DNA from: Gammaproteobacteria bacterium
GTDB taxonomy: Bacteria; Pseudomonadota; Gammaproteobacteria; Burkholderiales; Rhodocyclaceae
DNA length: 64,000 bases
Reading direction: 5' to 3'
NCBI GenBank assembly: GCA_018824085.1
Contig: JAHJHI010000051.1
Location: 124,001-188,000, forward strand
The notes under the pieces were generated by a model. That model saw nothing but the letters and a program-made list of their open reading frames with translations, was not told where the DNA came from and did not search any database. A program made the translations under genes and the position numbers. Shown in pieces: positions 1 to 64,000 of this stretch (its first letter is position 1; each line of letters begins with the position of its first letter).

Positions 1-921
1 GTGTCGCTGGGTCTCAAGCAGCTGGGTGAAGATCCGTGGGTGGGCATCTCCCGCCGTTACCCGCAGGGCACGCGTCTGTTCGGCAAGGTTACGAACCTGA
101 CCGACTACGGCGCATTTGTCGAAATCGAGCAGGGTATCGAAGGCCTGGTTCACGTGTCCGAAATGGATTGGACCAACAAGAACATTCATCCGACCAAGGT
201 TGTCCAGCTGGGCGACGAAGTCGAAGTGATGATTCTCGAGATCGACGAAGACCGTCGCCGTATTTCGCTGGGCATGAAGCAGTGCATGGCGAATCCGTGG
301 GAAGATTTCTCGATGAACCACAAGAAGGGTGACAAGGTCCGTGGCCAGATCAAGTCAATCACCGACTTTGGCGTGTTCATCGGCCTGACCGGTGCCATCG
401 ACGGCCTGGTTCATCTGTCCGATCTGTCGTGGTCGCTGACCGGCGAAGAAGCGGTCCGCAACTACAAGAAGGGCGATGAAGTCGAAGCGGTCGTTCTGTC
501 GATCGATGTCGAGCGCGAACGCATCTCGCTTGGCGTCAAACAGATGGATGGAGATCCCTTCACGAACTTCATCGCCACGCATGACAAGAACAGCGTCGTG
601 CGCGGTACCGTGAAGTCGCTGGACGCCAAGGGCGCTGTCATTGCGCTGAATGAGGATGTCGAAGGCTATCTGCGCGCATCGGAAGCAGCGCGTGATCGCG
701 TCGATGACCTGACCACCGTGCTCAATGTCGGCGACGAAGTCGAGGCGATGATTGTCAATCTGGATCGCAAGACCCGTTCGATCACGCTGTCGGTGCGAGC
801 AAAGGATCAGGCAGAGCAGAACGACGCCATTCAGAAGATTCACGCAGAAGGTTCCTCCGCCAGCAGTGGCACGACCAATCTGGGCGCGCTGCTCAAGGCA
901 AAGCTCAAGAACCCCTCCTGA
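1..921 (+). CDS. rpsA: 30S ribosomal protein S1, C-terminal part (5' end cut by window)
   Basis: RNA-binding protein of the small ribosomal subunit that helps load mRNA. The 306 visible residues contain three S1 OB-fold repeats (about residues 23-90, 110-177 and 197-265), the first two with the typical G-x-V near the start and GLVH-S-E/D near the end. The third is more divergent (GYLRASEAA), as usual for the last repeat of S1. Family members are about 560 residues, so nearly half the protein lies left of the window and the GTG at base 1 is not the true start. It is followed by a terminator and ihfB, the standard proteobacterial order. Confidence 0.96.
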
Positions 922-949
922 TCGCCTTTGGCGATTGAGGGTTGGTGAC

Positions 950-977
950 AACGCCGCCTGCGGGCGGCGTTGTTTTG
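950..977 (+). terminator. Rho-independent terminator after rpsA
   Basis: Perfect 9-bp stem AACGCCGCC (950-958) / GGCGGCGTT (963-971) with loop TGCG, running into a TTGTTTT tract. It lies 28 bases after the rpsA stop and before ihfB, so ihfB probably depends on read-through or on its own promoter. Confidence 0.85.
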
Positions 978-1014
978 TCATCCGGCATCTTTGCAATCGC
1001 TTATCCGATCTGTC

Positions 1015-1320
1015 ATGACCAAATCCGAATTGATCACCCGGCTTGCCAGCCGTTTTCCACAACTGGTTGCGAAGGACGCAGATTTTGCGGTCAAGATGAT
1101 TCTCGATGAAATGACGGCCGCGCTGGTTCGTGGCGATCGCATCGAGATTCGCGGTTTCGGCAGTTTTTCGCTCAACCATCGCCCGCCGCGTGTAGGACGG
1201 AATCCGAAGTCCGGGGAAAAAGTGATGGTGCCGGAAAAGCGGGTGCCTCATTTCAAGGCCGGCAAGGAGTTGCGCGAACGCGTCGATCAGGCGCTGGCCA
1301 TGCCGCAGCGCGCTTCCTGA
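1015..1320 (+). CDS. ihfB: Integration host factor subunit beta
   Basis: Beta subunit of IHF, which bends DNA in recombination, replication and transcription as a heterodimer with IhfA (encoded at 15837). The 101-residue length fits the family. The HU/IHF signature is visible: [20 protein letters not shown] at about residues 45-64, with the GRNPKSGE turn carrying the intercalating proline. I chose ATG 1015 because the homologous N-terminus is MTKSELI; an upstream in-frame start would place coding sequence in the rpsA terminator region. No strong Shine-Dalgarno is visible. Position after rpsA is conserved across proteobacteria. Confidence 0.95.
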
Positions 1321-1334
1321 GCGGACAATCCTCA

Positions 1335-1583
1335 ATGGCCGCGCTCAACTGGATACTGCGTGCCGCCGTTTTCCTGCTCTTGCTCGGATTGGCGGCTCGC
1401 AACAGTGATCAGGTGACGGTGCGTTTCTTCTTCGGATACGAATGGCGCATCGAACAGTCTGTATTGCTGCTCGTCATTTTCTTTCTTGGTGCCTTGTTCG
1501 GTGTGCTCGCGGGCTGGTCGTTTGCGCGCAATCGTCCGGCGGCGCCCGTGCCGGTTGATGGCGAACGGATCAGGACTGACTGA
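1335..1583 (+). CDS. lapA: LapA (YciS) family inner-membrane protein
   Basis: Small protein of 82 residues with two hydrophobic segments (about residues 5-22 and 42-64), typical of the DUF1049/LapA family. In E. coli LapA works with LapB in lipopolysaccharide assembly and in control of LpxC. Here it sits 14 bases after ihfB and directly before lapB, the same order as yciS-yciM in enterobacteria. The charged, proline-containing C-terminus is cytoplasmic in the usual model. Assignment rests on topology, length and neighbours rather than a catalytic motif. Confidence 0.88.
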   Translation: MAALNWILRAAVFLLLLGLAARNSDQVTVRFFFGYEWRIEQSVLLLVIFFLGALFGVLAGWSFARNRPAAPVPVDGERIRTD

Positions 1584-1600
1584 GCGCCTCCCTGTAAATC

Positions 1601-2776
1601 ATGGAAATCGAATTCTGGTGGCTTCTGGCGCTGCCGCTCTTCTTCGTGCTGGGCTGGCTGGCTGCGCGGATCGACATCCGGCATCTTGTGCGCGAATCCC
1701 GTGCGTTGCCACGCTCCTATTTTGCCGGCCTGAATTTCCTGCTCAACGAGCAACCGGATCGAGCGATCGATTCGTTCATTGAAGCGGCGCGCAGCGACCC
1801 ACAGACGATGGAGTTGCAGTTTGCGCTCGGCAACCTGTTCCGCCGTCGCGGCGAGACGGACCGCGCCATCCACATCCATCAGGCTCTTGCCAAGCGCGAT
1901 GACATCAAGCCCGAACAGCGTCTGAAGGCGCAGGCAGAACTTGGTCTGGACTACCTGAAGGCAGGGCTCCTCGATCGGGCAGAGGACGTGTTCGTTGCGT
2001 TGCGTAACACTGCGCTGGATGGTGAAGCGCTGCAGCATCTTCTCGACATCTATCAGCAGGAGAAGGAGTGGTCGAAGGCCATCGATGTCGCGCGCGCCTT
2101 GCCTCAGGGCGAATCGCACAGGGCACAGAAGGTCATTGCACAGTTTCTGTGCGAACTGGCGACCCACGCGCTTGCGCAGTCACGATCGGCAGACGCGAAA
2201 CCGCTACTGGATGAGGCTCTGGTCACGCATCGAAAATGCGTGCGCGCAACAATGCTGCTGGGCGACATGTATGCGGCCGACCAGAAGTGGGAGCAGGCAA
2301 TCGAGCACTGGCAGCGCGTGGAGCAGCAGAACCCGGTTTATCTGGCGCTGGTTGCCGGGCGCCTTGCTGACGCCTATCGGCGGCTGGGGCGGGAGCGCCA
2401 TGGCATCACACTGCTCAAGAGCTATCTCGAACGCCATACCTCCCTTGATTTGCTGGATGTCGTTTTCAAGGAAGAGCTTGATACGGAAGGCCCGGCCGGC
2501 GCACTGGCGCTGGTGCGTGAAGAGCTGCGTCGCAATCCGACCCTGCTCGGTCTGGACAAGCTGCTGGAAGCGCAGATGCAGACTCTGCCACTCGAAGCGC
2601 GGACCGACTCGGATCTGATGAAGAACATCATCCATGCGCACACACGTCGTGTTGCGCGCTATCGTTGTGACAACTGCGGTTTCAAGGCGCGTCAGTTCCA
2701 CTGGCACTGCCCGGCGTGTGGCGGCTGGGAGACCTACCCGCCCAAGCGCACCGAAGAATTCGATCTCACCCCGTGA
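1601..2776 (+). CDS. lapB: LapB (YciM) lipopolysaccharide assembly/regulatory protein
   Basis: Membrane-anchored TPR protein which, in E. coli, controls the LPS:phospholipid balance by steering LpxC to FtsH. The 391-residue length matches the family. Visible parts: an N-terminal membrane helix (about residues 4-20), a long alpha-helical TPR region (about 45-340), and a C-terminal rubredoxin-like metal site with two CxxC pairs, CDNCG and CPACGG, near residues 356-376. The metal site and the WETYPPK-type tail are diagnostic of LapB. It is probably co-transcribed with lapA, 17 bases upstream. Confidence 0.93.
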   Translation: MEIEFWWLLALPLFFVLGWLAARIDIRHLVRESRALPRSYFAGLNFLLNEQPDRAIDSFIEAARSDPQTMELQFALGNLFRRRGETDRAIHIHQALAKRDDIKPEQRLKAQAELGLDYLKAGLLDRAEDVFVALRNTALDGEALQHLLDIYQQEKEWSKAIDVARALPQGESHRAQKVIAQFLCELATHALAQSRSADAKPLLDEALVTHRKCVRATMLLGDMYAADQKWEQAIEHWQRVEQQNPVYLALVAGRLADAYRRLGRERHGITLLKSYLERHTSLDLLDVVFKEELDTEGPAGALALVREELRRNPTLLGLDKLLEAQMQTLPLEARTDSDLMKNIIHAHTRRVARYRCDNCGFKARQFHWHCPACGGWETYPPKRTEEFDLTP

Positions 2777-2800
2777 GTCATTTCTGAAAATTCTTTTGTC

Positions 2801-3751
2801 ATGAGTCTTTCACTCCCTGACACGCGCGGCGTGCGCATCCTCGTTGCGGGCGACGTCATGCTCGACCGCTATTGGTTCGGTGACGTCCAGCGCATTTCGC
2901 CGGAGGCGCCCGTTCCAGTCGTCAAGATCGACCGGGTCGAGGAACGTCCTGGCGGTGCCGCCAATGTCGCGCGCAACTGCGCCGCGCTTGGCGCCCGGGT
3001 CAGCCTGCTGTCGGTCGTGGGCGCCGACGACGCCGGGCGCACCTTGCGTGCGCAGATGCAGGCAGCGGGCATCGATGCGGGCCTGCACGAGGATGCCCAG
3101 CTATCGACGACGATCAAGCTTCGCGTCATCGGGCGTCAGCAGCAACTGCTGCGCATCGATTTCGAGAACATGCCTGCGCATGAAGTCTTGCGCGCAAAAC
3201 TGGACGAGTTTGCCCGGCGCGTAAGCGACGCGGACGTGGTCATCCTGTCCGACTACGGCAAGGGTGCGCTGTCGAACATCCGGACGATGATGGACATTGC
3301 ACGTGACGCCGGGCGTCCGGTTCTGGTCGATCCCAAGGGCGACGACTACTCGCGTTACGCGGGCGCAACGTTGCTCAAGCCGAATCAGGGCGAGTTGCGG
3401 GAAGTTGTCGGCCGCTGGTCCGACGAGGCCGATCTAGCGCAACGTGCGCACACGCTGCGCGAGCGGCTCGGTCTTGGTGCCTTGTTGCTGACCCGCTCGA
3501 ATGCTGGCATGAGTCTGTATGACGCGGACGGCGTGTTCACGGAGCCCGCGCTGGCGCGAGAAGTGTTCGACGTCAGTGGTGCCGGGGACACCGTCATCGC
3601 AACCGTGGCCGTCATGCTGGCGGCTGGTGTGTCTCTTGCGGACGCAATACGCCTCGCCAATCGTGCAGCCGGTATCGTGGTCGGCAAGCTGGGCACTGCG
3701 GTATGCTCGCTGGACGAGTTGATCGCTGATCTTCGCCAGACGGCTTCGTAA
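2801..3751 (+). CDS. rfaE1: D-glycero-beta-D-manno-heptose-7-phosphate kinase (PfkB family)
   Basis: Phosphorylates D-manno-heptose 7-phosphate at O-1 to the 1,7-bisphosphate on the way to ADP-heptose for the LPS inner core. PfkB/ribokinase signatures are present: RPGGAANVARN at about residues 49-59 (substrate side) and DVSGAGDT near residues 257-264, where Asp263 is the predicted catalytic base. At 316 residues it is the kinase domain only; the adenylyltransferase half of the fused E. coli HldE is absent, so a separate rfaE2/hldC gene is expected elsewhere. It lies downstream of lapAB, linking two LPS functions. Confidence 0.94.
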   Translation: MSLSLPDTRGVRILVAGDVMLDRYWFGDVQRISPEAPVPVVKIDRVEERPGGAANVARNCAALGARVSLLSVVGADDAGRTLRAQMQAAGIDAGLHEDAQLSTTIKLRVIGRQQQLLRIDFENMPAHEVLRAKLDEFARRVSDADVVILSDYGKGALSNIRTMMDIARDAGRPVLVDPKGDDYSRYAGATLLKPNQGELREVVGRWSDEADLAQRAHTLRERLGLGALLLTRSNAGMSLYDADGVFTEPALAREVFDVSGAGDTVIATVAVMLAAGVSLADAIRLANRAAGIVVGKLGTAVCSLDELIADLRQTAS

Positions 3752-3795
3752 GCCGAAGCTTGTCTCTTGCGACATTGCCCGGAGCACGCATCGCC

Positions 3796-4434
3796 ATGCG
3801 ACACCTGATTTGCGCCCTGCTATGTGCCATCTACGCCACGCTTGCCGTGGCCGCGCTGGACCTCAACAGTGCGAGCGTGGCGGAACTCGATGCCCTGCCT
3901 GGCGTCGGGCCGAGCCGGGCCCAGGCCATAGTCGATTATCGTGCGGCACACGGACCGTTCCGGGCGCTGGACGAACTGGCGCGCGTGAAGGGCATCGGTG
4001 ACAAGACGCTCGCCGAACTGCGTCCGTTGCTGACGGTGGTACAGGAAGAACGGACAAGCGCTGCGCCGGCCGTTGTGGCTGACGATGCCGCGAAGGCGTC
4101 CGGCTTTCCGTGGGGGCTGCTGCTCATTGGCGGTGCCGTAGCGGCAGCCGTCGTGTTCATGTTCTTGCGACGGCGCAAGGCCGTGACCGTGGTACCGCCT
4201 GCGCAAATGCAGCCCGTACCGGCGCCGGAGGCGCCGCCCTCACGCAGCGCCGCCCCCGGCACGCCACTGCGCCCGCCTTCCCTGGCGCCGCGGTCGGGCT
4301 CCGGCGCAGCAGCGCCACCCCGCCCGGCGGGAAGCGCGCCGGTTGTGCCGGCCGACGATGCTGCCGCCTCGGCGTCCGCCACACAGCCCCCCAGACCTGC
4401 GGGGGCGCCACCGAAACCCGCCGGCTCACGTTGA
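3796..4434 (+). CDS. ComEA-type helix-hairpin-helix protein with C-terminal membrane segment
   Basis: Secreted or membrane protein of 212 residues. An N-terminal signal peptide (about residues 1-17, ending TLAVA) is followed by a tandem helix-hairpin-helix DNA-binding domain (LNSASVAELDALPGVGPSRA, then KGIGDKTLAELRP), as in competence protein ComEA, which binds incoming DNA. Unusually, a hydrophobic segment (GLLLIGGAVAAAVVFMF) follows the HhH domain and then a Pro/Ala-rich tail of about 75 residues. ATG 3796 was chosen because a GGAG lies upstream and the signal peptide begins there. A role in DNA uptake is inferred. Confidence 0.8.
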   Translation: MRHLICALLCAIYATLAVAALDLNSASVAELDALPGVGPSRAQAIVDYRAAHGPFRALDELARVKGIGDKTLAELRPLLTVVQEERTSAAPAVVADDAAKASGFPWGLLLIGGAVAAAVVFMFLRRRKAVTVVPPAQMQPVPAPEAPPSRSAAPGTPLRPPSLAPRSGSGAAAPPRPAGSAPVVPADDAAASASATQPPRPAGAPPKPAGSR

Positions 4435-4467
4435 GACGGCATTCTTGATCCGACCGCAAGGCACGCC

Positions 4468-5370
4468 ATGCAATACAAGACTCTCGATGAATTCGTCGGC
4501 AACACTCCGCTGGTTCGCCTGCAGCGGATTCCGGGTAACGACAACGCGCGGCGCGGCAACGTCATTCTCGTCAAGCTCGAAGGAAACAATCCGGCCGGGT
4601 CGGTGAAGGATCGCCCTGCGCTGTCAATGATCCTGCGCGCCGAGGAGCGCGGTGACATCAAGCCGGGCGACACGCTGATCGAGGCGACCAGCGGAAATAC
4701 CGGGATCGCGCTTGCAATGGTGGCCGCCATGCGCGGCTACAAGATGATTCTCGTGATGCCCGAGAACCAGACAATGGAACGCCGCCAGAGCATGGCCGCG
4801 TATGGGGCCGAGCTTGTGCTGACCGCCAAGGCGGGAAGCATGGAACTTGCGCGCGATGTGGCCGAACGCCTGCGTGACGAAGGCCGGGGTGTCATCCTCG
4901 ACCAGTTCGGCAATCCGGACAACCCGCGTGCCCATGTCGAAGGTACTGGTCCTGAGATATGGCGTGATACCGGTGGCGAGGTGACGCATTTTGTCAGCGC
5001 CATGGGGACCACGGGCACCATCATGGGCACGTCGACGTATCTCAAGTCGATGAATCCCGATGTCTGCATCGTCGGGTGCCAGCCGGCGGAAGGTGCCCAG
5101 ATCCCGGGCATTCGAAAGTGGCCGGAGGCCTATCTGCCGACGATCTATGAACCGGGGCGCGTCGATCGTATCGAGTCCGTCAGTCAGGCGGATGCGGAAG
5201 AGATGACTCGTGCGCTGGCCCGCGACGAGGGGATCTGTGCCGGCATCAGTTCAGGCGGGGCCCTGGTCGTGGCGTTGCGTATCGCGGCGGAGGTCGAGAA
5301 CGCCACCATCGTGAGCATTGTCTGCGATCGTGGAGACCGTTATCTGTCGACGGGTGTCTTCCCCTCTTGA
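4468..5370 (+). CDS. cysM: Cysteine synthase B (O-acetylserine sulfhydrylase)
   Basis: PLP enzyme making cysteine from O-acetylserine (or O-phosphoserine) and sulfide or thiosulfate. The 300-residue length fits CysM. Visible motifs: NPAGSVKDRPA with the predicted Schiff-base Lys47, the substrate loop TSGNTGIALA, and the phosphate-binding glycine-rich segment MGTTGTIMG. The C-terminal ISSGGALVVALR is also typical of the family. The final bases overlap the start region of the next gene. CysM rather than CysK is favoured by the N-terminal QYKTLDEFVGNTPLVRL type and by length. Confidence 0.92.
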   Translation: MQYKTLDEFVGNTPLVRLQRIPGNDNARRGNVILVKLEGNNPAGSVKDRPALSMILRAEERGDIKPGDTLIEATSGNTGIALAMVAAMRGYKMILVMPENQTMERRQSMAAYGAELVLTAKAGSMELARDVAERLRDEGRGVILDQFGNPDNPRAHVEGTGPEIWRDTGGEVTHFVSAMGTTGTIMGTSTYLKSMNPDVCIVGCQPAEGAQIPGIRKWPEAYLPTIYEPGRVDRIESVSQADAEEMTRALARDEGICAGISSGGALVVALRIAAEVENATIVSIVCDRGDRYLSTGVFPS

Positions 5371-7363
5371 TCGCGCCGGCCGGCGCGTGTGCCGGCTGCT
5401 CTGCGCCGCCGTCACCAGTCTGGTGGCGACGGCATCGTCTGGAGCGTTCGACCTGAGTTTGGCGACGGTGTCCTCGCCGGCCATGACGCTCGAGAACGTT
5501 CAGGTCCACGCATCGCGACTGGATGGCGGGCCGGCGAGGGTGCGTGTGCAGCGCGCGCTGATCGGCGGGCGTGAGCTGCGCGATGTCCGCCTCGAGTGTG
5601 CGGATTTCGTCGCTTTCCCGGAGCAACGCTGTCGTGGCGGTGTAGTCAGTGCTGCGGGCTTCGGGCCTTGGCCGGTCGAGTTTTCGGTGCGGGGAACGTC
5701 GCGCGTATTGCAGGCGTCGCTGCAGCTGGAACCGGCCGTGCGCATCGACGTCACAGGCACGCTGGCGGGCGCGCATCCGCAGTTGTTGCTGACAGCCAGT
5801 CGCCTGGATATCGGACGCCTGTTCGCGCGTGACGAGGTGTTGAACTCGTGGCAACCGGCCGGTCGCGTAGATGTATCGCTTGCGCTCGCCGATTTTGGTG
5901 CGCCGCAAGCGCCGAGCGCCCGTTTCCGCGCGGTGCTGTCAGATGCCGGCTTTTCGTCGGCCGACGGCTTGCGCGCGGCTGCTGCCCTGGCAGCTACCGT
6001 CGACATAACCGCTACGCGCGACGGCGATCGATGGCGCGGGCGGGTCGCCGCAGACTGGGCCGGCGGCGAGCTTCTGTGGGGCGGCGTTTACCTCAAGGGC
6101 GGGGCAACGGCCCTTTCGTCTGCGTTCACGCTGTCGGATCAAACGGTGGATTTCTCCGCCATGTCGCTCGATCTCGCAGGCGTTGGCCGGATCGATGGAC
6201 ACGCTTCGTTCGATCGCGACGCGCAGGCCTTGAGCAGTGGGCGATTCGGCGCCGAAAAACTGGATCTTGCAGCGCTGAACGAGCGGCTCATCGCGCCCTT
6301 GTTTCTGGTGCGGGGTTGGCCAGCGCTGCGCATGCGCGGACAAGGCGGACTGGAGGTCGCGATGGACGCGGCCGGCATCCGTTCGGCCCGGCTGGACCTG
6401 CTTGACGCAGAACTCGCCGACACGGCAGACCGTCTCGTGCTGACCGGCCTGAGTGCCCGGATTCCCTGGCGACGCGGCGAGCCGACCGAGGCTACAGCGT
6501 CCGTCTCGCAGGCCGCGTTCGGCCGCCTCGACGCCGGGCCGTTCGATATCGCAGTGGATCTCGCGCCAGAGCGTGTCTCGGTAAAACCCGTCCGCATTCC
6601 GGTGCTGGATGCCGGGCTGCGCATCAACGCGCTGACCTTTCGGCAGGTTGCCGGCCGTTGGGATGCCGATCTGTCGGCCGACCTCGAGCCGGTGGCGATG
6701 CCGGCCGTGACTGAGGCGCTGGGCTGGCCGAAGATGGCAGGGAGCCTCGCCGCGAGCGTGCCGCATATCCGGCTTCGCGATGGCGTGATGACGCTCGACG
6801 GGCAGATGCTCATTCGCGTGTTCGGTGGCTATTTTGCCGCGAGCGCTTTGCAGGTGATCGAGCCTTTCAGCGCAACACCACGTGTTCTTGCCGATGTGCA
6901 GATGCGTTACATCGATCTGGAGGCGCTGACGGACACTTTCAGCTTCGGGCGCATCACGGGCCGCCTGGACGGAGAAATCACGGGCCTTGAAATGGCGCAT
7001 TGGCGGCCGGTCGGCTTCGACGCACGGATTCACTCCAGCGAGGGCGACTATCCGCGCGAGATCAGCCAGCGCGCGGTCGAGAGCATTACGGCACTGGGTG
7101 GCCCCGGCGCGGCGGCGGCGATACAACGGAGTTTCCTCGGATTCTTCGAGCGGTTCGGGTACCGTCGAATGGGTGTTTCGTGCCGCCTGCTCGGCGGTGT
7201 ATGCGTAATGGATGGCCTGGCGGAAAAGAACGGCGGTTTCGTGCTGATCGAAGGTGGCGGTGTGCCGGCTCTGAGCGTCGTTGGCTACAATCGCAGGGTC
7301 GACTGGCAGGAGTTGCTTGATCGTCTGGCACGTGTCACGGATTCCAAACCGGTGATTGAGTGA
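5354..7363 (+). CDS. YdbH-like envelope protein (AsmA/intermembrane transport type)
   Basis: Large envelope protein of about 669 residues. After a hydrophobic export signal (around CRLLCAAVTSLVATASSGAF) it consists of beta-rich repeats, and the C-terminal third has the YdbH-like stretch with repeated MRYIDLEALT and GRLDGEITGLE type segments. The next two genes are homologues of ynbE and ydbL, reproducing the E. coli ydbH-ynbE-ydbL operon; YdbH-YnbE bridges the periplasm for phospholipid transport there. It is shorter than E. coli YdbH (about 880). The start is uncertain: GTG 5354 overlaps cysM, TTG 5318 lies upstream and GTG 5387 is also possible. Confidence 0.75.
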   Translation: MSSPLDRAGRRVCRLLCAAVTSLVATASSGAFDLSLATVSSPAMTLENVQVHASRLDGGPARVRVQRALIGGRELRDVRLECADFVAFPEQRCRGGVVSAAGFGPWPVEFSVRGTSRVLQASLQLEPAVRIDVTGTLAGAHPQLLLTASRLDIGRLFARDEVLNSWQPAGRVDVSLALADFGAPQAPSARFRAVLSDAGFSSADGLRAAAALAATVDITATRDGDRWRGRVAADWAGGELLWGGVYLKGGATALSSAFTLSDQTVDFSAMSLDLAGVGRIDGHASFDRDAQALSSGRFGAEKLDLAALNERLIAPLFLVRGWPALRMRGQGGLEVAMDAAGIRSARLDLLDAELADTADRLVLTGLSARIPWRRGEPTEATASVSQAAFGRLDAGPFDIAVDLAPERVSVKPVRIPVLDAGLRINALTFRQVAGRWDADLSADLEPVAMPAVTEALGWPKMAGSLAASVPHIRLRDGVMTLDGQMLIRVFGGYFAASALQVIEPFSATPRVLADVQMRYIDLEALTDTFSFGRITGRLDGEITGLEMAHWRPVGFDARIHSSEGDYPREISQRAVESITALGGPGAAAAIQRSFLGFFERFGYRRMGVSCRLLGGVCVMDGLAEKNGGFVLIEGGGVPALSVVGYNRRVDWQELLDRLARVTDSKPVIE

Positions 7364-7371
7364 GGGTTGCA

Positions 7372-7551
7372 ATGAACAGAATGCCGATAGCGTTGCTATG
7401 CAGTGCCGCGTTGCTTGCCGGATGCGTCACCATCAACATCTACTTTCCCGCGGCTGCGGCAGAGAAGGCCGCCGATCGCATCATCGATGGCGTCTGGCAA
7501 CTGCAGCAGGACAAGCCGGCCACCGCGCCGTCCGAAGGAGCCAAGCCATGA
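7372..7551 (+). CDS. ynbE: YnbE-like outer-membrane lipoprotein
   Basis: 59-residue lipoprotein. A signal sequence ends in the lipobox LLAGC, with Cys18 as lipid attachment site, followed by VTINIYFPAAAAEKAAD, which is highly typical of YnbE. In E. coli YnbE forms beta-stacked oligomers that contact YdbH and complete an intermembrane bridge. ATG 7372 has a purine-rich GAGG about six bases upstream. The stop overlaps the ydbL start by ATGA, so the pair is translationally coupled. Confidence 0.88.
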   Translation: MNRMPIALLCSAALLAGCVTINIYFPAAAAEKAADRIIDGVWQLQQDKPATAPSEGAKP

Positions 7552-7958
7552 AACGACTTCAGCGCATCGCGATGCTCTGCCTGCTCATCGCCTCCGCCGC
7601 ATGGGCGCAAAGCAATCTTGAAATCAACACCCCGGCCATCAGCCAGATACGCTCGACGATGCAGTCACGGCACGCCCAGCTCGCGCCCTACTATGCGTCC
7701 GGCGCGGTAGGCCTGACGGCTGATGGCGGGGTGGCGTTGCGCGACGCAACGGCGGTGCCGCTGGCGCAGCGCCCTGCGGTGCAGGGTCTGATCGCTCAGG
7801 AAAATGCCGACCGCGCATCCTTGTATCGTGAAATTGCCCGCGCGAACGGGCACCCGGAGTGGGAAGCGGACATCCGGTCGACTTTCGCGCAGCGCTGGAT
7901 CGAACGTGCCCAGGCTGGCTGGTACATCCAGTCGGGCGGGGCGTGGAACAAGAAATAA
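7548..7958 (+). CDS. ydbL: YdbL family periplasmic protein (DUF1318)
   Basis: 136-residue exported protein with a signal peptide ending SAAWA-Q and a DUF1318 domain: the stretch STMQSRHAQLAPYYASGAVG, followed by GYQ-like segments and a C-terminal AQAGWYIQSGG. In E. coli YdbL modulates the YdbH-YnbE bridge. The ATG overlaps the ynbE stop (ATGA), marking the last gene of the three-gene operon. Catalytic residues are neither known nor visible. Confidence 0.85.
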   Translation: MKRLQRIAMLCLLIASAAWAQSNLEINTPAISQIRSTMQSRHAQLAPYYASGAVGLTADGGVALRDATAVPLAQRPAVQGLIAQENADRASLYREIARANGHPEWEADIRSTFAQRWIERAQAGWYIQSGGAWNKK

Positions 7959-7984
7959 CCCATCACCGTCATCACTGGATACTC

Positions 7985-8776
7985 ATGGCCGCCGTACTTG
8001 TATTCGATATCGAGAGCATTCCGGACATCGCGGGCATCCGCTCGCTGAACAACCTGCCGGACGAACTTTCGGACGCAGAAGTCGCCGAGTTCGCGTTCCA
8101 GCAGCGTCGAGCCGCGGTGGGCCATGACTTCCTGCCGCTGCATCTGCAACGCGTAGTGGTCATTTCCTGTGCCCTGCGCGACGCGAGATCGCTGCGGGTG
8201 TGGTCGCTTTCCGAACCGGAAAACGGCGAAGGACAGATCATCCAGCGCTTCTATGAAGGCATCGAAAAGCTCACGCCGCAGATCGTGTCCTGGAACGGCG
8301 CCGGATTCGACCTGCCGGTCCTGCACTATCGCGGGCTGATACATGGTGTCAGTGCTCCGCGATATTGGGAAATGGGCGAAGGCGACGGTCCGGATGCCCG
8401 CGAGTTCAAGTGGAACAATTACATCAGCCGCTATCACTCGCGCCACCTGGATCTGATGGATCTGCTCGCGTTGTATCAGGGGCGCGGCAACGCGCCGCTT
8501 GACGATCTGGCCAAGCTGATCGGCTTTCCGGGCAAACTCGGCATGGACGGCTCGGCCGTGTGGGCCGCATGGCAGCGCGGCGAAGCTGCGCAGATACGTG
8601 ACTACTGCGAGACCGATGTGATGAACACCTATCTCGTTTTCCAGCGCTTCCAATTGTTGCGGGGCGTGGTCGACCGCGCGGGATTCGACGCCGAAATGGC
8701 ATTCGTGCGTGAGTGGCTCGGCGCGCAACCGGGCGCCCACTGGCAGGAGTTTCTGGCAGCCTGGGGGCGTGCCTGA
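7985..8776 (+). CDS. Predicted 3'-5' exonuclease, PolB-type DEDD fold
   Basis: 263-residue cytoplasmic nuclease of the family related to the proofreading domain of family-B DNA polymerases. Motif I is VFDIESIPD with Asp8 and Glu10, motif II is SWNGAGFDLPVLHYR, and motif III is YCETDVMNTY near residues 207-216 (the YxxxD form), giving a complete DEDD set for two metal ions. No polymerase domain is attached. It stands alone between the ydbHL operon and tRNA-Val. The substrate is unknown; DNA or RNA end trimming is the reasonable inference. Confidence 0.85.
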   Translation: MAAVLVFDIESIPDIAGIRSLNNLPDELSDAEVAEFAFQQRRAAVGHDFLPLHLQRVVVISCALRDARSLRVWSLSEPENGEGQIIQRFYEGIEKLTPQIVSWNGAGFDLPVLHYRGLIHGVSAPRYWEMGEGDGPDAREFKWNNYISRYHSRHLDLMDLLALYQGRGNAPLDDLAKLIGFPGKLGMDGSAVWAAWQRGEAAQIRDYCETDVMNTYLVFQRFQLLRGVVDRAGFDAEMAFVREWLGAQPGAHWQEFLAAWGRA

Positions 8777-8797
8777 TAGCGCCCTGAAAAAAATGTG

Positions 8798-8825
8798 TTG
8801 AGTGCGCGATTGTTTGGGCTATACT
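8798..8825 (+). promoter_or_regulatory. Sigma-70-type promoter of tRNA-Val
   Basis: TTGAGT at 8798-8803 and TATACT at 8820-8825 with a 16-base spacer. The -10 box ends 14 bases before the mature tRNA and is followed by a GC-rich discriminator (TGCGCGC), as expected for stringently controlled stable RNA promoters. Confidence 0.75.
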
Positions 8826-8839
8826 TGCGCGCTCTTTTA

Positions 8840-8915
8840 GGCGCGTAGCTCAGCTGGTTAGAGCACCACCTTGACATGGTGGGGGTCGTTGGTTCGAGTC
8901 CAATCGCGCCTACCA
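8840..8915 (+). tRNA. tRNA-Val(GAC)
   Basis: Complete cloverleaf. Acceptor arm AGGCGCG (8840-8846) pairs with CGCGCCT (8905-8911). D stem is GCTC/GAGC, anticodon stem CCACC/GGTGG with loop TTGACAT, so the anticodon is GAC (8873-8875). The T arm GTTGG-TTCGAGT-CCAAT is standard and CCA is encoded (8913-8915). Confidence 0.96.
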
Positions 8916-9033
8916 ACACACACTGCAGGGCTTGAAAGGCAGCGTTATGACACCGCGAACTCGTTTCACACCGGTATCAGTCATTGCCTGAGGTCTGCAG
9001 CCAAAGACGCACTGAAGAAGTGCGCGACTAAAA

Positions 9034-9060
9034 AGTGCGGCCTTGGCCGCACTTTTTTTT
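9034..9060 (+). terminator. Rho-independent terminator between tRNA-Val and thrS
   Basis: Inverted repeat AGTGCGGCC/GGCCGCACT (9034-9053) followed by eight or more T residues. It ends the tRNA transcript about 50 bases before the thrS start codon. Confidence 0.85.
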
Positions 9061-9108
9061 CGCCCGGAATTTTTGTTACGCCCCCATTACCGTTTTCGGA
9101 GCTTTGCC

Positions 9109-11031
9109 ATGGTCAATATCACCCTGCCTGATGGATCGGTCCGCGCTTTCGAGTCCGCTGTTACCGTGCGCGACGTTGCGGCGTCCATCGGCGCGGGGCT
9201 GGCCAAAGCGGCGCTGGCCGGACGTGTCGACGGCGCGCTGGTCGATACGTCATTTCTGATTGAACACGATGTGCAGCTGGCCATCGTGACAGACCGCGAC
9301 GCAGACGGGCTCGACATGATCCGCCACTCGACTGCCCATCTGCTCGCCTATGCGGTGAAGGAGCTCTTTCCGGACGCTCAGGTGACCATAGGACCGGTGA
9401 TCGACAACGGGTTTTACTACGACTTTTCCTACAAACGGCCATTTACGCCGGAGGATCTGCAGGCGATCGAAGCCCGCATGACAGAGCTGTCGAAGAAGGA
9501 CATTCCTGTCTCGCGTGAAGTCTGGCAGCGCGACAAGGCTGTCGATTTCTTCAAATCCATCGGCGAGCACTACAAGGCGGAAATCATCGCGTCGATTCCG
9601 GTCGGTCAGGACGTGTCGCTTTACCGCGAAGGCGATTTCATCGATCTGTGCCGCGGGCCGCACGTGCCGTCGACCGGAAAGCTCAAGGTGTTCAAGCTCA
9701 TGAAGGTTGCCGGTGCCTACTGGCGCGGCGACGCGAAGAACGAGATGCTGCAGCGTATCTACGGTACTGCCTGGGCGAAAAAGGACGAGCAGGACGCCTA
9801 TCTGCACATGCTGGAAGAAGCCGAGAAGCGTGACCATCGCCGGCTTGCCAAGCAGCTGGACCTTTTCCACATGCAGGAAGAGGCGCCTGGAATGGTGTTC
9901 TGGCATCCGAAGGGCTGGATCGTATGGCAGCAGATCGAACAGTACATGCGTCAGGCGCTGGACGAGGCCGGGTATCGTGAAGTCAAGACACCGCTGATGA
10001 TGGACCGTGTGCTGTGGGAGAAATCCGGCCACTGGGAAAACTATCGCGAGAACATGTTCACCACCGAGTCAGAAAAGCGTGACTACGCGGTGAAGCCCAT
10101 GAACTGCCCGGGCCACGTGCAGATATTCAATGCCGCGCTGCACTCCTATCGCGACCTGCCGTTGCGTCTTGCCGAATTCGGCTCTTGCCATCGCAACGAA
10201 CCTTCCGGTGCGCTGCACGGCCTGATGCGCGTACGCGGGTTCGTGCAGGACGACGCACACATCTTTTGTACCGAAGCGCAGATCACGTCGGAAGTGATTG
10301 CGTTCAATGAGTTGCTGTTGCGTGTGTATCGCGATTTCGGATTTACGGATCTTGCGATCAAGCTGTCGCTGCGCCCTGTCAAACGGGCCGGTTCCGACGA
10401 GGTGTGGGATCGTGCGGAAAGCGGACTGCGCGACGCGCTCGCCGCCTCGGGCATGCAGTGGGAAGAGTTGCCGGGCGAAGGTGCGTTCTATGGCCCGAAG
10501 ATCGAGTACCACATCAAGGATGCGATCGGACGCTCGTGGCAGTGCGGCACGCTGCAGCTCGATTTCGTGCTGCCCGAGCGTCTGGGCGCCGAATACGTTG
10601 CAGAAGACAACAGCCGGCATCGTCCAGTCATGCTGCACCGGGCGGTGCTCGGATCGCTCGAGCGCTTCATCGGCATTCTCATCGAAAATCATGCGGGCAA
10701 CTTTCCGCTTTGGCTGGCTCCTGTCCAGGTTGTCGTCATGAGCATCACGGAAGCCCAGGCCGATTACGCGCGTGAAGTGTCGGAATCCTTGCGTGCTGCG
10801 GGCATGCGTGTCGAATGTGATTTGCGCGGAGAGAAAATTAACTATAAAATCCGCGAACATAGCTTGCAAAAGTTGCCTTATCAGATTGTCGTCGGCGACA
10901 AGGAAAAGGCAGCAAAAATGGTGGCCGTGCGTGCTCGGGGTAATACGGACCTCGGGCAGATGCCCTTGGCTGATTTCGTGAAGCGTCTTGCTGACGAAAT
11001 CACAACGCGGGGTATCGATCGCACGGCTTGA
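9109..11031 (+). CDS. thrS: Threonyl-tRNA synthetase
   Basis: Charges tRNA-Thr. The 640 residues show the full bacterial layout: TGS domain (about 1-60), editing domain with [11 protein letters not shown] near 75-85 (Zn/HxxxH side), class II catalytic core with motif 2 at [12 protein letters not shown] and motif 3 near [12 protein letters not shown], and an anticodon-binding C-terminus. ATG 9109 was chosen because the TGS domain begins MVNITLPDG and GGAG lies nearby upstream. It heads the conserved thrS-infC-rpmI-rplT-pheST-ihfA cluster. Confidence 0.97.
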
Positions 11032-11057
11032 GTTTTTTTTGCCACGGGAGTACGAGC

Positions 11058-11582
11058 ATCAGTCAGCAGAAATCGCAGCGCACCAATTCGGAGATCAACG
11101 CCCCGGAAATACGTCTTGTCGGCGAAGAAGGTGAACAGTTGGGCATCATGTCCGCTCGCCAAGCCCTTTCATTGGCAGAAGAAGCCGGGATTGATCTGGT
11201 TGAGATAGCGCCGCTCGCAAAGCCGCCTGTCTGTCGTCTGATGGACTTCGGCAAGTTCAAGTACCAGGAAGCGAAGCGCGCCGCGGAAGCCAAATCGAAG
11301 CAAAAGCAGATTCAGGTCAAGGAAGTCAAGTTCCGTCCGGGAACGGATGAGGGGGACTACCAGATCAAGCTGCGCAATCTGACCCGCTTCCTGCAGGACG
11401 GTGACAAGGCAAAGGTGACGCTGCGCTTCCGGGGCCGTGAGATGGCGCATCAGGAGTTCGGTATCCGCCTGCTTGAGCGTGTGAAGGCAGATCTCGAAGC
11501 CGTTGCGGTTGTCGAGCAGTTTCCCAAGCTTGAAGGTCGGCAGCTGATCATGGTGCTCGCCCCCCACAAGAAGAAAGTCTGA
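11058..11582 (+). CDS. infC: Translation initiation factor IF-3 with ATC start codon
   Basis: IF-3 keeps subunits apart and checks the start codon and initiator tRNA. The 174 residues show the N-domain ([17 protein letters not shown]), linker and C-domain ([17 protein letters not shown]). No ATG or GTG fits: the frame is preceded by a GGGAG Shine-Dalgarno (11045-11049) about eight bases before ATC at 11058. Rare AUU/AUC/AUA starts are the rule for infC, because IF-3 discriminates against them and represses its own synthesis. The gene begins 26 bases after thrS ends. Confidence 0.94.
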
Positions 11583-11604
11583 TCTACAGATTTCTGATGA
11601 GAAT

Positions 11605-11673
11605 TTGCCGGAACATGATTCCGGCAATACGCCAGACGTGTCTGGCGTTGTCATCCGCTTGACAGCGGGTGAC
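11605..11673 (+). promoter_or_regulatory. Three-hairpin leader between infC and rpmI
   Basis: Three consecutive inverted repeats: TTGCCGGAA/TTCCGGCAA (11605-11627), ACGCCAGAC/GTCTGGCGT (11629-11648) and GTCATCCGCT/AGCGGGTGAC (11650-11673, one G-T pair). None has a long T tract, so they look like an mRNA leader or processing structure rather than plain terminators. L20 represses rpmI-rplT by binding structured mRNA in other bacteria; such a role is inferred here. Confidence 0.55.
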
Positions 11674-11753
11674 AAAAACAAGTGTTCACGGGTCTGAAAG
11701 TGTTGCGAGCGGTTCGCGGCCACCTGTGAAGATGACATAAATGGAGTTTTGTC

Positions 11754-11951
11754 ATGCCCAAGATGAAGACCAAGAAAGGTGCTGCGAAGCGCTTCAAGGT
11801 CCGGGCGAGCGGCAGCATCAAGCGTTCGCAGGCGTTCAAGCGCCACATTCTCACCAAGAAGACGACCAAGTCGAAGCGTCAGCTTCGCGGTACGACTGCG
11901 GTGCACGCCACGGACGATGCACGCGTCCGCAACATGATGCCCTACGCATAA
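11754..11951 (+). CDS. rpmI: 50S ribosomal protein L35
   Basis: 65-residue basic protein with the diagnostic start [15 protein letters not shown] and the typical [20 protein letters not shown] segment. Part of the large subunit. It is preceded by GGAG and followed by rplT 12 bases later, the universal L35-L20 pair. An ancestral zinc site is absent, as in most proteobacterial L35 proteins. Confidence 0.97.
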
Positions 11952-11963
11952 GGAGCCGACGAT

Positions 11964-12320
11964 ATGCCTAGAGTGAAGCGTGGCGTGACGGCACGTGCCC
12001 GTCACAAAAAAGTACTTGATCAAGCCAAGGGTTACCGCGGCCGCCGCAAGAGTGTCTACCGCATTGCCAAGCAAGCTGTAATGAAGGCGGGGCAGTATGC
12101 CTATCGCGACCGCCGTCAGAAGAAGCGTCAGTTCCGTTCACTGTGGATCGTGCGTATCAACGCCGCTGCACGCGAAGTCGGCATGACGTATTCCACGCTG
12201 ATCAATGGTCTGAACAAGGCCTCGATCCAGGTGGACCGCAAGGTGCTGGCTGACCTCGCCGTGTTTGACAAGGCGGCGTTCGCCGCCATTGCGAATCAGG
12301 CCAAAGCCAAACTCGCCTGA
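11964..12320 (+). CDS. rplT: 50S ribosomal protein L20
   Basis: 118-residue protein needed early in 50S assembly and known in E. coli as the repressor of rpmI-rplT. Starts [18 protein letters not shown] with the family's long basic N-terminal extension, and contains the [15 protein letters not shown] motif. Full length. A strong terminator follows immediately. Confidence 0.97.
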
Positions 12321-13421
<1,101 letters not shown>

Positions 13422-13433
13422 GGTTTTACCGAT

Positions 13434-15803
13434 ATGCAATTTTCCGAAAAATGGCTGCGCGAGTTTGTTGACCCGTCGATCGATACACAGGCGCTGTCGC
13501 ACCTGCTGACGATGGCCGGCCTTGAAGTCGAGGAACTGGAGCCGGCCGCTGCCGTATTCAGCGGCGTGGTGGTGGCCGAAGTGCTGTCGGTCGCTCCCCA
13601 CCCTGATGCTGATCGCCTGCGCATCTGCCAGGTCAACGCCGGCGGCGATCCTTTGCAGATCGTATGTGGTGCGCCCAATGTGGCGGCTGGCATGAAGGTT
13701 CCGTGCGCCACGGTGGGCGCGAAACTCCCCGGCATCGATATCAAGCGTGCGAAGCTGCGTGGCGTCGAAAGCAACGGAATGCTGTGTTCAGCGCGCGAGC
13801 TGGGTCTGTCCGACGAGAGTGCGGGGCTGCTCGCGCTGTCGGATGACGCACCGGTTGGCGCCGATATCCGCAGCTATCTTGATCTTGACGACAACGTGTT
13901 TGTCATCAAGCTAACTCCCAATCGGGCCGATTGTTTTGGCATGACCGGCATCGCGCGCGAAGTCGCTGCGCTGACGGGGGCGCCGCTGCACATGCCGGAG
14001 GTGCGAGCGGCCGAAGTCGGCATTGCGGACGTTTTGCCGGTGCGGATCGAGCATGCCGATCTGTGCGGTCGCTTCACCGGGCGCGTCATCCGCGGTGTCA
14101 ACGCACGTGCGGCGACGCCGGACTGGATGAAGCGACGCCTCGAGCGCGCGGGCATGCGGTCGATTTCGATTCTGGTCGATATCTCCAATTACGTGATGCT
14201 GGAAACCAATCGTCCGAATCACGTGTTCGACCTGGATCGCGTGCATGGCGGGTTGCACGTGCGCTGGGCGACGGCTGGCGAGCAGCTCCGTCTGCTGAAT
14301 GACCAGACGATCGCGTTGACAGATGACTGCGGCGTCATCGCGGATGACAGAGGTGCCGAAAGTTTTGCCGGCATCATGGGCGGTGCGGCAACCGCATGTA
14401 CGCTGGACACTGCCAACGTCTATGTCGAGGTGGCGTTCTGGCAGCCGGATGCGATCCAGGGGCGGGCGCGGCGTTACGCGTTCTCCAGCGAAGCCGCCCA
14501 CCGCTTCGAGCGCGGCGTCGATTTTTCAGACACCGTTGCCGGCGTTGAACGCGTCAGCGCACTTATCCTGCAGCTATGCGGTGGTGTGGCGGGTCCGGTC
14601 GACGACCAGATCACCACCTTGCCGGCCCGCAATCCGGTGCGGCTGCGCCCGGCGCGTGCAGCCCGGGTGCTGGGTGTCGCGTTCAGCGATGACGAAATTT
14701 CGGCGCACTTGTCGCGCGCGGGTTTTGCCTTCACGCGCGATGGCGCTGATCTTGTCGTTCAGCCGCCGACCTGGCGCTTCGATCTGGGCATCGAAGAGGA
14801 CCTGATCGAAGAACTTGCCCGCCTGCACGGCTACGACAACATTCCGACGCACCCGCCGGTCGGCGTACTGGCCATGCCGGTGTTGCCCGAAGCCCGTCGG
14901 GATGCGTTCAGCCTGCGTCATCTGCTGGCTGATCGCGACTATCAGGAAGTGATCAATTTCGCCTTCGTCGAACGCGAGTGGGAGCGCGATTTCGCGCATA
15001 ACGAGGCGCCGGTCGTGCTCGCCAATCCGATCGCCAGCCAGATGTCGGTAATGCGTTCGACGCTGATAGGCGGTCTCGTCGACAACGTGGCGACCAACCG
15101 CCGCCGCCAGGTCGACCGGGTGCGCGTATTCGAGATCGGCCGCTGCTTTGCCCACGATCCGGCGGCCGTGCCGGTCGCAGGTTTCGCGCAGACCTTGCGC
15201 GTTGCGGCTCTGGCCTGGGGTGGTGTGTTGGCGGAGCAGTGGGGGGCCGCCGCTCGCCCGACGGACTTCTTCGACGTCAAGGCTGATGTTGACGCGCTGC
15301 TTTGGCCGCAGGTTGCGCGCTACGACGTTGCGCGTCATCCGGCCATGCATCCGGGGCGTTCCGCGTCCATCAACGTCGCCGGCAAGGTCATCGGCTATGT
15401 CGGTGAGCTGCATCCGGAACTGGTTCAGCGTTACGAACTGGGCATGGCGCCGGTCCTGTTTGAAGTCGATCTGGAACCTTTGCTCGACGTCGGCATGCCG
15501 ACCCACCGCACGCTGTCACGCCAGCCGGCCGTCCGGCGTGACATCGCGTTGCTGCTGCCACGCGAGACTGCGGCCGCAACGGTTCTGGAGGGGCTGCGCG
15601 GCGTTGCGCCGGCCCTCGTGCAGGAGATCGAGTTGTTCGACCTCTATCAAGGTGCAGGGGTGGCAGATACGGAAAAAAGCTTTGCGTTCCGTATAGTTAT
15701 GCAAGATACTCAACGTACTTTGGCGGACGTTGACGTGGATGCGACCGTCCATGAGCTGGTGACGTATGCACAGCGTGAGTTCGGAGCAAAGCTGCGCGCC
15801 TGA
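13434..15803 (+). CDS. pheT: Phenylalanyl-tRNA synthetase beta subunit
   Basis: 789 residues, full length. Visible order: N-terminal tRNA-binding OB domain (about 40-150, VLSVAPHPDADRLRICQV), B3/B4 editing domain (about 210-380), B5 domain (near 400-475), the catalytic-like core, and a C-terminal FDX-ACB anticodon domain (SRQPAVRRDIALLLPRETAA, about 695-788). Starts 12 bases after pheS, so the subunits are co-translated. Confidence 0.97.
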   Translation: MQFSEKWLREFVDPSIDTQALSHLLTMAGLEVEELEPAAAVFSGVVVAEVLSVAPHPDADRLRICQVNAGGDPLQIVCGAPNVAAGMKVPCATVGAKLPGIDIKRAKLRGVESNGMLCSARELGLSDESAGLLALSDDAPVGADIRSYLDLDDNVFVIKLTPNRADCFGMTGIAREVAALTGAPLHMPEVRAAEVGIADVLPVRIEHADLCGRFTGRVIRGVNARAATPDWMKRRLERAGMRSISILVDISNYVMLETNRPNHVFDLDRVHGGLHVRWATAGEQLRLLNDQTIALTDDCGVIADDRGAESFAGIMGGAATACTLDTANVYVEVAFWQPDAIQGRARRYAFSSEAAHRFERGVDFSDTVAGVERVSALILQLCGGVAGPVDDQITTLPARNPVRLRPARAARVLGVAFSDDEISAHLSRAGFAFTRDGADLVVQPPTWRFDLGIEEDLIEELARLHGYDNIPTHPPVGVLAMPVLPEARRDAFSLRHLLADRDYQEVINFAFVEREWERDFAHNEAPVVLANPIASQMSVMRSTLIGGLVDNVATNRRRQVDRVRVFEIGRCFAHDPAAVPVAGFAQTLRVAALAWGGVLAEQWGAAARPTDFFDVKADVDALLWPQVARYDVARHPAMHPGRSASINVAGKVIGYVGELHPELVQRYELGMAPVLFEVDLEPLLDVGMPTHRTLSRQPAVRRDIALLLPRETAAATVLEGLRGVAPALVQEIELFDLYQGAGVADTEKSFAFRIVMQDTQRTLADVDVDATVHELVTYAQREFGAKLRA

Positions 15804-15836
15804 GGCGGCAGGGCGACAGGAGTTCAAGGAAGCCGC

Positions 15837-16145
15837 ATGACCACATTGACCAAGGCCGAACTGGCGGAAATGCTGTTTGAGCAGGTAGGACTGAACAAGC
15901 GTGAAGCCAAGGATATGGTCGAAGCGTTCTTCGACGAGATCCGCGATGCGCTGGAAAGCGGAGATGGCGTCAAGCTCTCCGGATTCGGAAATTTTCAGCT
16001 GCGGGACAAACCGCAGCGCCCCGGGCGCAACCCGAAAACCGGTGAAGAGATTCCGATCACCGCGCGTCGCGTCGTCACCTTTCACGCAAGCCAGAAATTG
16101 AAGTCGGCGGTTGAGGGCATCGCTTACGATGGAAACGACGAGTAA
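15837..16145 (+). CDS. ihfA: Integration host factor subunit alpha
   Basis: 102-residue partner of IhfB (1015). Begins [20 protein letters not shown] and has the IHF-alpha signature [20 protein letters not shown] around residues 45-64. Position directly after pheT is conserved. Its last 17 bases overlap the next gene in another frame, suggesting coupling. Confidence 0.96.
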
Positions 16146-16497
16146 GGAACCGCTGGCGCTACCCGCGATTCCGGCCAAGCGTTATTTCACGATCGGCGAA
16201 GTGAGTGAGCTTTGCGGCGTGAAACCGCACGTTCTGCGTTACTGGGAGCAGGAGTTCACCCAGCTCAAGCCCGTCAAGCGACGCGGCAATCGCCGTTACT
16301 ATCAGCACCACGAGGTGTTGCTGGTGCGGCGTATCCGGCAGTTGCTGTACGAGGAAGGTTTCACCATCAGCGGTGCCCGCAACCGGCTGGATGATTCCGA
16401 TCCCCGTGCGGTGCGTGATGGCTCCGAACCGGCAAACGGCATTGACCTGCCGGCACTTCGCAGCGATTTGCAGGCGCTGCTCGATCTGCTTGAATGA
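16129..16497 (+). CDS. MerR-type HTH transcriptional regulator next to ihfA
   Basis: 122-residue DNA-binding protein with a MerR winged HTH at about residues 17-85: [20 protein letters not shown], then WEQEF and [14 protein letters not shown]. There is no metal-binding cysteine loop and the C-terminus is short, unlike CueR or ZntR, so the effector is unknown. Start ATG 16129 lies inside the end of ihfA. This gene between ihfA and a tRNA-Pro is a recurrent arrangement in beta- and gammaproteobacteria. Its targets are not known. Confidence 0.88.
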
Positions 16498-16568
16498 GTC
16501 GTCAGTACGCAGTTTTTCTTGGTGCAGCTGTCCAATTCGGCGTACCCGCTGCTATACTCGCGGCCGAG

Positions 16569-16646
<78 letters not shown>

Positions 16647-17053
16647 AGAGAATCAAGCACTTAACCCAGTCTTCGGACTGGGTTTTTTGCTTTTTAGAGT
16701 CCAGGGGAACGATTGGGGGAACACTTGGCAGGTGCTACCCGCCTAGAGGCGAGGGCGTGCAGTCGTCGTTGCTTGCTCGCCAACATGGGAACGAGACCAG
16801 CGGCTTCGTCCGGGGCGAGGGGCGTGGCCCCCGGTGCAGGTGAACTCCATCACCATAATTCCCGCAGTGATTCGTCGAGCAAGGCCTGGGCTGACATGGT
16901 GGATGCGTGGATAAAAATAGCGCCACCGCGGTACCCGTTCGACGCGGTGCTGGCGTTGCTTAAGGTATGGATACGCTCCGTCCGAAATAGATCTACAATT
17001 TTCGGACATTGCTTCTTGCAGATTGTCCGAAAAAGTTATACAAATATCGGACA
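16647..17053. other. ICE left end, non-coding
   Basis: About 400 bases without a convincing gene. It holds the tRNA-Pro terminator, two direct GGGGAAC heptamers (16704-16710 and 16716-16722) 12 bases apart that could be integrase arm sites, a stretch with no recognisable feature (about 16740-16980), and the AbiE promoter/operator region. Confidence 0.6.
16663..16688 (+). terminator. Terminator after tRNA-Pro
   Basis: AACCCAGTC-TTCG-GACTGGGTT (16663-16684) with a stable UUCG tetraloop and a TTTTTT tail. Just inside the inferred ICE boundary; it may belong to the chromosome or have been brought in with the attachment site. Confidence 0.88.
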
Positions 17054-17054
17054 A
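17002..17054 (+). promoter_or_regulatory. AbiE promoter with repeated TCGGACAA operator boxes
   Basis: Three boxes of one octamer: TCGGACAT (17002-17009), its inverse TTGTCCGA (17023-17030) and TCGGACAA (17047-17054, touching the start codon), with a partial TCCGAAA at 16981. A possible promoter is TTGCAG (17016-17021) and TATACA (17037-17042) with a short 15-base spacer. AbiEi antitoxins are known to bind inverted repeats and repress their own operon, so these boxes are the likely operator. Confidence 0.6.
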
Positions 17055-17782
17055 TGAGCCCTGTGTCCGATCTCAAATCCGCCATCTCGTCGCAAATCAA
17101 CGCCGCCGGTCCCGGCCATGTCTGGGTGCCGACCGACTTCGCACATCTCGGCAACCGTAATGCGATCGACAAGGCGCTCCAGCGCATGGTGCTGGCGGGT
17201 GACCTGCGGCGTATCGATCGAGGTTTGTACGACAAGCCCAGCCTCAACCGTCTGACCCAGCGTCCCACCACTCCCGACTATCGCGCGATTGTCGACGCCA
17301 TCGCGCGGCGCGACCAACTGCGTCTGCTGGTGGATGGGATGACCGCAGCCAACGATCTTGGCCTGACGGATGCCGTCCCGGCTCGTGTCACACTTCATAC
17401 CGACGCACGTCGCCGGGCGATCAAGCTCGACAAACTCGTTATCGACTTCAAGCAAACCGCCCCCAGTCGCCTTTATTGGGCTGATCGTCCCGCCATGCGA
17501 GTTGTGCAGGCCCTACATTGGCTGAAAGACACGCTAATCTCCGACCATGACCGTATCGTGAACCGACTAAGCCAACTACTCGTCGATTCCGCCCAGGGGC
17601 CTGCGATCTGCCAGGACCTGCGCGATGGCTTCAACGTGCTGCCGGCGTGGATGCAAAGTCTGGTCCGTGATCTACCCGGTTGTGATCCACTGGGGGCCAT
17701 ACCCATGACCTTGCAGGCGCCTGACGGCGTGAAGGCCACGGCAGATTCATCTTGGGCCAAGGGCATAAGGAGGGGCCGTTGA
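17054..17782 (+). CDS. AbiEi-type antitoxin/transcriptional repressor
   Basis: 242-residue antitoxin of the type IV AbiE system (DUF6088-like). The N-terminal winged-helix region is visible (about residues 5-60: HVWVPTDFAHLGNRNAIDKA, then LRRIDRGLYDKP), followed by the AbiEi C-terminal domain that relieves the toxin without direct contact. Start ATG 17054 directly follows the last operator box. The toxin gene follows with a one-base-shifted start, so production is coupled. It is cargo at the ICE left end, where it could stabilise the element or act in phage defence. Confidence 0.85.
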   Translation: MSPVSDLKSAISSQINAAGPGHVWVPTDFAHLGNRNAIDKALQRMVLAGDLRRIDRGLYDKPSLNRLTQRPTTPDYRAIVDAIARRDQLRLLVDGMTAANDLGLTDAVPARVTLHTDARRRAIKLDKLVIDFKQTAPSRLYWADRPAMRVVQALHWLKDTLISDHDRIVNRLSQLLVDSAQGPAICQDLRDGFNVLPAWMQSLVRDLPGCDPLGAIPMTLQAPDGVKATADSSWAKGIRRGR

Positions 17783-18852
17783 ATCCTTCTTTTCAAGATG
17801 TCATCACCGCTGCCGATGCTGAACGACTCGATTTGTTTCTCGGCACAGCCACCCGCTTGGGTACGGCGGTTCAGAACGTAGAGAAGGATTTCTGGGTCTG
17901 CTGGACCCTGGATGCTTTGTTCAACGGATTGGCTACTGGCGGACCTCGGCTCTTGTTCAAGGGGGGTACGTCTCTCTCCAAAGCCTTCGGCCTGATCTCC
18001 CGCTTCTCCGAGGACATTGACATCACGGTTTTCCGTGGCGATCTGGGACAGGCAGCTGAGGTGGCGGAACTGGACGCCTTGAGCGGCAAGAAGCGTCGGG
18101 CTCGCCTTGAAGCCATCCGGCGGGCTTGTCAAGCCTACATCGCCGGCCCACTGGCGGATGAATTCACTCAGGTCGCCGCTGCCATCATTCCCGATGGCCG
18201 CTTCCGCCTGGAACTCGATCCAGATGACAAAGACGGCCAGACCCTGCTGTTTTGGTATCCCGCCGTCACGCCCACGACCAACGACTACATCCGCTCCGCC
18301 GTGAAAATCGAGTCCGGTGCGAAGTCTGCACTTGACCCCCACATAGCGGCAACGGTCACGCCATACGTTGCGCAGGATTTGCCTGCGCTGGATCTCACCA
18401 TAAGCAACGTGACCACCGTAAAGCCGGAGCGCACCTTCTGGGACAAGGTCATCATCCTGCATGGCTTGCGGCAGTGGTACGACCGTCGCGGAGAACTGCG
18501 GCACGGCGGGCAGCGCGTTTCGCGCCACTATTACGACGTGCACCAACTGATGCAGGCAAGCGCATCGCCCGAGTGGCAGGCCGATCAGACACTCGCCATC
18601 GATTGCGCTCACCACGCCAGGCTTTTCTTTGGCAGCGCCGACCTGGGGCTGGATGCCGCCCAACCCGGTACATTCACGCTCATGCCCAGTCCGGCGATGT
18701 GTGACGCGCTCGCCAAGGACTACGCAGCGATGGCCGGCATGGTCTTCGGAGAAGTTCCACAACTTGATGCGGTACTTGCCAACGTCGAGCGATTCGAACA
18801 GATCGTCAACGGGACAACAGCGAAGGCCGTACCGCTCGTGCCAGAGGGGTAA
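17779..18852 (+). CDS. AbiEii-type nucleotidyltransferase toxin
   Basis: 357-residue toxin of the AbiEii/AbiGii family, a nucleotidyltransferase-fold enzyme; related toxins add nucleotides to tRNA and block translation. Motif 1 is KGGTSLSK (about 61-68), followed by RFSEDIDI with the metal ligands Asp79 and Asp81; TVKPERTFWDK and the downstream HYYDVHQL are also family hallmarks. I chose TTG 17779, which overlaps the antitoxin TGA and lies after a strong AAGGAGG. The rare TTG should keep toxin yield low. Confidence 0.88.
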   Translation: MNPSFQDVITAADAERLDLFLGTATRLGTAVQNVEKDFWVCWTLDALFNGLATGGPRLLFKGGTSLSKAFGLISRFSEDIDITVFRGDLGQAAEVAELDALSGKKRRARLEAIRRACQAYIAGPLADEFTQVAAAIIPDGRFRLELDPDDKDGQTLLFWYPAVTPTTNDYIRSAVKIESGAKSALDPHIAATVTPYVAQDLPALDLTISNVTTVKPERTFWDKVIILHGLRQWYDRRGELRHGGQRVSRHYYDVHQLMQASASPEWQADQTLAIDCAHHARLFFGSADLGLDAAQPGTFTLMPSPAMCDALAKDYAAMAGMVFGEVPQLDAVLANVERFEQIVNGTTAKAVPLVPEG

Positions 18853-18960
18853 GCGTTGGACAAATGCCGACCCTCGGGATCAGTGTGGCAGACGTCGGCT
18901 CTGCGGCAGCAGAACAGACATTCGCGCAGAGCCACCGGAGGGTGTCCGGAACAAAGTGAT

Positions 18961-21900
18961 TCAAGGACACCGACCGTTGAGCAGTTCCTCCAGTCGGCTT
19001 GCTTCGGAAACGCCAAGCCCAACTAGCTCTGCCACGATACTATCTAGGTCTACGCGGATTGTCGCGTCGGTGTCGATGGCCACGGAATCAATAGCATGAA
19101 ACCTTTCGACGATCCCGCACCACCGCTTACCGAATCCATGATCAATCCAGAACAACCGAAAGTCCGGATACGTTGTAAGCCAAGTCTTGCCGGCTTGAAC
19201 GAGCAGACCGAGATGCTCAGCGCGCGGCGCAACTTCTAGAAGGTTCAGCAGCACGAGGGCAACAAATGGCGACGGACCGGAATGAACGAGTCGAGCCAGT
19301 ACTGGCAAGAACGGTCCAATCTGCTCAACGCCTATCTCGAACAGATAGCTCTTTGTGCTGGCGGCGAAGTTGTAATCGTTGAAGAACAGTGTGGCGATTG
19401 CAGGGGCGATATGCCTCTCAATAGAGGTTTCCTTGGTGCCGTTCAGGCGCTCCCATCCCCAGCTTTCTATCATGCGGTCAGCAAGTGCCGATCGAACAGC
19501 GATAGCCACCGATGCGTCAACATTGCCGCTCTCGAAATAGACTCCGTCAAAGCTACGCAAGAAATCGGCGAGAACGTCGAAGAAATTCTGATCTGGTAGT
19601 GCAGCAATCGGTGCCGTAACAAACTCCGCAACCTGAGGCGAGGTCAGACCGACAGTACAGCGAGCCGTCAGCGCAAAAAACACGCCGTTCCATTCTGATG
19701 GTGTGTCGGCAGCTTCCTCCCTGTCGCCAAAGTCACCGCCGTTAGCTTCAATCGTCCACGACATATAGGCACTAGCAACATTGCGCAGCCACGGGCACTT
19801 GTCCGCGTTGCCAAGTCCTTGCACTTGGCGAAGCCACAGCGCCGCCGTTTGGTGGTAGACCTCCTCTTCTGGGAGGGGCTCTTCAGCTTCAATCCGCATG
19901 GGCGTTACGGACAGCCGAAGGCGTCGCCGAGGACGGGCGTGCTTTTTAGGGAAGACGGGCCATGCCGGCTCGGGCCCAGGCCCTTCCAGCCAAGATATTT
20001 CCGCATCAATGGCGGCGACTGCAGCCGCTTTCCGCCGTTCTGCACGGGCTGCCTTCTCCTCGTCAGAAATGTCCCACTTGCGGACAGGAACAATGCATGC
20101 GCGCAGTGCGCAGCGCAGAAGTGCACGGGGCAACCGCTCATCGACAGTGTTGAGGGCTGCAACTGCTGCACCGAAGCCGTGAGCAGCTGCATGACGGTCC
20201 TCCGCCGCGATCTCTAGCAAGGCTCGCACGTCCTCCAGAGTATTGTGGTGGATGAGAGCGTGAATCAAGCCGGTATAGGCTATCGCGATCGGATTGAACC
20301 GAAGACCGGCCCGCACCTGGAGCACGGGATCATCATCACTAGTCTGCAACGTACCCTCCAACTGCTTCCGCGCCCAGTGCCCGTGTTCAGCCCGCAAGCG
20401 GGCGTCTCCGTCCCGCATGGTCATCATTGCAGCGGCAAGTACCGCCTCTCGCTGCATGCGCGGCGATACATCATCACTATCATCACCCCTCGGCGCCGTA
20501 GGTTCAGGTGAAGGACGGCTCGCCCAAGCTACGGCGGCTTGAAGTTGATCAGGCGACAAGCAAGAAGGATTGTCGATCGCAAGGGTGATCGCGCTTTGCA
20601 TTGCGAAATCCGAGGACTTGTCTGCCGCCGCGTCTCTTAGTGCCTGGAGATGTGCTTCTTCGGCAGCCGGTGAAATGTAGCGACGAGCCCGTACTGTCGA
20701 TCCATCTTTACGCTCCGTGTCGAATTCTTGCCAGTTGGCTGGATCGGCGAGGTTCTGCGCATGCAGGACCATGAACTCGGGATTGCCGAGGTTGGCTTGC
20801 GCGTCGGCCGGTCCGAGGCGTTCAGCCGCATCACGTAGTAGTGACGTTAGCTTTCTCATTTGCTCCGGCTCGGCTAACAAGGTGTAATTGCCGATCAGAC
20901 CATCGAGCGTCATACGCCTCGACACGCGCCTCTTGAGCTCGGCAGCACTGACCACGCCACGTGGTTCGGTCTGCAGCTCCTTCAGCCCGAAGAGGTCTGG
21001 ATATTCCAACTGATCGTGGACCTGCCGCGTATGGTCCAGGCATAGGAGCTCGGGGCACCCAAGAAATTCCGCGGCAGACGTGGCCGATTTTGGCCAATGC
21101 GAGATGATCAGGTCTACCGCAACAAGCAGATAGGCCGCGCATGATCCTGGTGGCCCGAGTACATCTTTCAGGACGATTTCGAAGGGTTCGCCGGCTTCGA
21201 TACGTCGATGAGCCCAAGCTTCCAGGGCCATCAGTGCCGACGTTATGGCGTAATAATTGCTGTTCCTAGACCAGAAATAGGTGCCCGTCCAAGGAAAGAA
21301 ACGTGCGCCATCCGCGTACGCCAAGCTGATCGCATTGTCGCCGGCTTCACGGGCACGGGTGCCGTGGGCGATGGCATGATCCACTAAGCGGTGGATCAGC
21401 GCGAGTCCGTCTGGCGGCGAGTTCAGCAGCAGTTCGAAGAACGGGCCTTGCGCCGGCGAGGATGGAAGAAATTCATGGTCGATGAACGTGAACGCTTCGC
21501 GACGTTCGCGATCAAACCCGCGATCTCGTGGCCGAGGTTTTTCAATCAATGAATCCTCGGTCAATCGCGCGAGCTCAGCGGGCGCCGCTTGTGCCAATGT
21601 TCCGCGCATCTTCAGGATGCTTCGGACCAGATCGTCGTTGTGCTGGCTCTGCGCCAAAGCCCGAAGATACTCGGCGGCCAGATCGGGCGTGGTGCGCGCG
21701 AACATGATGAATCCGTTGCGCAGGTCACGCCGTACAGACTGCACCTGATCGCGCTCAAGGTTTTCCCAGAACTTGGGCCCCTCATTCGGGTCGGGCGGGG
21801 TACTCCTCGGTTCCATCAATCTCAGCCATCGGTACAGCTGTCGCGTTGTGACCGGCGTTACGGCTGTGAGGCCGAGCGTCCCTACCGAGAACCCCGTATA

Positions 21901-24150
21901 CAAGTCAATCACTTCCGGAATGGCTTCGGCTGGAACGCCGTCGCCGATGCTCAGGAGCCAGAGAACCAGAGTAAGCCACGCGGGGCCCTTCGGCATCGTC
22001 ATGCCCGCTGGTATGAGACTGGGATCGACGCCAGTAGCAGCGAAGGCCTTCGAGGCTGGTACAACTTCGACGGCCATGACCGTGCGTAGGAGTTCGCGGA
22101 GCAGCAACGCCTGGTTGGCAAACAAAACCGGTTGGACGCGCGGCAGTATGGCCTCAGCAGCTTCAGAGCGGGCAAGCGCAAGTAGGGCCGCACGCCTCCA
22201 GGACTTGTGGGCATCGTCACGGCTCAAACGTTCTAGAAAGCTGTTCCACTCCGAGCCGTCTGTTGCGCGCTCGACCATCATCCTGGCAGCGAGCTCTATG
22301 CCGCGTGCGTGCGTTGCGGGAGCGGGGCGCTTCAGATCCAGCCGGTCGACGAGGCTGACATCCGCACGCAGTGCACAGGCAATCGCCCATTCGCGCAGCA
22401 CATCGTGACGGAAGGAGACGCGGTCCGGGCCTAGACTGCGTAATGTTCCACTCTTGATCAATGCGTCAATCGACTGTGCAGGCTGTATCCTGACATCAAG
22501 ACTATCCAGCCCAGTGAGCGCCTGCTGGGCCAGATCCCCTAACAAGCGCGCACGATCCCGCCATCCGGTGTCGCACTCGCCGTCAGCCGTGGACCACCAC
22601 TGGCTAGCCATCTCGGCTTCCGTATGTGGCAAAGGGTCGGCCGCCGGTTGACTCGCAACGCGAGCGAGCCGGAATAAGTTTCTCGTCACCTGTCGTGCAG
22701 GATGGTTCTCGCTGAGCAGCGGTGTCAACGCTGGATCAGTGGTTGCGAGCTGTTCGATCTCTGCCTTGCTCAAAGCATCGATCATCACTGGCGCCGCCCG
22801 TCTCAGCCTATCGAGCGCCTCCCCCGGCAACCAACTGGGCTCCTCCAATCCAAATTCAGTCCGAGCAGTGGCGAGAACCGATACACCGGGGACATGCGCG
22901 GCAGCTCGGAGCATGTCAACGACGGTGAGACGTTCCTCGCCGCTGAACGAGTCAAGGTTGTCCAGAAACAAGATGGAGCCGCCGTCACTTGCAAGTTCGA
23001 CGAGGAGTTCATGGAGCGTGCCTTCGAACGCGACCTGTGCGCGCATGGAGGTCCATCCGCGTGGAACGCAACGGCCAGGGCTTAGGACGAGAACGTGCCC
23101 CTCTGTTTGCAAAGACTCGGCCACCTGACGCAAGACGCCGGACTTGCCTACGCCGGCGTCGCCGCGAATCTCCACATAACGTCCGGCATCGAAGGCCTCG
23201 TGCACCGCTGCAACGTGCTCATGTCGTGTAAGGATGACTTGGCCTACCTGATTATCGATGTCAGCGAGTGCTTGGCGGGCGTGCTCAGCGAGGGCAGCAC
23301 GTGCGCTCGCGTGCCGCCGGTCTGCGGCAAACCGGAACCCGAGAGGACGCAGGGACTCCAGAAGGGTCGTGCGATTTCTATCGCCACCGCTCTTGGCTAC
23401 GCTGATGGCCTGCTCAACAAGATTCCCCCAAAGCGCGTCTACCCGCGAGGCATCGTCGGCATGCAATGTGCGGAGCGCTCGTTCCCGAGCGAGATCCTCT
23501 GAGGCCGATCCGGATGCGGTGAAGTCGAATGTAAGGATCTGGAGGCGGCGCAGCAACTTCCAAATCGTTTCCTCATCATGAGGTGATTGCTCGTCTTTTA
23601 GGTGACCCTGGAACGTCCTGACAAAGGTGCGCATGTCGTCGTTTGCGACACCAGGAAGCGTCAGTTGTGAGGCGAATGTCGTCGCCTCCCCGATTTGACG
23701 CGCCAGTGCCAACAAGTCCTGATATGGACCATCGATCTTGCGCGAGCCCCTCGCTGTGGCAATCGCGAGGCCATATTGCTTTGACCAAAAGCCTGGGAGC
23801 CGCACGGCCTGAGCAATTTGGCCAACTACCTTCCGGAAGACCGGGTCGGTAGGAGTGAACGTGATCGTGCGCTTTACCTGTATTTCCAGTACTGCAGGTC
23901 TGCCTGAGCCATCAATTGCATGAACGATCACATCGTCGAGCGGCCGCCCGTTGTTGGCTTGTTGAAGGGCGATCCGTTCAATCGTTGTTCCCGGAAGGCC
24001 TCGTGGCGGTGCGCCGCTGAGCATGGCGAGCAGGTAGAACGCTGCGACCTGCCCTTCAAAGTGTGCACCGGCTGGCCCAGTGGCAGCCGTACTCGTTCCC
24101 TGTTGATCGGGGATGTCAGGGACTTCGTCTTTCGGTTGCGTTTCTTCCAT
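18961..24150 (-). CDS. Giant Avs-like STAND NTPase with N-terminal nuclease-like domain
   Basis: 1729 residues. An N-terminal PD-(D/E)xK-like region (about 28-180) has LDDVIVHAID with Asp72/73 and LEIQVKR with Glu89-Gln91-Lys93, similar to Cap4/DUF4297 dsDNA nucleases. A central P-loop NTPase follows: Walker A GDAGVGKS at 330-337, Walker B ILFLDNLD at 393-400 and sensor-like LATAR at 426-430. About 1100 residues of helical-repeat-like sequence form the C-terminus. This nuclease-NTPase-sensor layout is that of antiviral STAND proteins, which recognise phage proteins and then degrade DNA. The subtype cannot be set from sequence alone. It is an isolated cargo gene read toward the chromosome. Confidence 0.7.
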   Translation of the reverse strand: MEETQPKDEVPDIPDQQGTSTAATGPAGAHFEGQVAAFYLLAMLSGAPPRGLPGTTIERIALQQANNGRPLDDVIVHAIDGSGRPAVLEIQVKRTITFTPTDPVFRKVVGQIAQAVRLPGFWSKQYGLAIATARGSRKIDGPYQDLLALARQIGEATTFASQLTLPGVANDDMRTFVRTFQGHLKDEQSPHDEETIWKLLRRLQILTFDFTASGSASEDLARERALRTLHADDASRVDALWGNLVEQAISVAKSGGDRNRTTLLESLRPLGFRFAADRRHASARAALAEHARQALADIDNQVGQVILTRHEHVAAVHEAFDAGRYVEIRGDAGVGKSGVLRQVAESLQTEGHVLVLSPGRCVPRGWTSMRAQVAFEGTLHELLVELASDGGSILFLDNLDSFSGEERLTVVDMLRAAAHVPGVSVLATARTEFGLEEPSWLPGEALDRLRRAAPVMIDALSKAEIEQLATTDPALTPLLSENHPARQVTRNLFRLARVASQPAADPLPHTEAEMASQWWSTADGECDTGWRDRARLLGDLAQQALTGLDSLDVRIQPAQSIDALIKSGTLRSLGPDRVSFRHDVLREWAIACALRADVSLVDRLDLKRPAPATHARGIELAARMMVERATDGSEWNSFLERLSRDDAHKSWRRAALLALARSEAAEAILPRVQPVLFANQALLLRELLRTVMAVEVVPASKAFAATGVDPSLIPAGMTMPKGPAWLTLVLWLLSIGDGVPAEAIPEVIDLYTGFSVGTLGLTAVTPVTTRQLYRWLRLMEPRSTPPDPNEGPKFWENLERDQVQSVRRDLRNGFIMFARTTPDLAAEYLRALAQSQHNDDLVRSILKMRGTLAQAAPAELARLTEDSLIEKPRPRDRGFDRERREAFTFIDHEFLPSSPAQGPFFELLLNSPPDGLALIHRLVDHAIAHGTRAREAGDNAISLAYADGARFFPWTGTYFWSRNSNYYAITSALMALEAWAHRRIEAGEPFEIVLKDVLGPPGSCAAYLLVAVDLIISHWPKSATSAAEFLGCPELLCLDHTRQVHDQLEYPDLFGLKELQTEPRGVVSAAELKRRVSRRMTLDGLIGNYTLLAEPEQMRKLTSLLRDAAERLGPADAQANLGNPEFMVLHAQNLADPANWQEFDTERKDGSTVRARRYISPAAEEAHLQALRDAAADKSSDFAMQSAITLAIDNPSCLSPDQLQAAVAWASRPSPEPTAPRGDDSDDVSPRMQREAVLAAAMMTMRDGDARLRAEHGHWARKQLEGTLQTSDDDPVLQVRAGLRFNPIAIAYTGLIHALIHHNTLEDVRALLEIAAEDRHAAAHGFGAAVAALNTVDERLPRALLRCALRACIVPVRKWDISDEEKAARAERRKAAAVAAIDAEISWLEGPGPEPAWPVFPKKHARPRRRLRLSVTPMRIEAEEPLPEEEVYHQTAALWLRQVQGLGNADKCPWLRNVASAYMSWTIEANGGDFGDREEAADTPSEWNGVFFALTARCTVGLTSPQVAEFVTAPIAALPDQNFFDVLADFLRSFDGVYFESGNVDASVAIAVRSALADRMIESWGWERLNGTKETSIERHIAPAIATLFFNDYNFAASTKSYLFEIGVEQIGPFLPVLARLVHSGPSPFVALVLLNLLEVAPRAEHLGLLVQAGKTWLTTYPDFRLFWIDHGFGKRWCGIVERFHAIDSVAIDTDATIRVDLDSIVAELVGLGVSEASRLEELLNGRCP

Positions 24151-24631
24151 GGTTATCTTTCCAGGCCAGCTTGGACCTGCCGTGCTACCCGCTCCATGCG
24201 CCTTTGGATCTTGGCGAGCAGCCCCTCAATTTGGGAGGACTAATTAAGCAGCACATGAGAGCACATGACGTAAGTGTTCGGATGAAGCCCTAGCTCCAGC
24301 GAGTATGGCGTGATTCGTTCAAGATTCGGCGTAGGCCAATTGTACTGTGCTGCTCTGGTTCAATTTGAATAGCAGCTCCCGGTCTAAAGCCGAAGTTCGG
24401 CCCACCGAACCAAAGGACTACACTATTCTTGGCCGAACTGAGACGGATCAACGCGTGACAATCTGCATGCCGGACGAATATTGCATCGCACAGGCAAAAA
24501 TCAACCACGAAAATCGGATACCCAAGAACTTTAACGGGGCCGCGGGCCTTGATGGTGGAAATGTTGTCCGGGTAGTAGCTATAGGCTTGAAACCTGCACT
24601 ATCGGAGGTAGGCTCAATCCAGGAGGTCGAA
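24151..24631. other. Intergenic region between the Avs-like gene and the traG end
   Basis: 480 bases between the Avs-like start and the small membrane-protein gene. An open plus-strand frame runs in from 24347, but its residues look random and the strong ribosome site lies only at 24621. I see no RNA gene or clear repeat. The promoters of both flanking genes must lie here. Confidence 0.5.
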
Positions 24632-24952
24632 ATGAGAAAACTCATCTTCATCGGATTCGTCGTTGTGGGAACAATACTGGGCCTTTTGCTCGCGGCGAGC
24701 GCTTCTTGGGGCGCGCGCCTTGTCGTTATGTCGTTCGGGGCCTTGGCGGGAGCCGCCGTCGGGGGCGCCTTCTCAGGAATTGGGAAGAGAGGACGCGCAC
24801 CACAACTCGGAGATAGAGCCCTACGTGGGCTAGGCACCACGAGCGAGGATCTCATGGATAACTATTGGCGCGATGAGGGCCATCCTCAGTTCATGAAGCC
24901 CCCCTCACCGGACAACAAGCAGTTCGGCGGTAGCAGTGGAATGACCGATTGA
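24632..24952 (+). CDS. Small membrane protein of unknown function
   Basis: 106 residues with two adjacent membrane helices (about residues 3-22 and 26-46, glycine/alanine-rich) and a hydrophilic tail rich in Gly, Pro and Asp. ATG 24632 has an ideal AGGAGG five bases upstream. It is convergent with traG and the stops abut without a base between them. I do not recognise the family. The location at the edge of the tra block suggests an ICE accessory function, such as an entry-exclusion or surface protein, but this is only a guess. Confidence 0.6.
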   Translation: MRKLIFIGFVVVGTILGLLLAASASWGARLVVMSFGALAGAAVGGAFSGIGKRGRAPQLGDRALRGLGTTSEDLMDNYWRDEGHPQFMKPPSPDNKQFGGSSGMTD

Positions 24953-27730
24953 TCACTGATCCTTCCGAAGCAGAGAGTTTACTGCTTGCTTTGCCGTATC
25001 AATTGACGCATTGGCGTCTTCAAACACTTGCTTGCCGGACTCGGCCAGCAACGACTTTTTCGTGACCAAGGTCCCGTCCCCGGTGTCGACGATCTCTGCC
25101 TTTCGATCAAAGCTGGGGCCAGCCGCACCTGTTTCACTCCTGATGGCATTGCCGCGTCCCTTTATGTCGTTTCGCAATGGAGACGGATTGGTGTCGGGGC
25201 GAGTGCCCGGTTCGGGGTGGTTGGATCGCGACACCTTTGCGCGCTGTTCTCGATGCGAAGCCACGAGGTCTGGTGATAGCGCGGGGTCTGTGGCTTGGTG
25301 GTCATGCAGGCTGCGTACGTCCCCGAACGAACTCGGCAGCGCCGTGCCATCAGAGAACACCCGGTTGGGTCTGAGTCCCTGGCGCGCGAGTTCCGCATCG
25401 AACATCGACAGTGCTGAGGCGCTGTCGCCTCCGTACTGCTCGGCGTAGCGCAAGAACATTTCCAGGTTGTGCGGATCTTGGGCAATGTCGACCGAGATCG
25501 ACTCTCCCTTGTCCTTGGCCGACGAAAGGCGTTCAGCAAAAGCAGTTCTTTCGGCAAAGGTCGCATCTGCCCGTTCCGCTCTGGACGTGGTAGTGGCCAG
25601 TCTTGACGACATCTCCTGAGCTTCGCGGGAATCGCTGACGAAGCTACTGACGACGCTCGAATCCCGCGACACCCGGTCGCCGAACTGCTTGAACTCAGCG
25701 ATCTGCTCTTGGGTGAGGCTATTGAGCACCTTCTGCTGGGCGGCCGACAATCCCGACGAATAGTTCTTGCCGGCTCTGGCCTGAAGTTCCGCGCCGGCCA
25801 CGGGCGTATTGATCCCCACGTGTCCGGCAGCGCCGAAAGCGATCTGTGCCACCTGGCTCTGGGTCAAACCCGTGCTGTTCGCCACATTCTTCGAAATCTG
25901 ATCCAGCCGGTTCAGCGTCTCGCCCATCTGCTCGAAACTGCTGGAGGCCGTGCCGCTGCTGTGTCGAGACGACCGAAGCTTTGCCAAGCCTCGCGCAAAA
26001 GTCTCAGTGAGCGCCGCTGACCGCTCGGTATTCGCAGCAATCGCCTCACCACGCGCGGCGTCGGCTTGCCGACTCGCCTGCGTCACGTCCTGCTCGGACA
26101 CGCGCATCGAGACCATCCGGGAAGCAAACCCCTGATTGCGCAGCAGGCTGACGGCGGTTCGTCCGGTCAGCGCATTCGACGAGAAGGTGTTCCCGCTCAG
26201 ATCGTTTTGCCAACTGCCCATGAAAGCCGAGGTGCGGTTGGGCGCCAGTTGCATCTGATCCATCCCCACGTTCCCCATGGAAACGTTTCCGACGGTGGAT
26301 GACGAAGTGCCACCCGAGATCATCGCCTGCAGGCCCGATAGGCCGCCCACCAGCGCTGTCCCGAAGTTTTCCATTCGCTTCAAGGCCGCCCAGGCGATGA
26401 AGGGAATGCTGATCGCGAGGTAACCCACGACGGCCTCGCCCGAGATCGCGCGCGAGTAGATCGTGGAGGCGGTCTGCAGGGCCAGCGCCTTGGTGCCGGT
26501 GCCCAGGTCCGCGGCGGCCGCCAAGTCGTAGGCCGCGTAAATCGAGGCCATGTAATTGAGGATGGCGTAGAGGGGCGGCCAGAGCTGGATCCAGATGAGC
26601 ACGGCGGCGTAGCCCTTGAAGGCCACCATCGTTTCCCGTCCGCTGGTGAGCAGGAGCAGCAGCACGAAGAGCGGGAACATCGCGTAGGTCACCGCCTCGA
26701 CCACATTGCGGAAAACCGGCAGGGCCTGCTCGGCCACCTTGCCATAGTTGAGCCAGGTCGCGTTCTGCTGGGCCACTGCCTGGGCCCGGCCGACCGCCAG
26801 CACCATGGCCGCCGGATCATTGACCTTCTGACCGACGATCTTGCTGGTGTCCTCGATCGCGTTGAGCACCGCGTTCTGCCGGATGAGGTCGGCAGCGGTC
26901 GCCGCCGCGGTGGCGATGCTGTTCTTGACATAGGCCTGCTGAATCTGCCCAGCGATGACGGCCGCGGCAGCGGCACCGGGCAGCGTCGGGTTGAGCTGGA
27001 AGGCGAGCCGCCCCTGGATGCGGGTGATCTGCGCCGGCAGTCGTCCATTGAGGCTCTGGTACACGTTCGGGCAGGTGTCGACGCCGACGCTGCCGCCCGC
27101 GGCGGTCAGCGTGGAAAAGCGCGCCGGATTGGGCGAGGCCATCAACGGCCAGACATCATCGGAGGCCGAGAAGGTGGCCGGGTCAAGGGTGCCGTCGATC
27201 AGGTCGTAGGTGGTGCAGTTGTGGATGAAGTTGATGAGATCGGTGCGAAAGGCCGGATCCTGGAACACCGCGTTGCCGGTCTCGCGGATCAGGCGATTGC
27301 CGAACATCAAGCCGTTCTGCTGGTAGCTCAGTTCAGCCGGGAGCGCCCCCACGCCCGGGATGACCTGGAAGGCCGTCTCGAAAAGCCCCGTCAGCGTGTG
27401 GCCGATGGTGCTCGTGAGGCTGCCCAGCACGGCCACCCCAAAGGGCACGTTGTCGACCACCTTGACCGCGGAGCCGCCGGTCTTGTCGACGATGCCCACG
27501 GTCACCTTGGGCACGATCAGCACCGAGAAAACCAGCACCACCGTGCCCAACCACTTCCAGCCCTGCAATTTCTCTGGGGCGAAGGCGTAGGCGATGAGCG
27601 CCGCGACGAAGCCGCAGAAGGCGACAGCGGCGACCGCCGCCGCATAGTCACCCGAGGCGTGGATCGCCGCGGCGGCATTGAAGACACCGAACAGGCTGTC
27701 GGCATTCTGGTAGGCGTAGATTTCCCACAT
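24953..27730 (-). CDS. traG: TraG-type mating-pair stabilisation protein
   Basis: 925-residue inner-membrane protein of the F-type system. The N-terminal TraG_N region has several membrane segments (about 30-55, 60-80, 345-370, 380-400, 440-460), followed by a long hydrophilic, Ser/Ala/Gln-rich periplasmic-type C-terminus. In F, TraG is needed for pilus assembly and mating-pair stabilisation and also determines entry exclusion. Last gene of the leftward tra run, 33 bases after TraH, with its own GGAG. The length agrees with the family (about 900-1200). Confidence 0.9.
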   Translation of the reverse strand: MWEIYAYQNADSLFGVFNAAAAIHASGDYAAAVAAVAFCGFVAALIAYAFAPEKLQGWKWLGTVVLVFSVLIVPKVTVGIVDKTGGSAVKVVDNVPFGVAVLGSLTSTIGHTLTGLFETAFQVIPGVGALPAELSYQQNGLMFGNRLIRETGNAVFQDPAFRTDLINFIHNCTTYDLIDGTLDPATFSASDDVWPLMASPNPARFSTLTAAGGSVGVDTCPNVYQSLNGRLPAQITRIQGRLAFQLNPTLPGAAAAAVIAGQIQQAYVKNSIATAAATAADLIRQNAVLNAIEDTSKIVGQKVNDPAAMVLAVGRAQAVAQQNATWLNYGKVAEQALPVFRNVVEAVTYAMFPLFVLLLLLTSGRETMVAFKGYAAVLIWIQLWPPLYAILNYMASIYAAYDLAAAADLGTGTKALALQTASTIYSRAISGEAVVGYLAISIPFIAWAALKRMENFGTALVGGLSGLQAMISGGTSSSTVGNVSMGNVGMDQMQLAPNRTSAFMGSWQNDLSGNTFSSNALTGRTAVSLLRNQGFASRMVSMRVSEQDVTQASRQADAARGEAIAANTERSAALTETFARGLAKLRSSRHSSGTASSSFEQMGETLNRLDQISKNVANSTGLTQSQVAQIAFGAAGHVGINTPVAGAELQARAGKNYSSGLSAAQQKVLNSLTQEQIAEFKQFGDRVSRDSSVVSSFVSDSREAQEMSSRLATTTSRAERADATFAERTAFAERLSSAKDKGESISVDIAQDPHNLEMFLRYAEQYGGDSASALSMFDAELARQGLRPNRVFSDGTALPSSFGDVRSLHDHQATDPALSPDLVASHREQRAKVSRSNHPEPGTRPDTNPSPLRNDIKGRGNAIRSETGAAGPSFDRKAEIVDTGDGTLVTKKSLLAESGKQVFEDANASIDTAKQAVNSLLRKDQ

Positions 27731-27763
27731 GGCGCTCCGTCTCCTCGCGCGATTCCGTCTGCG

Positions 27764-29212
27764 CTACTGCGACAGATAGGCGGCCTGCTGGCCGAGCATG
27801 TCCATCACGTGCTGCGGCATGCTGGAGCGCAGTTGGCGCTCGAGCTGTTCCAGGTGGCTAGCCACGGCCCGGTAGGAACCCACCTTCTGGTAGAGCAGGT
27901 TCTTTTCCTGCGAGAGTTGCAGCAGCATCGCCTGGGCACGCTGGCGGATCTGGTTGGCCTGGTCACGTTGCGTCTGCTGCAACGTGTAGTTCTTGTCCAG
28001 GGCGGCCATGCCCAGACGCAGGTTGCGTTCGAGGAAGACGTAGGCGTAGTCCGCGGCGATGACGTCGCGGTACTGGGCGATCAGGCTGTCGGCGAGGCCG
28101 GAGCCCGGGATGCTGGTGCCGATGGACAGCATCTTGTAGACCGGCTCGGTGGTCTGGTTCACGAAGCCGACTTCGGTCGAGTTATTGGGAATGGCGGTGC
28201 GCGAAGCGATCTTCTCGGTGATGGAGCGCATCATCGTCTCGACCTTGGCGGTGAAGGGCGTGTGGGTGTACGTGGTGTTCAGCGTCACCCCATCGCAGTT
28301 GGTGTAGTCGTTGCACTTCAGCATGTGCTGGATGACATCCGTGCCGCCCGCCGCGCTCTGGCCGTATAGCAACTGGCTGATCGACGTGAGGGTGGGCGCG
28401 ATCGGCTCGGGGTCGCGCGCCGATTCCTCCGGGTAGTAGATGACCGTGCCGACCAGGCTCATGATCAGTTCGCGCTCCTGATCGTCGAGATAGGCGCTGG
28501 CGTGCTGCAGCGCCTTCCAGGTCAGGTTGCCGACGAAGGGGGCCTTGTTCTTCACGGTGGGATCGCCGGAGGCGCGCGCCGAGGACAGGATGCTGGGCCG
28601 GTCGGTGGCGCAGCGCCGGCGGGCCGCATCGCGGTCACTCTCCAGACCCATCTCGACGGCGAGGTCGGCGCAGGTTTCCTGCGAGCTGTAGCCGAGTGAC
28701 TCGGCGGCCGTGCTGACGATGGCCTTGGCGGTCTCGCACGAGTTGATGCGGGCGTTGTTGATCCAGGTCTCCAGGCCCTTGGCCCACTTGGTGAGACCGC
28801 CCAGCAGCGGCGAGACGGCTTCGAGCGCCAACTGGAAGGCAATGCCGGGTAGGGCGGCCGTGATGTTCTTCAACATGTTCTTGAACTCGGTCGCCGAGAT
28901 ATGGCTGAAGCTGCCGCCGAAGACGTCGATGCCACCGCAGCCGGCCTTGGCGCTGGGGAACTGGATGGCCGCGAGCTGATAGACCTTGTTGGGTGAGCGC
29001 ATCATCAGGTTGCCGCCGGTGTAGGTATTGAAGGTCTGGCCGCGGAAGGCCCCGGGGGCCGTGTAGTTGCCGATGGCGCCCAGGTTGTTGAACATGTCAT
29101 TCACCTCCGTGTTCAGGTCGCCGGCGCACAGCGGCAGCGGGGAGATCACCAGCAGCAACGCCAGCAGCGCGGTGGAGATACGCCACAACGGGGGATGGTC
29201 GGGGTGGTTCAT
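27764..29212 (-). CDS. traH: TraH conjugative pilus assembly protein
   Basis: 482-residue exported protein. Signal peptide about residues 10-30, then the TraH domain with GNYTAPGAFRGQTFNTYTGG near 48-67 and RSPNKVYQLAAIQFP, strong family hallmarks. The C-terminal part is helical (coiled-coil-like near 410-470). In F, TraH is needed for pilus extension and interacts with TraF and TraW. Overlaps traF by ATGA. Confidence 0.93.
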   Translation of the reverse strand: MNHPDHPPLWRISTALLALLLVISPLPLCAGDLNTEVNDMFNNLGAIGNYTAPGAFRGQTFNTYTGGNLMMRSPNKVYQLAAIQFPSAKAGCGGIDVFGGSFSHISATEFKNMLKNITAALPGIAFQLALEAVSPLLGGLTKWAKGLETWINNARINSCETAKAIVSTAAESLGYSSQETCADLAVEMGLESDRDAARRRCATDRPSILSSARASGDPTVKNKAPFVGNLTWKALQHASAYLDDQERELIMSLVGTVIYYPEESARDPEPIAPTLTSISQLLYGQSAAGGTDVIQHMLKCNDYTNCDGVTLNTTYTHTPFTAKVETMMRSITEKIASRTAIPNNSTEVGFVNQTTEPVYKMLSIGTSIPGSGLADSLIAQYRDVIAADYAYVFLERNLRLGMAALDKNYTLQQTQRDQANQIRQRAQAMLLQLSQEKNLLYQKVGSYRAVASHLEQLERQLRSSMPQHVMDMLGQQAAYLSQ

Positions 29213-30087
29213 GGGGCCTCCTGCGGCAGGGCAAGACGTTGCGTCGTTCCGGGCCGCATCGCCGCGACCTGCGGGCCGGACACGACGGCGATGCGTTCCA
29301 GCAACTGGGATTCCGAGAGCACGCCGAAGCCGATGGGCGTGATCTTTCCGGTGAAGGGCTGGGCCAGGAAGACAGCCGGCACCTGCGTGACCTTCAGGGT
29401 GGTGGCAATGCCGTTGTCCGCACGCGCGTTGGGGAAACCCGGCATCGGGCCGCCATCGACGCTGATGGCCACCACCTGGATGTCATGGCGCGCCTGGAAG
29501 GCCGCCAGGGTCGGTGCGAAGGCATGGCAGTACGGGCAGTCCGAGCGGTAGAAGAAGAACAGCACGTGGTCCTTGCCCAGTTCGGCAATCGAACGGGATC
29601 GGTCCACCAACTCGGTCTGCTCGAACACCTCCAGCGCCTTGGCGTTGACCGGCCGACCTTGCAGCGTCGGATCGAGTGCCGGCGTGGCCCAGGCGACCCG
29701 CTGCGCCACGTCGGCGAAATAGGAGGCACGCGCGACGACTTGGGACTCGAGTTCCATGTAGCGGCGCACGTTCGCCTCGGTCGGCCGCATGATGGCGATG
29801 TTGCGGGTATCCTCCAGCGTCTTCTGCAGGCGTTCGAACTCGACCAATTCCGGGGCTTTCGAGGGCAGAACCGGTGGCGCCGCGGGTACCCCCTTGTCCG
29901 GCAGCGGCGGACGTTCCCGTTCCTCGGGCATGGGATCCTCGTAGAAATGCCAGCCGCGCCAACGGTCGGCCCAGTAGCGCGAAACGGTACCTTGGGTATC
30001 CTGGGCCGCTGCGGCGCCGGCGCCCAGCAGCATGGCCAGCGCCAATCGAACGGGGATGGGGAACGCGAAACGTTTCATTTGGGGCAT
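29209..30087 (-). CDS. traF: TraF thioredoxin-fold assembly protein
   Basis: 292 residues, exported (signal about 5-28). Has the TraF conjugal assembly domain and a thioredoxin-like fold with an active-site CPYC (Cys184/Cys187) after LFFFYRSD. F TraF itself usually lacks the CxxC, while many relatives retain it. It probably oxidises or shuffles disulfides in the cysteine-rich TraN, TraU and TraH. Overlaps traH. ATG 30087 abuts the upstream stop; ATG 30078 (MKRFAF) is an alternative start. Confidence 0.9.
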   Translation of the reverse strand: MPQMKRFAFPIPVRLALAMLLGAGAAAAQDTQGTVSRYWADRWRGWHFYEDPMPEERERPPLPDKGVPAAPPVLPSKAPELVEFERLQKTLEDTRNIAIMRPTEANVRRYMELESQVVARASYFADVAQRVAWATPALDPTLQGRPVNAKALEVFEQTELVDRSRSIAELGKDHVLFFFYRSDCPYCHAFAPTLAAFQARHDIQVVAISVDGGPMPGFPNARADNGIATTLKVTQVPAVFLAQPFTGKITPIGFGVLSESQLLERIAVVSGPQVAAMRPGTTQRLALPQEAP

Positions 30088-30462
30088 CTACTTCAGGGAT
30101 TGTGGCGGCCGGCCGTCGAGGCAGTAGTTGATGCCGAAGTCCATCGTCTGCCGGCGCGGAGTCGTCGCGCCGGGCAGGAGAACGCCGTCTTGCCAGAACG
30201 TGACCTTCAGCCGGCTGCAACCCGGTTGGGCGTAGCGCTTCTCGGTCGTCACGTCGATGAAGATCGGCGAGGTGGCACCGAAGCGCCGCGTGATCGCATC
30301 GGCCATCTCACCGGTGAGGACGCCGTGGGCCTGCCCGCCGCTCGCCTGAAGGGCGGCCAGCATCACCGGGCGCGCATCGGGCACCGGCGTGCGGAGCAAG
30401 TCGTCGGCGAAGACGGGCAACGCGTATGCGGCGATCAGCGCAACGGCATAGACAAGCTTCAT
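30088..30462 (-). CDS. Small exported protein between traN and traF
   Basis: 124 residues, with a signal peptide (about 1-18, ALPVFA). It has two cysteines, in QPGCSRLK and NYCLDG, and the segment TPRRQTMDFGINYCLDGRPP near the C-terminus. Start ATG 30462 overlaps the traN stop by ATGA and has AGGGG at good spacing. ICEs of this type often encode a small periplasmic protein at this point, but I cannot name the family. A two-cysteine periplasmic protein next to TraF could be one of its substrates. Confidence 0.65.
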   Translation of the reverse strand: MKLVYAVALIAAYALPVFADDLLRTPVPDARPVMLAALQASGGQAHGVLTGEMADAITRRFGATSPIFIDVTTEKRYAQPGCSRLKVTFWQDGVLLPGATTPRRQTMDFGINYCLDGRPPQSLK

Positions 30463-32780
30463 TGGCATTTCCCCTGTCCGTAGTAGCAGGTCGTCAGGCG
30501 CGCGGCGTTGCTGCCCTGGATCGTTCCGACACTGGGCAGCGTGGGGACGATCGAGGCATAGAACTCCGTGAGGTCCATGGCCGCAAAGTCCAGGCTCTGC
30601 AGTTGCGCGATGGAGAAGCCTGAGCAGTCGGGATTCTTGCCGGAGCCCCAGCCCTTACCCACCTGGACGCGGCCCTGCTCGTTGACGATGCGCGCGAGCT
30701 TGCTGTTGAAGCAGCACTTGCCGGTGGTGTGCTCGATGCAGGCGACGCACTTTCCGAAAATGCGGATGCACGACGAGCACCAGGTGCCGATGGTGTGGCA
30801 CAGGCCGGCGCCTTCCTTCATGGCGAGCTTGCCTTCGTCCTCGTTGCAGGACGACATCGACATGACGATGTAGATCACCACCGCAATGGCGAGCGACCAG
30901 GGATCGAAGGCGATCACCAGGCCGTCGCCGGCGTAGAGAACGGCCGAGCCTGCCGGGAGGGCCGTACCATTGATGGCGACGGTGACGCCATAGGTGGTGA
31001 AGCTGCCGGAAAAGCCGCCGCTGAACAACAGGGCTTGCATGCCCTGGTACAGGAACTCGCGGTTGTCGGCGTTCATCAGCACGTCATAGACTAGGCGCGA
31101 GCCCGTGCCGAACAGGCTCTGGTTGGTCATGCCGGCGCCGGCCGAGTCGGAATAGCAGCAGTTTTTGAGCAGCCGGTCACGGCATCGGTTGCCCTCGCCC
31201 TTGAACACCTGCATGTTGGTGGTATCGAGATACACGCCCGCCTCGCGTGCGGCTTCCATCAGCGACATCGAGCGCGCGAAGTCGGCATCGTTGGTGTAAC
31301 TGGTGTTGAAGCAGTTCGTACCCAGGCAATAGACGTTGGCCGGGCAGTTGGAGGCGGTGGTGGCGGTCTGTGCGGCGACCGGGCAGGTGTAAGTGTCCTG
31401 GGTGATCTCGCACAACCCGGTTGCGGCATTCGTCTGCTTGCAGATGCTGGTCGCCGGCGTGCAACCGCTGCTCGCCAGCGGGGCGCACTCATCCACCGGT
31501 GCGCCGGAGGCGCAGGTCAGGGTGCGCTCATAGGACCAGCAGGCGCGGGCGACGGCGCGGCCGTCGATGGTCTTGGTGGCGGGGCCGTCGACGCAGCGGT
31601 CGGCCGTGGTCACGGTGCAGCGGCCGCCGTCCGTCAGCGCGGCGCTCTTGTCGACCCAGACGTCCGTCTCATGCTGCTCCATGGTCGGCTGGACGAACGA
31701 CAAGGGCAGGCTCCAGCCCGAGGCGCCGGTCAGGGTGCCGGTCCCGGCGGGTACGGCGCAGTGCATCCCGGCGTCGTCGTAGATCGCCGTGCTCCCGACG
31801 GGGCAGCCGGTCTCGGCATCGGGGAGGCTGAGGGTAAAGCACTGGTCGGCCGCACCAACGGTGAGGAATATGCCGGCCCAGTAGGCGCTCAGCGTATCGC
31901 CGCGCACCGTCCCGGCGGGGCAGGCATAGACCGGCGTGCCGAACTGGAAGGTGTAGTTGCAAGTCCCGGCGGTGCAGCCCGAGCCCGGCATCATGACGAC
32001 CTTGAAGGGACTCCAGCAGTAGCCCTGCCAATGCGGCGACAGGTCGGTGACATAGGTCGCCTGGGTAGCCGGTGCAATCGGCAGGTCGAGGGCCTGCCAG
32101 CCGATGCAGGCGCCCATGCCACCGGCGGCGTAGAAGCGGAAACGCTGCTTGCCGTCGGCGCGGATGCGGCATTGCGCTTCCGCGATCATGTAGTCCATGC
32201 CGTTGCGGTTGACCTGGCCATGGGCGAACCAGGTACCTTCGGTGCAACTGGGCAGCAGTTCGACCTGGACCGTGAGATCGCGCCGGGTGGTGTAGTTGCC
32301 GACGTCGCTGTAACGGTTGCAGACCTTGGTGGCAGTGCCCGCGGGCGTGGTGACCTCGGCGGTGGTGCAACCCGAGTAATAGTCGGCGAGACTGCCCAGC
32401 ATGCTCGATGGATTGTCTGCGATGTCGCGGGCGGCGGCGACGGCGGGATCGTAGGCCGAGACCGGGGGGCGCGGCGTGTTGGCCGAAGTCATGGCACCGC
32501 GCTGCGCCTGGCAGACGGGATCATCGATGCTGGCGGCGCAGGCGGCCAGGCGGGCATTGGCCGGGCCCGACAGGCTGGGCTGGCCGTAGTACGTGGTTTC
32601 CGGGGGCGTCGTGGTGTAGCCCGGCACGGCACTCGATGCACTCGGCGCGTTCACCGTCCCCCGGATAACGGGATTGGCCGCTTGGCCGGCGGCGGTGCCT
32701 TCCTCGAATGGACCGGCGACGGCGGCGGTCTGCGTCGTGACGAAGCAGACGAGCGTGATCCAGGTGACCCAGCGGCGCAT
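30459..32780 (-). CDS. traN: TraN mating-pair stabilisation adhesin
   Basis: 773-residue, cysteine-rich outer-membrane protein of F-type systems. It makes contact with the recipient surface. Signal peptide about 1-22; dozens of cysteines are spread over the length in clusters such as CDENK-free CCYSDSAGAG and CVACIEHTTGKCCF. This pattern, the size and the position between trbC and traF are characteristic. The first 100 residues, after the signal, are low-complexity Pro/Ala/Thr. Preceded by AGGAGG. Confidence 0.9.
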   Translation of the reverse strand: MRRWVTWITLVCFVTTQTAAVAGPFEEGTAAGQAANPVIRGTVNAPSASSAVPGYTTTPPETTYYGQPSLSGPANARLAACAASIDDPVCQAQRGAMTSANTPRPPVSAYDPAVAAARDIADNPSSMLGSLADYYSGCTTAEVTTPAGTATKVCNRYSDVGNYTTRRDLTVQVELLPSCTEGTWFAHGQVNRNGMDYMIAEAQCRIRADGKQRFRFYAAGGMGACIGWQALDLPIAPATQATYVTDLSPHWQGYCWSPFKVVMMPGSGCTAGTCNYTFQFGTPVYACPAGTVRGDTLSAYWAGIFLTVGAADQCFTLSLPDAETGCPVGSTAIYDDAGMHCAVPAGTGTLTGASGWSLPLSFVQPTMEQHETDVWVDKSAALTDGGRCTVTTADRCVDGPATKTIDGRAVARACWSYERTLTCASGAPVDECAPLASSGCTPATSICKQTNAATGLCEITQDTYTCPVAAQTATTASNCPANVYCLGTNCFNTSYTNDADFARSMSLMEAAREAGVYLDTTNMQVFKGEGNRCRDRLLKNCCYSDSAGAGMTNQSLFGTGSRLVYDVLMNADNREFLYQGMQALLFSGGFSGSFTTYGVTVAINGTALPAGSAVLYAGDGLVIAFDPWSLAIAVVIYIVMSMSSCNEDEGKLAMKEGAGLCHTIGTWCSSCIRIFGKCVACIEHTTGKCCFNSKLARIVNEQGRVQVGKGWGSGKNPDCSGFSIAQLQSLDFAAMDLTEFYASIVPTLPSVGTIQGSNAARLTTCYYGQGKCQ

Positions 32781-32789
32781 CGTGGCCTC

Positions 32790-33545
32790 CTATCCCTTGA
32801 TCCGTTTCAGGAAGCTGTCGGCGGGCGGGCCGAACCCGGGTGCCGAGCGCCGCATGTGTTCCAGCGCGTAGTCCAGGCTCACGTCGCCGGAGGTCCGCAG
32901 AAAACTGTCGGTCGGCGCGCAACTGCCGCTGGCGCAGGCAACCGGGCGAGTGCCGTCACGCACCAGCACGAAAGTCGGTACCCGGGTGACGGCGTAGCGG
33001 TCGAAGGCCTGGGGATCGATCTGCACGGCCACCTGGCGGGAACCGATCAGGCCCTGCACCTGGGCGACGGTGTCGCGCAGCGAGCCGTTGGCGAAGCCCC
33101 GGAGGACGATCGAAGCCTTGGCACGTGCGGCCTGGTCGACCAGGCGTTGCAGCGTGGGGCGGGGCATGGACAGGCTGACGAACACCAATAGCCGAGGCCC
33201 AATCGCCAGCACCTGCGCCTGAGTCATCGCATTGGATTGCGACGCATAGCCCCGCGCCAGCGCCTCGAGGTCGATCGGCGTGCGGCTGAGGGGCTGGGGC
33301 AGCGCCTCGACGTTCGGGCGGGTCGGCACCGGCGCGGATCGCAGTTCGGCATCGCTCGGCATGCCGTACTTCCGCCGCGCCGCGTCGATGTCCTGATCGG
33401 TGACGGTCGGCATTGCGCGGCGGACCCGTTCGATGTCCGCGTCGGTGATGACCGGCGGATTTTGCGCCAGGGCCTGCGCGCTAGCCACGAGCGCCGCGGT
33501 GAGGCCGAGGGCCAAGGCAGAAGGATGGAGATCAGAAGCCGACAC
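32790..33545 (-). CDS. trbC: TrbC pilus assembly protein
   Basis: 251-residue periplasmic protein. Signal peptide about 1-26 (ALALGLTAALVASAQALA). It has the type-F TrbC domain: LLVFVSLSMPRPTLQRLVDQ near 120-139 and RVPTFVLV near 200. In F, TrbC is associated with TraW and is needed for pilus assembly. GTG 33545 was chosen: it overlaps the traU end by 14 bases and has AAGGAA upstream, whereas the longer frame starts inside traU coding sequence. Confidence 0.88.
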   Translation of the reverse strand: MSASDLHPSALALGLTAALVASAQALAQNPPVITDADIERVRRAMPTVTDQDIDAARRKYGMPSDAELRSAPVPTRPNVEALPQPLSRTPIDLEALARGYASQSNAMTQAQVLAIGPRLLVFVSLSMPRPTLQRLVDQAARAKASIVLRGFANGSLRDTVAQVQGLIGSRQVAVQIDPQAFDRYAVTRVPTFVLVRDGTRPVACASGSCAPTDSFLRTSGDVSLDYALEHMRRSAPGFGPPADSFLKRIKG

Positions 33546-34563
33546 AGCAGTTCCTTTTGCGAAATAACATGAAGGCGAAGTCCTCGCCGCGCACGGGGTA
33601 TTCCTTGCCGGCACCCCAGAGCACCGTGGTGCGGCCGAAGGGCTGGCAGCAGCGGCCGGCCTCCTTGTCGGTATTGGGGATCGGATAGGTGAGTTGGGTC
33701 TTGTAGGCGGTCTTGTCCATCACCGGCTCGAAGTACGGCCCGCACAGGCCGGGCGTACCGTGCCAGCCCCAGGCGATCAGTTCGCGGTGCATCTTGGCAG
33801 TCAGGCGCTGGGCCATCAGCGCGGCCGTGCGCACGCCGCCCAGGTGGTAGGGCACGTGGCCGTCGAGCGGATAGATGCCGCCCTGGCAGCCCGCGCACCA
33901 GAAAAGCTCCTTGAGGCCGAAGCCGACCGAGGCGGCGACGCAGTCGGCGGCACAGGCGGCGATGGCGACCGGATTGGCGAAGAGCACCGCATCCGGATTG
34001 AGGATCAGGGTGAGTTCGTCGTCGGCCCACAGGGGATCGACTTCGGTGAGGTAGGCGAGATCGAAGGAGCCCTTTTCCAGACAGGGGAAGTCGGTCACCA
34101 CGTCTAGCCAATACATCACCGGGTTCACGTAGAAGTGCGCCTGGTAGAAGCTGCCGCCGTCGCCATCGCCTTCGGGGCGCGTGAAGCGTGCCGCTTCCGG
34201 CGCCGGGATGCCCGGATCGAGATCGATGCCGCCGAGCGATACCAGGCAGAAGGGTTTGCGCACCGCCTCGACATGCCGTGCGGGCTCCCAGAATCCGATG
34301 GAGAGCCCGATGACCGGATTAACGCCGCAGCTGCAGACGGGGCTCGACGGGTTGTCGGTGTCTTCCTGGTCGCCGAAGTTGGCGATGCGCGCACCGCCGA
34401 TGCTGATCGGCAGGATGCAGGACCAGCAGATATCGGTGATCGGATTGGGAAACTTGCCGGTGCAGGTAGCCGCACCGGCGGCGCGGCTGGGGCCGGCCGC
34501 GAAGGCGAGCACGGCGGCGAGCAGAAAAGGAGTGACGCAAAATCGGCCGAGATGGGCTTTCAT
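33532..34563 (-). CDS. traU: TraU conjugative transfer protein
   Basis: 343 residues, exported (signal about 1-28). TraU hallmarks: CTGKFPNPITDICWSCILPI near the N-terminus, the CSCG pair, many conserved cysteines and the GCQGGIYP motif. In F, TraU is essential for DNA transfer but less so for pilus outgrowth. Overlaps traW by ATGA and trbC by 14 bases. Confidence 0.94.
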   Translation of the reverse strand: MKAHLGRFCVTPFLLAAVLAFAAGPSRAAGAATCTGKFPNPITDICWSCILPISIGGARIANFGDQEDTDNPSSPVCSCGVNPVIGLSIGFWEPARHVEAVRKPFCLVSLGGIDLDPGIPAPEAARFTRPEGDGDGGSFYQAHFYVNPVMYWLDVVTDFPCLEKGSFDLAYLTEVDPLWADDELTLILNPDAVLFANPVAIAACAADCVAASVGFGLKELFWCAGCQGGIYPLDGHVPYHLGGVRTAALMAQRLTAKMHRELIAWGWHGTPGLCGPYFEPVMDKTAYKTQLTYPIPNTDKEAGRCCQPFGRTTVLWGAGKEYPVRGEDFAFMLFRKRNCCVGF

Positions 34564-35195
34564 GGGGACACCGCCAATTCGTCGATACGCAGCCGCAGCC
34601 CTTCCTGCGACACCAGGGCCGGCACCTGGGTGATGCCCAGGCGGCGGGTGAGCAGGCCCTGCTGGTCGTAGTAGACCGGGACGTGCCACGACTGCATCAG
34701 GTCCAGGTACGAGCCGCCGACCAGGATCGGCTTCACCCGCCCTTGGTAGATGGCGATCAACTGCCGCGCCCGGCCGACCTGACGCGGGTCGCGGGCATCG
34801 AAGAACAGCAGGTGCCGGGACAGCGTCACCACCTCCAGCGGGTTCTTGCGCGTGCCGGCGGCAAACAGCAATTCGCCGTGGGGGCCGAGGAGGTTGCGAT
34901 CCAGGGTGAAGCTCGGATCGAAGTAGAAGGTCCGCACCGCTTCGGTCGCACGCAGGCCGGCCACCGGCGGCGGATTCTTCACGGTCGCGATGCCCCGTTC
35001 CCGGGCTTCTGCTTCCAGGCGCCCGAGTTCGCCGCTGCGTTCCTTCTCGCGCAGGCGCTGCTCGATCATCTGGAGCAGATGGGGTTCGCTGATCTCGTAG
35101 GTCGGCCCGATGACGCCCAGGTCCATGGCGCGCGCGCCCGCCACGCCCAGCATCATGCCGAGCACCAGGGGAGCGGACACGATGCAGCGTTTCAT
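34560..35195 (-). CDS. traW: TraW pilus assembly protein
   Basis: 211-residue exported protein (signal about 1-23) with TraW traits: DLGVIGPTYEISEPHLLQMI right after the signal and LLFFDARDPRQ in the middle, ending with VYYDQQGLLTRRLGITQVPA. In F it works with TrbC and TraU in pilus assembly. Start ATG 35195 overlaps the upstream stop by ATGA. Confidence 0.92.
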   Translation of the reverse strand: MKRCIVSAPLVLGMMLGVAGARAMDLGVIGPTYEISEPHLLQMIEQRLREKERSGELGRLEAEARERGIATVKNPPPVAGLRATEAVRTFYFDPSFTLDRNLLGPHGELLFAAGTRKNPLEVVTLSRHLLFFDARDPRQVGRARQLIAIYQGRVKPILVGGSYLDLMQSWHVPVYYDQQGLLTRRLGITQVPALVSQEGLRLRIDELAVSP

Positions 35196-35569
35196 CGCGC
35201 CACCCTGGCGGGGCAACGGATCTGTCCGGCGAGTTGTTCGCGCGCGGCGGTATCGCGCAGGTGGCTGGCGCGGATCAGTCCCATCAGCACCGGATCGCCG
35301 TCACCGGCCGACATCGCTTGGCGCAGCTCGGTCGTGGTGAGTGCCCGGCCACAATGCCGCTCGAAGGCGGCGAGATAGTCCGTGGCGCCCGCCTCGGCGG
35401 CGGGGGCGATTTGCCGCAGGAGGCCGAGATAGTCGGCCAGCGGCATGTCATTGATCCCTGGCGTCGTCGGCGTCCCGTGGATCGGCCCGCGGGCCGGAGT
35501 GGACTGGCCCCGGGCGGCCGGCTGGGTCAAGAGGCCGAGCAGGGCGAGGAGCAGAAGGGCCTTGGTCAT
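35192..35569 (-). CDS. Small exported protein between the S26 peptidase and traW
   Basis: 125 residues with a signal peptide (about 3-21, LLLLALLGLLTQPAARG) and a helical acidic C-terminal part with two cysteines (HCGRAL, IRCPAR). An AAGG lies before ATG 35569. I do not recognise the family; it occupies a slot not present in the F plasmid. Tight overlap with traW suggests a function in the same assembly step. Confidence 0.65.
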   Translation of the reverse strand: MTKALLLLALLGLLTQPAARGQSTPARGPIHGTPTTPGINDMPLADYLGLLRQIAPAAEAGATDYLAAFERHCGRALTTTELRQAMSAGDGDPVLMGLIRASHLRDTAAREQLAGQIRCPARVAR

Positions 35570-35579
35570 GGCGCGCCTT

Positions 35580-36176
35580 TCAATACAGCGGAACCACGAC
35601 ACCGACCACCTGCTCGGCCCGTACCAGGCCGCTGTCCTGGTAGCGCGAGTCGAAGGAGTCGGGGCTGGTGCCCTGCACGTAGTAGTGCCCGGGCGGGATG
35701 ACGGTGGGCGTAATCGGGTCCAGCGGACTATGGTCGTAGGCCTGCAGCTTGGCCACGCCGACCTCCTCGCCATTGATCGCCACGTGCCGACCGGCGACGG
35801 TCACGGCATCGCCCGGCAAGCCCCGTACGATCTTGAAGAAGGGCTGGCCGCGCAGCCCCGGGTAACGCGCCTGCGCCTCACCATCGAAGGAGAAGACGAT
35901 GAAGTCGCCGCGCCGCAGGGGGTGGGGGCCGTGCACCAGCCAGGCGATGCGATACGGCAGGCTGGGCGTCCAGTTGAAGAGCACGGGCAGCCGCGGCGTC
36001 GCATCGATGAAGAGCCGGGCATAGGCCAAGCCCCAGATCGCCAAGATTGGCAGGTAGAGAACCCAGCGCCGGCGCGCATGGCGCAGGAAGTCCGCAAAAT
36101 GTTTGACGACTCGCCGACCGCTGCCGGGGTTCGACGCGGCCCGCGGTTGCGCCTGTTGGACCGGTTCGGAATTCAT
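35580..36176 (-). CDS. S26 family signal peptidase of the conjugation system (TraF/TrhF type)
   Basis: 198-residue membrane peptidase, one helix at about 40-60. LepB-like boxes: NWTPSLPYR with the probable catalytic Ser, RGDFIVFSF, FFKIVRGLPGD with the general-base Lys, and GHYYVQGTSPDSFDSRY. Conjugation S26 enzymes of RP4 (TraF) and SXT (TrhF) process or cyclise pilin. The clear TraA pilin encoded upstream is the expected substrate. Overlaps trbI by ATGA. Confidence 0.87.
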   Translation of the reverse strand: MNSEPVQQAQPRAASNPGSGRRVVKHFADFLRHARRRWVLYLPILAIWGLAYARLFIDATPRLPVLFNWTPSLPYRIAWLVHGPHPLRRGDFIVFSFDGEAQARYPGLRGQPFFKIVRGLPGDAVTVAGRHVAINGEEVGVAKLQAYDHSPLDPITPTVIPPGHYYVQGTSPDSFDSRYQDSGLVRAEQVVGVVVPLY

Positions 36177-36541
36177 GGCGCGGCCACCTTTCTGCGCAAC
36201 TGCGCCGTCAGGTCGACCGTATTCGGCGTCGCCCCGGCCACGGCGGTCTTGAGGATCACCAGGCAGTTGCATTCCCGCGGCAACTCATCGAGGGCGAGCG
36301 GCAGGCGCTGAGCGAAGGCCCGGGCCATGACGAGCGCCTTCTGGCGGTCTTCTTCCGAGCTGGTTCTGGTGAGGAGTTGGGTGAACTCGGCTTCCTTGGC
36401 GCGGTACACCTCGGCCACATCGACCACACCGATGACCAGAGCCGGCCGCAGCACCCAGCGGTCGTAGGCTGCGAGCGCGGCGGACACCACGAACAAGGTG
36501 AGCAGGCCCTGGGTGAGCCATTGGGGAACGGTGGTCTTCAT
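36173..36541 (-). CDS. trbI: Type-F TrbI protein
   Basis: 122 residues with one N-terminal membrane helix (about 9-28) and a periplasmic domain containing DVAEVYRAKEAEF and a conserved final region. Matches type-F TrbI, which affects pilus outgrowth and retraction. It overlaps traC (ATGA) and lies between traC and the S26 gene, the same relative place as F trbI after traC. Confidence 0.82.
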   Translation of the reverse strand: MKTTVPQWLTQGLLTLFVVSAALAAYDRWVLRPALVIGVVDVAEVYRAKEAEFTQLLTRTSSEEDRQKALVMARAFAQRLPLALDELPRECNCLVILKTAVAGATPNTVDLTAQLRRKVAAP

Positions 36542-39105
36542 GCCGTGTGCCCCCGGCGGCGCAGCAGTTCGCCGATCGCCTCGTCGATGGACAGGCCCTG
36601 GGCGCGCAATTCGTCGATCGGCGCGTTGTCCTCCAACTTGTTGGAGAAGAGCAGGTGGGTGGCCGGATCGAGGATGTTGCGGGCGACGCCCTCGCCGACG
36701 GGGGAAGAGATGTACACCTCGGAGAAGACGCCGGCCTCAGTGCGCAGGGAGTTCAACAGCCGCTTCTTCGGTTCGTCCATGGTGAGCCGGCCCTTGCGGT
36801 CGAGCATTTCGATGGATTCCGGCTTCTGGCGCAGCAGGAAGACCCAGTCCGAGCAGTTGAAGGCCGCTTCCATCTGCGCCGAGCCGTAGTAGTCGTCGGC
36901 GCTCTGGGTCGCGGTGCCGAGTGCGCCGCCGTACTTGCGGGCACGCCGGGCGGCTTCCTCGATCACGGCGGCCTTGACCGGATCGTCGGCGCCGATGTCG
37001 CCCAGTTGCTGCTTCAACTCGTCGACGAACAGCACCTTGCGCCGGTTGCGCGTCAGATACATCTCGCCGGTGATCCGATGCAGCAGCAGGATGTTGACCA
37101 CCGCATGCAGGTCCGGGCGGCGCTTCAGTTCCTCGTTCTCGATGACAATGAAGTCGTTGGAGAAATCGACGTTGTTGCGGCCCTCGAAAAAACGCTCGTA
37201 CTGCCCGCCCTTGGCGTAGGGATTGAGCATGATGGCGAGGTCCTTGATGCGTTGGTCGCCAACCACGCCCAACTCTTCGATGGTCCCACCCTTGAAGGCA
37301 TCGCGCAGGCCGGTGATGCGCAAGTCGTTGCCGTATTCCCGCCAGAGCTTGAGGACCATGGCCGAGATCGCCTTGTACTGAACCTCTTCCAGGGTGTGCT
37401 GCATCGAGCACATCTTCGCGATGCCGGGCACCAGCATGTCGATGTCTTCATTGATGTCGAGGATGTGGGTGAAGGGATCGAGGCAGATGTCCACGTCGGG
37501 GCGGAACTCGATGTAGGTGCCCTTCGCCTTGCGGCACAGCTTTTCGAAGCTGCGGCCGAGGTCGAGCATCCAGACCTTGGCGCCGATCGCTCGATAGGAC
37601 CAGGCCATCTCGTTCATCAGCACCGACTTGCCCGAGCCCGGCGCGCCGATGATGGCGAAGTTGTAGTTGCCCAGGTCGTTGTCGAAAATGTCCAGCGTCA
37701 TCAGCTGGCCGCGCCGGCCGCCGAAGACCAGGGCGGGGGTGCGCGTGCCGCGCCACTCGGCGATCAGCGGCGCCATGTGGATCGCATTGGCCATCGTCTT
37801 GCGCGTGACCCGGCGCATCTTGACCAAGTCCCGATGGAATTTCTCGGTCAGCGTCATGGGGAGGCTCGCCAGCAGCGCCTGGCGGTGCATGTAGGCGTCG
37901 GCGTTCAACTGGAAGCCGCGCCCGCGCCAGATGGCATTGGCCGCTTCGTGGGCGGCGACCGCCTTGTTCGGGGCAGTGAACAGCGCCAATTGGTGATACA
38001 GGCTCACCAGACTCCCGCCGGTGTCGATGGCATCCGCCGCCGCCGTCCAGTCCTGGAGCTTCTTATTGACGTCCGGCATCACGTCGGCCATCTTCGACTT
38101 GGCGTTCTGGGTGGCCCGCACATGGTTGGCGGTGACTACCGACTTGGTGACGTTGGGGTCCAGCACGTGCACGCCCAGGGTGAGCAGAAAGGGCGCGCTG
38201 TACTGCAAGGCCGGCTGCATCAGGTCGCCGATGAGGGAGCCCATCTGCCACAGCGCGAAGCGCTCCGGGAAACTCTTGATCGAGAAGAAGCGCGCCTCCA
38301 GCACGTCGGGGCTGGCTTCCTTCCACAGGGTGAGGCCGCTGGGATGCGGGTCCTGGATGGTGTCGAAGTCCACGATCTGGTCGCGCAGTTCGCGGCCATC
38401 GTCGTAGTGCAGGTCCGGCGCATCGGTCTGGGAGATGCGGTCGGGGTTGGTGAAAAGGGCGCACCAGTTGATCAGGTCGGCGGCATCGCAGACGCGGTTG
38501 GGCAGTGAGGCCGAGCGCAGGGTGGACGACATGGAATCGCGCAGCGCTATCAACTCGTCGCGCTTGTTCAGATCCTCTGGGTCGCCGGGAAAAGCGACGC
38601 TCAACATCAGCCGGAAATCCCGGATCGTGTAGTGGAAGCCGGCCGTGAGCGACTTCTGCGCGCCTTGCAGCAGGTGGCCGACGCGCTGGCGGGCGAGTTT
38701 CCTGAACAGGTTCCCGTTGCGGGCCGGCCGGCCCCACTGCTTGGCCTGCTCCGCCTGATCCTCGTCCTCGACGCGCAGATTGGCGTAGTGGCGCAACTGG
38801 GTGCGCACCTGGGGCGAGCCGAACAGGTGGAACTGGATGCCGGTGCCGGGCGGGCAGTTGGCATAGAGCGAGACCAGGACTTCAGCCATGCGCTCGTCGG
38901 CGCCCGACTGGGGCATGAGCTCGAGCATGACGCCCATGCTGTCGCGGTTGACGAAGATTTTTTCGGGGGCGAGATAGGCGGAGTAGGGCAGCCAGTTGGC
39001 GAATTGCTCGGCCGGCGTATCCACGGCCTGGGCGAAGGGGAAGCGCTGCGCCTGCCGGCCGTCGTGATGGCGGCTGATCGGGGAATTGCTGTGGGGGGCG
39101 TTCAT
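36538..39105 (-). CDS. traC: TraC secretion ATPase (VirB4 family)
   Basis: 855-residue ATPase that powers pilus assembly and substrate transfer at the inner membrane. N-terminal TraC-F domain about 30-290. Walker A GAPGSGKS at 487-494, followed by FVDELKQQLGD (Walker B) near residue 720 and an AAA-type RARKYGGALGTATQ sensor. Length is typical (about 800-900). ATG 39105 was chosen, seven bases from the traV stop; the longer frame overlaps traV. Confidence 0.95.
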   Translation of the reverse strand: MNAPHSNSPISRHHDGRQAQRFPFAQAVDTPAEQFANWLPYSAYLAPEKIFVNRDSMGVMLELMPQSGADERMAEVLVSLYANCPPGTGIQFHLFGSPQVRTQLRHYANLRVEDEDQAEQAKQWGRPARNGNLFRKLARQRVGHLLQGAQKSLTAGFHYTIRDFRLMLSVAFPGDPEDLNKRDELIALRDSMSSTLRSASLPNRVCDAADLINWCALFTNPDRISQTDAPDLHYDDGRELRDQIVDFDTIQDPHPSGLTLWKEASPDVLEARFFSIKSFPERFALWQMGSLIGDLMQPALQYSAPFLLTLGVHVLDPNVTKSVVTANHVRATQNAKSKMADVMPDVNKKLQDWTAAADAIDTGGSLVSLYHQLALFTAPNKAVAAHEAANAIWRGRGFQLNADAYMHRQALLASLPMTLTEKFHRDLVKMRRVTRKTMANAIHMAPLIAEWRGTRTPALVFGGRRGQLMTLDIFDNDLGNYNFAIIGAPGSGKSVLMNEMAWSYRAIGAKVWMLDLGRSFEKLCRKAKGTYIEFRPDVDICLDPFTHILDINEDIDMLVPGIAKMCSMQHTLEEVQYKAISAMVLKLWREYGNDLRITGLRDAFKGGTIEELGVVGDQRIKDLAIMLNPYAKGGQYERFFEGRNNVDFSNDFIVIENEELKRRPDLHAVVNILLLHRITGEMYLTRNRRKVLFVDELKQQLGDIGADDPVKAAVIEEAARRARKYGGALGTATQSADDYYGSAQMEAAFNCSDWVFLLRQKPESIEMLDRKGRLTMDEPKKRLLNSLRTEAGVFSEVYISSPVGEGVARNILDPATHLLFSNKLEDNAPIDELRAQGLSIDEAIGELLRRRGHTA

Positions 39106-39112
39106 GGCGACC

Positions 39113-39700
39113 TCACTGCGCACGGTTGGTATTGGGCCCGGCGAACAAGGGCCGTTGCGGCAACATCGGCGCGGCCGGCGCGTTGGTGCCGGCGTTCGGC
39201 TCGGCGGTGGTTTCCGTTGCTGACTTTGGAGGCGCCTTGAGTGGCGCATAGGCGTCGCGGATCTGGCGCTGCACGTGGTCGATCAGCCACTGGCCGTTGT
39301 CCACCTGCACATAGACGTAGCCCTGGTCGTAGAGATCGCCATCGGCGTCTTCCCAAGGCTTGATCCACAAGCGCAGCAGGCGGGCCTGGGAACGCAAGGG
39401 GGTGGGCGTGACGGCCGTGTCGGCATCGCCGGTGGCTACGGACGATGGGGCGGGCAGGGCCGATTCGGGCGGATTCGCTTCGGATGCCTCTTTTCGCGGG
39501 GCGGCCGACCGTTTGGCCCGTTGGCTGGGCAGGTTGTTGTGGACGGCGTTGGCGTAGGTGCCCGACACCGAGTCGCAGGCGACGCCCTCGGGGGCCTTGC
39601 AGGCGTATTTCGAGTCGCCGCCCAGTCCGGACATATTCATGCAGGCGCCCAAGGGGAGCAGCAGGCAGAGGGCGCCGATGCGCAGCACGAGCGTCTTCAT
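39113..39700 (-). CDS. traV: TraV outer-membrane lipoprotein
   Basis: 195-residue lipoprotein: signal ending LLPLGAC with acylated Cys18, then [20 protein letters not shown], the canonical TraV N-terminal box. In F, TraV forms the outer-membrane core with TraK and TraB (VirB7 equivalent). Overlaps dsbC by ATGA. The Pro/Ala-rich C-terminus is variable. Confidence 0.92.
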
Positions 39701-40533
39701 GGCTGCTTCTCCGCGGTGGCTTGCGGCGCCGTTGGTGAAGTGATCTGCGCGAGCCGTGCTTCCAGCACCGCACGTCCCACGAAGCCCTCGGTGCGGCTGC
39801 CGTCCGCCCAGATCAGGGTGGGCGTGCCCTGGACGCCGAGTTGGTGGGCCAGTGCCAGGTTGCGGGCGATGGGGTGGTCGCAGGCGGCATCGGTCTTGAG
39901 CGTACTGTCGTCGCCGTGGAGCATCAGGCGCTGCCAGGCTTCTGCGCGATCTGCCGCGCACCAGATGGCGATCGGTTTTGCCTCGCCCTGGAAAGGTAGG
40001 AGAAAGGTGTAGATGGTTGTGCTGTCGAGACTGGCCAGTTCGGGTTCTAACTGTTTGCAGTAGGAGCAGTTGGGATCGCTGAAGACGGCTACCTTGCGTT
40101 GGCCATTGCCGCGTACCGTCTTGATCGCATCGGCGAACGGCAGTTGATCGAAGCGGACGGGGGCCGCCGCCGTGCGCGCGGTTTCCGGGGCCGATCCTCG
40201 GGCGGCATTCGCACTGTTGGCCTGCGCCAGTTTCGGGCCCGTGATGTCGCGCAGGGTCGCGGTATCGAACAGGCGGCCGAAGAGGAAGTAGCGCGGGTTG
40301 CTGGCCGAGACGTAGGCCACGTTGCCGTTCATCCAGACTTCATAGAGGCCGCCGATGGGCGAGCGGGTGACTTCGGAGAAGTGCGTGCCCGGATGCGCTT
40401 TCTGCAAGGCCGCCAGCAGGCGCTTTTCAACGGGCGTGGCGGCGTCGGCGCCGGCGAAGGTCCCGAGGAGTGTTGCGCTCAGGGCTGCGACGAGCAGGCG
40501 CCGGGGCCGGCGCAGGGGTTCAGTAGTTGCCAT
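39697..40533 (-). CDS. dsbC: DsbC-type disulfide isomerase of the transfer system
   Basis: 278 residues with a signal (about 12-31), a DsbC-like dimerisation region, and a thioredoxin domain with [16 protein letters not shown] (Cys156/Cys159) and cis-Pro GTPTLIW near 236. Conjugative elements with cysteine-rich TraN and TraU carry a dedicated isomerase here, as in SXT/R391. Overlaps traB by 14 bases and traV by 4. Confidence 0.93.
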
Positions 40534-41932
40534 CGTCGGAGGTCTCCAGATAGCGGGTTTCGGGGGAGTTCGGGGAGTGGGCGAGGCGTGCGGAAGACGG
40601 ATCGCTCGCCGTCATGGGGACGTCGATGCGCACGCCCTTGGTAATCACCACGTCGACTTCGCGGCCGGCATCCACCTCGATGACCGGGAAGGTGTTCTCG
40701 GCGAGCTTGATGTAGTACTGGGCCAGCCGGTCCAGCGCCTTGCCGACGCCGCTGCCGAGACCGGCGCGGTAGGCCTCGGCACCGGAGGCGCTGGCGACCG
40801 TGCCCAGCGCCGAGGTGCTGTATTCCGTCGACGAGGTGGCCAGGCCCTGGCCGATGCCGCTGACCACGCCGGCCAGCAGCGCATTGGCGAGCATCTGGCC
40901 CTGCTTGGTGACCAGCCGCCCGCGCATGCCGACCTTGCCGTCCTCGCCATAGACGCTGCCCTGGATCTTCACTTCCAGCGTGGCGCCGTCGGCGCGTACG
41001 CAGGACAGGCTCTCGGTGCGCAGGTAGGCGCGCTCGGAACTGATGTCGCCGTAGCCGGCTGCGATCACGAAGCACTCGCGGTATTCGGCGCGAAAGCGGT
41101 TGGGCAGGACCGAGTTGTCCGAAAGGCGGATCAGGACCGGGTGGGGGTTGGACTGGGACTGGCCGCCGGTTGGTGCATCCAGGCCGCCCAGCAGCGTGCC
41201 GCGGGTAAAACTCACGGGCAGGAAGGTGGAGACGGTCCGGGCGACAGCTTGCGAAGTGCCGCCCGGCGCGGGGTCCGCATTGACACCGGTGTTCGCGACC
41301 GGCGCGCCGGTTCCGGTGCGGGACCGGTCCGCGACGCTGATGCGCGTGATCGCGGGCTGCGGCGCCGCCAGCGATGTCGGGGGCCAGGTGTCGCCCGGGG
41401 CACCGCTGGGCATCGCTCCGGCGGGAGAACCCTTGGAAGGCGGCGGGGCGGGGGGCAGAGTCGCTGCCGGGGGCAGGGCGGTTGGCGTGGTCGTGACGGG
41501 GGTTGGCGCCGCCGGGGTGGCGGCCGCTTGCTGCGCGGAGGTGAGCCGCTGTTCCAGGTCCGCGAAGCGCTGCATGGTCTTCGCTTCAAAGGCTTGGGCG
41601 TTCTTGTTGAGCCGTCCTTGCTCTTCACGTTCGTTCTCGTACTGGGCGAGCTTGCGTCCGGCCGTGCCGACCCACTGGTCCACCGGATTGACCTGGCCGC
41701 CGGGCGGCATCACGCCGATGTTGGTGACCGCACTCGGTTGCCCGGTGGACGCTTGGGCGGCGCCGGTCTTCGGAGGGTTGCCGGTGAAGGCGAAGATCAG
41801 CCAGAGCAGCCCGACGCCGCCGACCAGGAGCGTCCCGAGCATGGCGTATTGGCGTTGCCGGGGAGAAAGGTGCTGCGACAGGCGCTGCGGCAAGCTGCGC
41901 AGGGCCTCGAACGACTGCTGCGGCGTGCTCAT
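40520..41932 (-). CDS. traB: TraB core-complex protein (VirB10 family)
   Basis: 470 residues. One N-terminal membrane helix (about 33-50), a Pro-rich periplasmic linker (about 125-190) and a C-terminal beta-domain with [17 protein letters not shown] and [20 protein letters not shown]. TraB bridges inner and outer membrane in the T4SS core. Starts at ATG 41932, overlapping traK by ATGA. Confidence 0.93.
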
Positions 41933-42822
41933 GGCGCCTCTCCTCGGCGGATCACGTAGACGCTGGTGCTCTCTCCGGGGCGCAGGTTGTGCTGCTCGAT
42001 ACTGACGCCGGCGACGCCGCCAGCCTCGCGATCGAACTCCGGTTCGGCCAGCACCATGGGGGCATTGCTGACGTTCTGCAGTAGGTACTTCTCGCCGATC
42101 AGGCCGCGTCCTTCGTACTGACGCACCAGCGAGAAGCGCGCCTCGATCCACAGGGGGACCGAGCGATGGGTCTCTTCGACCCGGACGTCGGGCGGCACCC
42201 GGTCCGTAGCCATCGCTACCAGCAGCGCCTTCATCGCGCGGATCGGGTTGGGTGCCGGTCCGGCTCCGGCCTGGGCCGCTGTAGCTGGCTTCAACGCCCT
42301 GGGCGTCTTGTCGCGAATGACGATGGTGTCGGCGGGCGTGTCCGCACGGCGCAATAGCAGTGTGTAGGTGGTGCTCGCCGACGAGACGAACAGGTTGATC
42401 GGTTTCACGGAATCGCCGACCGGGCGAACGTAGATTTCGCCCTTGTCGCGGTCGCACTCCAGCACGATCTCACCGGCCGGATTGATCGCCGAACTGATGC
42501 CGCTGCCGGGCGCTGTGCTGTTCATGCCCGGCGTGGCGGGAAGGGCCGTCGCCGCGCCGCAATGACTCGAATGGATGTTGCCGAACACGTCGGTGATCGG
42601 CGCCCCGTCGATGCGGATGCGGGTCGGCTCCTTGATCGACACGATGGCTTCGACCGACACGCCGTCGCTGGCCTCGACGATCTGCAGCGCGTGGGCGGGC
42701 ACGGCCGTCAGGGTGGCGATGGCGGCCGTTGCGGCGATGGCGGCACTCATCGCCCATCTGTGCCGAGGCACAAGGACGAACCGATGCGGGGATCGGGCTT
42801 GAGTAGGTTCAGTTGCCGGCAT
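41929..42822 (-). CDS. traK: TraK outer-membrane core protein (VirB9 family)
   Basis: 297 residues with a signal peptide (about 22-46, AAIATLTAVPAHA) and a TraK domain; DREAGGVAGVSIEQHNLRPG near the C-terminus is typical. Forms the outer-membrane ring with TraV and TraB. ATG 42822 lies inside the traE end (14-base overlap), with GGAG upstream. The long N-region before the hydrophobic core makes an internal start possible. Confidence 0.88.
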   Translation of the reverse strand: MPATEPTQARSPHRFVLVPRHRWAMSAAIAATAAIATLTAVPAHALQIVEASDGVSVEAIVSIKEPTRIRIDGAPITDVFGNIHSSHCGAATALPATPGMNSTAPGSGISSAINPAGEIVLECDRDKGEIYVRPVGDSVKPINLFVSSASTTYTLLLRRADTPADTIVIRDKTPRALKPATAAQAGAGPAPNPIRAMKALLVAMATDRVPPDVRVEETHRSVPLWIEARFSLVRQYEGRGLIGEKYLLQNVSNAPMVLAEPEFDREAGGVAGVSIEQHNLRPGESTSVYVIRRGEAP

Positions 42823-43375
42823 TGGGTATCTCCTTGAAACTCTTCAAATGCATGCGCGCACCGGCGTAGCTGAACTCGACCCGATAGGCCTTGAGGTCGT
42901 TGGCGGTCTCGAAGCCGTTGACCAGGGTGCGCAGGCGGCCGCGGATGACGATGCTCTGGCCTTCTTCGCTGGGCACCAGTTGCTGGGGCGCGAACACGGT
43001 GGCGGCGTTGATGCGCTTCAAGCGTTCGGCCTCCACTTCCTGCCGTGTCCTGAGCGGGCCGTACTGGTCGGGCTCGACGTAGCCGAGCAGGATGTCCTTC
43101 TTCCAGTCGATCGAAGCCGGCGTCACGTCGAGCACCAGCCAGGCGATGAAACTGCCCATCTGCTCGAGGTATTCGTTGCTGGCCTGGTCGCGGGTGACCC
43201 AGAAGGTTTTGTTGAGCGAGGGGGGTACGACCACGGTGCGCACCGTCCCGAGCAGGTTGAGGATCACCACCAGGGCGAGAATCTGGCCGGCAGCGAGCGC
43301 GCCAACCGCCAGGCCCAGCCCGCGATTGCGGCGCCGCATCTCCTTGATGTCGCCGTTGAGTCGTTCGAAGTCCAT
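42809..43375 (-). CDS. traE: TraE pilus assembly protein (VirB8-like position)
   Basis: 188 residues with a membrane helix (about 22-42) and a periplasmic TraE domain: VVPPSLNKTFWVTRDQASNE, EYLEQMGSFIAWLVLDVTP and YVEPDQYG. Essential for F pilus assembly. Shine-Dalgarno GGGAG lies eight bases before ATG 43375. Follows traL with 15 bases between. Confidence 0.94.
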   Translation of the reverse strand: MDFERLNGDIKEMRRRNRGLGLAVGALAAGQILALVVILNLLGTVRTVVVPPSLNKTFWVTRDQASNEYLEQMGSFIAWLVLDVTPASIDWKKDILLGYVEPDQYGPLRTRQEVEAERLKRINAATVFAPQQLVPSEEGQSIVIRGRLRTLVNGFETANDLKAYRVEFSYAGARMHLKSFKEIPNAGN

Positions 43376-43390
43376 GGGCTTTCTCCCTGC

Positions 43391-43690
43391 TTAGCCGACC
43401 ATGCGGCGGATGTGCGACGGCGGCGTGGCGCGCATCGCGGTCATCGGACTGGCGGGTAGATGCCAGTACAGCCAGTGGATGGCGAAGGCCGGGTGCTTGT
43501 CCGCCTTGAGGCGCGCAATCCAGCGCGAGACGAAGATGCCCATCGCCATGCAGACGGCGAAGGACAACTTGCTGCCGGATAGATAGCCGACGAAGAACAT
43601 GAACAGGATCGGCGCGGCGACATCGACATCCCAGAAGCCGATCTTCCATTGGTCATCGAGACGCCGCGGGATATAGGTGTCCGCTTGCAT
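43391..43690 (-). CDS. traL: TraL pilus assembly protein (VirB3-like)
   Basis: 99 residues: YIPRRLDDQWKIGFWDVD at the N-terminus is the TraL signature, followed by two close membrane helices (about 25-58) and HWLYWHLPA. AGGAG precedes the ATG. Small inner-membrane T4SS subunit. Confidence 0.94.
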   Translation of the reverse strand: MQADTYIPRRLDDQWKIGFWDVDVAAPILFMFFVGYLSGSKLSFAVCMAMGIFVSRWIARLKADKHPAFAIHWLYWHLPASPMTAMRATPPSHIRRMVG

Positions 43691-43718
43691 GTCGGTCTCC
43701 TGGGTGTCGATGCGAGCG

Positions 43719-44069
43719 TCAGATGACCGCGCCCATGATCGCGCCGGCGATCACGAGACCCACGGCGGCGAAGATGGCGAGGCCCACATAGAACAGGACC
43801 GGGCCGAAGTTGCGTAGCGCGGAAAGCGAGATGAGCGCGACCACGAAACCGACGAATCCGACCAGGGCCTTGATTCCCGGTCCGAGCGCGGCGATCTGCG
43901 TCAGGGCCGAGGTGAGCGGCCCGGTGATGCCGGTGAAGGCGACCAGGTCCAGGGCGTAGCCGGGTAAGGCGGTGCCGAGGCCGACGACGATCGTCGCCAA
44001 CAGCATCGCGACGGTCATCGGTTTGCGTGTGGCAACGCGGGGGGAAGAGACAAGCACTGCAGTGTTCAT
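43719..44069 (-). CDS. traA: TraA-type pilin precursor
   Basis: 116-residue propilin. A long leader (about 1-42, ending LPGYA-L) precedes a mature part of about 74 residues with two hydrophobic helices and a short polar loop, the F-pilin plan. GGAGG lies five bases before ATG 44069. The 5' region is free of other genes for 140 bases, so a separate promoter or mRNA end before traA is plausible. First of the run traA-L-E-K-B. Confidence 0.82.
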   Translation of the reverse strand: MNTAVLVSSPRVATRKPMTVAMLLATIVVGLGTALPGYALDLVAFTGITGPLTSALTQIAALGPGIKALVGFVGFVVALISLSALRNFGPVLFYVGLAIFAAVGLVIAGAIMGAVI

Positions 44070-44209
44070 GAAAACCTCCGGGCATGGGTGGAGCGTTGAA
44101 AGTGGGATAGGGGTGGGAAGGCGGGTGAGCGTAGGGATGCGCCTGCGGGTGGGAGCGCGAGCGCTCGACGGGTGAAAGACTTCGATGTGAGCGGGCGACC
44201 GGTGCGGCG

Positions 44210-44902
44210 TCATGGCAGGTGCTCGTCGGTCATCTGAAAGACCACCTCGGCCCGCCGGTTCTGCGTGCGGCCGGCCACAGTGTCGTTCGAGGCGATGAAG
44301 CAGCACGCCCCTCGAGCCTGCAGCGTCAGCGTGGCGGCCAGCGTCGGATGGGTCTTGCGGAGTTGGTCGCGAACCGCGATGGCGCGGGCGAGGGCCAGCG
44401 ATTCATTGAAGGCCAACGGCCCGGTGCTGTCGGTGCGGCCGGTGATCGTGATGCGGCGCACGTGGAGAAGGTCGCCCGTGGCCCGGTTTAGTTGCAAACG
44501 CGCGGCGGAGCTCAGCTTGGCGCTGCCCAGGCCGAACTGCACGATGACCGTGCGCGAGCTTTCCGCCTCCGTCGCACGGTCTTGCGCCAAGGGTGCGGGG
44601 GCGACGGATTCGGCCGGGGGGACTGCGGCTTCGCGCCCGATCGCCTGGCTGGGCGTTTCCGGCGCGAGTGTCTTGAGTGTGCGCGTGGGGCATGCCGGGG
44701 GCACGCACTTCGCGAAGCTGGTCCGGCGGCCGAAGTCGAGTTGGGCCAAATGCGGGGCCAGCTGCGCAGGCGTCGCCGCGTGCATCCCCGATGTGGGCTC
44801 GGCCGGCACCGGCGTGCGGAACAGGCTGCATGACGATGCGAGGGCGGTACAACTGGCGACGAGACCGAGCGCAGCGACACGGCGCAGGAAGTGATCTGTC
44901 AT
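44210..44902 (-). CDS. OmpA-family lipoprotein of the transfer region
   Basis: 230 residues. A signal with lipobox-like ALASSC (Cys25) suggests an outer-membrane lipoprotein. C-terminal OmpA/MotB peptidoglycan-binding domain about 115-225: VQFGLGSAKLS, ITGRTDSTGPLAFN and NRRAEVVF. Probably anchors the transfer apparatus to the cell wall. Overlaps the transglycosylase gene by ATGA, so the two act on the same layer. Confidence 0.85.
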   Translation of the reverse strand: MTDHFLRRVAALGLVASCTALASSCSLFRTPVPAEPTSGMHAATPAQLAPHLAQLDFGRRTSFAKCVPPACPTRTLKTLAPETPSQAIGREAAVPPAESVAPAPLAQDRATEAESSRTVIVQFGLGSAKLSSAARLQLNRATGDLLHVRRITITGRTDSTGPLAFNESLALARAIAVRDQLRKTHPTLAATLTLQARGACCFIASNDTVAGRTQNRRAEVVFQMTDEHLP

Positions 44903-45438
44903 GGCGAGACCCTCACCGACATCAGGGCGGGAATCGTCGTTGCCGTCGATACCAAGTGTTTGCCCAACTGCGCGCTGCGTTGTGCGGGTAACTGGCGGTA
45001 CACCCGCCGGGCGTATTGGGCGCGGGCCTCGACGCAGTCCTTGCCCTTGAGTCGCGAGCAGGCTGCGTTGTAGGCGCCGACGGCATCCCACGTCGCCCCC
45101 CGCCGAGAAAAGCTGTCGGCCAGCAGCCAAGCCCCGACCCGGATGTTGGTGCAGGGATCAAAGAGATCGGCTTCCTTGATACCGTGACGGGATAGGGTCC
45201 GCAGGTGGCCACTATTGATTTGCATGAGACCGATGTCGTAGGACCCGGTGCGCTGGAGGTGCGAGCGGTTGACCGCCCGGGGGTTCAAGTTCGACTCGAC
45301 TCGGGCAACGGCATGGAGCAGGTCGACCGAGACGCCGTAGCGCTGGGCCGCCTCCTCCCAGCAGGCCCGTGCCCAGGTGGGCGCGGTCGCCAGGACGGCC
45401 AAGGCAGCCAGGCCAGCAAAGTGCAGCGGCAGACGCAT
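44899..45438 (-). CDS. Lytic transglycosylase of the T4SS (VirB1/PilT-like SLT)
   Basis: 179-residue exported muramidase. Signal about 1-25. SLT domain with catalytic Glu48 in HAVARVESNLNPRAVN, then SYDIGLMQINSGHL and GAYNAACSR. It opens the cell wall for T4SS assembly. First gene of the leftward tra run as seen here. A perfect 8-bp dyad lies 60 bases upstream. Confidence 0.92.
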   Translation of the reverse strand: MRLPLHFAGLAALAVLATAPTWARACWEEAAQRYGVSVDLLHAVARVESNLNPRAVNRSHLQRTGSYDIGLMQINSGHLRTLSRHGIKEADLFDPCTNIRVGAWLLADSFSRRGATWDAVGAYNAACSRLKGKDCVEARAQYARRVYRQLPAQRSAQLGKHLVSTATTIPALMSVRVSP

Positions 45439-45497
45439 GAGTCACCTCTCCAACGAAACCGGAACGACCCGCCGGGGGGCGGGCAGCGAGGTCAGGG

Positions 45498-45519
45498 CCG
45501 TCTGCTAGGGTGCAGACGG
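45498..45519. repeat. Perfect 8-bp dyad upstream of the tra run
   Basis: CCGTCTGC (45498-45505) / GCAGACGG (45512-45519), loop TAGGGT, bracketed by GTCAGGG on both sides. No T tract on either strand, so more likely an operator or processing site than a terminator. Confidence 0.5.
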
Positions 45520-45631
45520 TCAGGGTCGGGGTCGGGTTGGTCCGGCGTCTAGCCGGGCGAGGTGATAGTGAGCGAGCAGGTCGGGAGCGGGTGGATGCCA
45601 GTTAGGGGCATCAGTCGAGGCGATGCTAGCC

Positions 45632-46129
45632 TCAGCCGGCCGGCGCGTTCCCGCCGGAATGGGAACGTTCGGCCATGTTGCGGCGTGCCTGCCGCAGGAT
45701 GGCGGTGCCCGAGCCATCCTCTGCCCGGCACAGGGCGACGCAGGCTGTCGTCAGTTGGTCGAGTTGGAACTTGGGGTTGGGGTGCCGGTTGGCGGGCGAA
45801 CGTTGAAGGTCCAACAGCAACTGGTACTGCTGCCGCCACATCGATTCGCGGCGGCGCGGCGTCTCGGGCGAGCGGAGAACAAGCTCGGTCCCGAGAAACC
45901 GGAAGATGCGACAGGGGGCATCCTGATGCTTGAAGACCAGCGAGACGCTGGCGCTGATGAGATCGGGAAAGCGGAAGGTCGGGGAGACATTGTCTTCGCT
46001 GCGCAGGAGGCGATAGAGCCAGTCGTGCTCCTCGAGCCAAAGGCGCGTCTCGATGACATCGTGAGCTTTATTCTCCTCCGAGGGAGGTGAGAGGTGATGC
46101 TGACGCGTCGCTGATGTGGCGGTGAACAT
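45632..46129 (-). CDS. ICE-associated protein of unknown function
   Basis: 165 residues, soluble, no signal or membrane helix. Has EEHDWLYRLL, RIFRFLGTELVLRSPETPR and QQYQLLLDL segments, and a C-terminal half with two cysteines (TACVALC). ATG 46129 has GGGGAAAG close upstream; a longer frame to 46174 lacks a ribosome site. I do not recognise the family. Codon use is like the tra genes, so it is probably part of the ICE backbone. Confidence 0.6.
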   Translation of the reverse strand: MFTATSATRQHHLSPPSEENKAHDVIETRLWLEEHDWLYRLLRSEDNVSPTFRFPDLISASVSLVFKHQDAPCRIFRFLGTELVLRSPETPRRRESMWRQQYQLLLDLQRSPANRHPNPKFQLDQLTTACVALCRAEDGSGTAILRQARRNMAERSHSGGNAPAG

Positions 46130-46640
46130 GCGGCTTTCCCCAGTTCTGTGGCGGCGTATTGCTCTTGCGAGCACATGACTGGAGGATAGGCAGCCGAGGT
46201 TGTGGTGTCTCGTGGGAATGGCGGACTTGAGAGGGGGATTTCGCTATCAGGAAATAGACCGCTAGAAACATTCCCCGTTGCATGACATATCGGATCGGAT
46301 TGATTGACCGCTGTGCATCACCGAGAGGACCTTTGACAAGGCGGGTCTGGCGACGGCACCTCGGCCTGAGCTTTGTCCAACGCTTGCCCGCTGGCCGCAG
46401 CTGGTGATCAAGCGCCACCGGCGTAGGGCAGGCGTCGAACAAACCTAGACCTGAGCTGCCGATGGTACCGATCCAATATTCGTCTGGTCTATACCCGATA
46501 GCAGCCGCCTCCTACATCGACCAGCCAAGCAATGGGCTTTGTTGGACGATTTCCGTTAGCATATTGCCTTCCTTTTTGGCCTGCGTATTTGTGCGCACAA
46601 GAAGGCTTTTTTGAGTTTTCATAAGGATTGCGGAGGAAAG
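46130..46640. other. Intergenic region left of the three-gene cargo operon
   Basis: About 510 bases, base composition shifting from G+C-rich to A+T-rich toward the right. No convincing gene. Near its right end GCCTTC (46566-46571) can pair with GAAGGC (46601-46606), followed by TTTTTT: a long-loop terminator or attenuator just before the operon. I see no clear -35/-10 pair. Confidence 0.5.
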
Positions 46641-47639
46641 GTGGCTGAGACAATCAATATCGGTGAGATAGCAACGAGGCTATCCAAAGACATCTTCAAA
46701 CACTTCTTGTGGACGAAGCATTCCAAACACGACGACAACTTCAAGTGCTCGAATCCCGAGCATAAGAGCGACGGCAAAGACCCCAAACCCAAGGAGTCGC
46801 ATCCTGGGGACGTCGTCTTCTGTTACGACGACCCTTACATCGGGAAAATGGTCTACCTTCATACAGACCTGAAAAGCTACGCTCAGAAGAGCATCACGTC
46901 CACCAAGCTCAGGGGAGCCTTCAAGTCATTGAGCATGACAATAGAGTGTGCCAAGGAATCTGAAGATTGGCGGAGCAAGTATTCGGTATTGGCAGATGAG
47001 GCCCACGAGGTTCGCGGATTGTTGTTTGTCCACAACCATGACAATAAATTCACCCAATCCTTCTCCGACACCATCGCAAAGATGGACCTGAAGAACCTCC
47101 CCCTTCCCGCCGGGGCAATCATCCATTTCCTTGGACCCGAAGACATTCAAAGACTGTACAGCATCGGCAACGACATCATCCGCCTACGGGATGAGGAAGA
47201 ACTTCCAAAGGAATACACCTTCTACTACCCGGATTTGGTGATGGTTCGCCGTCATGGAGACGGCGCAAGCCAAGCGGCAACCGTTGAGTCGCTTACTGGG
47301 CCATATCTCATCCTCCGGCACGGCGAGGCAACTAATTGCGCCCCCGGCTTCGTCATCTACTACAACCGGCCGGGCGCTAGCCCCGAGGAGTTTGAGTATT
47401 TCCTCGATTGCCTCTCTAGGTACCAGATGCTCGAGCGCGACCAGCAGATTCGCGTCCGGGTGACTAATGGCAGCACCATCGATGACTTGAAGTCGGTTTT
47501 TGATAAAGCCAAGAAAAAATATGTGAAGTCTTGGGGATTCGATCCGGCCCGAGAAGCTATTTTGGACAAAATTGGAATTGACCGAATTACAAGCGTAACG
47601 ACTACCTACAACCCAGGTGATATGGGGTGGCGCTCATGA
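46641..47639 (+). CDS. Unknown cargo protein A (possible nuclease-like N-terminal half)
   Basis: 332 residues, no membrane segment. The N-terminal half has HPGDVVFCYDD (Asp57) and VYLHTDLKSYA (Asp76-x-Lys78), which could form a PD-(D/E)xK-like core. The middle has EVRGLLFVHNHDNKF and IHFLGPEDIQRL; later come FYYPDLVMVRR and VESLTGPYLILRH. I do not recognise the family and the nuclease reading is weak. GTG 46641 was chosen for the GGAGGAAAG just upstream; TTG 46611 is in frame. Clearly A+T-richer than the tra genes. Next gene overlaps by ATGA. Confidence 0.6.
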   Translation: MAETINIGEIATRLSKDIFKHFLWTKHSKHDDNFKCSNPEHKSDGKDPKPKESHPGDVVFCYDDPYIGKMVYLHTDLKSYAQKSITSTKLRGAFKSLSMTIECAKESEDWRSKYSVLADEAHEVRGLLFVHNHDNKFTQSFSDTIAKMDLKNLPLPAGAIIHFLGPEDIQRLYSIGNDIIRLRDEEELPKEYTFYYPDLVMVRRHGDGASQAATVESLTGPYLILRHGEATNCAPGFVIYYNRPGASPEEFEYFLDCLSRYQMLERDQQIRVRVTNGSTIDDLKSVFDKAKKKYVKSWGFDPAREAILDKIGIDRITSVTTTYNPGDMGWRS

Positions 47640-48757
47640 AGAGAAGACTCCACGGCCCCTCTCTGTACTACGCATCCGACAAGAATGTCTTTGATGCCCT
47701 GAACCAGCACAAGGTCGACACCCAGACCATCATGGGCCTGTTTGAGCGACGGAACATTGTCGTGAGCAAGAAAACCCCCAGAGAAAATCTGGCGGCCTAC
47801 TTTGCGAGGCAGATTCACGACTACCAAGATCACAAGGATATTGCCGCCCGCCTTGGTATCGCCCCGAGACGGGAACGCATCACGTCAATGGATGTAAATG
47901 GAAATGTCGACAAGGACCACCTACAAGTCGCAGTCGAGCAACTCAAGGAAGAGTTGGAGAAGTCAGGTGAAGTCGTCCAGGTCGCTCGTGACGGCGGCAA
48001 GGTAAGCCTTACGATCCAGTATTCGACGGTGGATTACAAAGTCAGCGAGTTCGCCCAAAGGCAGGAGCGTGACGGCACTATCGAACTGATCAAAACAGAG
48101 GACGGATACACCGTCAGAAACACGCATAACGAATACCTGAACGACGTCACTGAAGAGTTGATTTCGAAACTCGAGAAGGCATCAGATACCAAACTCAGTA
48201 AGGTCACTGTCTCTCTCTTTGATGTGCCCTCCGCCCGACTTCGCTCGAAGTTCTTTCACGAGTTAGCCTTCAAGCTGCCCGGGTACCAACAAAGCGACGT
48301 TACCGCCGTGTATGTCTTCAAGGCTAAACCTGATGCGCTCGATAGTGATGAGGGGGGCGATGAGAATGGCGACACAGTAGATGCTGAGACCCATGTTGAG
48401 CGGGTGCATCTGCGCGGCCAAGGGGTAACCCGTTCTGAAATACTGAACGAGCTCCTAGACAAGGATGACTACTACATCACCAAGATTGCTTGGGGCGCCC
48501 GAGAAATTGCAGGCGCTGGCCATGACTACGATATTGAAGCGGCCTTTACTAACCCGAAGGACTGCACCGGGTTCTCGTTCATTTTGAGCGGCGTCTATCC
48601 GCTCGAGGACGGAAAGCTGGCTTCTCGCAGGCGTCCGCCGTTCAAATACGAGATAGATGAAATCTCTCTTGTTGTTGAAACCAAGGCGCGGGAGTTGGTG
48701 ACGCAACTACGCGAAGAGTTTAAGAAAATAAGCGTGGGAGACGGCGATGCTAACTAG
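47636..48757 (+). CDS. Unknown cargo protein B
   Basis: 373 residues, soluble and charged. The N-terminus (about 10-75) is a compact helical domain with VFDALNQHKVDTQTIMGLF and NLAAYFARQIHDY segments, perhaps DNA- or protein-binding. A central part with beta strands (VSLTIQYSTVDYKVSEFAQ) follows, and a strongly acidic linker sits near residues 230-250. No enzymatic motif is visible. ATG 47636 overlaps the upstream TGA, and its own end overlaps gene C by 11 bases, so the three proteins are made in coupled fashion and may form a complex. Confidence 0.6.
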   Translation: MKRRLHGPSLYYASDKNVFDALNQHKVDTQTIMGLFERRNIVVSKKTPRENLAAYFARQIHDYQDHKDIAARLGIAPRRERITSMDVNGNVDKDHLQVAVEQLKEELEKSGEVVQVARDGGKVSLTIQYSTVDYKVSEFAQRQERDGTIELIKTEDGYTVRNTHNEYLNDVTEELISKLEKASDTKLSKVTVSLFDVPSARLRSKFFHELAFKLPGYQQSDVTAVYVFKAKPDALDSDEGGDENGDTVDAETHVERVHLRGQGVTRSEILNELLDKDDYYITKIAWGAREIAGAGHDYDIEAAFTNPKDCTGFSFILSGVYPLEDGKLASRRRPPFKYEIDEISLVVETKARELVTQLREEFKKISVGDGDAN

Positions 48758-49427
48758 ATATCGTTGGTATCGCATCCAACTCCCAAGCGGGGCTTCGGAC
48801 TTTTCCGGCGTCATTGCCAAACATCCCCTTGTTGCAAATGCCAACCAGGGATTCATGAGGGTTGAGGGCTCATTGGGGGCATTCATCTATCGGTTCCTTT
48901 GGCGCTCAAAAGTCGTCATTGCGCAGTTCGACGACCACGGGACCCCGTCCTACCAGGAAGTCGCCACCGTCAACTTCACTGACTTTGCCATTGTCAGCAT
49001 CGAAGGGGTTACGTTCCTGCGGATAGAGAACGCCGGACGGAGCATCCGTGACCTGCTGAATGCCATTGAGGCTCTAGTGGGCCTTGGGTTCACGTGTAAG
49101 CCCGTAACTTTTGAAAACAGCAAGCCCACGACAGTGTTTGAAAAAATCGAAACCATCAAGCTGATTGGTCTGAAAGTTATTGGTGCAGTCTTTGGGAAGG
49201 ACCTCGTCGCACGCATGGAGTTTGCCTCGAAACAAGGCATCACTCTCGACAAGCTGACCATTCTGGAAGGCGTCCCTCACAAGATTGAGTCGGCCAGTTA
49301 CGAGCTGATTTATGAGGGTGTGAAGGGGCTGCTAGCTTTCACCTCGAATGGCACCGTAAGAGTCAGCGGCCAGCTCGCTCCGAGACTCATTCACTTGGTT
49401 GAACAGGACTTATCCAGAATAGCTTGA
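48747..49427 (+). CDS. Unknown cargo protein C
   Basis: 226 residues, last gene of the operon. It begins TRYRWYRIQLPSGASDFSG and contains short beta-rich segments, then an alpha/beta C-terminal half ending in VSGQLAPRLIHLVEQDL. No signal peptide, membrane helix or catalytic motif that I recognise. Its start lies inside gene B. It ends 79 bases from the convergent DUF4400 gene. Translational coupling and shared base composition say that A, B and C moved together. Confidence 0.6.
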   Translation: MLTRYRWYRIQLPSGASDFSGVIAKHPLVANANQGFMRVEGSLGAFIYRFLWRSKVVIAQFDDHGTPSYQEVATVNFTDFAIVSIEGVTFLRIENAGRSIRDLLNAIEALVGLGFTCKPVTFENSKPTTVFEKIETIKLIGLKVIGAVFGKDLVARMEFASKQGITLDKLTILEGVPHKIESASYELIYEGVKGLLAFTSNGTVRVSGQLAPRLIHLVEQDLSRIA

Positions 49428-49506
49428 TTGTTATGCGCATGACACTGGCAATCAAAGTGCACCTGTCTTTCGGCGAATCGCACCGATCTCGTCGCAGTGT
49501 AATGCC

Positions 49507-50130
49507 TTATCCACGCCGGTGAAAACACCCCAGCGCCCGCCCGGCCAGCACGCCGACCACTAATGGGACGCACGGCATCAGCAGCGGATGCAGCATCGCC
49601 GGCAGCACGAAGCCGATGACCGTCGCGCAGAGGATCACGATCCCCAGGCTGGCATACAGCGCGAACATTTCCGGATCGTGCTGAAGGAATTCCTTGGCCT
49701 TGATGAGCCGCGCCAATCCGCCGTCGACGACTGCAGCCAACACGAATACCGCCAACCAGGGCAGCCATTCGAGCAACGTGGACAGCCGATAACTGGCGAG
49801 CAGGAGCAGCGCGTCGACGGCACGGAAGTAGGTGTTGTTGAAGAGGCGCTGGTTGACCGAGGACATCTCCCGGGACACCGCGCCGTTCACGCCCGCTGGC
49901 GAAGGCGCATCCTTCGCGGAAGGAATCGGCGTGACTTGGGCCGTCGAATCTTGCATGCGCATCGCCCGATCCAGCATGCGGGTGGCGGGCTCGGCGCCCC
50001 AGTAAGCTGTGGCCGCCTCATGCTCGGCGCGTAGCTGCGCGAGGAAGCGCTCCGGGGGATGGGCCGACGGCACGTACAGCACCAGGACCAGCAGGACAAG
50101 CAACGACAACACGGCGACGGCGCGGATCAT
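49507..50130 (-). CDS. DUF4400 integral membrane protein of the ICE
   Basis: 207 residues with an N-terminal helix (about 3-20) and three C-terminal helices (about 112-135, 155-175, 180-200). Matches the DUF4400/TIGR03747-type conjugative-element membrane protein that follows traD in many ICEs. Function unknown; coupling with TraD is probable because ATG 50130 overlaps the traD stop (ATGA). An SVNQRLFNNTYFRAVDALLL segment is typical. Confidence 0.82.
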   Translation of the reverse strand: MIRAVAVLSLLVLLVLVLYVPSAHPPERFLAQLRAEHEAATAYWGAEPATRMLDRAMRMQDSTAQVTPIPSAKDAPSPAGVNGAVSREMSSVNQRLFNNTYFRAVDALLLLASYRLSTLLEWLPWLAVFVLAAVVDGGLARLIKAKEFLQHDPEMFALYASLGIVILCATVIGFVLPAMLHPLLMPCVPLVVGVLAGRALGCFHRRG

Positions 50131-52034
50131 GCGGTCGCCTTTCCCGGGGCGCGGCACGACTCCGCATCGGGATCGAGGATCGGAAACCGTCCCTTGATGA
50201 TCCGGCCGCCCGACACCGAGGCGAAGTACTGGAGGTTGGGCAGCTTGCCCAGCACATCCGCTGGCACCATCTCCTCAAAGCTCTCGGTGAGTTGGGTGGA
50301 ATAGCTCGACGAGAAGTCGCCCAGGTGGGCATCCGATCCGTGGCTCAGGCCCACACGCACCGTATGGATCGCCGTCTTGCCGAAGGTCTCGACCACGAAG
50401 TCCTGGGTCGGCCGGTCCTTGGTGCGCAGCGCGATCAGGTTGTTGAGGTTGCCCAGCGCCATGCGCGCCGCGTCCTCGCTACCCAGCCGCTTGGCCAGGT
50501 CCGCCAGGGTCTGCATGGCGCAGGTGGTGAAGATGCCGCCCTCGGCGCCCTTGTTGAGGATCTCGATCAGCGGCTGGTTGATGACGTTCGAGACCTCGTC
50601 GACGAACAGCGCGATGCGTCGGTAGCCGCCCAGGTTGTAGCGCATGCCGGCGCGCGCTGCCTGATCGGCCAGCGCCAGGGCGCCGATGGCCGAGGCGACC
50701 GACGGATCGGGCAGGGAATCCAGGCACATGTAGAGCACGTGGCCGGCGCGTTCGATTTTCTCGAAGTTCATGATGGGCCGTCTGTCGTCCGCATCGAAGG
50801 GATCGGGCGAGAGGCTGCGGCCCAGGTCGCCCGAAGTCAGCATCGACAGGATGGGCAGCAGGTTGGCGGTGATCTTCTGGTAGTGCTCGCGATTGTGGCG
50901 GAAGGTGCGCACCTGGGCATCGATCACCTTGTTGCGCTGGTTCTGGGCGATGTGGTGCTCGTAGTAGGCGACGAAGGCCATCAGGTCGGCGCTAGCCGCC
51001 TCCGACGGCCGTTTAATGTTGCCGCGATGGGCATCGTGCAGCAGCTTCTTCATGTCTGGCAGTTCGCGCCAGCCGACGCCCAGGGTCTGATCGTAGTAGC
51101 GGCGCAGCGAGTTCTCCAGCACCGGCTCGATGCCGCCCTCGATGTACTTGGTCAGTTTCATCAGGTTCGGCCGTTCTTCGATCTCGACCAGGCCCTGCAC
51201 TACGACATTGACGGCATCCCAGCCGAAGGCCGAGAAGGCGCCGGCCGTGTCCGGCGGCATGATCGACTGGATACGCGAGGCGATCTCGGTGGGCTTCTGC
51301 CAATTGAAGGTGAAATCCAGCCGTACCCCCCGCTCCGGAAAGGCCGGGTGGAATTCCATGAAGGTATCCGGCTCGCGGTAGTCGGCGCAGGCGCGCTCCA
51401 CGACCCGCTTCAGGCGCCGGCTGTTCTTCGGGTCGATGACGATCACCACGTCGCCGCGCCGGATTGCTTGGGTGATCAGGTTGGCGAGTGCCACTCCCTT
51501 GCCGGACTGGGTGGTGCCCACCAGCAACGTGCCGCCCTCGAAGTTCTGCAGCGGCCGGTGCAACGGGCCTTCCTTCGGCTCGACGCCATGAATGTAGGGC
51601 AGACCGATCTCGGCGTCCGGCTGGGGTTTGCTGTCGTAGCCCAAAAGTTGCAGCAGGCGCGGCGATACGGCGAACTCCCGGTAGTCGACCTTGGACAGTT
51701 CGTAGAGCCGTTGCGAATGCACGGGCTGCCATTCGAAGCCGAAGCCCAGGAACACTAAGGCCGGATCCTGGCACCACCGAGCCAAGTCGTCGGTACCGAC
51801 GACCTCGATGCCGCGCCCGCCCAGCGACGCCCGCAAGACCAGCATGCGCAGGGCCTGGGTCACCCGTAACACGCCCATTGCGAAGCAGACGAGCGCCAGC
51901 GGTAGCACCAATTGCCGGGGCAGAGTGCCGACTACGCCTACCCCCAGGAAATAGAGCAGCGCCAGCCACCAGGCGATGCCGGCATAGACCTCGTAGGCGC
52001 GGCGCCATGGCATCTCGTAGCGGCGTACCAGCAT
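50127..52034 (-). CDS. traD: TraD coupling ATPase (VirD4 family, SXT type)
   Basis: 635 residues; links the relaxosome to the secretion channel. Two N-terminal helices (about 15-36 and 41-57), Walker A GTTQSGKG at 173-180 and Walker B IALFVDEVSN near 460. Also a conserved TKDRPTQDFVVETFGKTAIH stretch near the end. ATG 52034 follows the relaxase stop by one base and has a GGAGGGAA upstream. Relaxase, coupling protein and DUF4400 form one operon. Confidence 0.94.
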   Translation of the reverse strand: MLVRRYEMPWRRAYEVYAGIAWWLALLYFLGVGVVGTLPRQLVLPLALVCFAMGVLRVTQALRMLVLRASLGGRGIEVVGTDDLARWCQDPALVFLGFGFEWQPVHSQRLYELSKVDYREFAVSPRLLQLLGYDSKPQPDAEIGLPYIHGVEPKEGPLHRPLQNFEGGTLLVGTTQSGKGVALANLITQAIRRGDVVIVIDPKNSRRLKRVVERACADYREPDTFMEFHPAFPERGVRLDFTFNWQKPTEIASRIQSIMPPDTAGAFSAFGWDAVNVVVQGLVEIEERPNLMKLTKYIEGGIEPVLENSLRRYYDQTLGVGWRELPDMKKLLHDAHRGNIKRPSEAASADLMAFVAYYEHHIAQNQRNKVIDAQVRTFRHNREHYQKITANLLPILSMLTSGDLGRSLSPDPFDADDRRPIMNFEKIERAGHVLYMCLDSLPDPSVASAIGALALADQAARAGMRYNLGGYRRIALFVDEVSNVINQPLIEILNKGAEGGIFTTCAMQTLADLAKRLGSEDAARMALGNLNNLIALRTKDRPTQDFVVETFGKTAIHTVRVGLSHGSDAHLGDFSSSYSTQLTESFEEMVPADVLGKLPNLQYFASVSGGRIIKGRFPILDPDAESCRAPGKATA

Positions 52035-52035
52035 C

Positions 52036-53751
52036 TCAGCTTCCCTCCGCCGGTGGTGCGGTAAAGCCCGCCAGATCGAGTCCGCTTACGCAGCGCGGAT
52101 CGAGCACGATGCCGACGGTGGGGTTGCCGTTGAATTCACGCGACAGCGTCGGCGGGCCATTGCGGTTGGGTTTCACCAACAGGTTCGCCTCGGTGAGGGC
52201 ACGCATGGCGACGGATGGCTGGACGCCGCGCCGGCCGAATTCCTCCAGCGGTACGAATACTCCCTGGGCGACGGTGCAGACAGTGGGCGGACCCATGCCA
52301 TCGTTGAGCGTGCGAACGGCTTCGGCCAGGGCGTCGCGCACGACCGGGTTCAGACGCATCGGGGCTTGCAAGGCGAATGTCGCCGAAGGCGGTGTTGTCG
52401 CCGGTTCCAGCGAGAGTGATTCGGGTGTTTCCTCGACCGACGTCACGCGGACGTCACTCTCGGCGGGCGGCTCGGACGGCGGAATGAGCGAAAACTGGGT
52501 GCCGCTCTTCACCGGTGCCGGCGGTGGCATGGATGGAGGCGTCTGCCGCGCAACTGGCGCAGACGCCGGCGCCGGCTTGAATTCCAGTGCTTGGGGCAAG
52601 GCGACGGGGGGCGGTTCGATTCCCGCGAGGAGAATGGCCGGGGTCGAGAGCTTGACGGCTTCCAGCGGGGCCTTGGCGCCGGGCGGCTGGATGGACCAAG
52701 TCGCGCGGCCCGCTGCCGCCGATTCGAACACGCCGGCGGCCACCAGCAGTTCCAGCATCGTCTCGGGCGCCTTGGGGATGCCGGCCAGTTGGTCGGCTTC
52801 GAGTAGTTGGTGCACATCCTCGGCGGCGCCGGGCCAGACCAGGAACAGACCATCCTGTCCGAACCACAGGCGCGACTTCTCGCGGTTGGCTATCCAGGCC
52901 GAGTTGCCGCTGGTGAGCCGCCGCAGGGCGTCGACCAGGTAGCGCTCCAGGTGCGAGCCGTATTGCGGTGAGCCGTAGCGGTCGGCGCTGGCGACCAGAT
53001 TGCGGTCGATGACCAGCGCCAGCGAGCGGCGGACCAGTTCGTCGAGGATGTTGTGGTCGCGATAGACCGGAATGCCGCCGATGCTGGCCAGCAAATGCGG
53101 CACGATGACTGCGTTGCCCTCGGACAGGTCGGCCATCACCGCGGGCGGCACCACATGGGGCAGGGCGAACAGGCCCAGGCCGCGCGCCTCGACGGCTTGG
53201 GGCCGCCAGCGCAGGAAATAGCGCTCGCTGCCCCGGGTCGCCAGCCAGTCGGCCAGCGGCCGCAGGAAGGCCGGCCACGCCTCACCGGCCGCATCGGTGA
53301 CGATGATATGGCTCATCAGCCGGTGCAATTCGCAACACAGCCCAGCGATGAAGGTTGCATGGCGCCAGCGCGGTTCCAGTTGGCGGCGTGCCGAGATGCT
53401 CATCCGCCCCGAAAAAATGTGTGCGTCGGTGCCTTGCAGGCTGAAGAAAGCGGTCTCTAGGCCGAGCCGAAAGAGGCCGCCCGGCTTGCTGAAGTAGTTG
53501 TCGGCGGTCGCCGGCAGCAGATGCACGCAGGCGGCGTAGCGGCGCACCAGCATTAGGACATCTCGCTCGAAGCTGTCCCGGTCGATGCCGTAGCACAGCT
53601 TGATGCGTGCGATCAGGTCTGCTTCGCCGGCCAGCAGATCCTCGACCGGCACGGCGGCGAACCCTGGGTCGGAGGCGGGGTATGAAGTGACAGGCGTTGG
53701 CGTGGCGGGCATGGCGGTACGGCGATGCCGGAAAGAATGCGAAGTAGGCAT
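52036..53751 (-). CDS. traI: MobH-family relaxase TraI
   Basis: 571 residues. N-terminal TraI_2 domain (about 30-330): HLLPAT near 77, KPGGLFRLGLETA, and LEPRWRHATFIAGLCCELHR. A Pro-rich linker (about 380-450) precedes a C-terminal winged-helix-like TraI_2_C domain ending with GIVLDPRCVSGLDLAGF. MobH relaxases nick oriT in SXT- and IncC-like elements. I do not see the usual HD pair after the conserved GLC region; ELHR stands there. Start 53751 is uncertain; ATG 53712 is an alternative, with no strong ribosome site for either. Confidence 0.85.
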   Translation of the reverse strand: MPTSHSFRHRRTAMPATPTPVTSYPASDPGFAAVPVEDLLAGEADLIARIKLCYGIDRDSFERDVLMLVRRYAACVHLLPATADNYFSKPGGLFRLGLETAFFSLQGTDAHIFSGRMSISARRQLEPRWRHATFIAGLCCELHRLMSHIIVTDAAGEAWPAFLRPLADWLATRGSERYFLRWRPQAVEARGLGLFALPHVVPPAVMADLSEGNAVIVPHLLASIGGIPVYRDHNILDELVRRSLALVIDRNLVASADRYGSPQYGSHLERYLVDALRRLTSGNSAWIANREKSRLWFGQDGLFLVWPGAAEDVHQLLEADQLAGIPKAPETMLELLVAAGVFESAAAGRATWSIQPPGAKAPLEAVKLSTPAILLAGIEPPPVALPQALEFKPAPASAPVARQTPPSMPPPAPVKSGTQFSLIPPSEPPAESDVRVTSVEETPESLSLEPATTPPSATFALQAPMRLNPVVRDALAEAVRTLNDGMGPPTVCTVAQGVFVPLEEFGRRGVQPSVAMRALTEANLLVKPNRNGPPTLSREFNGNPTVGIVLDPRCVSGLDLAGFTAPPAEGS

Positions 53752-53791
53752 TCTTCGGCCGGCTATCTCGCTTGTCGCGCTGAAACGGGAC

Positions 53792-54430
53792 CTATTCCGA
53801 GGGGCTATCGTCTTCGGCCTCGGGGCTGAGCTTGTGAAACAACGCGAGCATGCCCAGTTGGCGCTCGGTCATGTCGAGGGCAGGGCGAGCCGGGTAACAC
53901 GCTTGGATGCGATGGTCCAGGTGAAAGCGTTCCAGCAGCTTGCAGAAGGGGCAAGGTTCACCGCGGTGCGCTACGGTGCCGACCGCAGCAATGAACTCGC
54001 AGCCGCACCCGGGGCAGGTCAGCACGGACAGCGTCGGTGCGCTGGCCAGCCAGATGCCATCGATATAGGAGACGAGGTTGAAGGCCCGGTCCAGGCTGAT
54101 GCGGTAAGGCGGGACCGTGGCGGCCTGGTAGGCGCGGTAGGCGAAGACCAGGGCTTCGCCGGCCGCGAGTCCCTGGTTGCGCAACTGGCGGTACCTGGCG
54201 CCAATGAGGCAGGCGTCGGTCCGCAGGATGAGGTTGGCGCCGTGGTACCACTCGGCCGAGTCGGGGGCGCGTCCGCGCGGGATGGTGTGGGCATCGGGGA
54301 AGAAGAGACTCTGCACTTGGCGCGGCGGGATGCCGGTGATGAGGTGGATCGTCTTCAGCCGTGCGCCGAGCGCCGCCAACTGCTTCGCCAGTTGCATGGC
54401 GCGCAGCTGCCGGTCGCCGCGCGTCGGCAT
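53792..54430 (-). CDS. FlhC/SetC-like transcriptional activator
   Basis: 212 residues resembling FlhC: an N-terminal helical part (QLAALGARLKTIHLITGIPP) and a C-terminal zinc site with Cys139-x2-Cys142 and Cys160-x2-Cys163. In SXT/R391 and IncC, FlhC-like SetC or AcaC joins a FlhD-like partner to switch on all transfer operons. The upstream neighbour here is a FlhD-like gene, supporting the same role. Located directly upstream of traI. FlhC of the host flagellum is the alternative, but the tra context argues against it. Confidence 0.82.
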   Translation of the reverse strand: MPTRGDRQLRAMQLAKQLAALGARLKTIHLITGIPPRQVQSLFFPDAHTIPRGRAPDSAEWYHGANLILRTDACLIGARYRQLRNQGLAAGEALVFAYRAYQAATVPPYRISLDRAFNLVSYIDGIWLASAPTLSVLTCPGCGCEFIAAVGTVAHRGEPCPFCKLLERFHLDHRIQACYPARPALDMTERQLGMLALFHKLSPEAEDDSPSE

Positions 54431-54442
54431 CGGTCGTGGTTC

Positions 54443-54742
54443 CTACCGCCGGCTTTCCATTGGCATGGGGGGATGGACGAGCGCCATGGGACCAGCCAAC
54501 ACTCGCGGCGTGCTCAGCAACGTCACCAGGTCGGCGCGTGGTGGGAACAGGGTCGTGTCGCCGACGTGGATTACCAAGGACCACAACTCGTCGAGGCTCA
54601 GTTCTCGAAGATGATTGGCTTGCGCCGAATTGAGCCCGTACCTGCAGCAGGTCGAGGCGGGGTCATACTGGAGACCGGCGCGAATGACGACGAGCACATT
54701 CAGGTTGATCCATTCGACATCGGTAAGCGTCACGCAACTCAT
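54443..54742 (-). CDS. FlhD/SetD-like activator subunit
   Basis: 99 residues. Helical, with LNVLVVIRAGLQYDPASTCC, then YGLNSAQANHLRELSLDELW, as in FlhD-like SetD/AcaD. ATG 54742 lies nine bases after GGAG; an ATG two codons earlier (54748) is only three bases from it. FlhC-like gene follows after 12 bases, so a D4C2-like complex is expected. The order flhD-flhC is kept. Confidence 0.75.
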   Translation of the reverse strand: MSCVTLTDVEWINLNVLVVIRAGLQYDPASTCCRYGLNSAQANHLRELSLDELWSLVIHVGDTTLFPPRADLVTLLSTPRVLAGPMALVHPPMPMESRR

Positions 54743-55207
54743 GGTCATGTTCTCCAGTTGGTCCTGCTGAAACGGGTGTCTGAGCATCGAAGGTGGAAAG
54801 TTTTATGAGCGACACACCATGATGATTGGGTTGTGGCAATAAAAAGCAGCATAGTCATTGGTATTGTGTTATTGCAGGGACATTTGTTCAAAAATCCGGA
54901 GGGCGATCCTTTTGCCACACGTAAGGTCCGACAGAAGCTGTTGCTTGGGGAATAGCCGCCACCGGGAGGATTGTTCGGCATATCGAAGTGGCATAGCTTG
55001 AAGGGGGACGATTCCAACGAATCAGACCAAGACCGGCGGCGAAGCCGACGCAGCTACTCAGCCCGATCGCCGGCCTGCTGCGCCGGTGGAGGGGCCACTG
55101 CCTCTCGATCTGATGCCGGGGTAGCGCGCCCTCGGCATAATGGTATTGGAATGGCTGAAGGCCGGGCCGGGGCAGATACCCCGGCCGGCTTTCAGCGATT
55201 TTCTGGA
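54743..55207. other. Regulatory intergenic region between flhD-like and DUF932 genes
   Basis: About 460 bases. The left half (about 54800-54900) is A+T-rich and should hold the activator promoter; I cannot fix the boxes. The right end contains the long DUF932 hairpin (55154-55196). Between them is no recognisable gene, although an in-frame stretch exists without a ribosome site. Confidence 0.5.
55154..55196 (-). terminator. Long hairpin after the DUF932 gene
   Basis: GCTGAAGGCCGGGCCGGGG (55154-55172) pairs with CCCCGGCCGGCTTTCAGC (55179-55196), about 18 bp with one bulge, loop CAGATA. It starts 12 bases beyond the stop. There is no T tract, so terminator function is inferred from position. 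Confidence 0.55.
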
Positions 55208-56272
55208 TCAGGCAGCTTCCGCCAAGCCTTTCCACTCATGGGCCGGCAAGTCGATCAGCCGGCCGCCTAGTGCTTCGAACTCCGTCGCGCGGTCGTAGTC
55301 CTCGACCTCCTGGCTGTAATGCGTGACCGCATTGACCAGCCCATAGCCTGACAACTGGCCTTCGGCGATCAAATGGCGCAGCACGCCGGCGCGCTCCGCG
55401 TCGTTCAGTGTGTAGCGCTGGGCCAGCACCTCGACCGTCTTCACCGGGTCGCCCACCAGCGGGATGTTGAGCGTCTTCTGCATCTTCTGCGCCGTCTGGC
55501 GGAAGGTCGCTTCCGACACCGCCGCCTGCACTACGTCGCGCACCTTGAGAAAGAAGGCTTTGTCGTCGGCGCGCAAGGTGTCGTCCTGGTACACCTGGAT
55601 GCGTTCATCCTCACCACCGAGCGCGCGTCCCACGTGGGTCTTGCGCAGCGAGCGGTCGGCAGCGATCAAGCCATTGCTGCACACCAGCCGGAACAGCAGC
55701 GGCTGCACCGACAGCGTCCCCTGGCCGACCTCCGAGTTCGAGATCACGACCCCGGCCTGCACCACATCGCCAGGCGCCATCTCGTATTTCAGGCGCGGCG
55801 TGATGCATTTCAGGTACATCTTCGTCTCGGTCAGTTCGACCGACTCGAAGCGTACCTCGGGCAGTTGCTGCAGGATGGGCAGCACACTCTCGGCCAGGTC
55901 GAAGTTGTCCAGGCGGCGGTAGCGATCCGACAACACAGCGCGCACCTGACCGTCCAGGGTGCGCAGCATGCGCCGCTCGTCCTCCCTCTGCAGCCAGGTG
56001 TTCACATTGCGGTCGAGCAGGGCCGGCTGGTCTTCGCGCATGCGCTCGAAATAGGCATACGGGATTTTCAGCTTGTCTGCCAGTTGGCGACGTGCCAGGG
56101 GTGTGACGCCGTAGTGCACCGGGCTGCCGCCTTCCTCGATGACGAGTCGCGTGCTCCCCAGATCGTCGGTGGCATGACGCACCAGCGTCGAGGGCACGAC
56201 CAAGTCCTTCTTCGAATGCAGCTGGCGCTCCAGTTCCTGGGCCAGGCTGACGAGAGAACGTCCGTTTTTCAT
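55208..56272 (-). CDS. DUF932 family ICE protein
   Basis: 354 residues, full DUF932 domain: NVNTWLQREDERRMLRTLDG, then VRAVLSDRYRRLDNFDLAE and LFRLVCSNGLI, then GEDERIQVYQDD. Common on plasmids, ICEs and phages; function unproven (an anti-restriction or DNA-maintenance role has been proposed because of neighbours). ATG 56272 has an AAGGAG. The 5' region contains a chain of hairpins and the box-hairpin-pseudoknot motif, so translation or mRNA stability may be regulated. Confidence 0.88.
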   Translation of the reverse strand: MKNGRSLVSLAQELERQLHSKKDLVVPSTLVRHATDDLGSTRLVIEEGGSPVHYGVTPLARRQLADKLKIPYAYFERMREDQPALLDRNVNTWLQREDERRMLRTLDGQVRAVLSDRYRRLDNFDLAESVLPILQQLPEVRFESVELTETKMYLKCITPRLKYEMAPGDVVQAGVVISNSEVGQGTLSVQPLLFRLVCSNGLIAADRSLRKTHVGRALGGEDERIQVYQDDTLRADDKAFFLKVRDVVQAAVSEATFRQTAQKMQKTLNIPLVGDPVKTVEVLAQRYTLNDAERAGVLRHLIAEGQLSGYGLVNAVTHYSQEVEDYDRATEFEALGGRLIDLPAHEWKGLAEAA

Positions 56273-56298
56273 AGCAATCTCCTTGTCGGAAAAGAAAA

Positions 56299-56395
56299 GC
56301 GGGGACGGCATCACCCCGCGGGGGAAGCGCGTCCCCGCCAGGGTCGATGACGGACCGGCGGTTGCCGGTCCAGAAAGGGCGCGAGAAATCGCGCC
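56299..56395. other. Chain of stable hairpins before the DUF932 gene
   Basis: Three structures in a row: GCGGGGACG/CGTCCCCGC (56299-56338) enclosing CCCCGCGGGG, then GGACCGGC/GCCGGTCC (56352-56371), then GGCGCGA-GAAA-TCGCGCC (56378-56395), the last with a GNRA loop when read on the plus strand. None has a T tract. They lie immediately left of motif copy A. Confidence 0.6.
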
Positions 56396-56401
56396 GGAAC
56401 T

Positions 56402-56455
56402 CCAGGGCTGTCTTTGCGGTGCCGTGGGGGCGCCGCCTGGTGTGACAACTACCAG
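56402..56455. ncRNA. Structured motif copy A (box, hairpin, hairpin with pseudoknot)
   Basis: Box CCAGGGCTGTC (56402-56412), hairpin GCGGTGCC/GGCGCCGC (56416-56436), then hairpin CTGGT/ACCAG (56437-56455) with the nine-base loop GTGACAACT. Loop GACAAC (56444-56449) can pair with GCTGTC in the box (5 of 6). Copy B has the same layout with compensated changes. Strand is uncertain: one wobble favours plus, another favours minus. On the minus strand it would be the DUF932 leader. Confidence 0.55.
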
Positions 56456-56514
56456 TGGGGCAAACAAAGGGGCCTTTTCACCGTCACCGCCTGATGCAGT
56501 GCCGCTGAAAAGGC

Positions 56515-56538
56515 GGGTGCAGCCGACTGGCCGCACCC
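56515..56538 (-). terminator. Weak terminator after the primase gene
   Basis: GGGTGC (56515-56520) / GCACCC (56533-56538), followed on the minus strand by GCCTTTT. A second dyad, GCCTTTTCA/TGAAAAGGC (56472-56514), adjoins it. Twelve bases after the primase stop. Confidence 0.5.
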
Positions 56539-56550
56539 TTCATCAAATAT

Positions 56551-57561
56551 TCATGCCGCACGCGGCGCCTGGGTTTCCAGGCGTTGGCGCCAGACATCGG
56601 CCCAATCGGTGCCGGCATGCTTGGGCAGGAACACCCGCACTTGCCGCCGACCGCTATTTTTCTCTTCCCGCTTCAACCGGCGCGCCAGGGCAAACGCAAA
56701 GGCCTGGCCGGCAAAGTCGCCATCGGCGTCGTTGTCGGCATAGATGCAGACCTTGCGCACCGAATCCGGCAGCCACAGCTTCTCCAGGTTGCCGGCGTTG
56801 AGCCCGGCCCAGACCGGTTTGCCAGTCGCCAGATGCAAGGCGAGGCCGGTCTCGATACCTTCGCTGATCGCCAGTTCCTCGGTCGCATCGAACAAGCGGA
56901 CCGCGGCGCCGTTGATCCCGGCCGAGAGCACCTTCTTCGCATCGAGCGCCGCGAGCTTGCCGCCGTCCCGCAGATAGGTCCGGTGCAGCGTCACGGCGTG
57001 GCCGTCGGCACCCTGAATGCAGGCGAGCATCGCCGGGTACTCGGCCACCTTGCGTGACTTGCCGGCGGCTTCCTTCTGGTAATAGCCTAGGGCAGGGTGG
57101 AAGCGCAGCACCTTCGGGTACACCGGCAGGGCGAGACCCCGTCCGCTCAGGTAGCGATCGACTTCGTCGCCCACCGTTACCGCTTTTGCCTCGTTCCAGA
57201 TGCGCTGGGCCAACTTCTTCATGCGCTCGGCCGACGGCTCGCAACTGCGGGGCGGTGCCGTCACCGGCATCATCCCCAGACAGCGCTCGACGTCACGCAG
57301 CGCGGTGTAGAAATCCACGCCCATGATGGCTTGCAGCAACTTGAAGCCGCCACCCGGGCCGCATTGGCGGCAGTGGTAGTTCCCCTCGCCGAACTTGTCG
57401 GTGTACTGGAACCGATCCGTGCCACCGCACAACGGGCAAGGCAGGTTGCGCCGCTTGAGGATGCGTTCATCCACGCCCAAGCTCGCCAGGATTTCCGTCC
57501 ACCGGCCATGGGCACGCTGCTTGACCGCTTCGATGCGGGCTGCGTACTCACGATCCTGCAT
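56551..57561 (-). CDS. Toprim primase with N-terminal zinc ribbon
   Basis: 336 residues. Zinc ribbon CPLCGGTDRF ... HCRQCG (Cys42, 45, 64, 67), then a primase linker and a Toprim domain with Glu234 (ISEGIET) and Asp276/278/280 (ADNDADG). Probably primes complementary-strand synthesis after transfer or supports ICE replication. No helicase domain is attached. ATG 57561 overlaps the upstream ATPase gene by 14 bases and has GGGAG; the longer frame starts inside it. Confidence 0.9.
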   Translation of the reverse strand: MQDREYAARIEAVKQRAHGRWTEILASLGVDERILKRRNLPCPLCGGTDRFQYTDKFGEGNYHCRQCGPGGGFKLLQAIMGVDFYTALRDVERCLGMMPVTAPPRSCEPSAERMKKLAQRIWNEAKAVTVGDEVDRYLSGRGLALPVYPKVLRFHPALGYYQKEAAGKSRKVAEYPAMLACIQGADGHAVTLHRTYLRDGGKLAALDAKKVLSAGINGAAVRLFDATEELAISEGIETGLALHLATGKPVWAGLNAGNLEKLWLPDSVRKVCIYADNDADGDFAGQAFAFALARRLKREEKNSGRRQVRVFLPKHAGTDWADVWRQRLETQAPRAA

Positions 57562-59176
57562 GGCAAGCTCCCGCGTTGGCAGAACCCGCTTCGGCAATCA
57601 GGGCCACCGAATGGCCGGGCGCAGCACCCACCCCCACGGTGACCTGGAAGGCCTTGCCGTGCAGCAGGGGATACCGGCCCAGCCGCAAGTCCTGCAGCAG
57701 CGAGTCCAGGGTCTGCACCGGATCGACCGAACGCAGGCGACGGATGAGGTCCGCCAGCGCGTCGCGGTCCGCATCCAGGTCCGAAGCGAGGAACTGGTCG
57801 TTCTCGTCCATGAAGGACGAGGCCTGCCGCACCGGTTCGCCGGAGGTCTCGCCGGCCGGGATGTACAAGACATCCCCGTGGCAGACGCCCGCGTCGGTGA
57901 TCTCGGCCACGTCCTTGGCGGTGCGCAGGATGACGCTCTCGCACAGGATTACCGTCGGCCACACCCAGCGCCCTTCCAACTGGACGCGGACCTGTTCGGA
58001 CACCGCCTCGACCTGCACCGTTTCCTGGTCCAGGAAACGCACGTGGCGCCATGCCCAGTGCTCGGAGCTCAGGCCGATCCAATCGAAGAGCAGATAGCCC
58101 TTGGCCCGGGCCAACATCCAGCGCGCCGCGTTGTCGTCGTCCAACCAGTCGAGGGAGACCAGGGTCACCGCGCCGCTTTCGACGGCTTGGCGGGTGGGGG
58201 CTACGGCAACTTGCCGGACATAGCTTCGGTCGTCGTCCTGGATCGGATAGTCGACGATCTCATCGAACAATTCGGCGGGCAGCACGTCGAGGTCGTTCAG
58301 TAGATCCCAATGTCCCCAAGCTCGCATCGCTGCGTAATAGATTGCGACGAAGCGTTCGGGCGAAAGCTGGGCCTTGGCGACCTCTAGCGTCTGCCGCCAG
58401 CAGGCCTTCAACTCGGTATCAATGCGCTTTCTTTGTACGTCCTCGTCGATCAACTTGTCGCGATCCGGCAGGCGCGCCACGAACTGGCGCGAATCCAGGT
58501 GCACGACATTGACCTCGTCGAACGGGCAATAGTTGGGCTTCATGACGCAGAAGCCCTGCAGGAAGACCATGGTGTTGTAGCTAAACTTGCCGTCCCGCGT
58601 ACCGGTGAGGTGGACCGTACCCATCGGGCTGGCCATCGTCGCCAGATGCGCGGCGGCAAAGCGCCGCAACAGCGGCTTGCCGTTGAACAGCACCTCCACC
58701 GGAAAACCCAGGCACAAGCTCTCGATGCGATTGCCCAGGTCGGGCAGGTCAACGCCGTGCAACTCGATCCGTGTGCCGGCAACGGCTTCGGTGATGGGCT
58801 CCACCTCGATGGACGCCTTGGCCAGCGCCGCCGCGGTGTCGATGTCGACCCGCTGATGCTTTGAGGCGACGATGCAGCGCGTGGCGGCATACAGGCACTT
58901 CGAGAAGCCCACCCCGAAAGGGCGCTCCTCGGCACTGGTGGCCGCATCCCAGCCCGACTCGTGGAAGCTCAGGAGCTTTTGGAAGTCGTCGAGGCCTCGG
59001 CCATCGTCTTCCACCCGCAGCACTTGGGTGGTGGCGTCGTAATCGATCTCGATGCGCATCGCCCCGGCACGGCGGGCGTTCTGCAACAGCTCGGAGACGA
59101 GCGTAAAGCGGTCGGTGAAGGCATAGCGCTGGTTGCGCAGCGCGCCTTCCTCGTTGATTTGAACCTGTATCTGCAT
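57548..59176 (-). CDS. GHKL (Hsp90/MutL-type) ATPase of the ICE
   Basis: 542 residues. ATP-binding Bergerat fold at the N-terminus: N box ELLQNARRAGA (Glu29, Asn33), G1 EDDGRGLDD (57-61), G2 FGVGFSK (87-93). The remainder has no transducer or nuclease domain I recognise. GHKL proteins of this type occur on ICEs and plasmids beside primase genes; function unknown. ATG 59176 was chosen because GGAG lies six bases before it; the longer frame has no ribosome site. Overlaps the primase gene. Confidence 0.8.
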   Translation of the reverse strand: MQIQVQINEEGALRNQRYAFTDRFTLVSELLQNARRAGAMRIEIDYDATTQVLRVEDDGRGLDDFQKLLSFHESGWDAATSAEERPFGVGFSKCLYAATRCIVASKHQRVDIDTAAALAKASIEVEPITEAVAGTRIELHGVDLPDLGNRIESLCLGFPVEVLFNGKPLLRRFAAAHLATMASPMGTVHLTGTRDGKFSYNTMVFLQGFCVMKPNYCPFDEVNVVHLDSRQFVARLPDRDKLIDEDVQRKRIDTELKACWRQTLEVAKAQLSPERFVAIYYAAMRAWGHWDLLNDLDVLPAELFDEIVDYPIQDDDRSYVRQVAVAPTRQAVESGAVTLVSLDWLDDDNAARWMLARAKGYLLFDWIGLSSEHWAWRHVRFLDQETVQVEAVSEQVRVQLEGRWVWPTVILCESVILRTAKDVAEITDAGVCHGDVLYIPAGETSGEPVRQASSFMDENDQFLASDLDADRDALADLIRRLRSVDPVQTLDSLLQDLRLGRYPLLHGKAFQVTVGVGAAPGHSVALIAEAGSANAGACHAGS

Positions 59177-59248
59177 GATGTGCTCCATGAGTGCAGGCGG
59201 AACCCGGCCCCGGCGGGGCGGGCCCGCCAAGGGGGAAAGAACGATCGG

Positions 59249-59578
59249 TCAGCCGAGACGGCGGATCGGCGGGGTAAACAACTGGCCGGCGGCCAGGGCC
59301 TCCATCAGGCTGTGTCCGAGGAACTCCCGGGGCAGCAGGTGCTGGGTGGAATGAACCCCACTGAGGACCCGGCCCTCGGCATCGAGCCGTTCGACTTTCA
59401 GGCCGATCGGATGCCAATGCACCCGGTAGGCCAGCCAGTCGGCGCCGGCGATGACGAAGGTGCGGCCGGCCCGACCGGTGAGGACTTCGCTTTCTTTGAC
59501 CAGGAACTCGATGTCTTCCGGCGCCTGAACGGTCAGCAGGGAAGGGGCGTCGTGCGCGATGCGCGTTTGGGTATGCAT
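59249..59578 (-). CDS. Hypothetical ICE protein, 109 residues
   Basis: Soluble protein with AGRTFVIAGADWLAYRVHWH and QHLLPREFLGHSLMEALAAG segments. Good GGAGG before the ATG at 59578 and tra-like codon use support a real gene. No domain that I recognise. It lies between the GHKL ATPase and a small membrane protein on the same strand. Confidence 0.6.
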   Translation of the reverse strand: MHTQTRIAHDAPSLLTVQAPEDIEFLVKESEVLTGRAGRTFVIAGADWLAYRVHWHPIGLKVERLDAEGRVLSGVHSTQHLLPREFLGHSLMEALAAGQLFTPPIRRLG

Positions 59579-59588
59579 GGCGGCCTCC

Positions 59589-59846
59589 TCACAGCACGCG
59601 CGGCGTGCAGCGCTGCCCGTCTTCGGGCGCGGCTGCGTCCGTGCGACGGGTAGATGGATCGAAGGGCAGATCGTTGATCCGCGCCAGGGCTTCGCGGTCG
59701 GCTGGCGTTGTCATCAGACAGTCGGCGTGATGCCGTTCCTTGATAATCTGTTCCAGCCCTACCGCGTCTTCATAATCCATGCGTCCGACGATGCCGTAGG
59801 CGACGAAGATCGCCAGCAGGCACAGGGCATCCTTGAAAGTGGTCAT
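59589..59846 (-). CDS. Hypothetical small membrane protein
   Basis: 85 residues with one N-terminal membrane helix (about 6-22, ALCLLAIFVAYGIVG) and a hydrophilic C-terminus. AAGGAG lies before ATG 59846. Same strand and spacing as its neighbours, so part of one transcript. Family unknown. Confidence 0.55.
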   Translation of the reverse strand: MTTFKDALCLLAIFVAYGIVGRMDYEDAVGLEQIIKERHHADCLMTTPADREALARINDLPFDPSTRRTDAAAPEDGQRCTPRVL

Positions 59847-59909
59847 GACGACTCCTTGAAGGGGTGAGGCTTTCGCGTTGGCGACCAGCCCGAAAAATGG
59901 GAAAAGGCA

Positions 59910-60488
59910 TCAGGCGAACAGGTCGCCCTGTACCGCCATCCGCTTGATTTGCTCGTTGATCCACTGGGGGTTCTTGGCAAGCCGGGCCTCGACCCATGCG
60001 GGGTTGTGGACGACGGCATCGCGCACCCAGTCCGGGTAGCGCTCGAGCGAGACATCGAGCCAGGCCTTCAGGCCGTGGCGGATGCGGTCGCGCACTTCCT
60101 CCGCGTCGACCGGACCGCAGTAAGCGATCGGCGACAGCGGACTGCAGCCGACGACGCGCAGGCAACTTACAAAGGAGAACGGCAGGCCGTCCTTCTCGCG
60201 TTCGCTGAACACCCAGCGCAGGGTGTCGAACTTCTCTTCCAGCGGCGTTGTGGGATCAGCCAGATGGCTGACCTCCTGCAGCAGGCGCCAATGCAGGAAG
60301 ACGATGTCTTCCTCGCTCCATTCGACGGGCGCCTCCTCGTCGTCGAGCAAAGCGTCCAAGGCGGCACGATCGGGGATCGCCGCCGGACGGTGGCGCGAGG
60401 CGGCCGCGAGAGAGGGAAGAATGCGCGGCAAAACAGGCCCCACGGGCGTGGGACGGGAAACTCGGGGGGATACGCTCTGATTCAGCAT
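59910..60488 (-). CDS. Hypothetical ICE protein, 192 residues
   Basis: Soluble protein. The N-terminus (about 1-40) is Pro/Arg-rich; the rest is acidic and helical with EWSEEDIVFLHWRLLQEVSH and EKFDTLRWVFSE segments and RYPDWVRDAVVHNPAWVEA, a repeat-like HNPAWV/KNPQWI pattern near the C-terminus. GGAG lies seven bases before ATG 60488. Motif copy B lies 115-175 bases upstream. I do not recognise the family. Confidence 0.6.
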   Translation of the reverse strand: MLNQSVSPRVSRPTPVGPVLPRILPSLAAASRHRPAAIPDRAALDALLDDEEAPVEWSEEDIVFLHWRLLQEVSHLADPTTPLEEKFDTLRWVFSEREKDGLPFSFVSCLRVVGCSPLSPIAYCGPVDAEEVRDRIRHGLKAWLDVSLERYPDWVRDAVVHNPAWVEARLAKNPQWINEQIKRMAVQGDLFA

Positions 60489-60601
60489 CGTTGGCTCCAG
60501 GAAAAATTGGAGGCAACGCGCACCACGACGGGGGGCATATGCCCCCGTGGGGTGAGAAACGACCGACCCGCTACGGGCGGAACGGCGCTATGGGAAGAAG
60601 T

Positions 60602-60661
60602 TCCAGGGCTGGCTTGAACGGGCGGTGAGAACCGCCGTGATCGGTGTGCCAGCTACCGATC
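60602..60661. ncRNA. Structured motif copy B (box, hairpin, hairpin with pseudoknot)
   Basis: Box TTCCAGGGCTGGC (60601-60613), hairpin GGCGGT-GAGA-ACCGCC (60621-60636), then GATCGGT/ACCGATC (60639-60661) with loop GTGCCAGCT. Loop GCCAGC (60648-60653) pairs perfectly with GCTGGC in the box. Compared with copy A, stems and the pseudoknot change on both sides while the box and loop outline stay, which is the pattern of selected RNA structure. Confidence 0.6.
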
Positions 60662-60679
60662 GAGGAAGGCTTTCGGGGG

Positions 60680-60717
60680 AGGGGCGCTTACGAAATCGTT
60701 AAAGCGCTTCGCCCCTG
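60680..60717. repeat. Imperfect dyad right of copy B
   Basis: AGGGGCG (60680-60686) with CGCCCCT (60710-60716), and inside it GGCGCTT / AAGCGC. The loop region contains ACGAAATCGTTA. Function unknown; it may be a processing site or part of the same RNA. Confidence 0.45.
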
Positions 60718-60830
60718 CCTCGAAAACTTGCCACGATGGCGTGGGTGCGACATGCACCCATATCGGTGCCGGCAAGATCGGCGCACGCGGCACCGGTGAA
60801 GCCGATGGCATACGCGACAGACAGGAAACT

Positions 60831-60871
60831 CCAGGGCTTGCCTTGATTGAATGCAGGGCCAGCTGCTGCAT
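60831..60871. ncRNA. Degenerate motif copy C
   Basis: CCAGGGCTTGCC (60831-60842) followed at once by hairpin ATGCAG/CTGCAT (60851-60871) with loop GGCCAGCTG. Loop GGCCAGC can pair with GCTTGCC in the box (6 of 7). The first hairpin is missing. The same box and loop core as A and B point to common descent, but a chance match cannot be excluded. Confidence 0.35.
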
Positions 60872-61031
60872 GACGTAAAGGTAGTGCCACCGGATGGCCA
60901 GGTCAATCCCGAAAACCTGCCCGAATTGGGCCCGATGCCGAAAGCCCCCTCAGGTGACGGCCATTTCCGGTGGCGAATGTATATGCCGGCACGGAAGATC
61001 GGCCCGAACGCGGTATTTCGAGGAGCACGGC

Positions 61032-61802
61032 ATGTCGGAGATCCAGATCGTCAAGGTAGACCAGGGGGCCGTCAACGCCCGCATTCTCGCCAAGGAGGCC
61101 AAGGCCGACTTCCGACGCGTCGAGGCGGCCAGTCTGAAGATGCCGACGCGCTTCACCAGCGCCGAGGGCAAGCGCTTCTTCGCGCGGCTGTTCAACACGC
61201 TGCAACTAAATACCCACTTCATCTCGGTGATCGCTCGCACGAGGCTCGACCACGACGACGTCGCCAAGGTCGAGGAGGCCATTCGAGCTCAGATGTTCGC
61301 AGTGACCGAGAACCTCAACAAAGCCATCGACGGTGCCGAAGCGCTATTCAAGGTCCATGGCATCACCAGCACGGCGACTTACGACACCGTGCCTCTGGAT
61401 GTGGACGTCCATGTCCTGTCGTCTGTCGGTCGACGCTTCCTGGAGGTGCTGGGCAAACTCGACCAGTTGATGCCGTTGTTGCAGACCCTGGAGATTCACG
61501 AGGTGATTACCACCCAGGCCGTCGACATGCAGCGCGCGGGTCTCAAACGGCAGGTGCGCGATGTCGCCAATGGCGCGCGGAACTTTGCGATGGGGTTGCG
61601 GCGGCGGATGAATGCCCTGGACGCGCACGATGTCGAAGGCCGCAGCGGGCCAAACCGGCAAGAGGCCGAAGCCGTGGGTGCATCGGATGGCGCGGACGAA
61701 CCCGGTCCGGAACGCGACGCGGCGGTCGATCCGACGGAGGCCGACGCCAGCGCGCGATTGCCGGAAGCCCTGGAAAGCACCGTATCTGCGGTTGGCGATT
61801 AG
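61032..61802 (+). CDS. ICE protein, possibly DUF1845/AcaB-like
   Basis: 256 residues. Helical: KRFFARLFNTLQLNTHFISV, then a central DVHVLSSVGRRFLEVLGKLD and LMPLLQTLEIHEVITTQAVD. The C-terminal 55 residues are acidic and disordered. ATG 61032 has AGGAG six bases upstream. The central part recalls DUF1845 proteins of ICEs, one of which (AcaB) helps activate IncC transfer genes, but I cannot be sure. It is the first rightward gene after the primase cluster. Confidence 0.65.
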   Translation: MSEIQIVKVDQGAVNARILAKEAKADFRRVEAASLKMPTRFTSAEGKRFFARLFNTLQLNTHFISVIARTRLDHDDVAKVEEAIRAQMFAVTENLNKAIDGAEALFKVHGITSTATYDTVPLDVDVHVLSSVGRRFLEVLGKLDQLMPLLQTLEIHEVITTQAVDMQRAGLKRQVRDVANGARNFAMGLRRRMNALDAHDVEGRSGPNRQEAEAVGASDGADEPGPERDAAVDPTEADASARLPEALESTVSAVGD

Positions 61803-62195
61803 CGTCGATGGCCGTGGCCTGAAGGAACTTCACGGTCAGCGATTCTGTTATCGGGGCCGCTGAACTTGCATGGCGGCGTTCGTGCTCATGACTATCGCAT
61901 TGGCATTTCCGAAGCCGTTTGACGTTTTCCTGTCGACGCACCCATACATCTGATCGGCGAAGGCGTGACCGATTTGCGTTGCCACCATCCAGAGCGTGAT
62001 TACACCAATCTGATTCATCTGCCCGGGCTCACTGTAAGCCAGCCGCCCGCCATTGGCTGCGGACGCCAGAATATGACCCTTTCGTCATGTTGATTCGCCA
62101 GAACTCAACAAGTATGTAGATAGCAACAACTACATAAGTCACCCTGTTTCGATAGTCCAGTGACCGTCATTCTTGTTGATTGAAAGGACAACACG
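61803..62195. other. Intergenic region upstream of the XRE regulator
   Basis: About 390 bases. Left part shows nothing convincing. The right part holds the XRE promoter and operator (62090-62137). Base composition falls to more A+T-rich near the regulator. Confidence 0.5.
62090..62137 (+). promoter_or_regulatory. Promoter and dyad operator of the XRE gene
   Basis: TTGATT (62090-62095) and TATGTA (62114-62119), 18-base spacer. The -10 box is the left half of a perfect dyad TATGTAG (62114-62120) N10 CTACATA (62131-62137). An operator over the -10 box suggests self-repression by the XRE protein encoded downstream. Confidence 0.6.
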
Positions 62196-62555
62196 ATGGC
62201 GGTAAAGAAGAAAGACTCCGCCCGTCTGGCGAAGCGACTTGGGGGCAACCTATCGGAGCGGCGTAAACAGCTGGGATGGACACAGGAAATGGTTGCGGAG
62301 CGGGTAGGTGTTGACGCCGAAACCATTTCGCGCATCGAGCGCGGGGCGCATTTGCCGTCCCTGCCGACGCTGGACAGGCTTGCGGTGGCGCTGCGCTGTT
62401 CCGCTGGCGACCTGTTATCGAATGAAGGGCCCGAAGAGGCCAGCGAAGCTGCAACCTTCGGCGCATGGATTTCCGAACTGGGGACTGACGATCGGGCATT
62501 CGTTATGACCGTCGTGCGGAACTGTTGTGAGTACTTGGGCAACCGCTCGAAATAG
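62196..62555 (+). CDS. XRE-family HTH regulator
   Basis: 119 residues. HTH about 17-70: LSERRKQLGWTQEMVAERVG, then VDAETISRIERGAHLPSLPT and TLDRLAVALRC, a complete XRE/Cro-CI-like helix-turn-helix. No peptidase domain, unlike SXT SetR; only a short C-terminal helical part of unknown role. ATG 62196 has AAAGGA. Probably represses its own promoter and perhaps the ICE. Confidence 0.88.
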   Translation: MAVKKKDSARLAKRLGGNLSERRKQLGWTQEMVAERVGVDAETISRIERGAHLPSLPTLDRLAVALRCSAGDLLSNEGPEEASEAATFGAWISELGTDDRAFVMTVVRNCCEYLGNRSK

Positions 62556-62725
62556 CCAATATTTCCACCCACAGGGGGGAGCATGGGCCGCACGGCCGCG
62601 AAATGTTGTGCGTGAAAACCTCTTCCCGGGCGATGACTGGCAGGCGGACAGCAAGGCGCCTGATGGGATGCGGGCACAAATCATGGCCCTAGCCGCCATC
62701 GCGGGTTCGAGCCGGATCGGCTTCG

Positions 62726-63046
62726 TCAGCGATCCGACTTCTGGACCGCGACCTTGATCACGGCGTGCTGGAATGTTTTCGGCATCCGTGCCATCTCCAA
62801 TCGCTGGCGGACGCGGTCTATTGAGGCAGGCACGTCCTGGAATGTCTTGCGTCGGCTCACGGGCATCAATATCGTATCGACGAGTTCCACGTCAGGCCGA
62901 CCTGACACCATGGAAACCCTCACCGCTCTCGTGGCGGCGTCGCAGTCGATACCTGCCTGTTGCCCAACGATCTGCCGTCGCGCGTGCTGCGCGGCGCAGG
63001 TGCGGATCGGCTGATCTTTCCCGACCCGGACGCCCTTGGCCGTCAC
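62726..63046 (-). CDS. Possible small unknown protein
   Basis: 106 residues, GTG start, G/C-rich third codon positions, and sensible composition in VSMVSGRPDVELVDTILMPV and FQDVPASIDRVRQRLEMARM. There is no clear ribosome site. The plus-strand frame over the same place is Ser/Arg-rich, as a shadow should be. I would treat this as a candidate gene only. Confidence 0.4.
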   Translation of the reverse strand: MTAKGVRVGKDQPIRTCAAQHARRQIVGQQAGIDCDAATRAVRVSMVSGRPDVELVDTILMPVSRRKTFQDVPASIDRVRQRLEMARMPKTFQHAVIKVAVQKSDR

Positions 63047-63214
63047 GCGGTGGGAGTCACTTTCTTTCTCATCCTTCCATGCCGCGCGACCGGGGCGCCG
63101 GCGGCATGTCGTCGAGTTCTGCGTTCCCTATCGGCCCGCGCCATCCTGACCTAGCGCGGCCGCAACAGAGCAGGTCATGTCCTTTACCGGCACCCGCCGT
63201 GACGAGGCCCGATC

Positions 63215-63490
63215 ATGCCCAACATCCGTACCAGTACCGCCGCGAAGGTGGCGGCTTCCAGCGCTCTTCCAACTACGCCTGCCGCTCCGGTTTCGACCCT
63301 GACGTTGCCCGAGACCGGCTTCCTGCGCCAGCCCCAGGTGCTGGCCTTCGTTCCCATCTCCAAATCGACGCTCTGGCGGCGCATCCAGGCGCGCACCTTT
63401 CCCAAGCCGGTCAAGCTTTCGGAGCGGGTGACCGTCTGGCGCGCGGAAGACATCCGCCGCTGGATCGCGCAGCAAGGCCAGCCCGGGTGA
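63215..63490 (+). CDS. AlpA-family DNA-binding regulator
   Basis: 91 residues. Winged MerR-like AlpA domain at about 33-88: FLRQPQVLAFVPISKSTLWR, then FPKPVKLSERVTVWRAEDI and RRWIAQQ. AlpA proteins activate excision and integrase genes of prophages and islands. An Ala/Thr/Pro-rich N-terminus precedes the domain. GAGG lies upstream of ATG 63215. Its position toward the ICE right side fits control of the recombination module. Confidence 0.9.
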   Translation: MPNIRTSTAAKVAASSALPTTPAAPVSTLTLPETGFLRQPQVLAFVPISKSTLWRRIQARTFPKPVKLSERVTVWRAEDIRRWIAQQGQPG

Positions 63491-63747
63491 CGGGCAAGGC
63501 AATGAGTGGGGACCGGTTCGGCTCGGAACGGCGGCGTCGTTCGCGTATCGACCGAGTCGGCGCCGACCCGCCACATGCGTCGCGCGTGCGCTCATCGGTC
63601 CAGCCGGCTAGTTCTTCAGCGACGGCGGCGCGCTCGGCCTGATGACGAAATCCCGCGCCTTTCCCGGCGTTTTCGCCTGGCGAAGGGGGCGTCGGCGCTC
63701 GAACATTCGGGCTGATGACGATCGAGAGATGATGGGAGAAGCAAGTC

Positions 63748-64000
63748 ATGCAAGACAACGAGGAGATCAGCAAGCACCACGAGAACGCATTGCAATCGGT
63801 TGAGATGCTCCGTGCCGTCATCGGCGGCGAGACCTACGAGGCGGTGGCCAAGCGCTTCGGCGTATCACGCACGGCGGTCGAGCGGCGCATCAAGTCCGTC
63901 GCCGTCCAACTCACCCAGGTGGTGGGCGTGGATGGACTCAAGGAAGAAGGCGCAGCTTTCGTGCGGCGGCTACGCCTGCATCGGGACGCCATCCTGGTCG
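63748..64000 (+). CDS. HTH-containing protein, 3' end cut by window
   Basis: The open frame starts at ATG 63748 after GGGAGAA and runs off the window after 84 codons. It reads as an N-terminal HTH: VIGGETYEAVAKRFGVSRTA, followed by VERRIKSVAVQLTQVVG and GAAFVRRLRLHRDAI. Behind AlpA, a tyrosine recombinase or another recombination gene with an N-terminal HTH is plausible, but no catalytic residues are in view. Confidence 0.6.
   Translation, partial: MQDNEEISKHHENALQSVEMLRAVIGGETYEAVAKRFGVSRTAVERRIKSVAVQLTQVVGVDGLKEEGAAFVRRLRLHRDAILV

Follow-up and report, generated by a model that had tools for sequence, protein, structure and literature searches.

A divergent Rst_3HP operon carried as ICE cargo, and the possible licensing of its nuclease-like protein by an asymmetric clamp on invading DNA

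Rst_3HP is a DefenseFinder system that belongs, according to an excerpt of PMC9090908, to the mostly prophage-borne ones, for part of which Rousset et al. are cited. In an excerpt of PMC9122126, a system described by Rousset et al. 2022 is reported to protect against phage P1. This P1-protective system is presumably Rst_3HP itself, to judge from the name and from the place of the trio, which lies between portal and replication-endonuclease genes both in a P2-type phage of Klebsiella and in an E. coli plasmid. No mechanism for Rst_3HP was found in the literature searched, which was available partly as excerpts. GAPS4, a system of two genes, may sense DNA ends, a claim of little certainty on which nothing here rests. 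RdgC is a toroidal (ring-forming) DNA-binding protein that pairs with itself. Its resemblance to CENP-L/Iml3 has already been published. The eukaryotic centromere proteins CENP-L and CENP-N share a fold family and differ in an N-terminal helical domain, which just one of them has (excerpt of PMC5777823).

The operon considered here comprises three overlapping genes, A, B, and C, all on the + strand at 46641-49427 of the window, i.e., the whole 64,000-nucleotide stretch that was analysed. Gene A, or Hp1 (332 aa; 46641..47639, +; PADLOC, NCBIfam, and PHROG matches), is best started at GTG 46641, preceded by GGAGG, the mechanical ORF start being TTG at 46611. Gene B, or Hp2 (373 aa; 47636..48757, +; PADLOC match, structure model, and fold matches), starts at ATG 47636 within an ATGA overlap, and shares 11 bases with gene C, a divergent Hp3 (226 aa; 48747..49427, +; profile of distant Hp3 relatives, phrog_5850, and structure model). 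The G+C content of the operon is 0.522, vs. 0.666 at 36001-46000 and 0.659 at 49514-54000, and the neighbouring ORFs (44899-45438, 49507-50157, 50127-52034, and 52036-53751) are all on the - strand. Their names (transglycosylase, DUF4400, TraD, and TraI) are putative and taken from the initial annotation, whose description of an overlapping three-gene operon, read opposite to the transfer genes and A+T-richer than both flanks, is borne out by these coordinates and G+C values. A promoter scan returned 0 promoter-like sites, and the 5 terminator-like sites (2.9 expected) each lie within a gene.

The PADLOC search that had been proposed for these genes ties them confidently to an anti-phage system already on record, one of the outcomes that the initial annotation had named as refuting its inference. 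A matches PADLOC Hp1 at 7.2e-68 over residues 2-329 and B matches Hp2 at 2.8e-40 over residues 13-356 of a 376-aa reading, nearly end to end in both cases, while the window's C falls below the Hp3 model and has no PADLOC match. The three proteins also fall into PHROG families, namely phrog_7059 for A (4e-104), phrog_6531 for B, and phrog_5850 for C (2.2e-9), and a homologous trio in the phage record PQ189388 is annotated as Rst_3HP Hp1, Hp2, and Hp3. Rst_3HP is defined by adjacent Hp1, Hp2, and Hp3 genes, in this order and on one strand, and this is the arrangement of the window trio. The initial annotation had taken the operon for defence-like, a view that agrees with the match of A and B to a described anti-phage system and the place of C in the Hp3 family.

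The trio recurs far beyond the window. Searches with A returned eight phage records and searches with B seven plasmid records; nine of these 15 loci were opened, and the trio is annotated in order in all nine. Alignment of A confirmed 125 relatives on genome contigs and 101 on viral contigs, from which the best 80 of each were kept and joined with the nine opened loci and the window, making 170 loci. A, B, and C occur in order on the same strand in 161 of them (B and C being found by profile downstream of A); among the other nine, three hold B only and six neither gene, each with at most 1138 bases remaining past A. As the B and C profiles were built from the window and the nine opened loci, ten of the 161 match by construction and 151 are independent of the profiles. 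Clustering at 85% identity of A reduced the 161 loci to 83 representatives, whose pairwise identities correlate (r = 0.91 for A-B, 0.75 for A-C, and 0.78 for B-C, against a largest value of 0.09 in 500 permutations), although such correlation is also expected from common descent alone. The shared order and the correlated identities together indicate that the arrangement is more than chance, and the neighbourhood survey suggested at the outset thus finds the set co-occurring elsewhere.

With C as a single query, only the window's own genome matched among 199 sampled from the family (1/199), and the profile of A matched two of 61 relatives. A second trio is present, in other surroundings, in a genome of the window's genus (A 1.5e-115, B 1.3e-94, and C 1.6e-30). 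A 3542-base contig has an A that is 99% identical and, at its end, part of the neighbour gene seen in the window; its assignment to a MAG labelled Caldiserica is probably a binning error. The Pseudomonas filamentous phages 54-4 and 99-2 likewise carry trios, and at about 3 kb these are unusual defence cargo for such phages.

The third gene is the divergent one. At a threshold of 0.01, Hp1 matches A in 83/83 representatives and Hp3 matches C in 66/83, so that in the 17 missed, which include the window, a locus may look incomplete to software. Profiles of distant relatives, i.e., the 74 representatives with an A less than 50% identical to that of the window, nevertheless find all three window proteins (for a database size of 5000, the values are 5e-116 for A, 5e-103 for B, and 6.2e-24 for C), and by profile C is a member of the Hp3 family, in which it shares 40-60% identity with eight near representatives and 11-21% with the distant ones. 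A-B-C is, thus, almost certainly a divergent copy of Rst_3HP.

The carrier of this copy offers a variable site, as the initial annotation had supposed. L198, a relative of the element, is 93-94% identical to window positions 40000-46249 and 49514-50231, but where the window has 3264 bases between them it has 891, which hold a single ORF of 253 aa. Both flanks can also be aligned to L202 and L203, where 883 and about 2200 bases, respectively, separate them; in the 11-12 kb fetched from each of L199, L200, L201, and L204, alignment is confined to the side at 49505-50258, which there adjoins other large ORFs. The alignment breaks against L198 and the ORFs of L198-L204 place the cargo interval at 46250..49513 (no strand); A, B, and C are absent from the fetched stretches of these seven relatives. 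Beside the homologue of 49507-50130, other cassettes are found in L199, L200, L201, L203, and L204, several with ORFs over 1000 aa, and the site is worth mining for cargo. A 276-base second piece (535-810) of the gene adjoining the site lies in L204 about 10.7 kb from the full copy (11549-12299), as if cargo had entered by recombination with duplication. Elsewhere in the window, a 1728-aa frame (18961-24150, -) matches the PADLOC candidate PDC-M54A over its residues 17-402 at 5.7e-16, and Avs4 weakly (0.00032), which makes it a candidate second defence-like cargo gene of the same element. The weak matches to RTasDnaG-like (4.3e-6; 56551-57594, -) and mad8 (1.1e-9; 50127-52031, -, the presumed TraD) probably reflect shared domains only.

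Protein A is, by sequence, a PD-(D/E)xK-type nuclease-like protein and a distant relative of GapS4a. The core proposed for it in the initial annotation withstood comparison: Asp57 (46809..46811, +) and Asp76-Leu77-Lys78 (46866..46874, +), the proposed active site with its conserved Asp and (Asp/Glu)-x-Lys, are D and D, L, K in 83/83 representatives, and residue 3 is E in 82 with one gap. C36, H54, and C103 are likewise invariant across the 83, each of which has a His between C36 and H54; this Cys/His set is possibly a metal site. A sequence search of the PDB matched neither A nor C, and the two rows that it gave for B (0.52 and 3.4) look like chance.

Protein A scores 41.6 bits (8.7e-11) with the NCBIfam model GapS4a, whose cut-off is 270, and at 0.001 the model finds the A proteins of 39/83 representatives. 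In the three GapS4a loci opened (L171, L176, and L177), a second gene of 372-386 aa follows. Compared by hhalign, A and GapS4a reach 97% over 208 columns and B and the second GAPS4 gene 91% over 255, while the crossed pairs remain at 0.2% and 0.1%; these single-comparison values are rough, with GAPS4 profiles of three sequences each, two of them close. C gave nothing against the second GAPS4 gene, and no counterpart of C was found in GAPS4. As A matches GapS4a and B the second gene, and the crossed pairs do not match, 3HP and GAPS4 appear to be two branches of a single system, C having been gained or lost. The residues C36, H53, and C105 are retained in all three GapS4a proteins, but these have S76-x-K78 with no acid at 76, so that their active site may differ from that of A. 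Among 274 genomes of the class, one exceeded the GapS4a cut-off (L171) and the window's own fell below it; none of 398 genomes of the phylum exceeded it, and no GapS4a relatives were found in viral contigs (one single-sequence scan) or in phage records. No paper on GAPS4 and no statement of a 3HP-GAPS4 kinship was found in the literature searched; the Gamma-Mobile-Trio paper, cited in an excerpt of PMC12259885, lies outside that search.

B and C had initially shown no recognisable motif, which still holds insofar as the window's A, B, and C have nothing above cut-off in Pfam and no curated NCBIfam family above cut-off, but both B and C have a recognisable predicted fold. The models are of high quality (pLDDT 92.2 and pTM 0.85 for B; pLDDT 93.9 and pTM 0.87 for C). 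In its model, B consists of an N-terminal domain of four predicted helices (residues 15-73; 47678..47854, +; DSSP) and an RdgC/CENP-LN-like domain (residues 79-368, or 79-360 in the RdgC comparison; 47870..48739, +; fold matches), and C is modelled as an RdgC/CENP-L-like fold without the helical domain. The RdgC or CENP-L/N group ranks first in the fold search for each protein independently; Foldseek lists CENP-N entries first for B and has Iml3 in third place for C. The TM-scores are modest, at 0.57/0.45 for C-RdgC, 0.38/0.39 for C-Iml3, and 0.20-0.25 by query length for the B-CENP-N rows.

Sequence searches add little to these folds. By profile, B and C are unrelated to each other, and no RdgC match above chance was seen for either, RdgC being absent from the best 25 families, out of 41 for C and 108 for B, when 83 proteins of each kind were scanned with Pfam. 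Pfam CENP-L matched one of 83 C proteins, at 0.0074, and this match is not among ten C proteins that were rescanned; on 48 genomes, the CENP-L model gave weak matches in five, with controls also ringing in 3/14 genomes. DUF4518 matches 14/83 B proteins (best 1.5e-5), and in one genome the match lies where the B protein of L028 should have its N-terminal helices. The other scattered weak Pfam matches over the 83 representatives were rejected as chance-like. The predicted pI is 5.4 for B, which is acidic, and 9.0 for C; among representatives with a residue there, R4, R6, and R98 of C and R39, R49, and R145 of B are basic in at least 89%.

A clamp-licensed nuclease would be the most economical mechanism for these parts, and we infer from them the pairing of B with C, the encirclement, the trigger, and the cutting by A. 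B and C would pair, and together enclose double-stranded DNA as an asymmetric ring or clamp, by analogy with RdgC, which forms rings with itself, and with CENP-L and CENP-N, which pair in the inner kinetochore. The clamp would load on invading DNA, perhaps threading on at a free end, and once loaded would recruit or activate A, which would then cut that DNA; the N-terminal helical domain of B may contact DNA or A. Against such a clamp stand the modest TM-scores, the acidity of B, the missing profile link between B and C, and the lack of an acid at 76 in GapS4a, and the common fold of B and C with RdgC and CENP-LN proves no function. On balance, a divergent Rst_3HP operon carried as ICE cargo, in which an asymmetric B:C clamp on invading DNA licenses nuclease A, is favoured by a narrow degree.

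In 3HP defence, B and C might instead control A, as its sensor or regulator, by contacting proteins and with no encirclement of DNA; they could, for example, hold the nuclease inactive up to the appearance of a phage protein. This is a serious, though unlikely, reading, as the two proteins independently rank the RdgC or CENP-L/N group first and the basic positions listed above are kept. The same nuclease and clamp could also serve something other than defence, i.e., plasmid or element maintenance or an anti-competitor role, e.g., against rival plasmids. The window copy and some of its relatives do lie on a conjugative element or plasmids, but the described system protects against phage P1 (excerpt of PMC9122126) and is mostly prophage-borne (excerpt of PMC9090908), and anti-plasmid and anti-phage roles are compatible with each other, which leaves this account improbable. 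That the genes form a new defence system, as the initial annotation had it, is now barely credible and was rejected: C does fall below the Hp3 model and none of the three has a curated Pfam or NCBIfam family above cut-off, yet the Hp1 and Hp2 matches span nearly all of A and B, C is in the Hp3 family, and a phage record carries the label Rst_3HP.

The clamp reading can be carried further, into a doubtful proposal. 3HP would be a DNA surveillance system, with B:C as a bacterial counterpart of CENP-N:CENP-L; threaded onto linear DNA that invades the cell, this asymmetric clamp of the RdgC type would load the PD-(D/E)xK nuclease. GAPS4 would be its two-gene relative, and such mobile anti-phage systems a possible source of the kinetochore CENP-LN module.

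Overall, the operon is an ordinary cargo item of a known defence kind, the parts of which suggest a mechanism. The fold assignment of B and C gives 3HP a mechanism that can be tested and a tie to GAPS4, and suggests that the kinetochore DNA-binding pair has two-subunit relatives in bacteria.

Set beside the described systems, the window operon resembles Rst_3HP in the order of its three genes, the Hp1 and Hp2 matches of A and B, the Hp3 family of C, and the mobile-element setting; it differs in a C that is too divergent for PADLOC Hp3 and in being carried by a conjugative element, not a P2-type prophage. With GAPS4 it shares the A-then-B gene order, seen there in one genome match above cut-off and two plasmids, whereas GAPS4 has two genes rather than three and S-x-K instead of D-x-K; with its third gene and an A far below the GapS4a cut-off, the window operon falls outside GAPS4 as defined. 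RdgC has the fold predicted for B and for C, but is one subunit where two distinct ones are found here, and its entries have about 302 aa, compared with 226 for C. CENP-L and CENP-N, though without convincing sequence similarity to B or C, repeat their division of parts: CENP-N/Chl4 has an extra N-terminal helical domain, as in the model of B, and CENP-L/Iml3 has none, as in the model of C.
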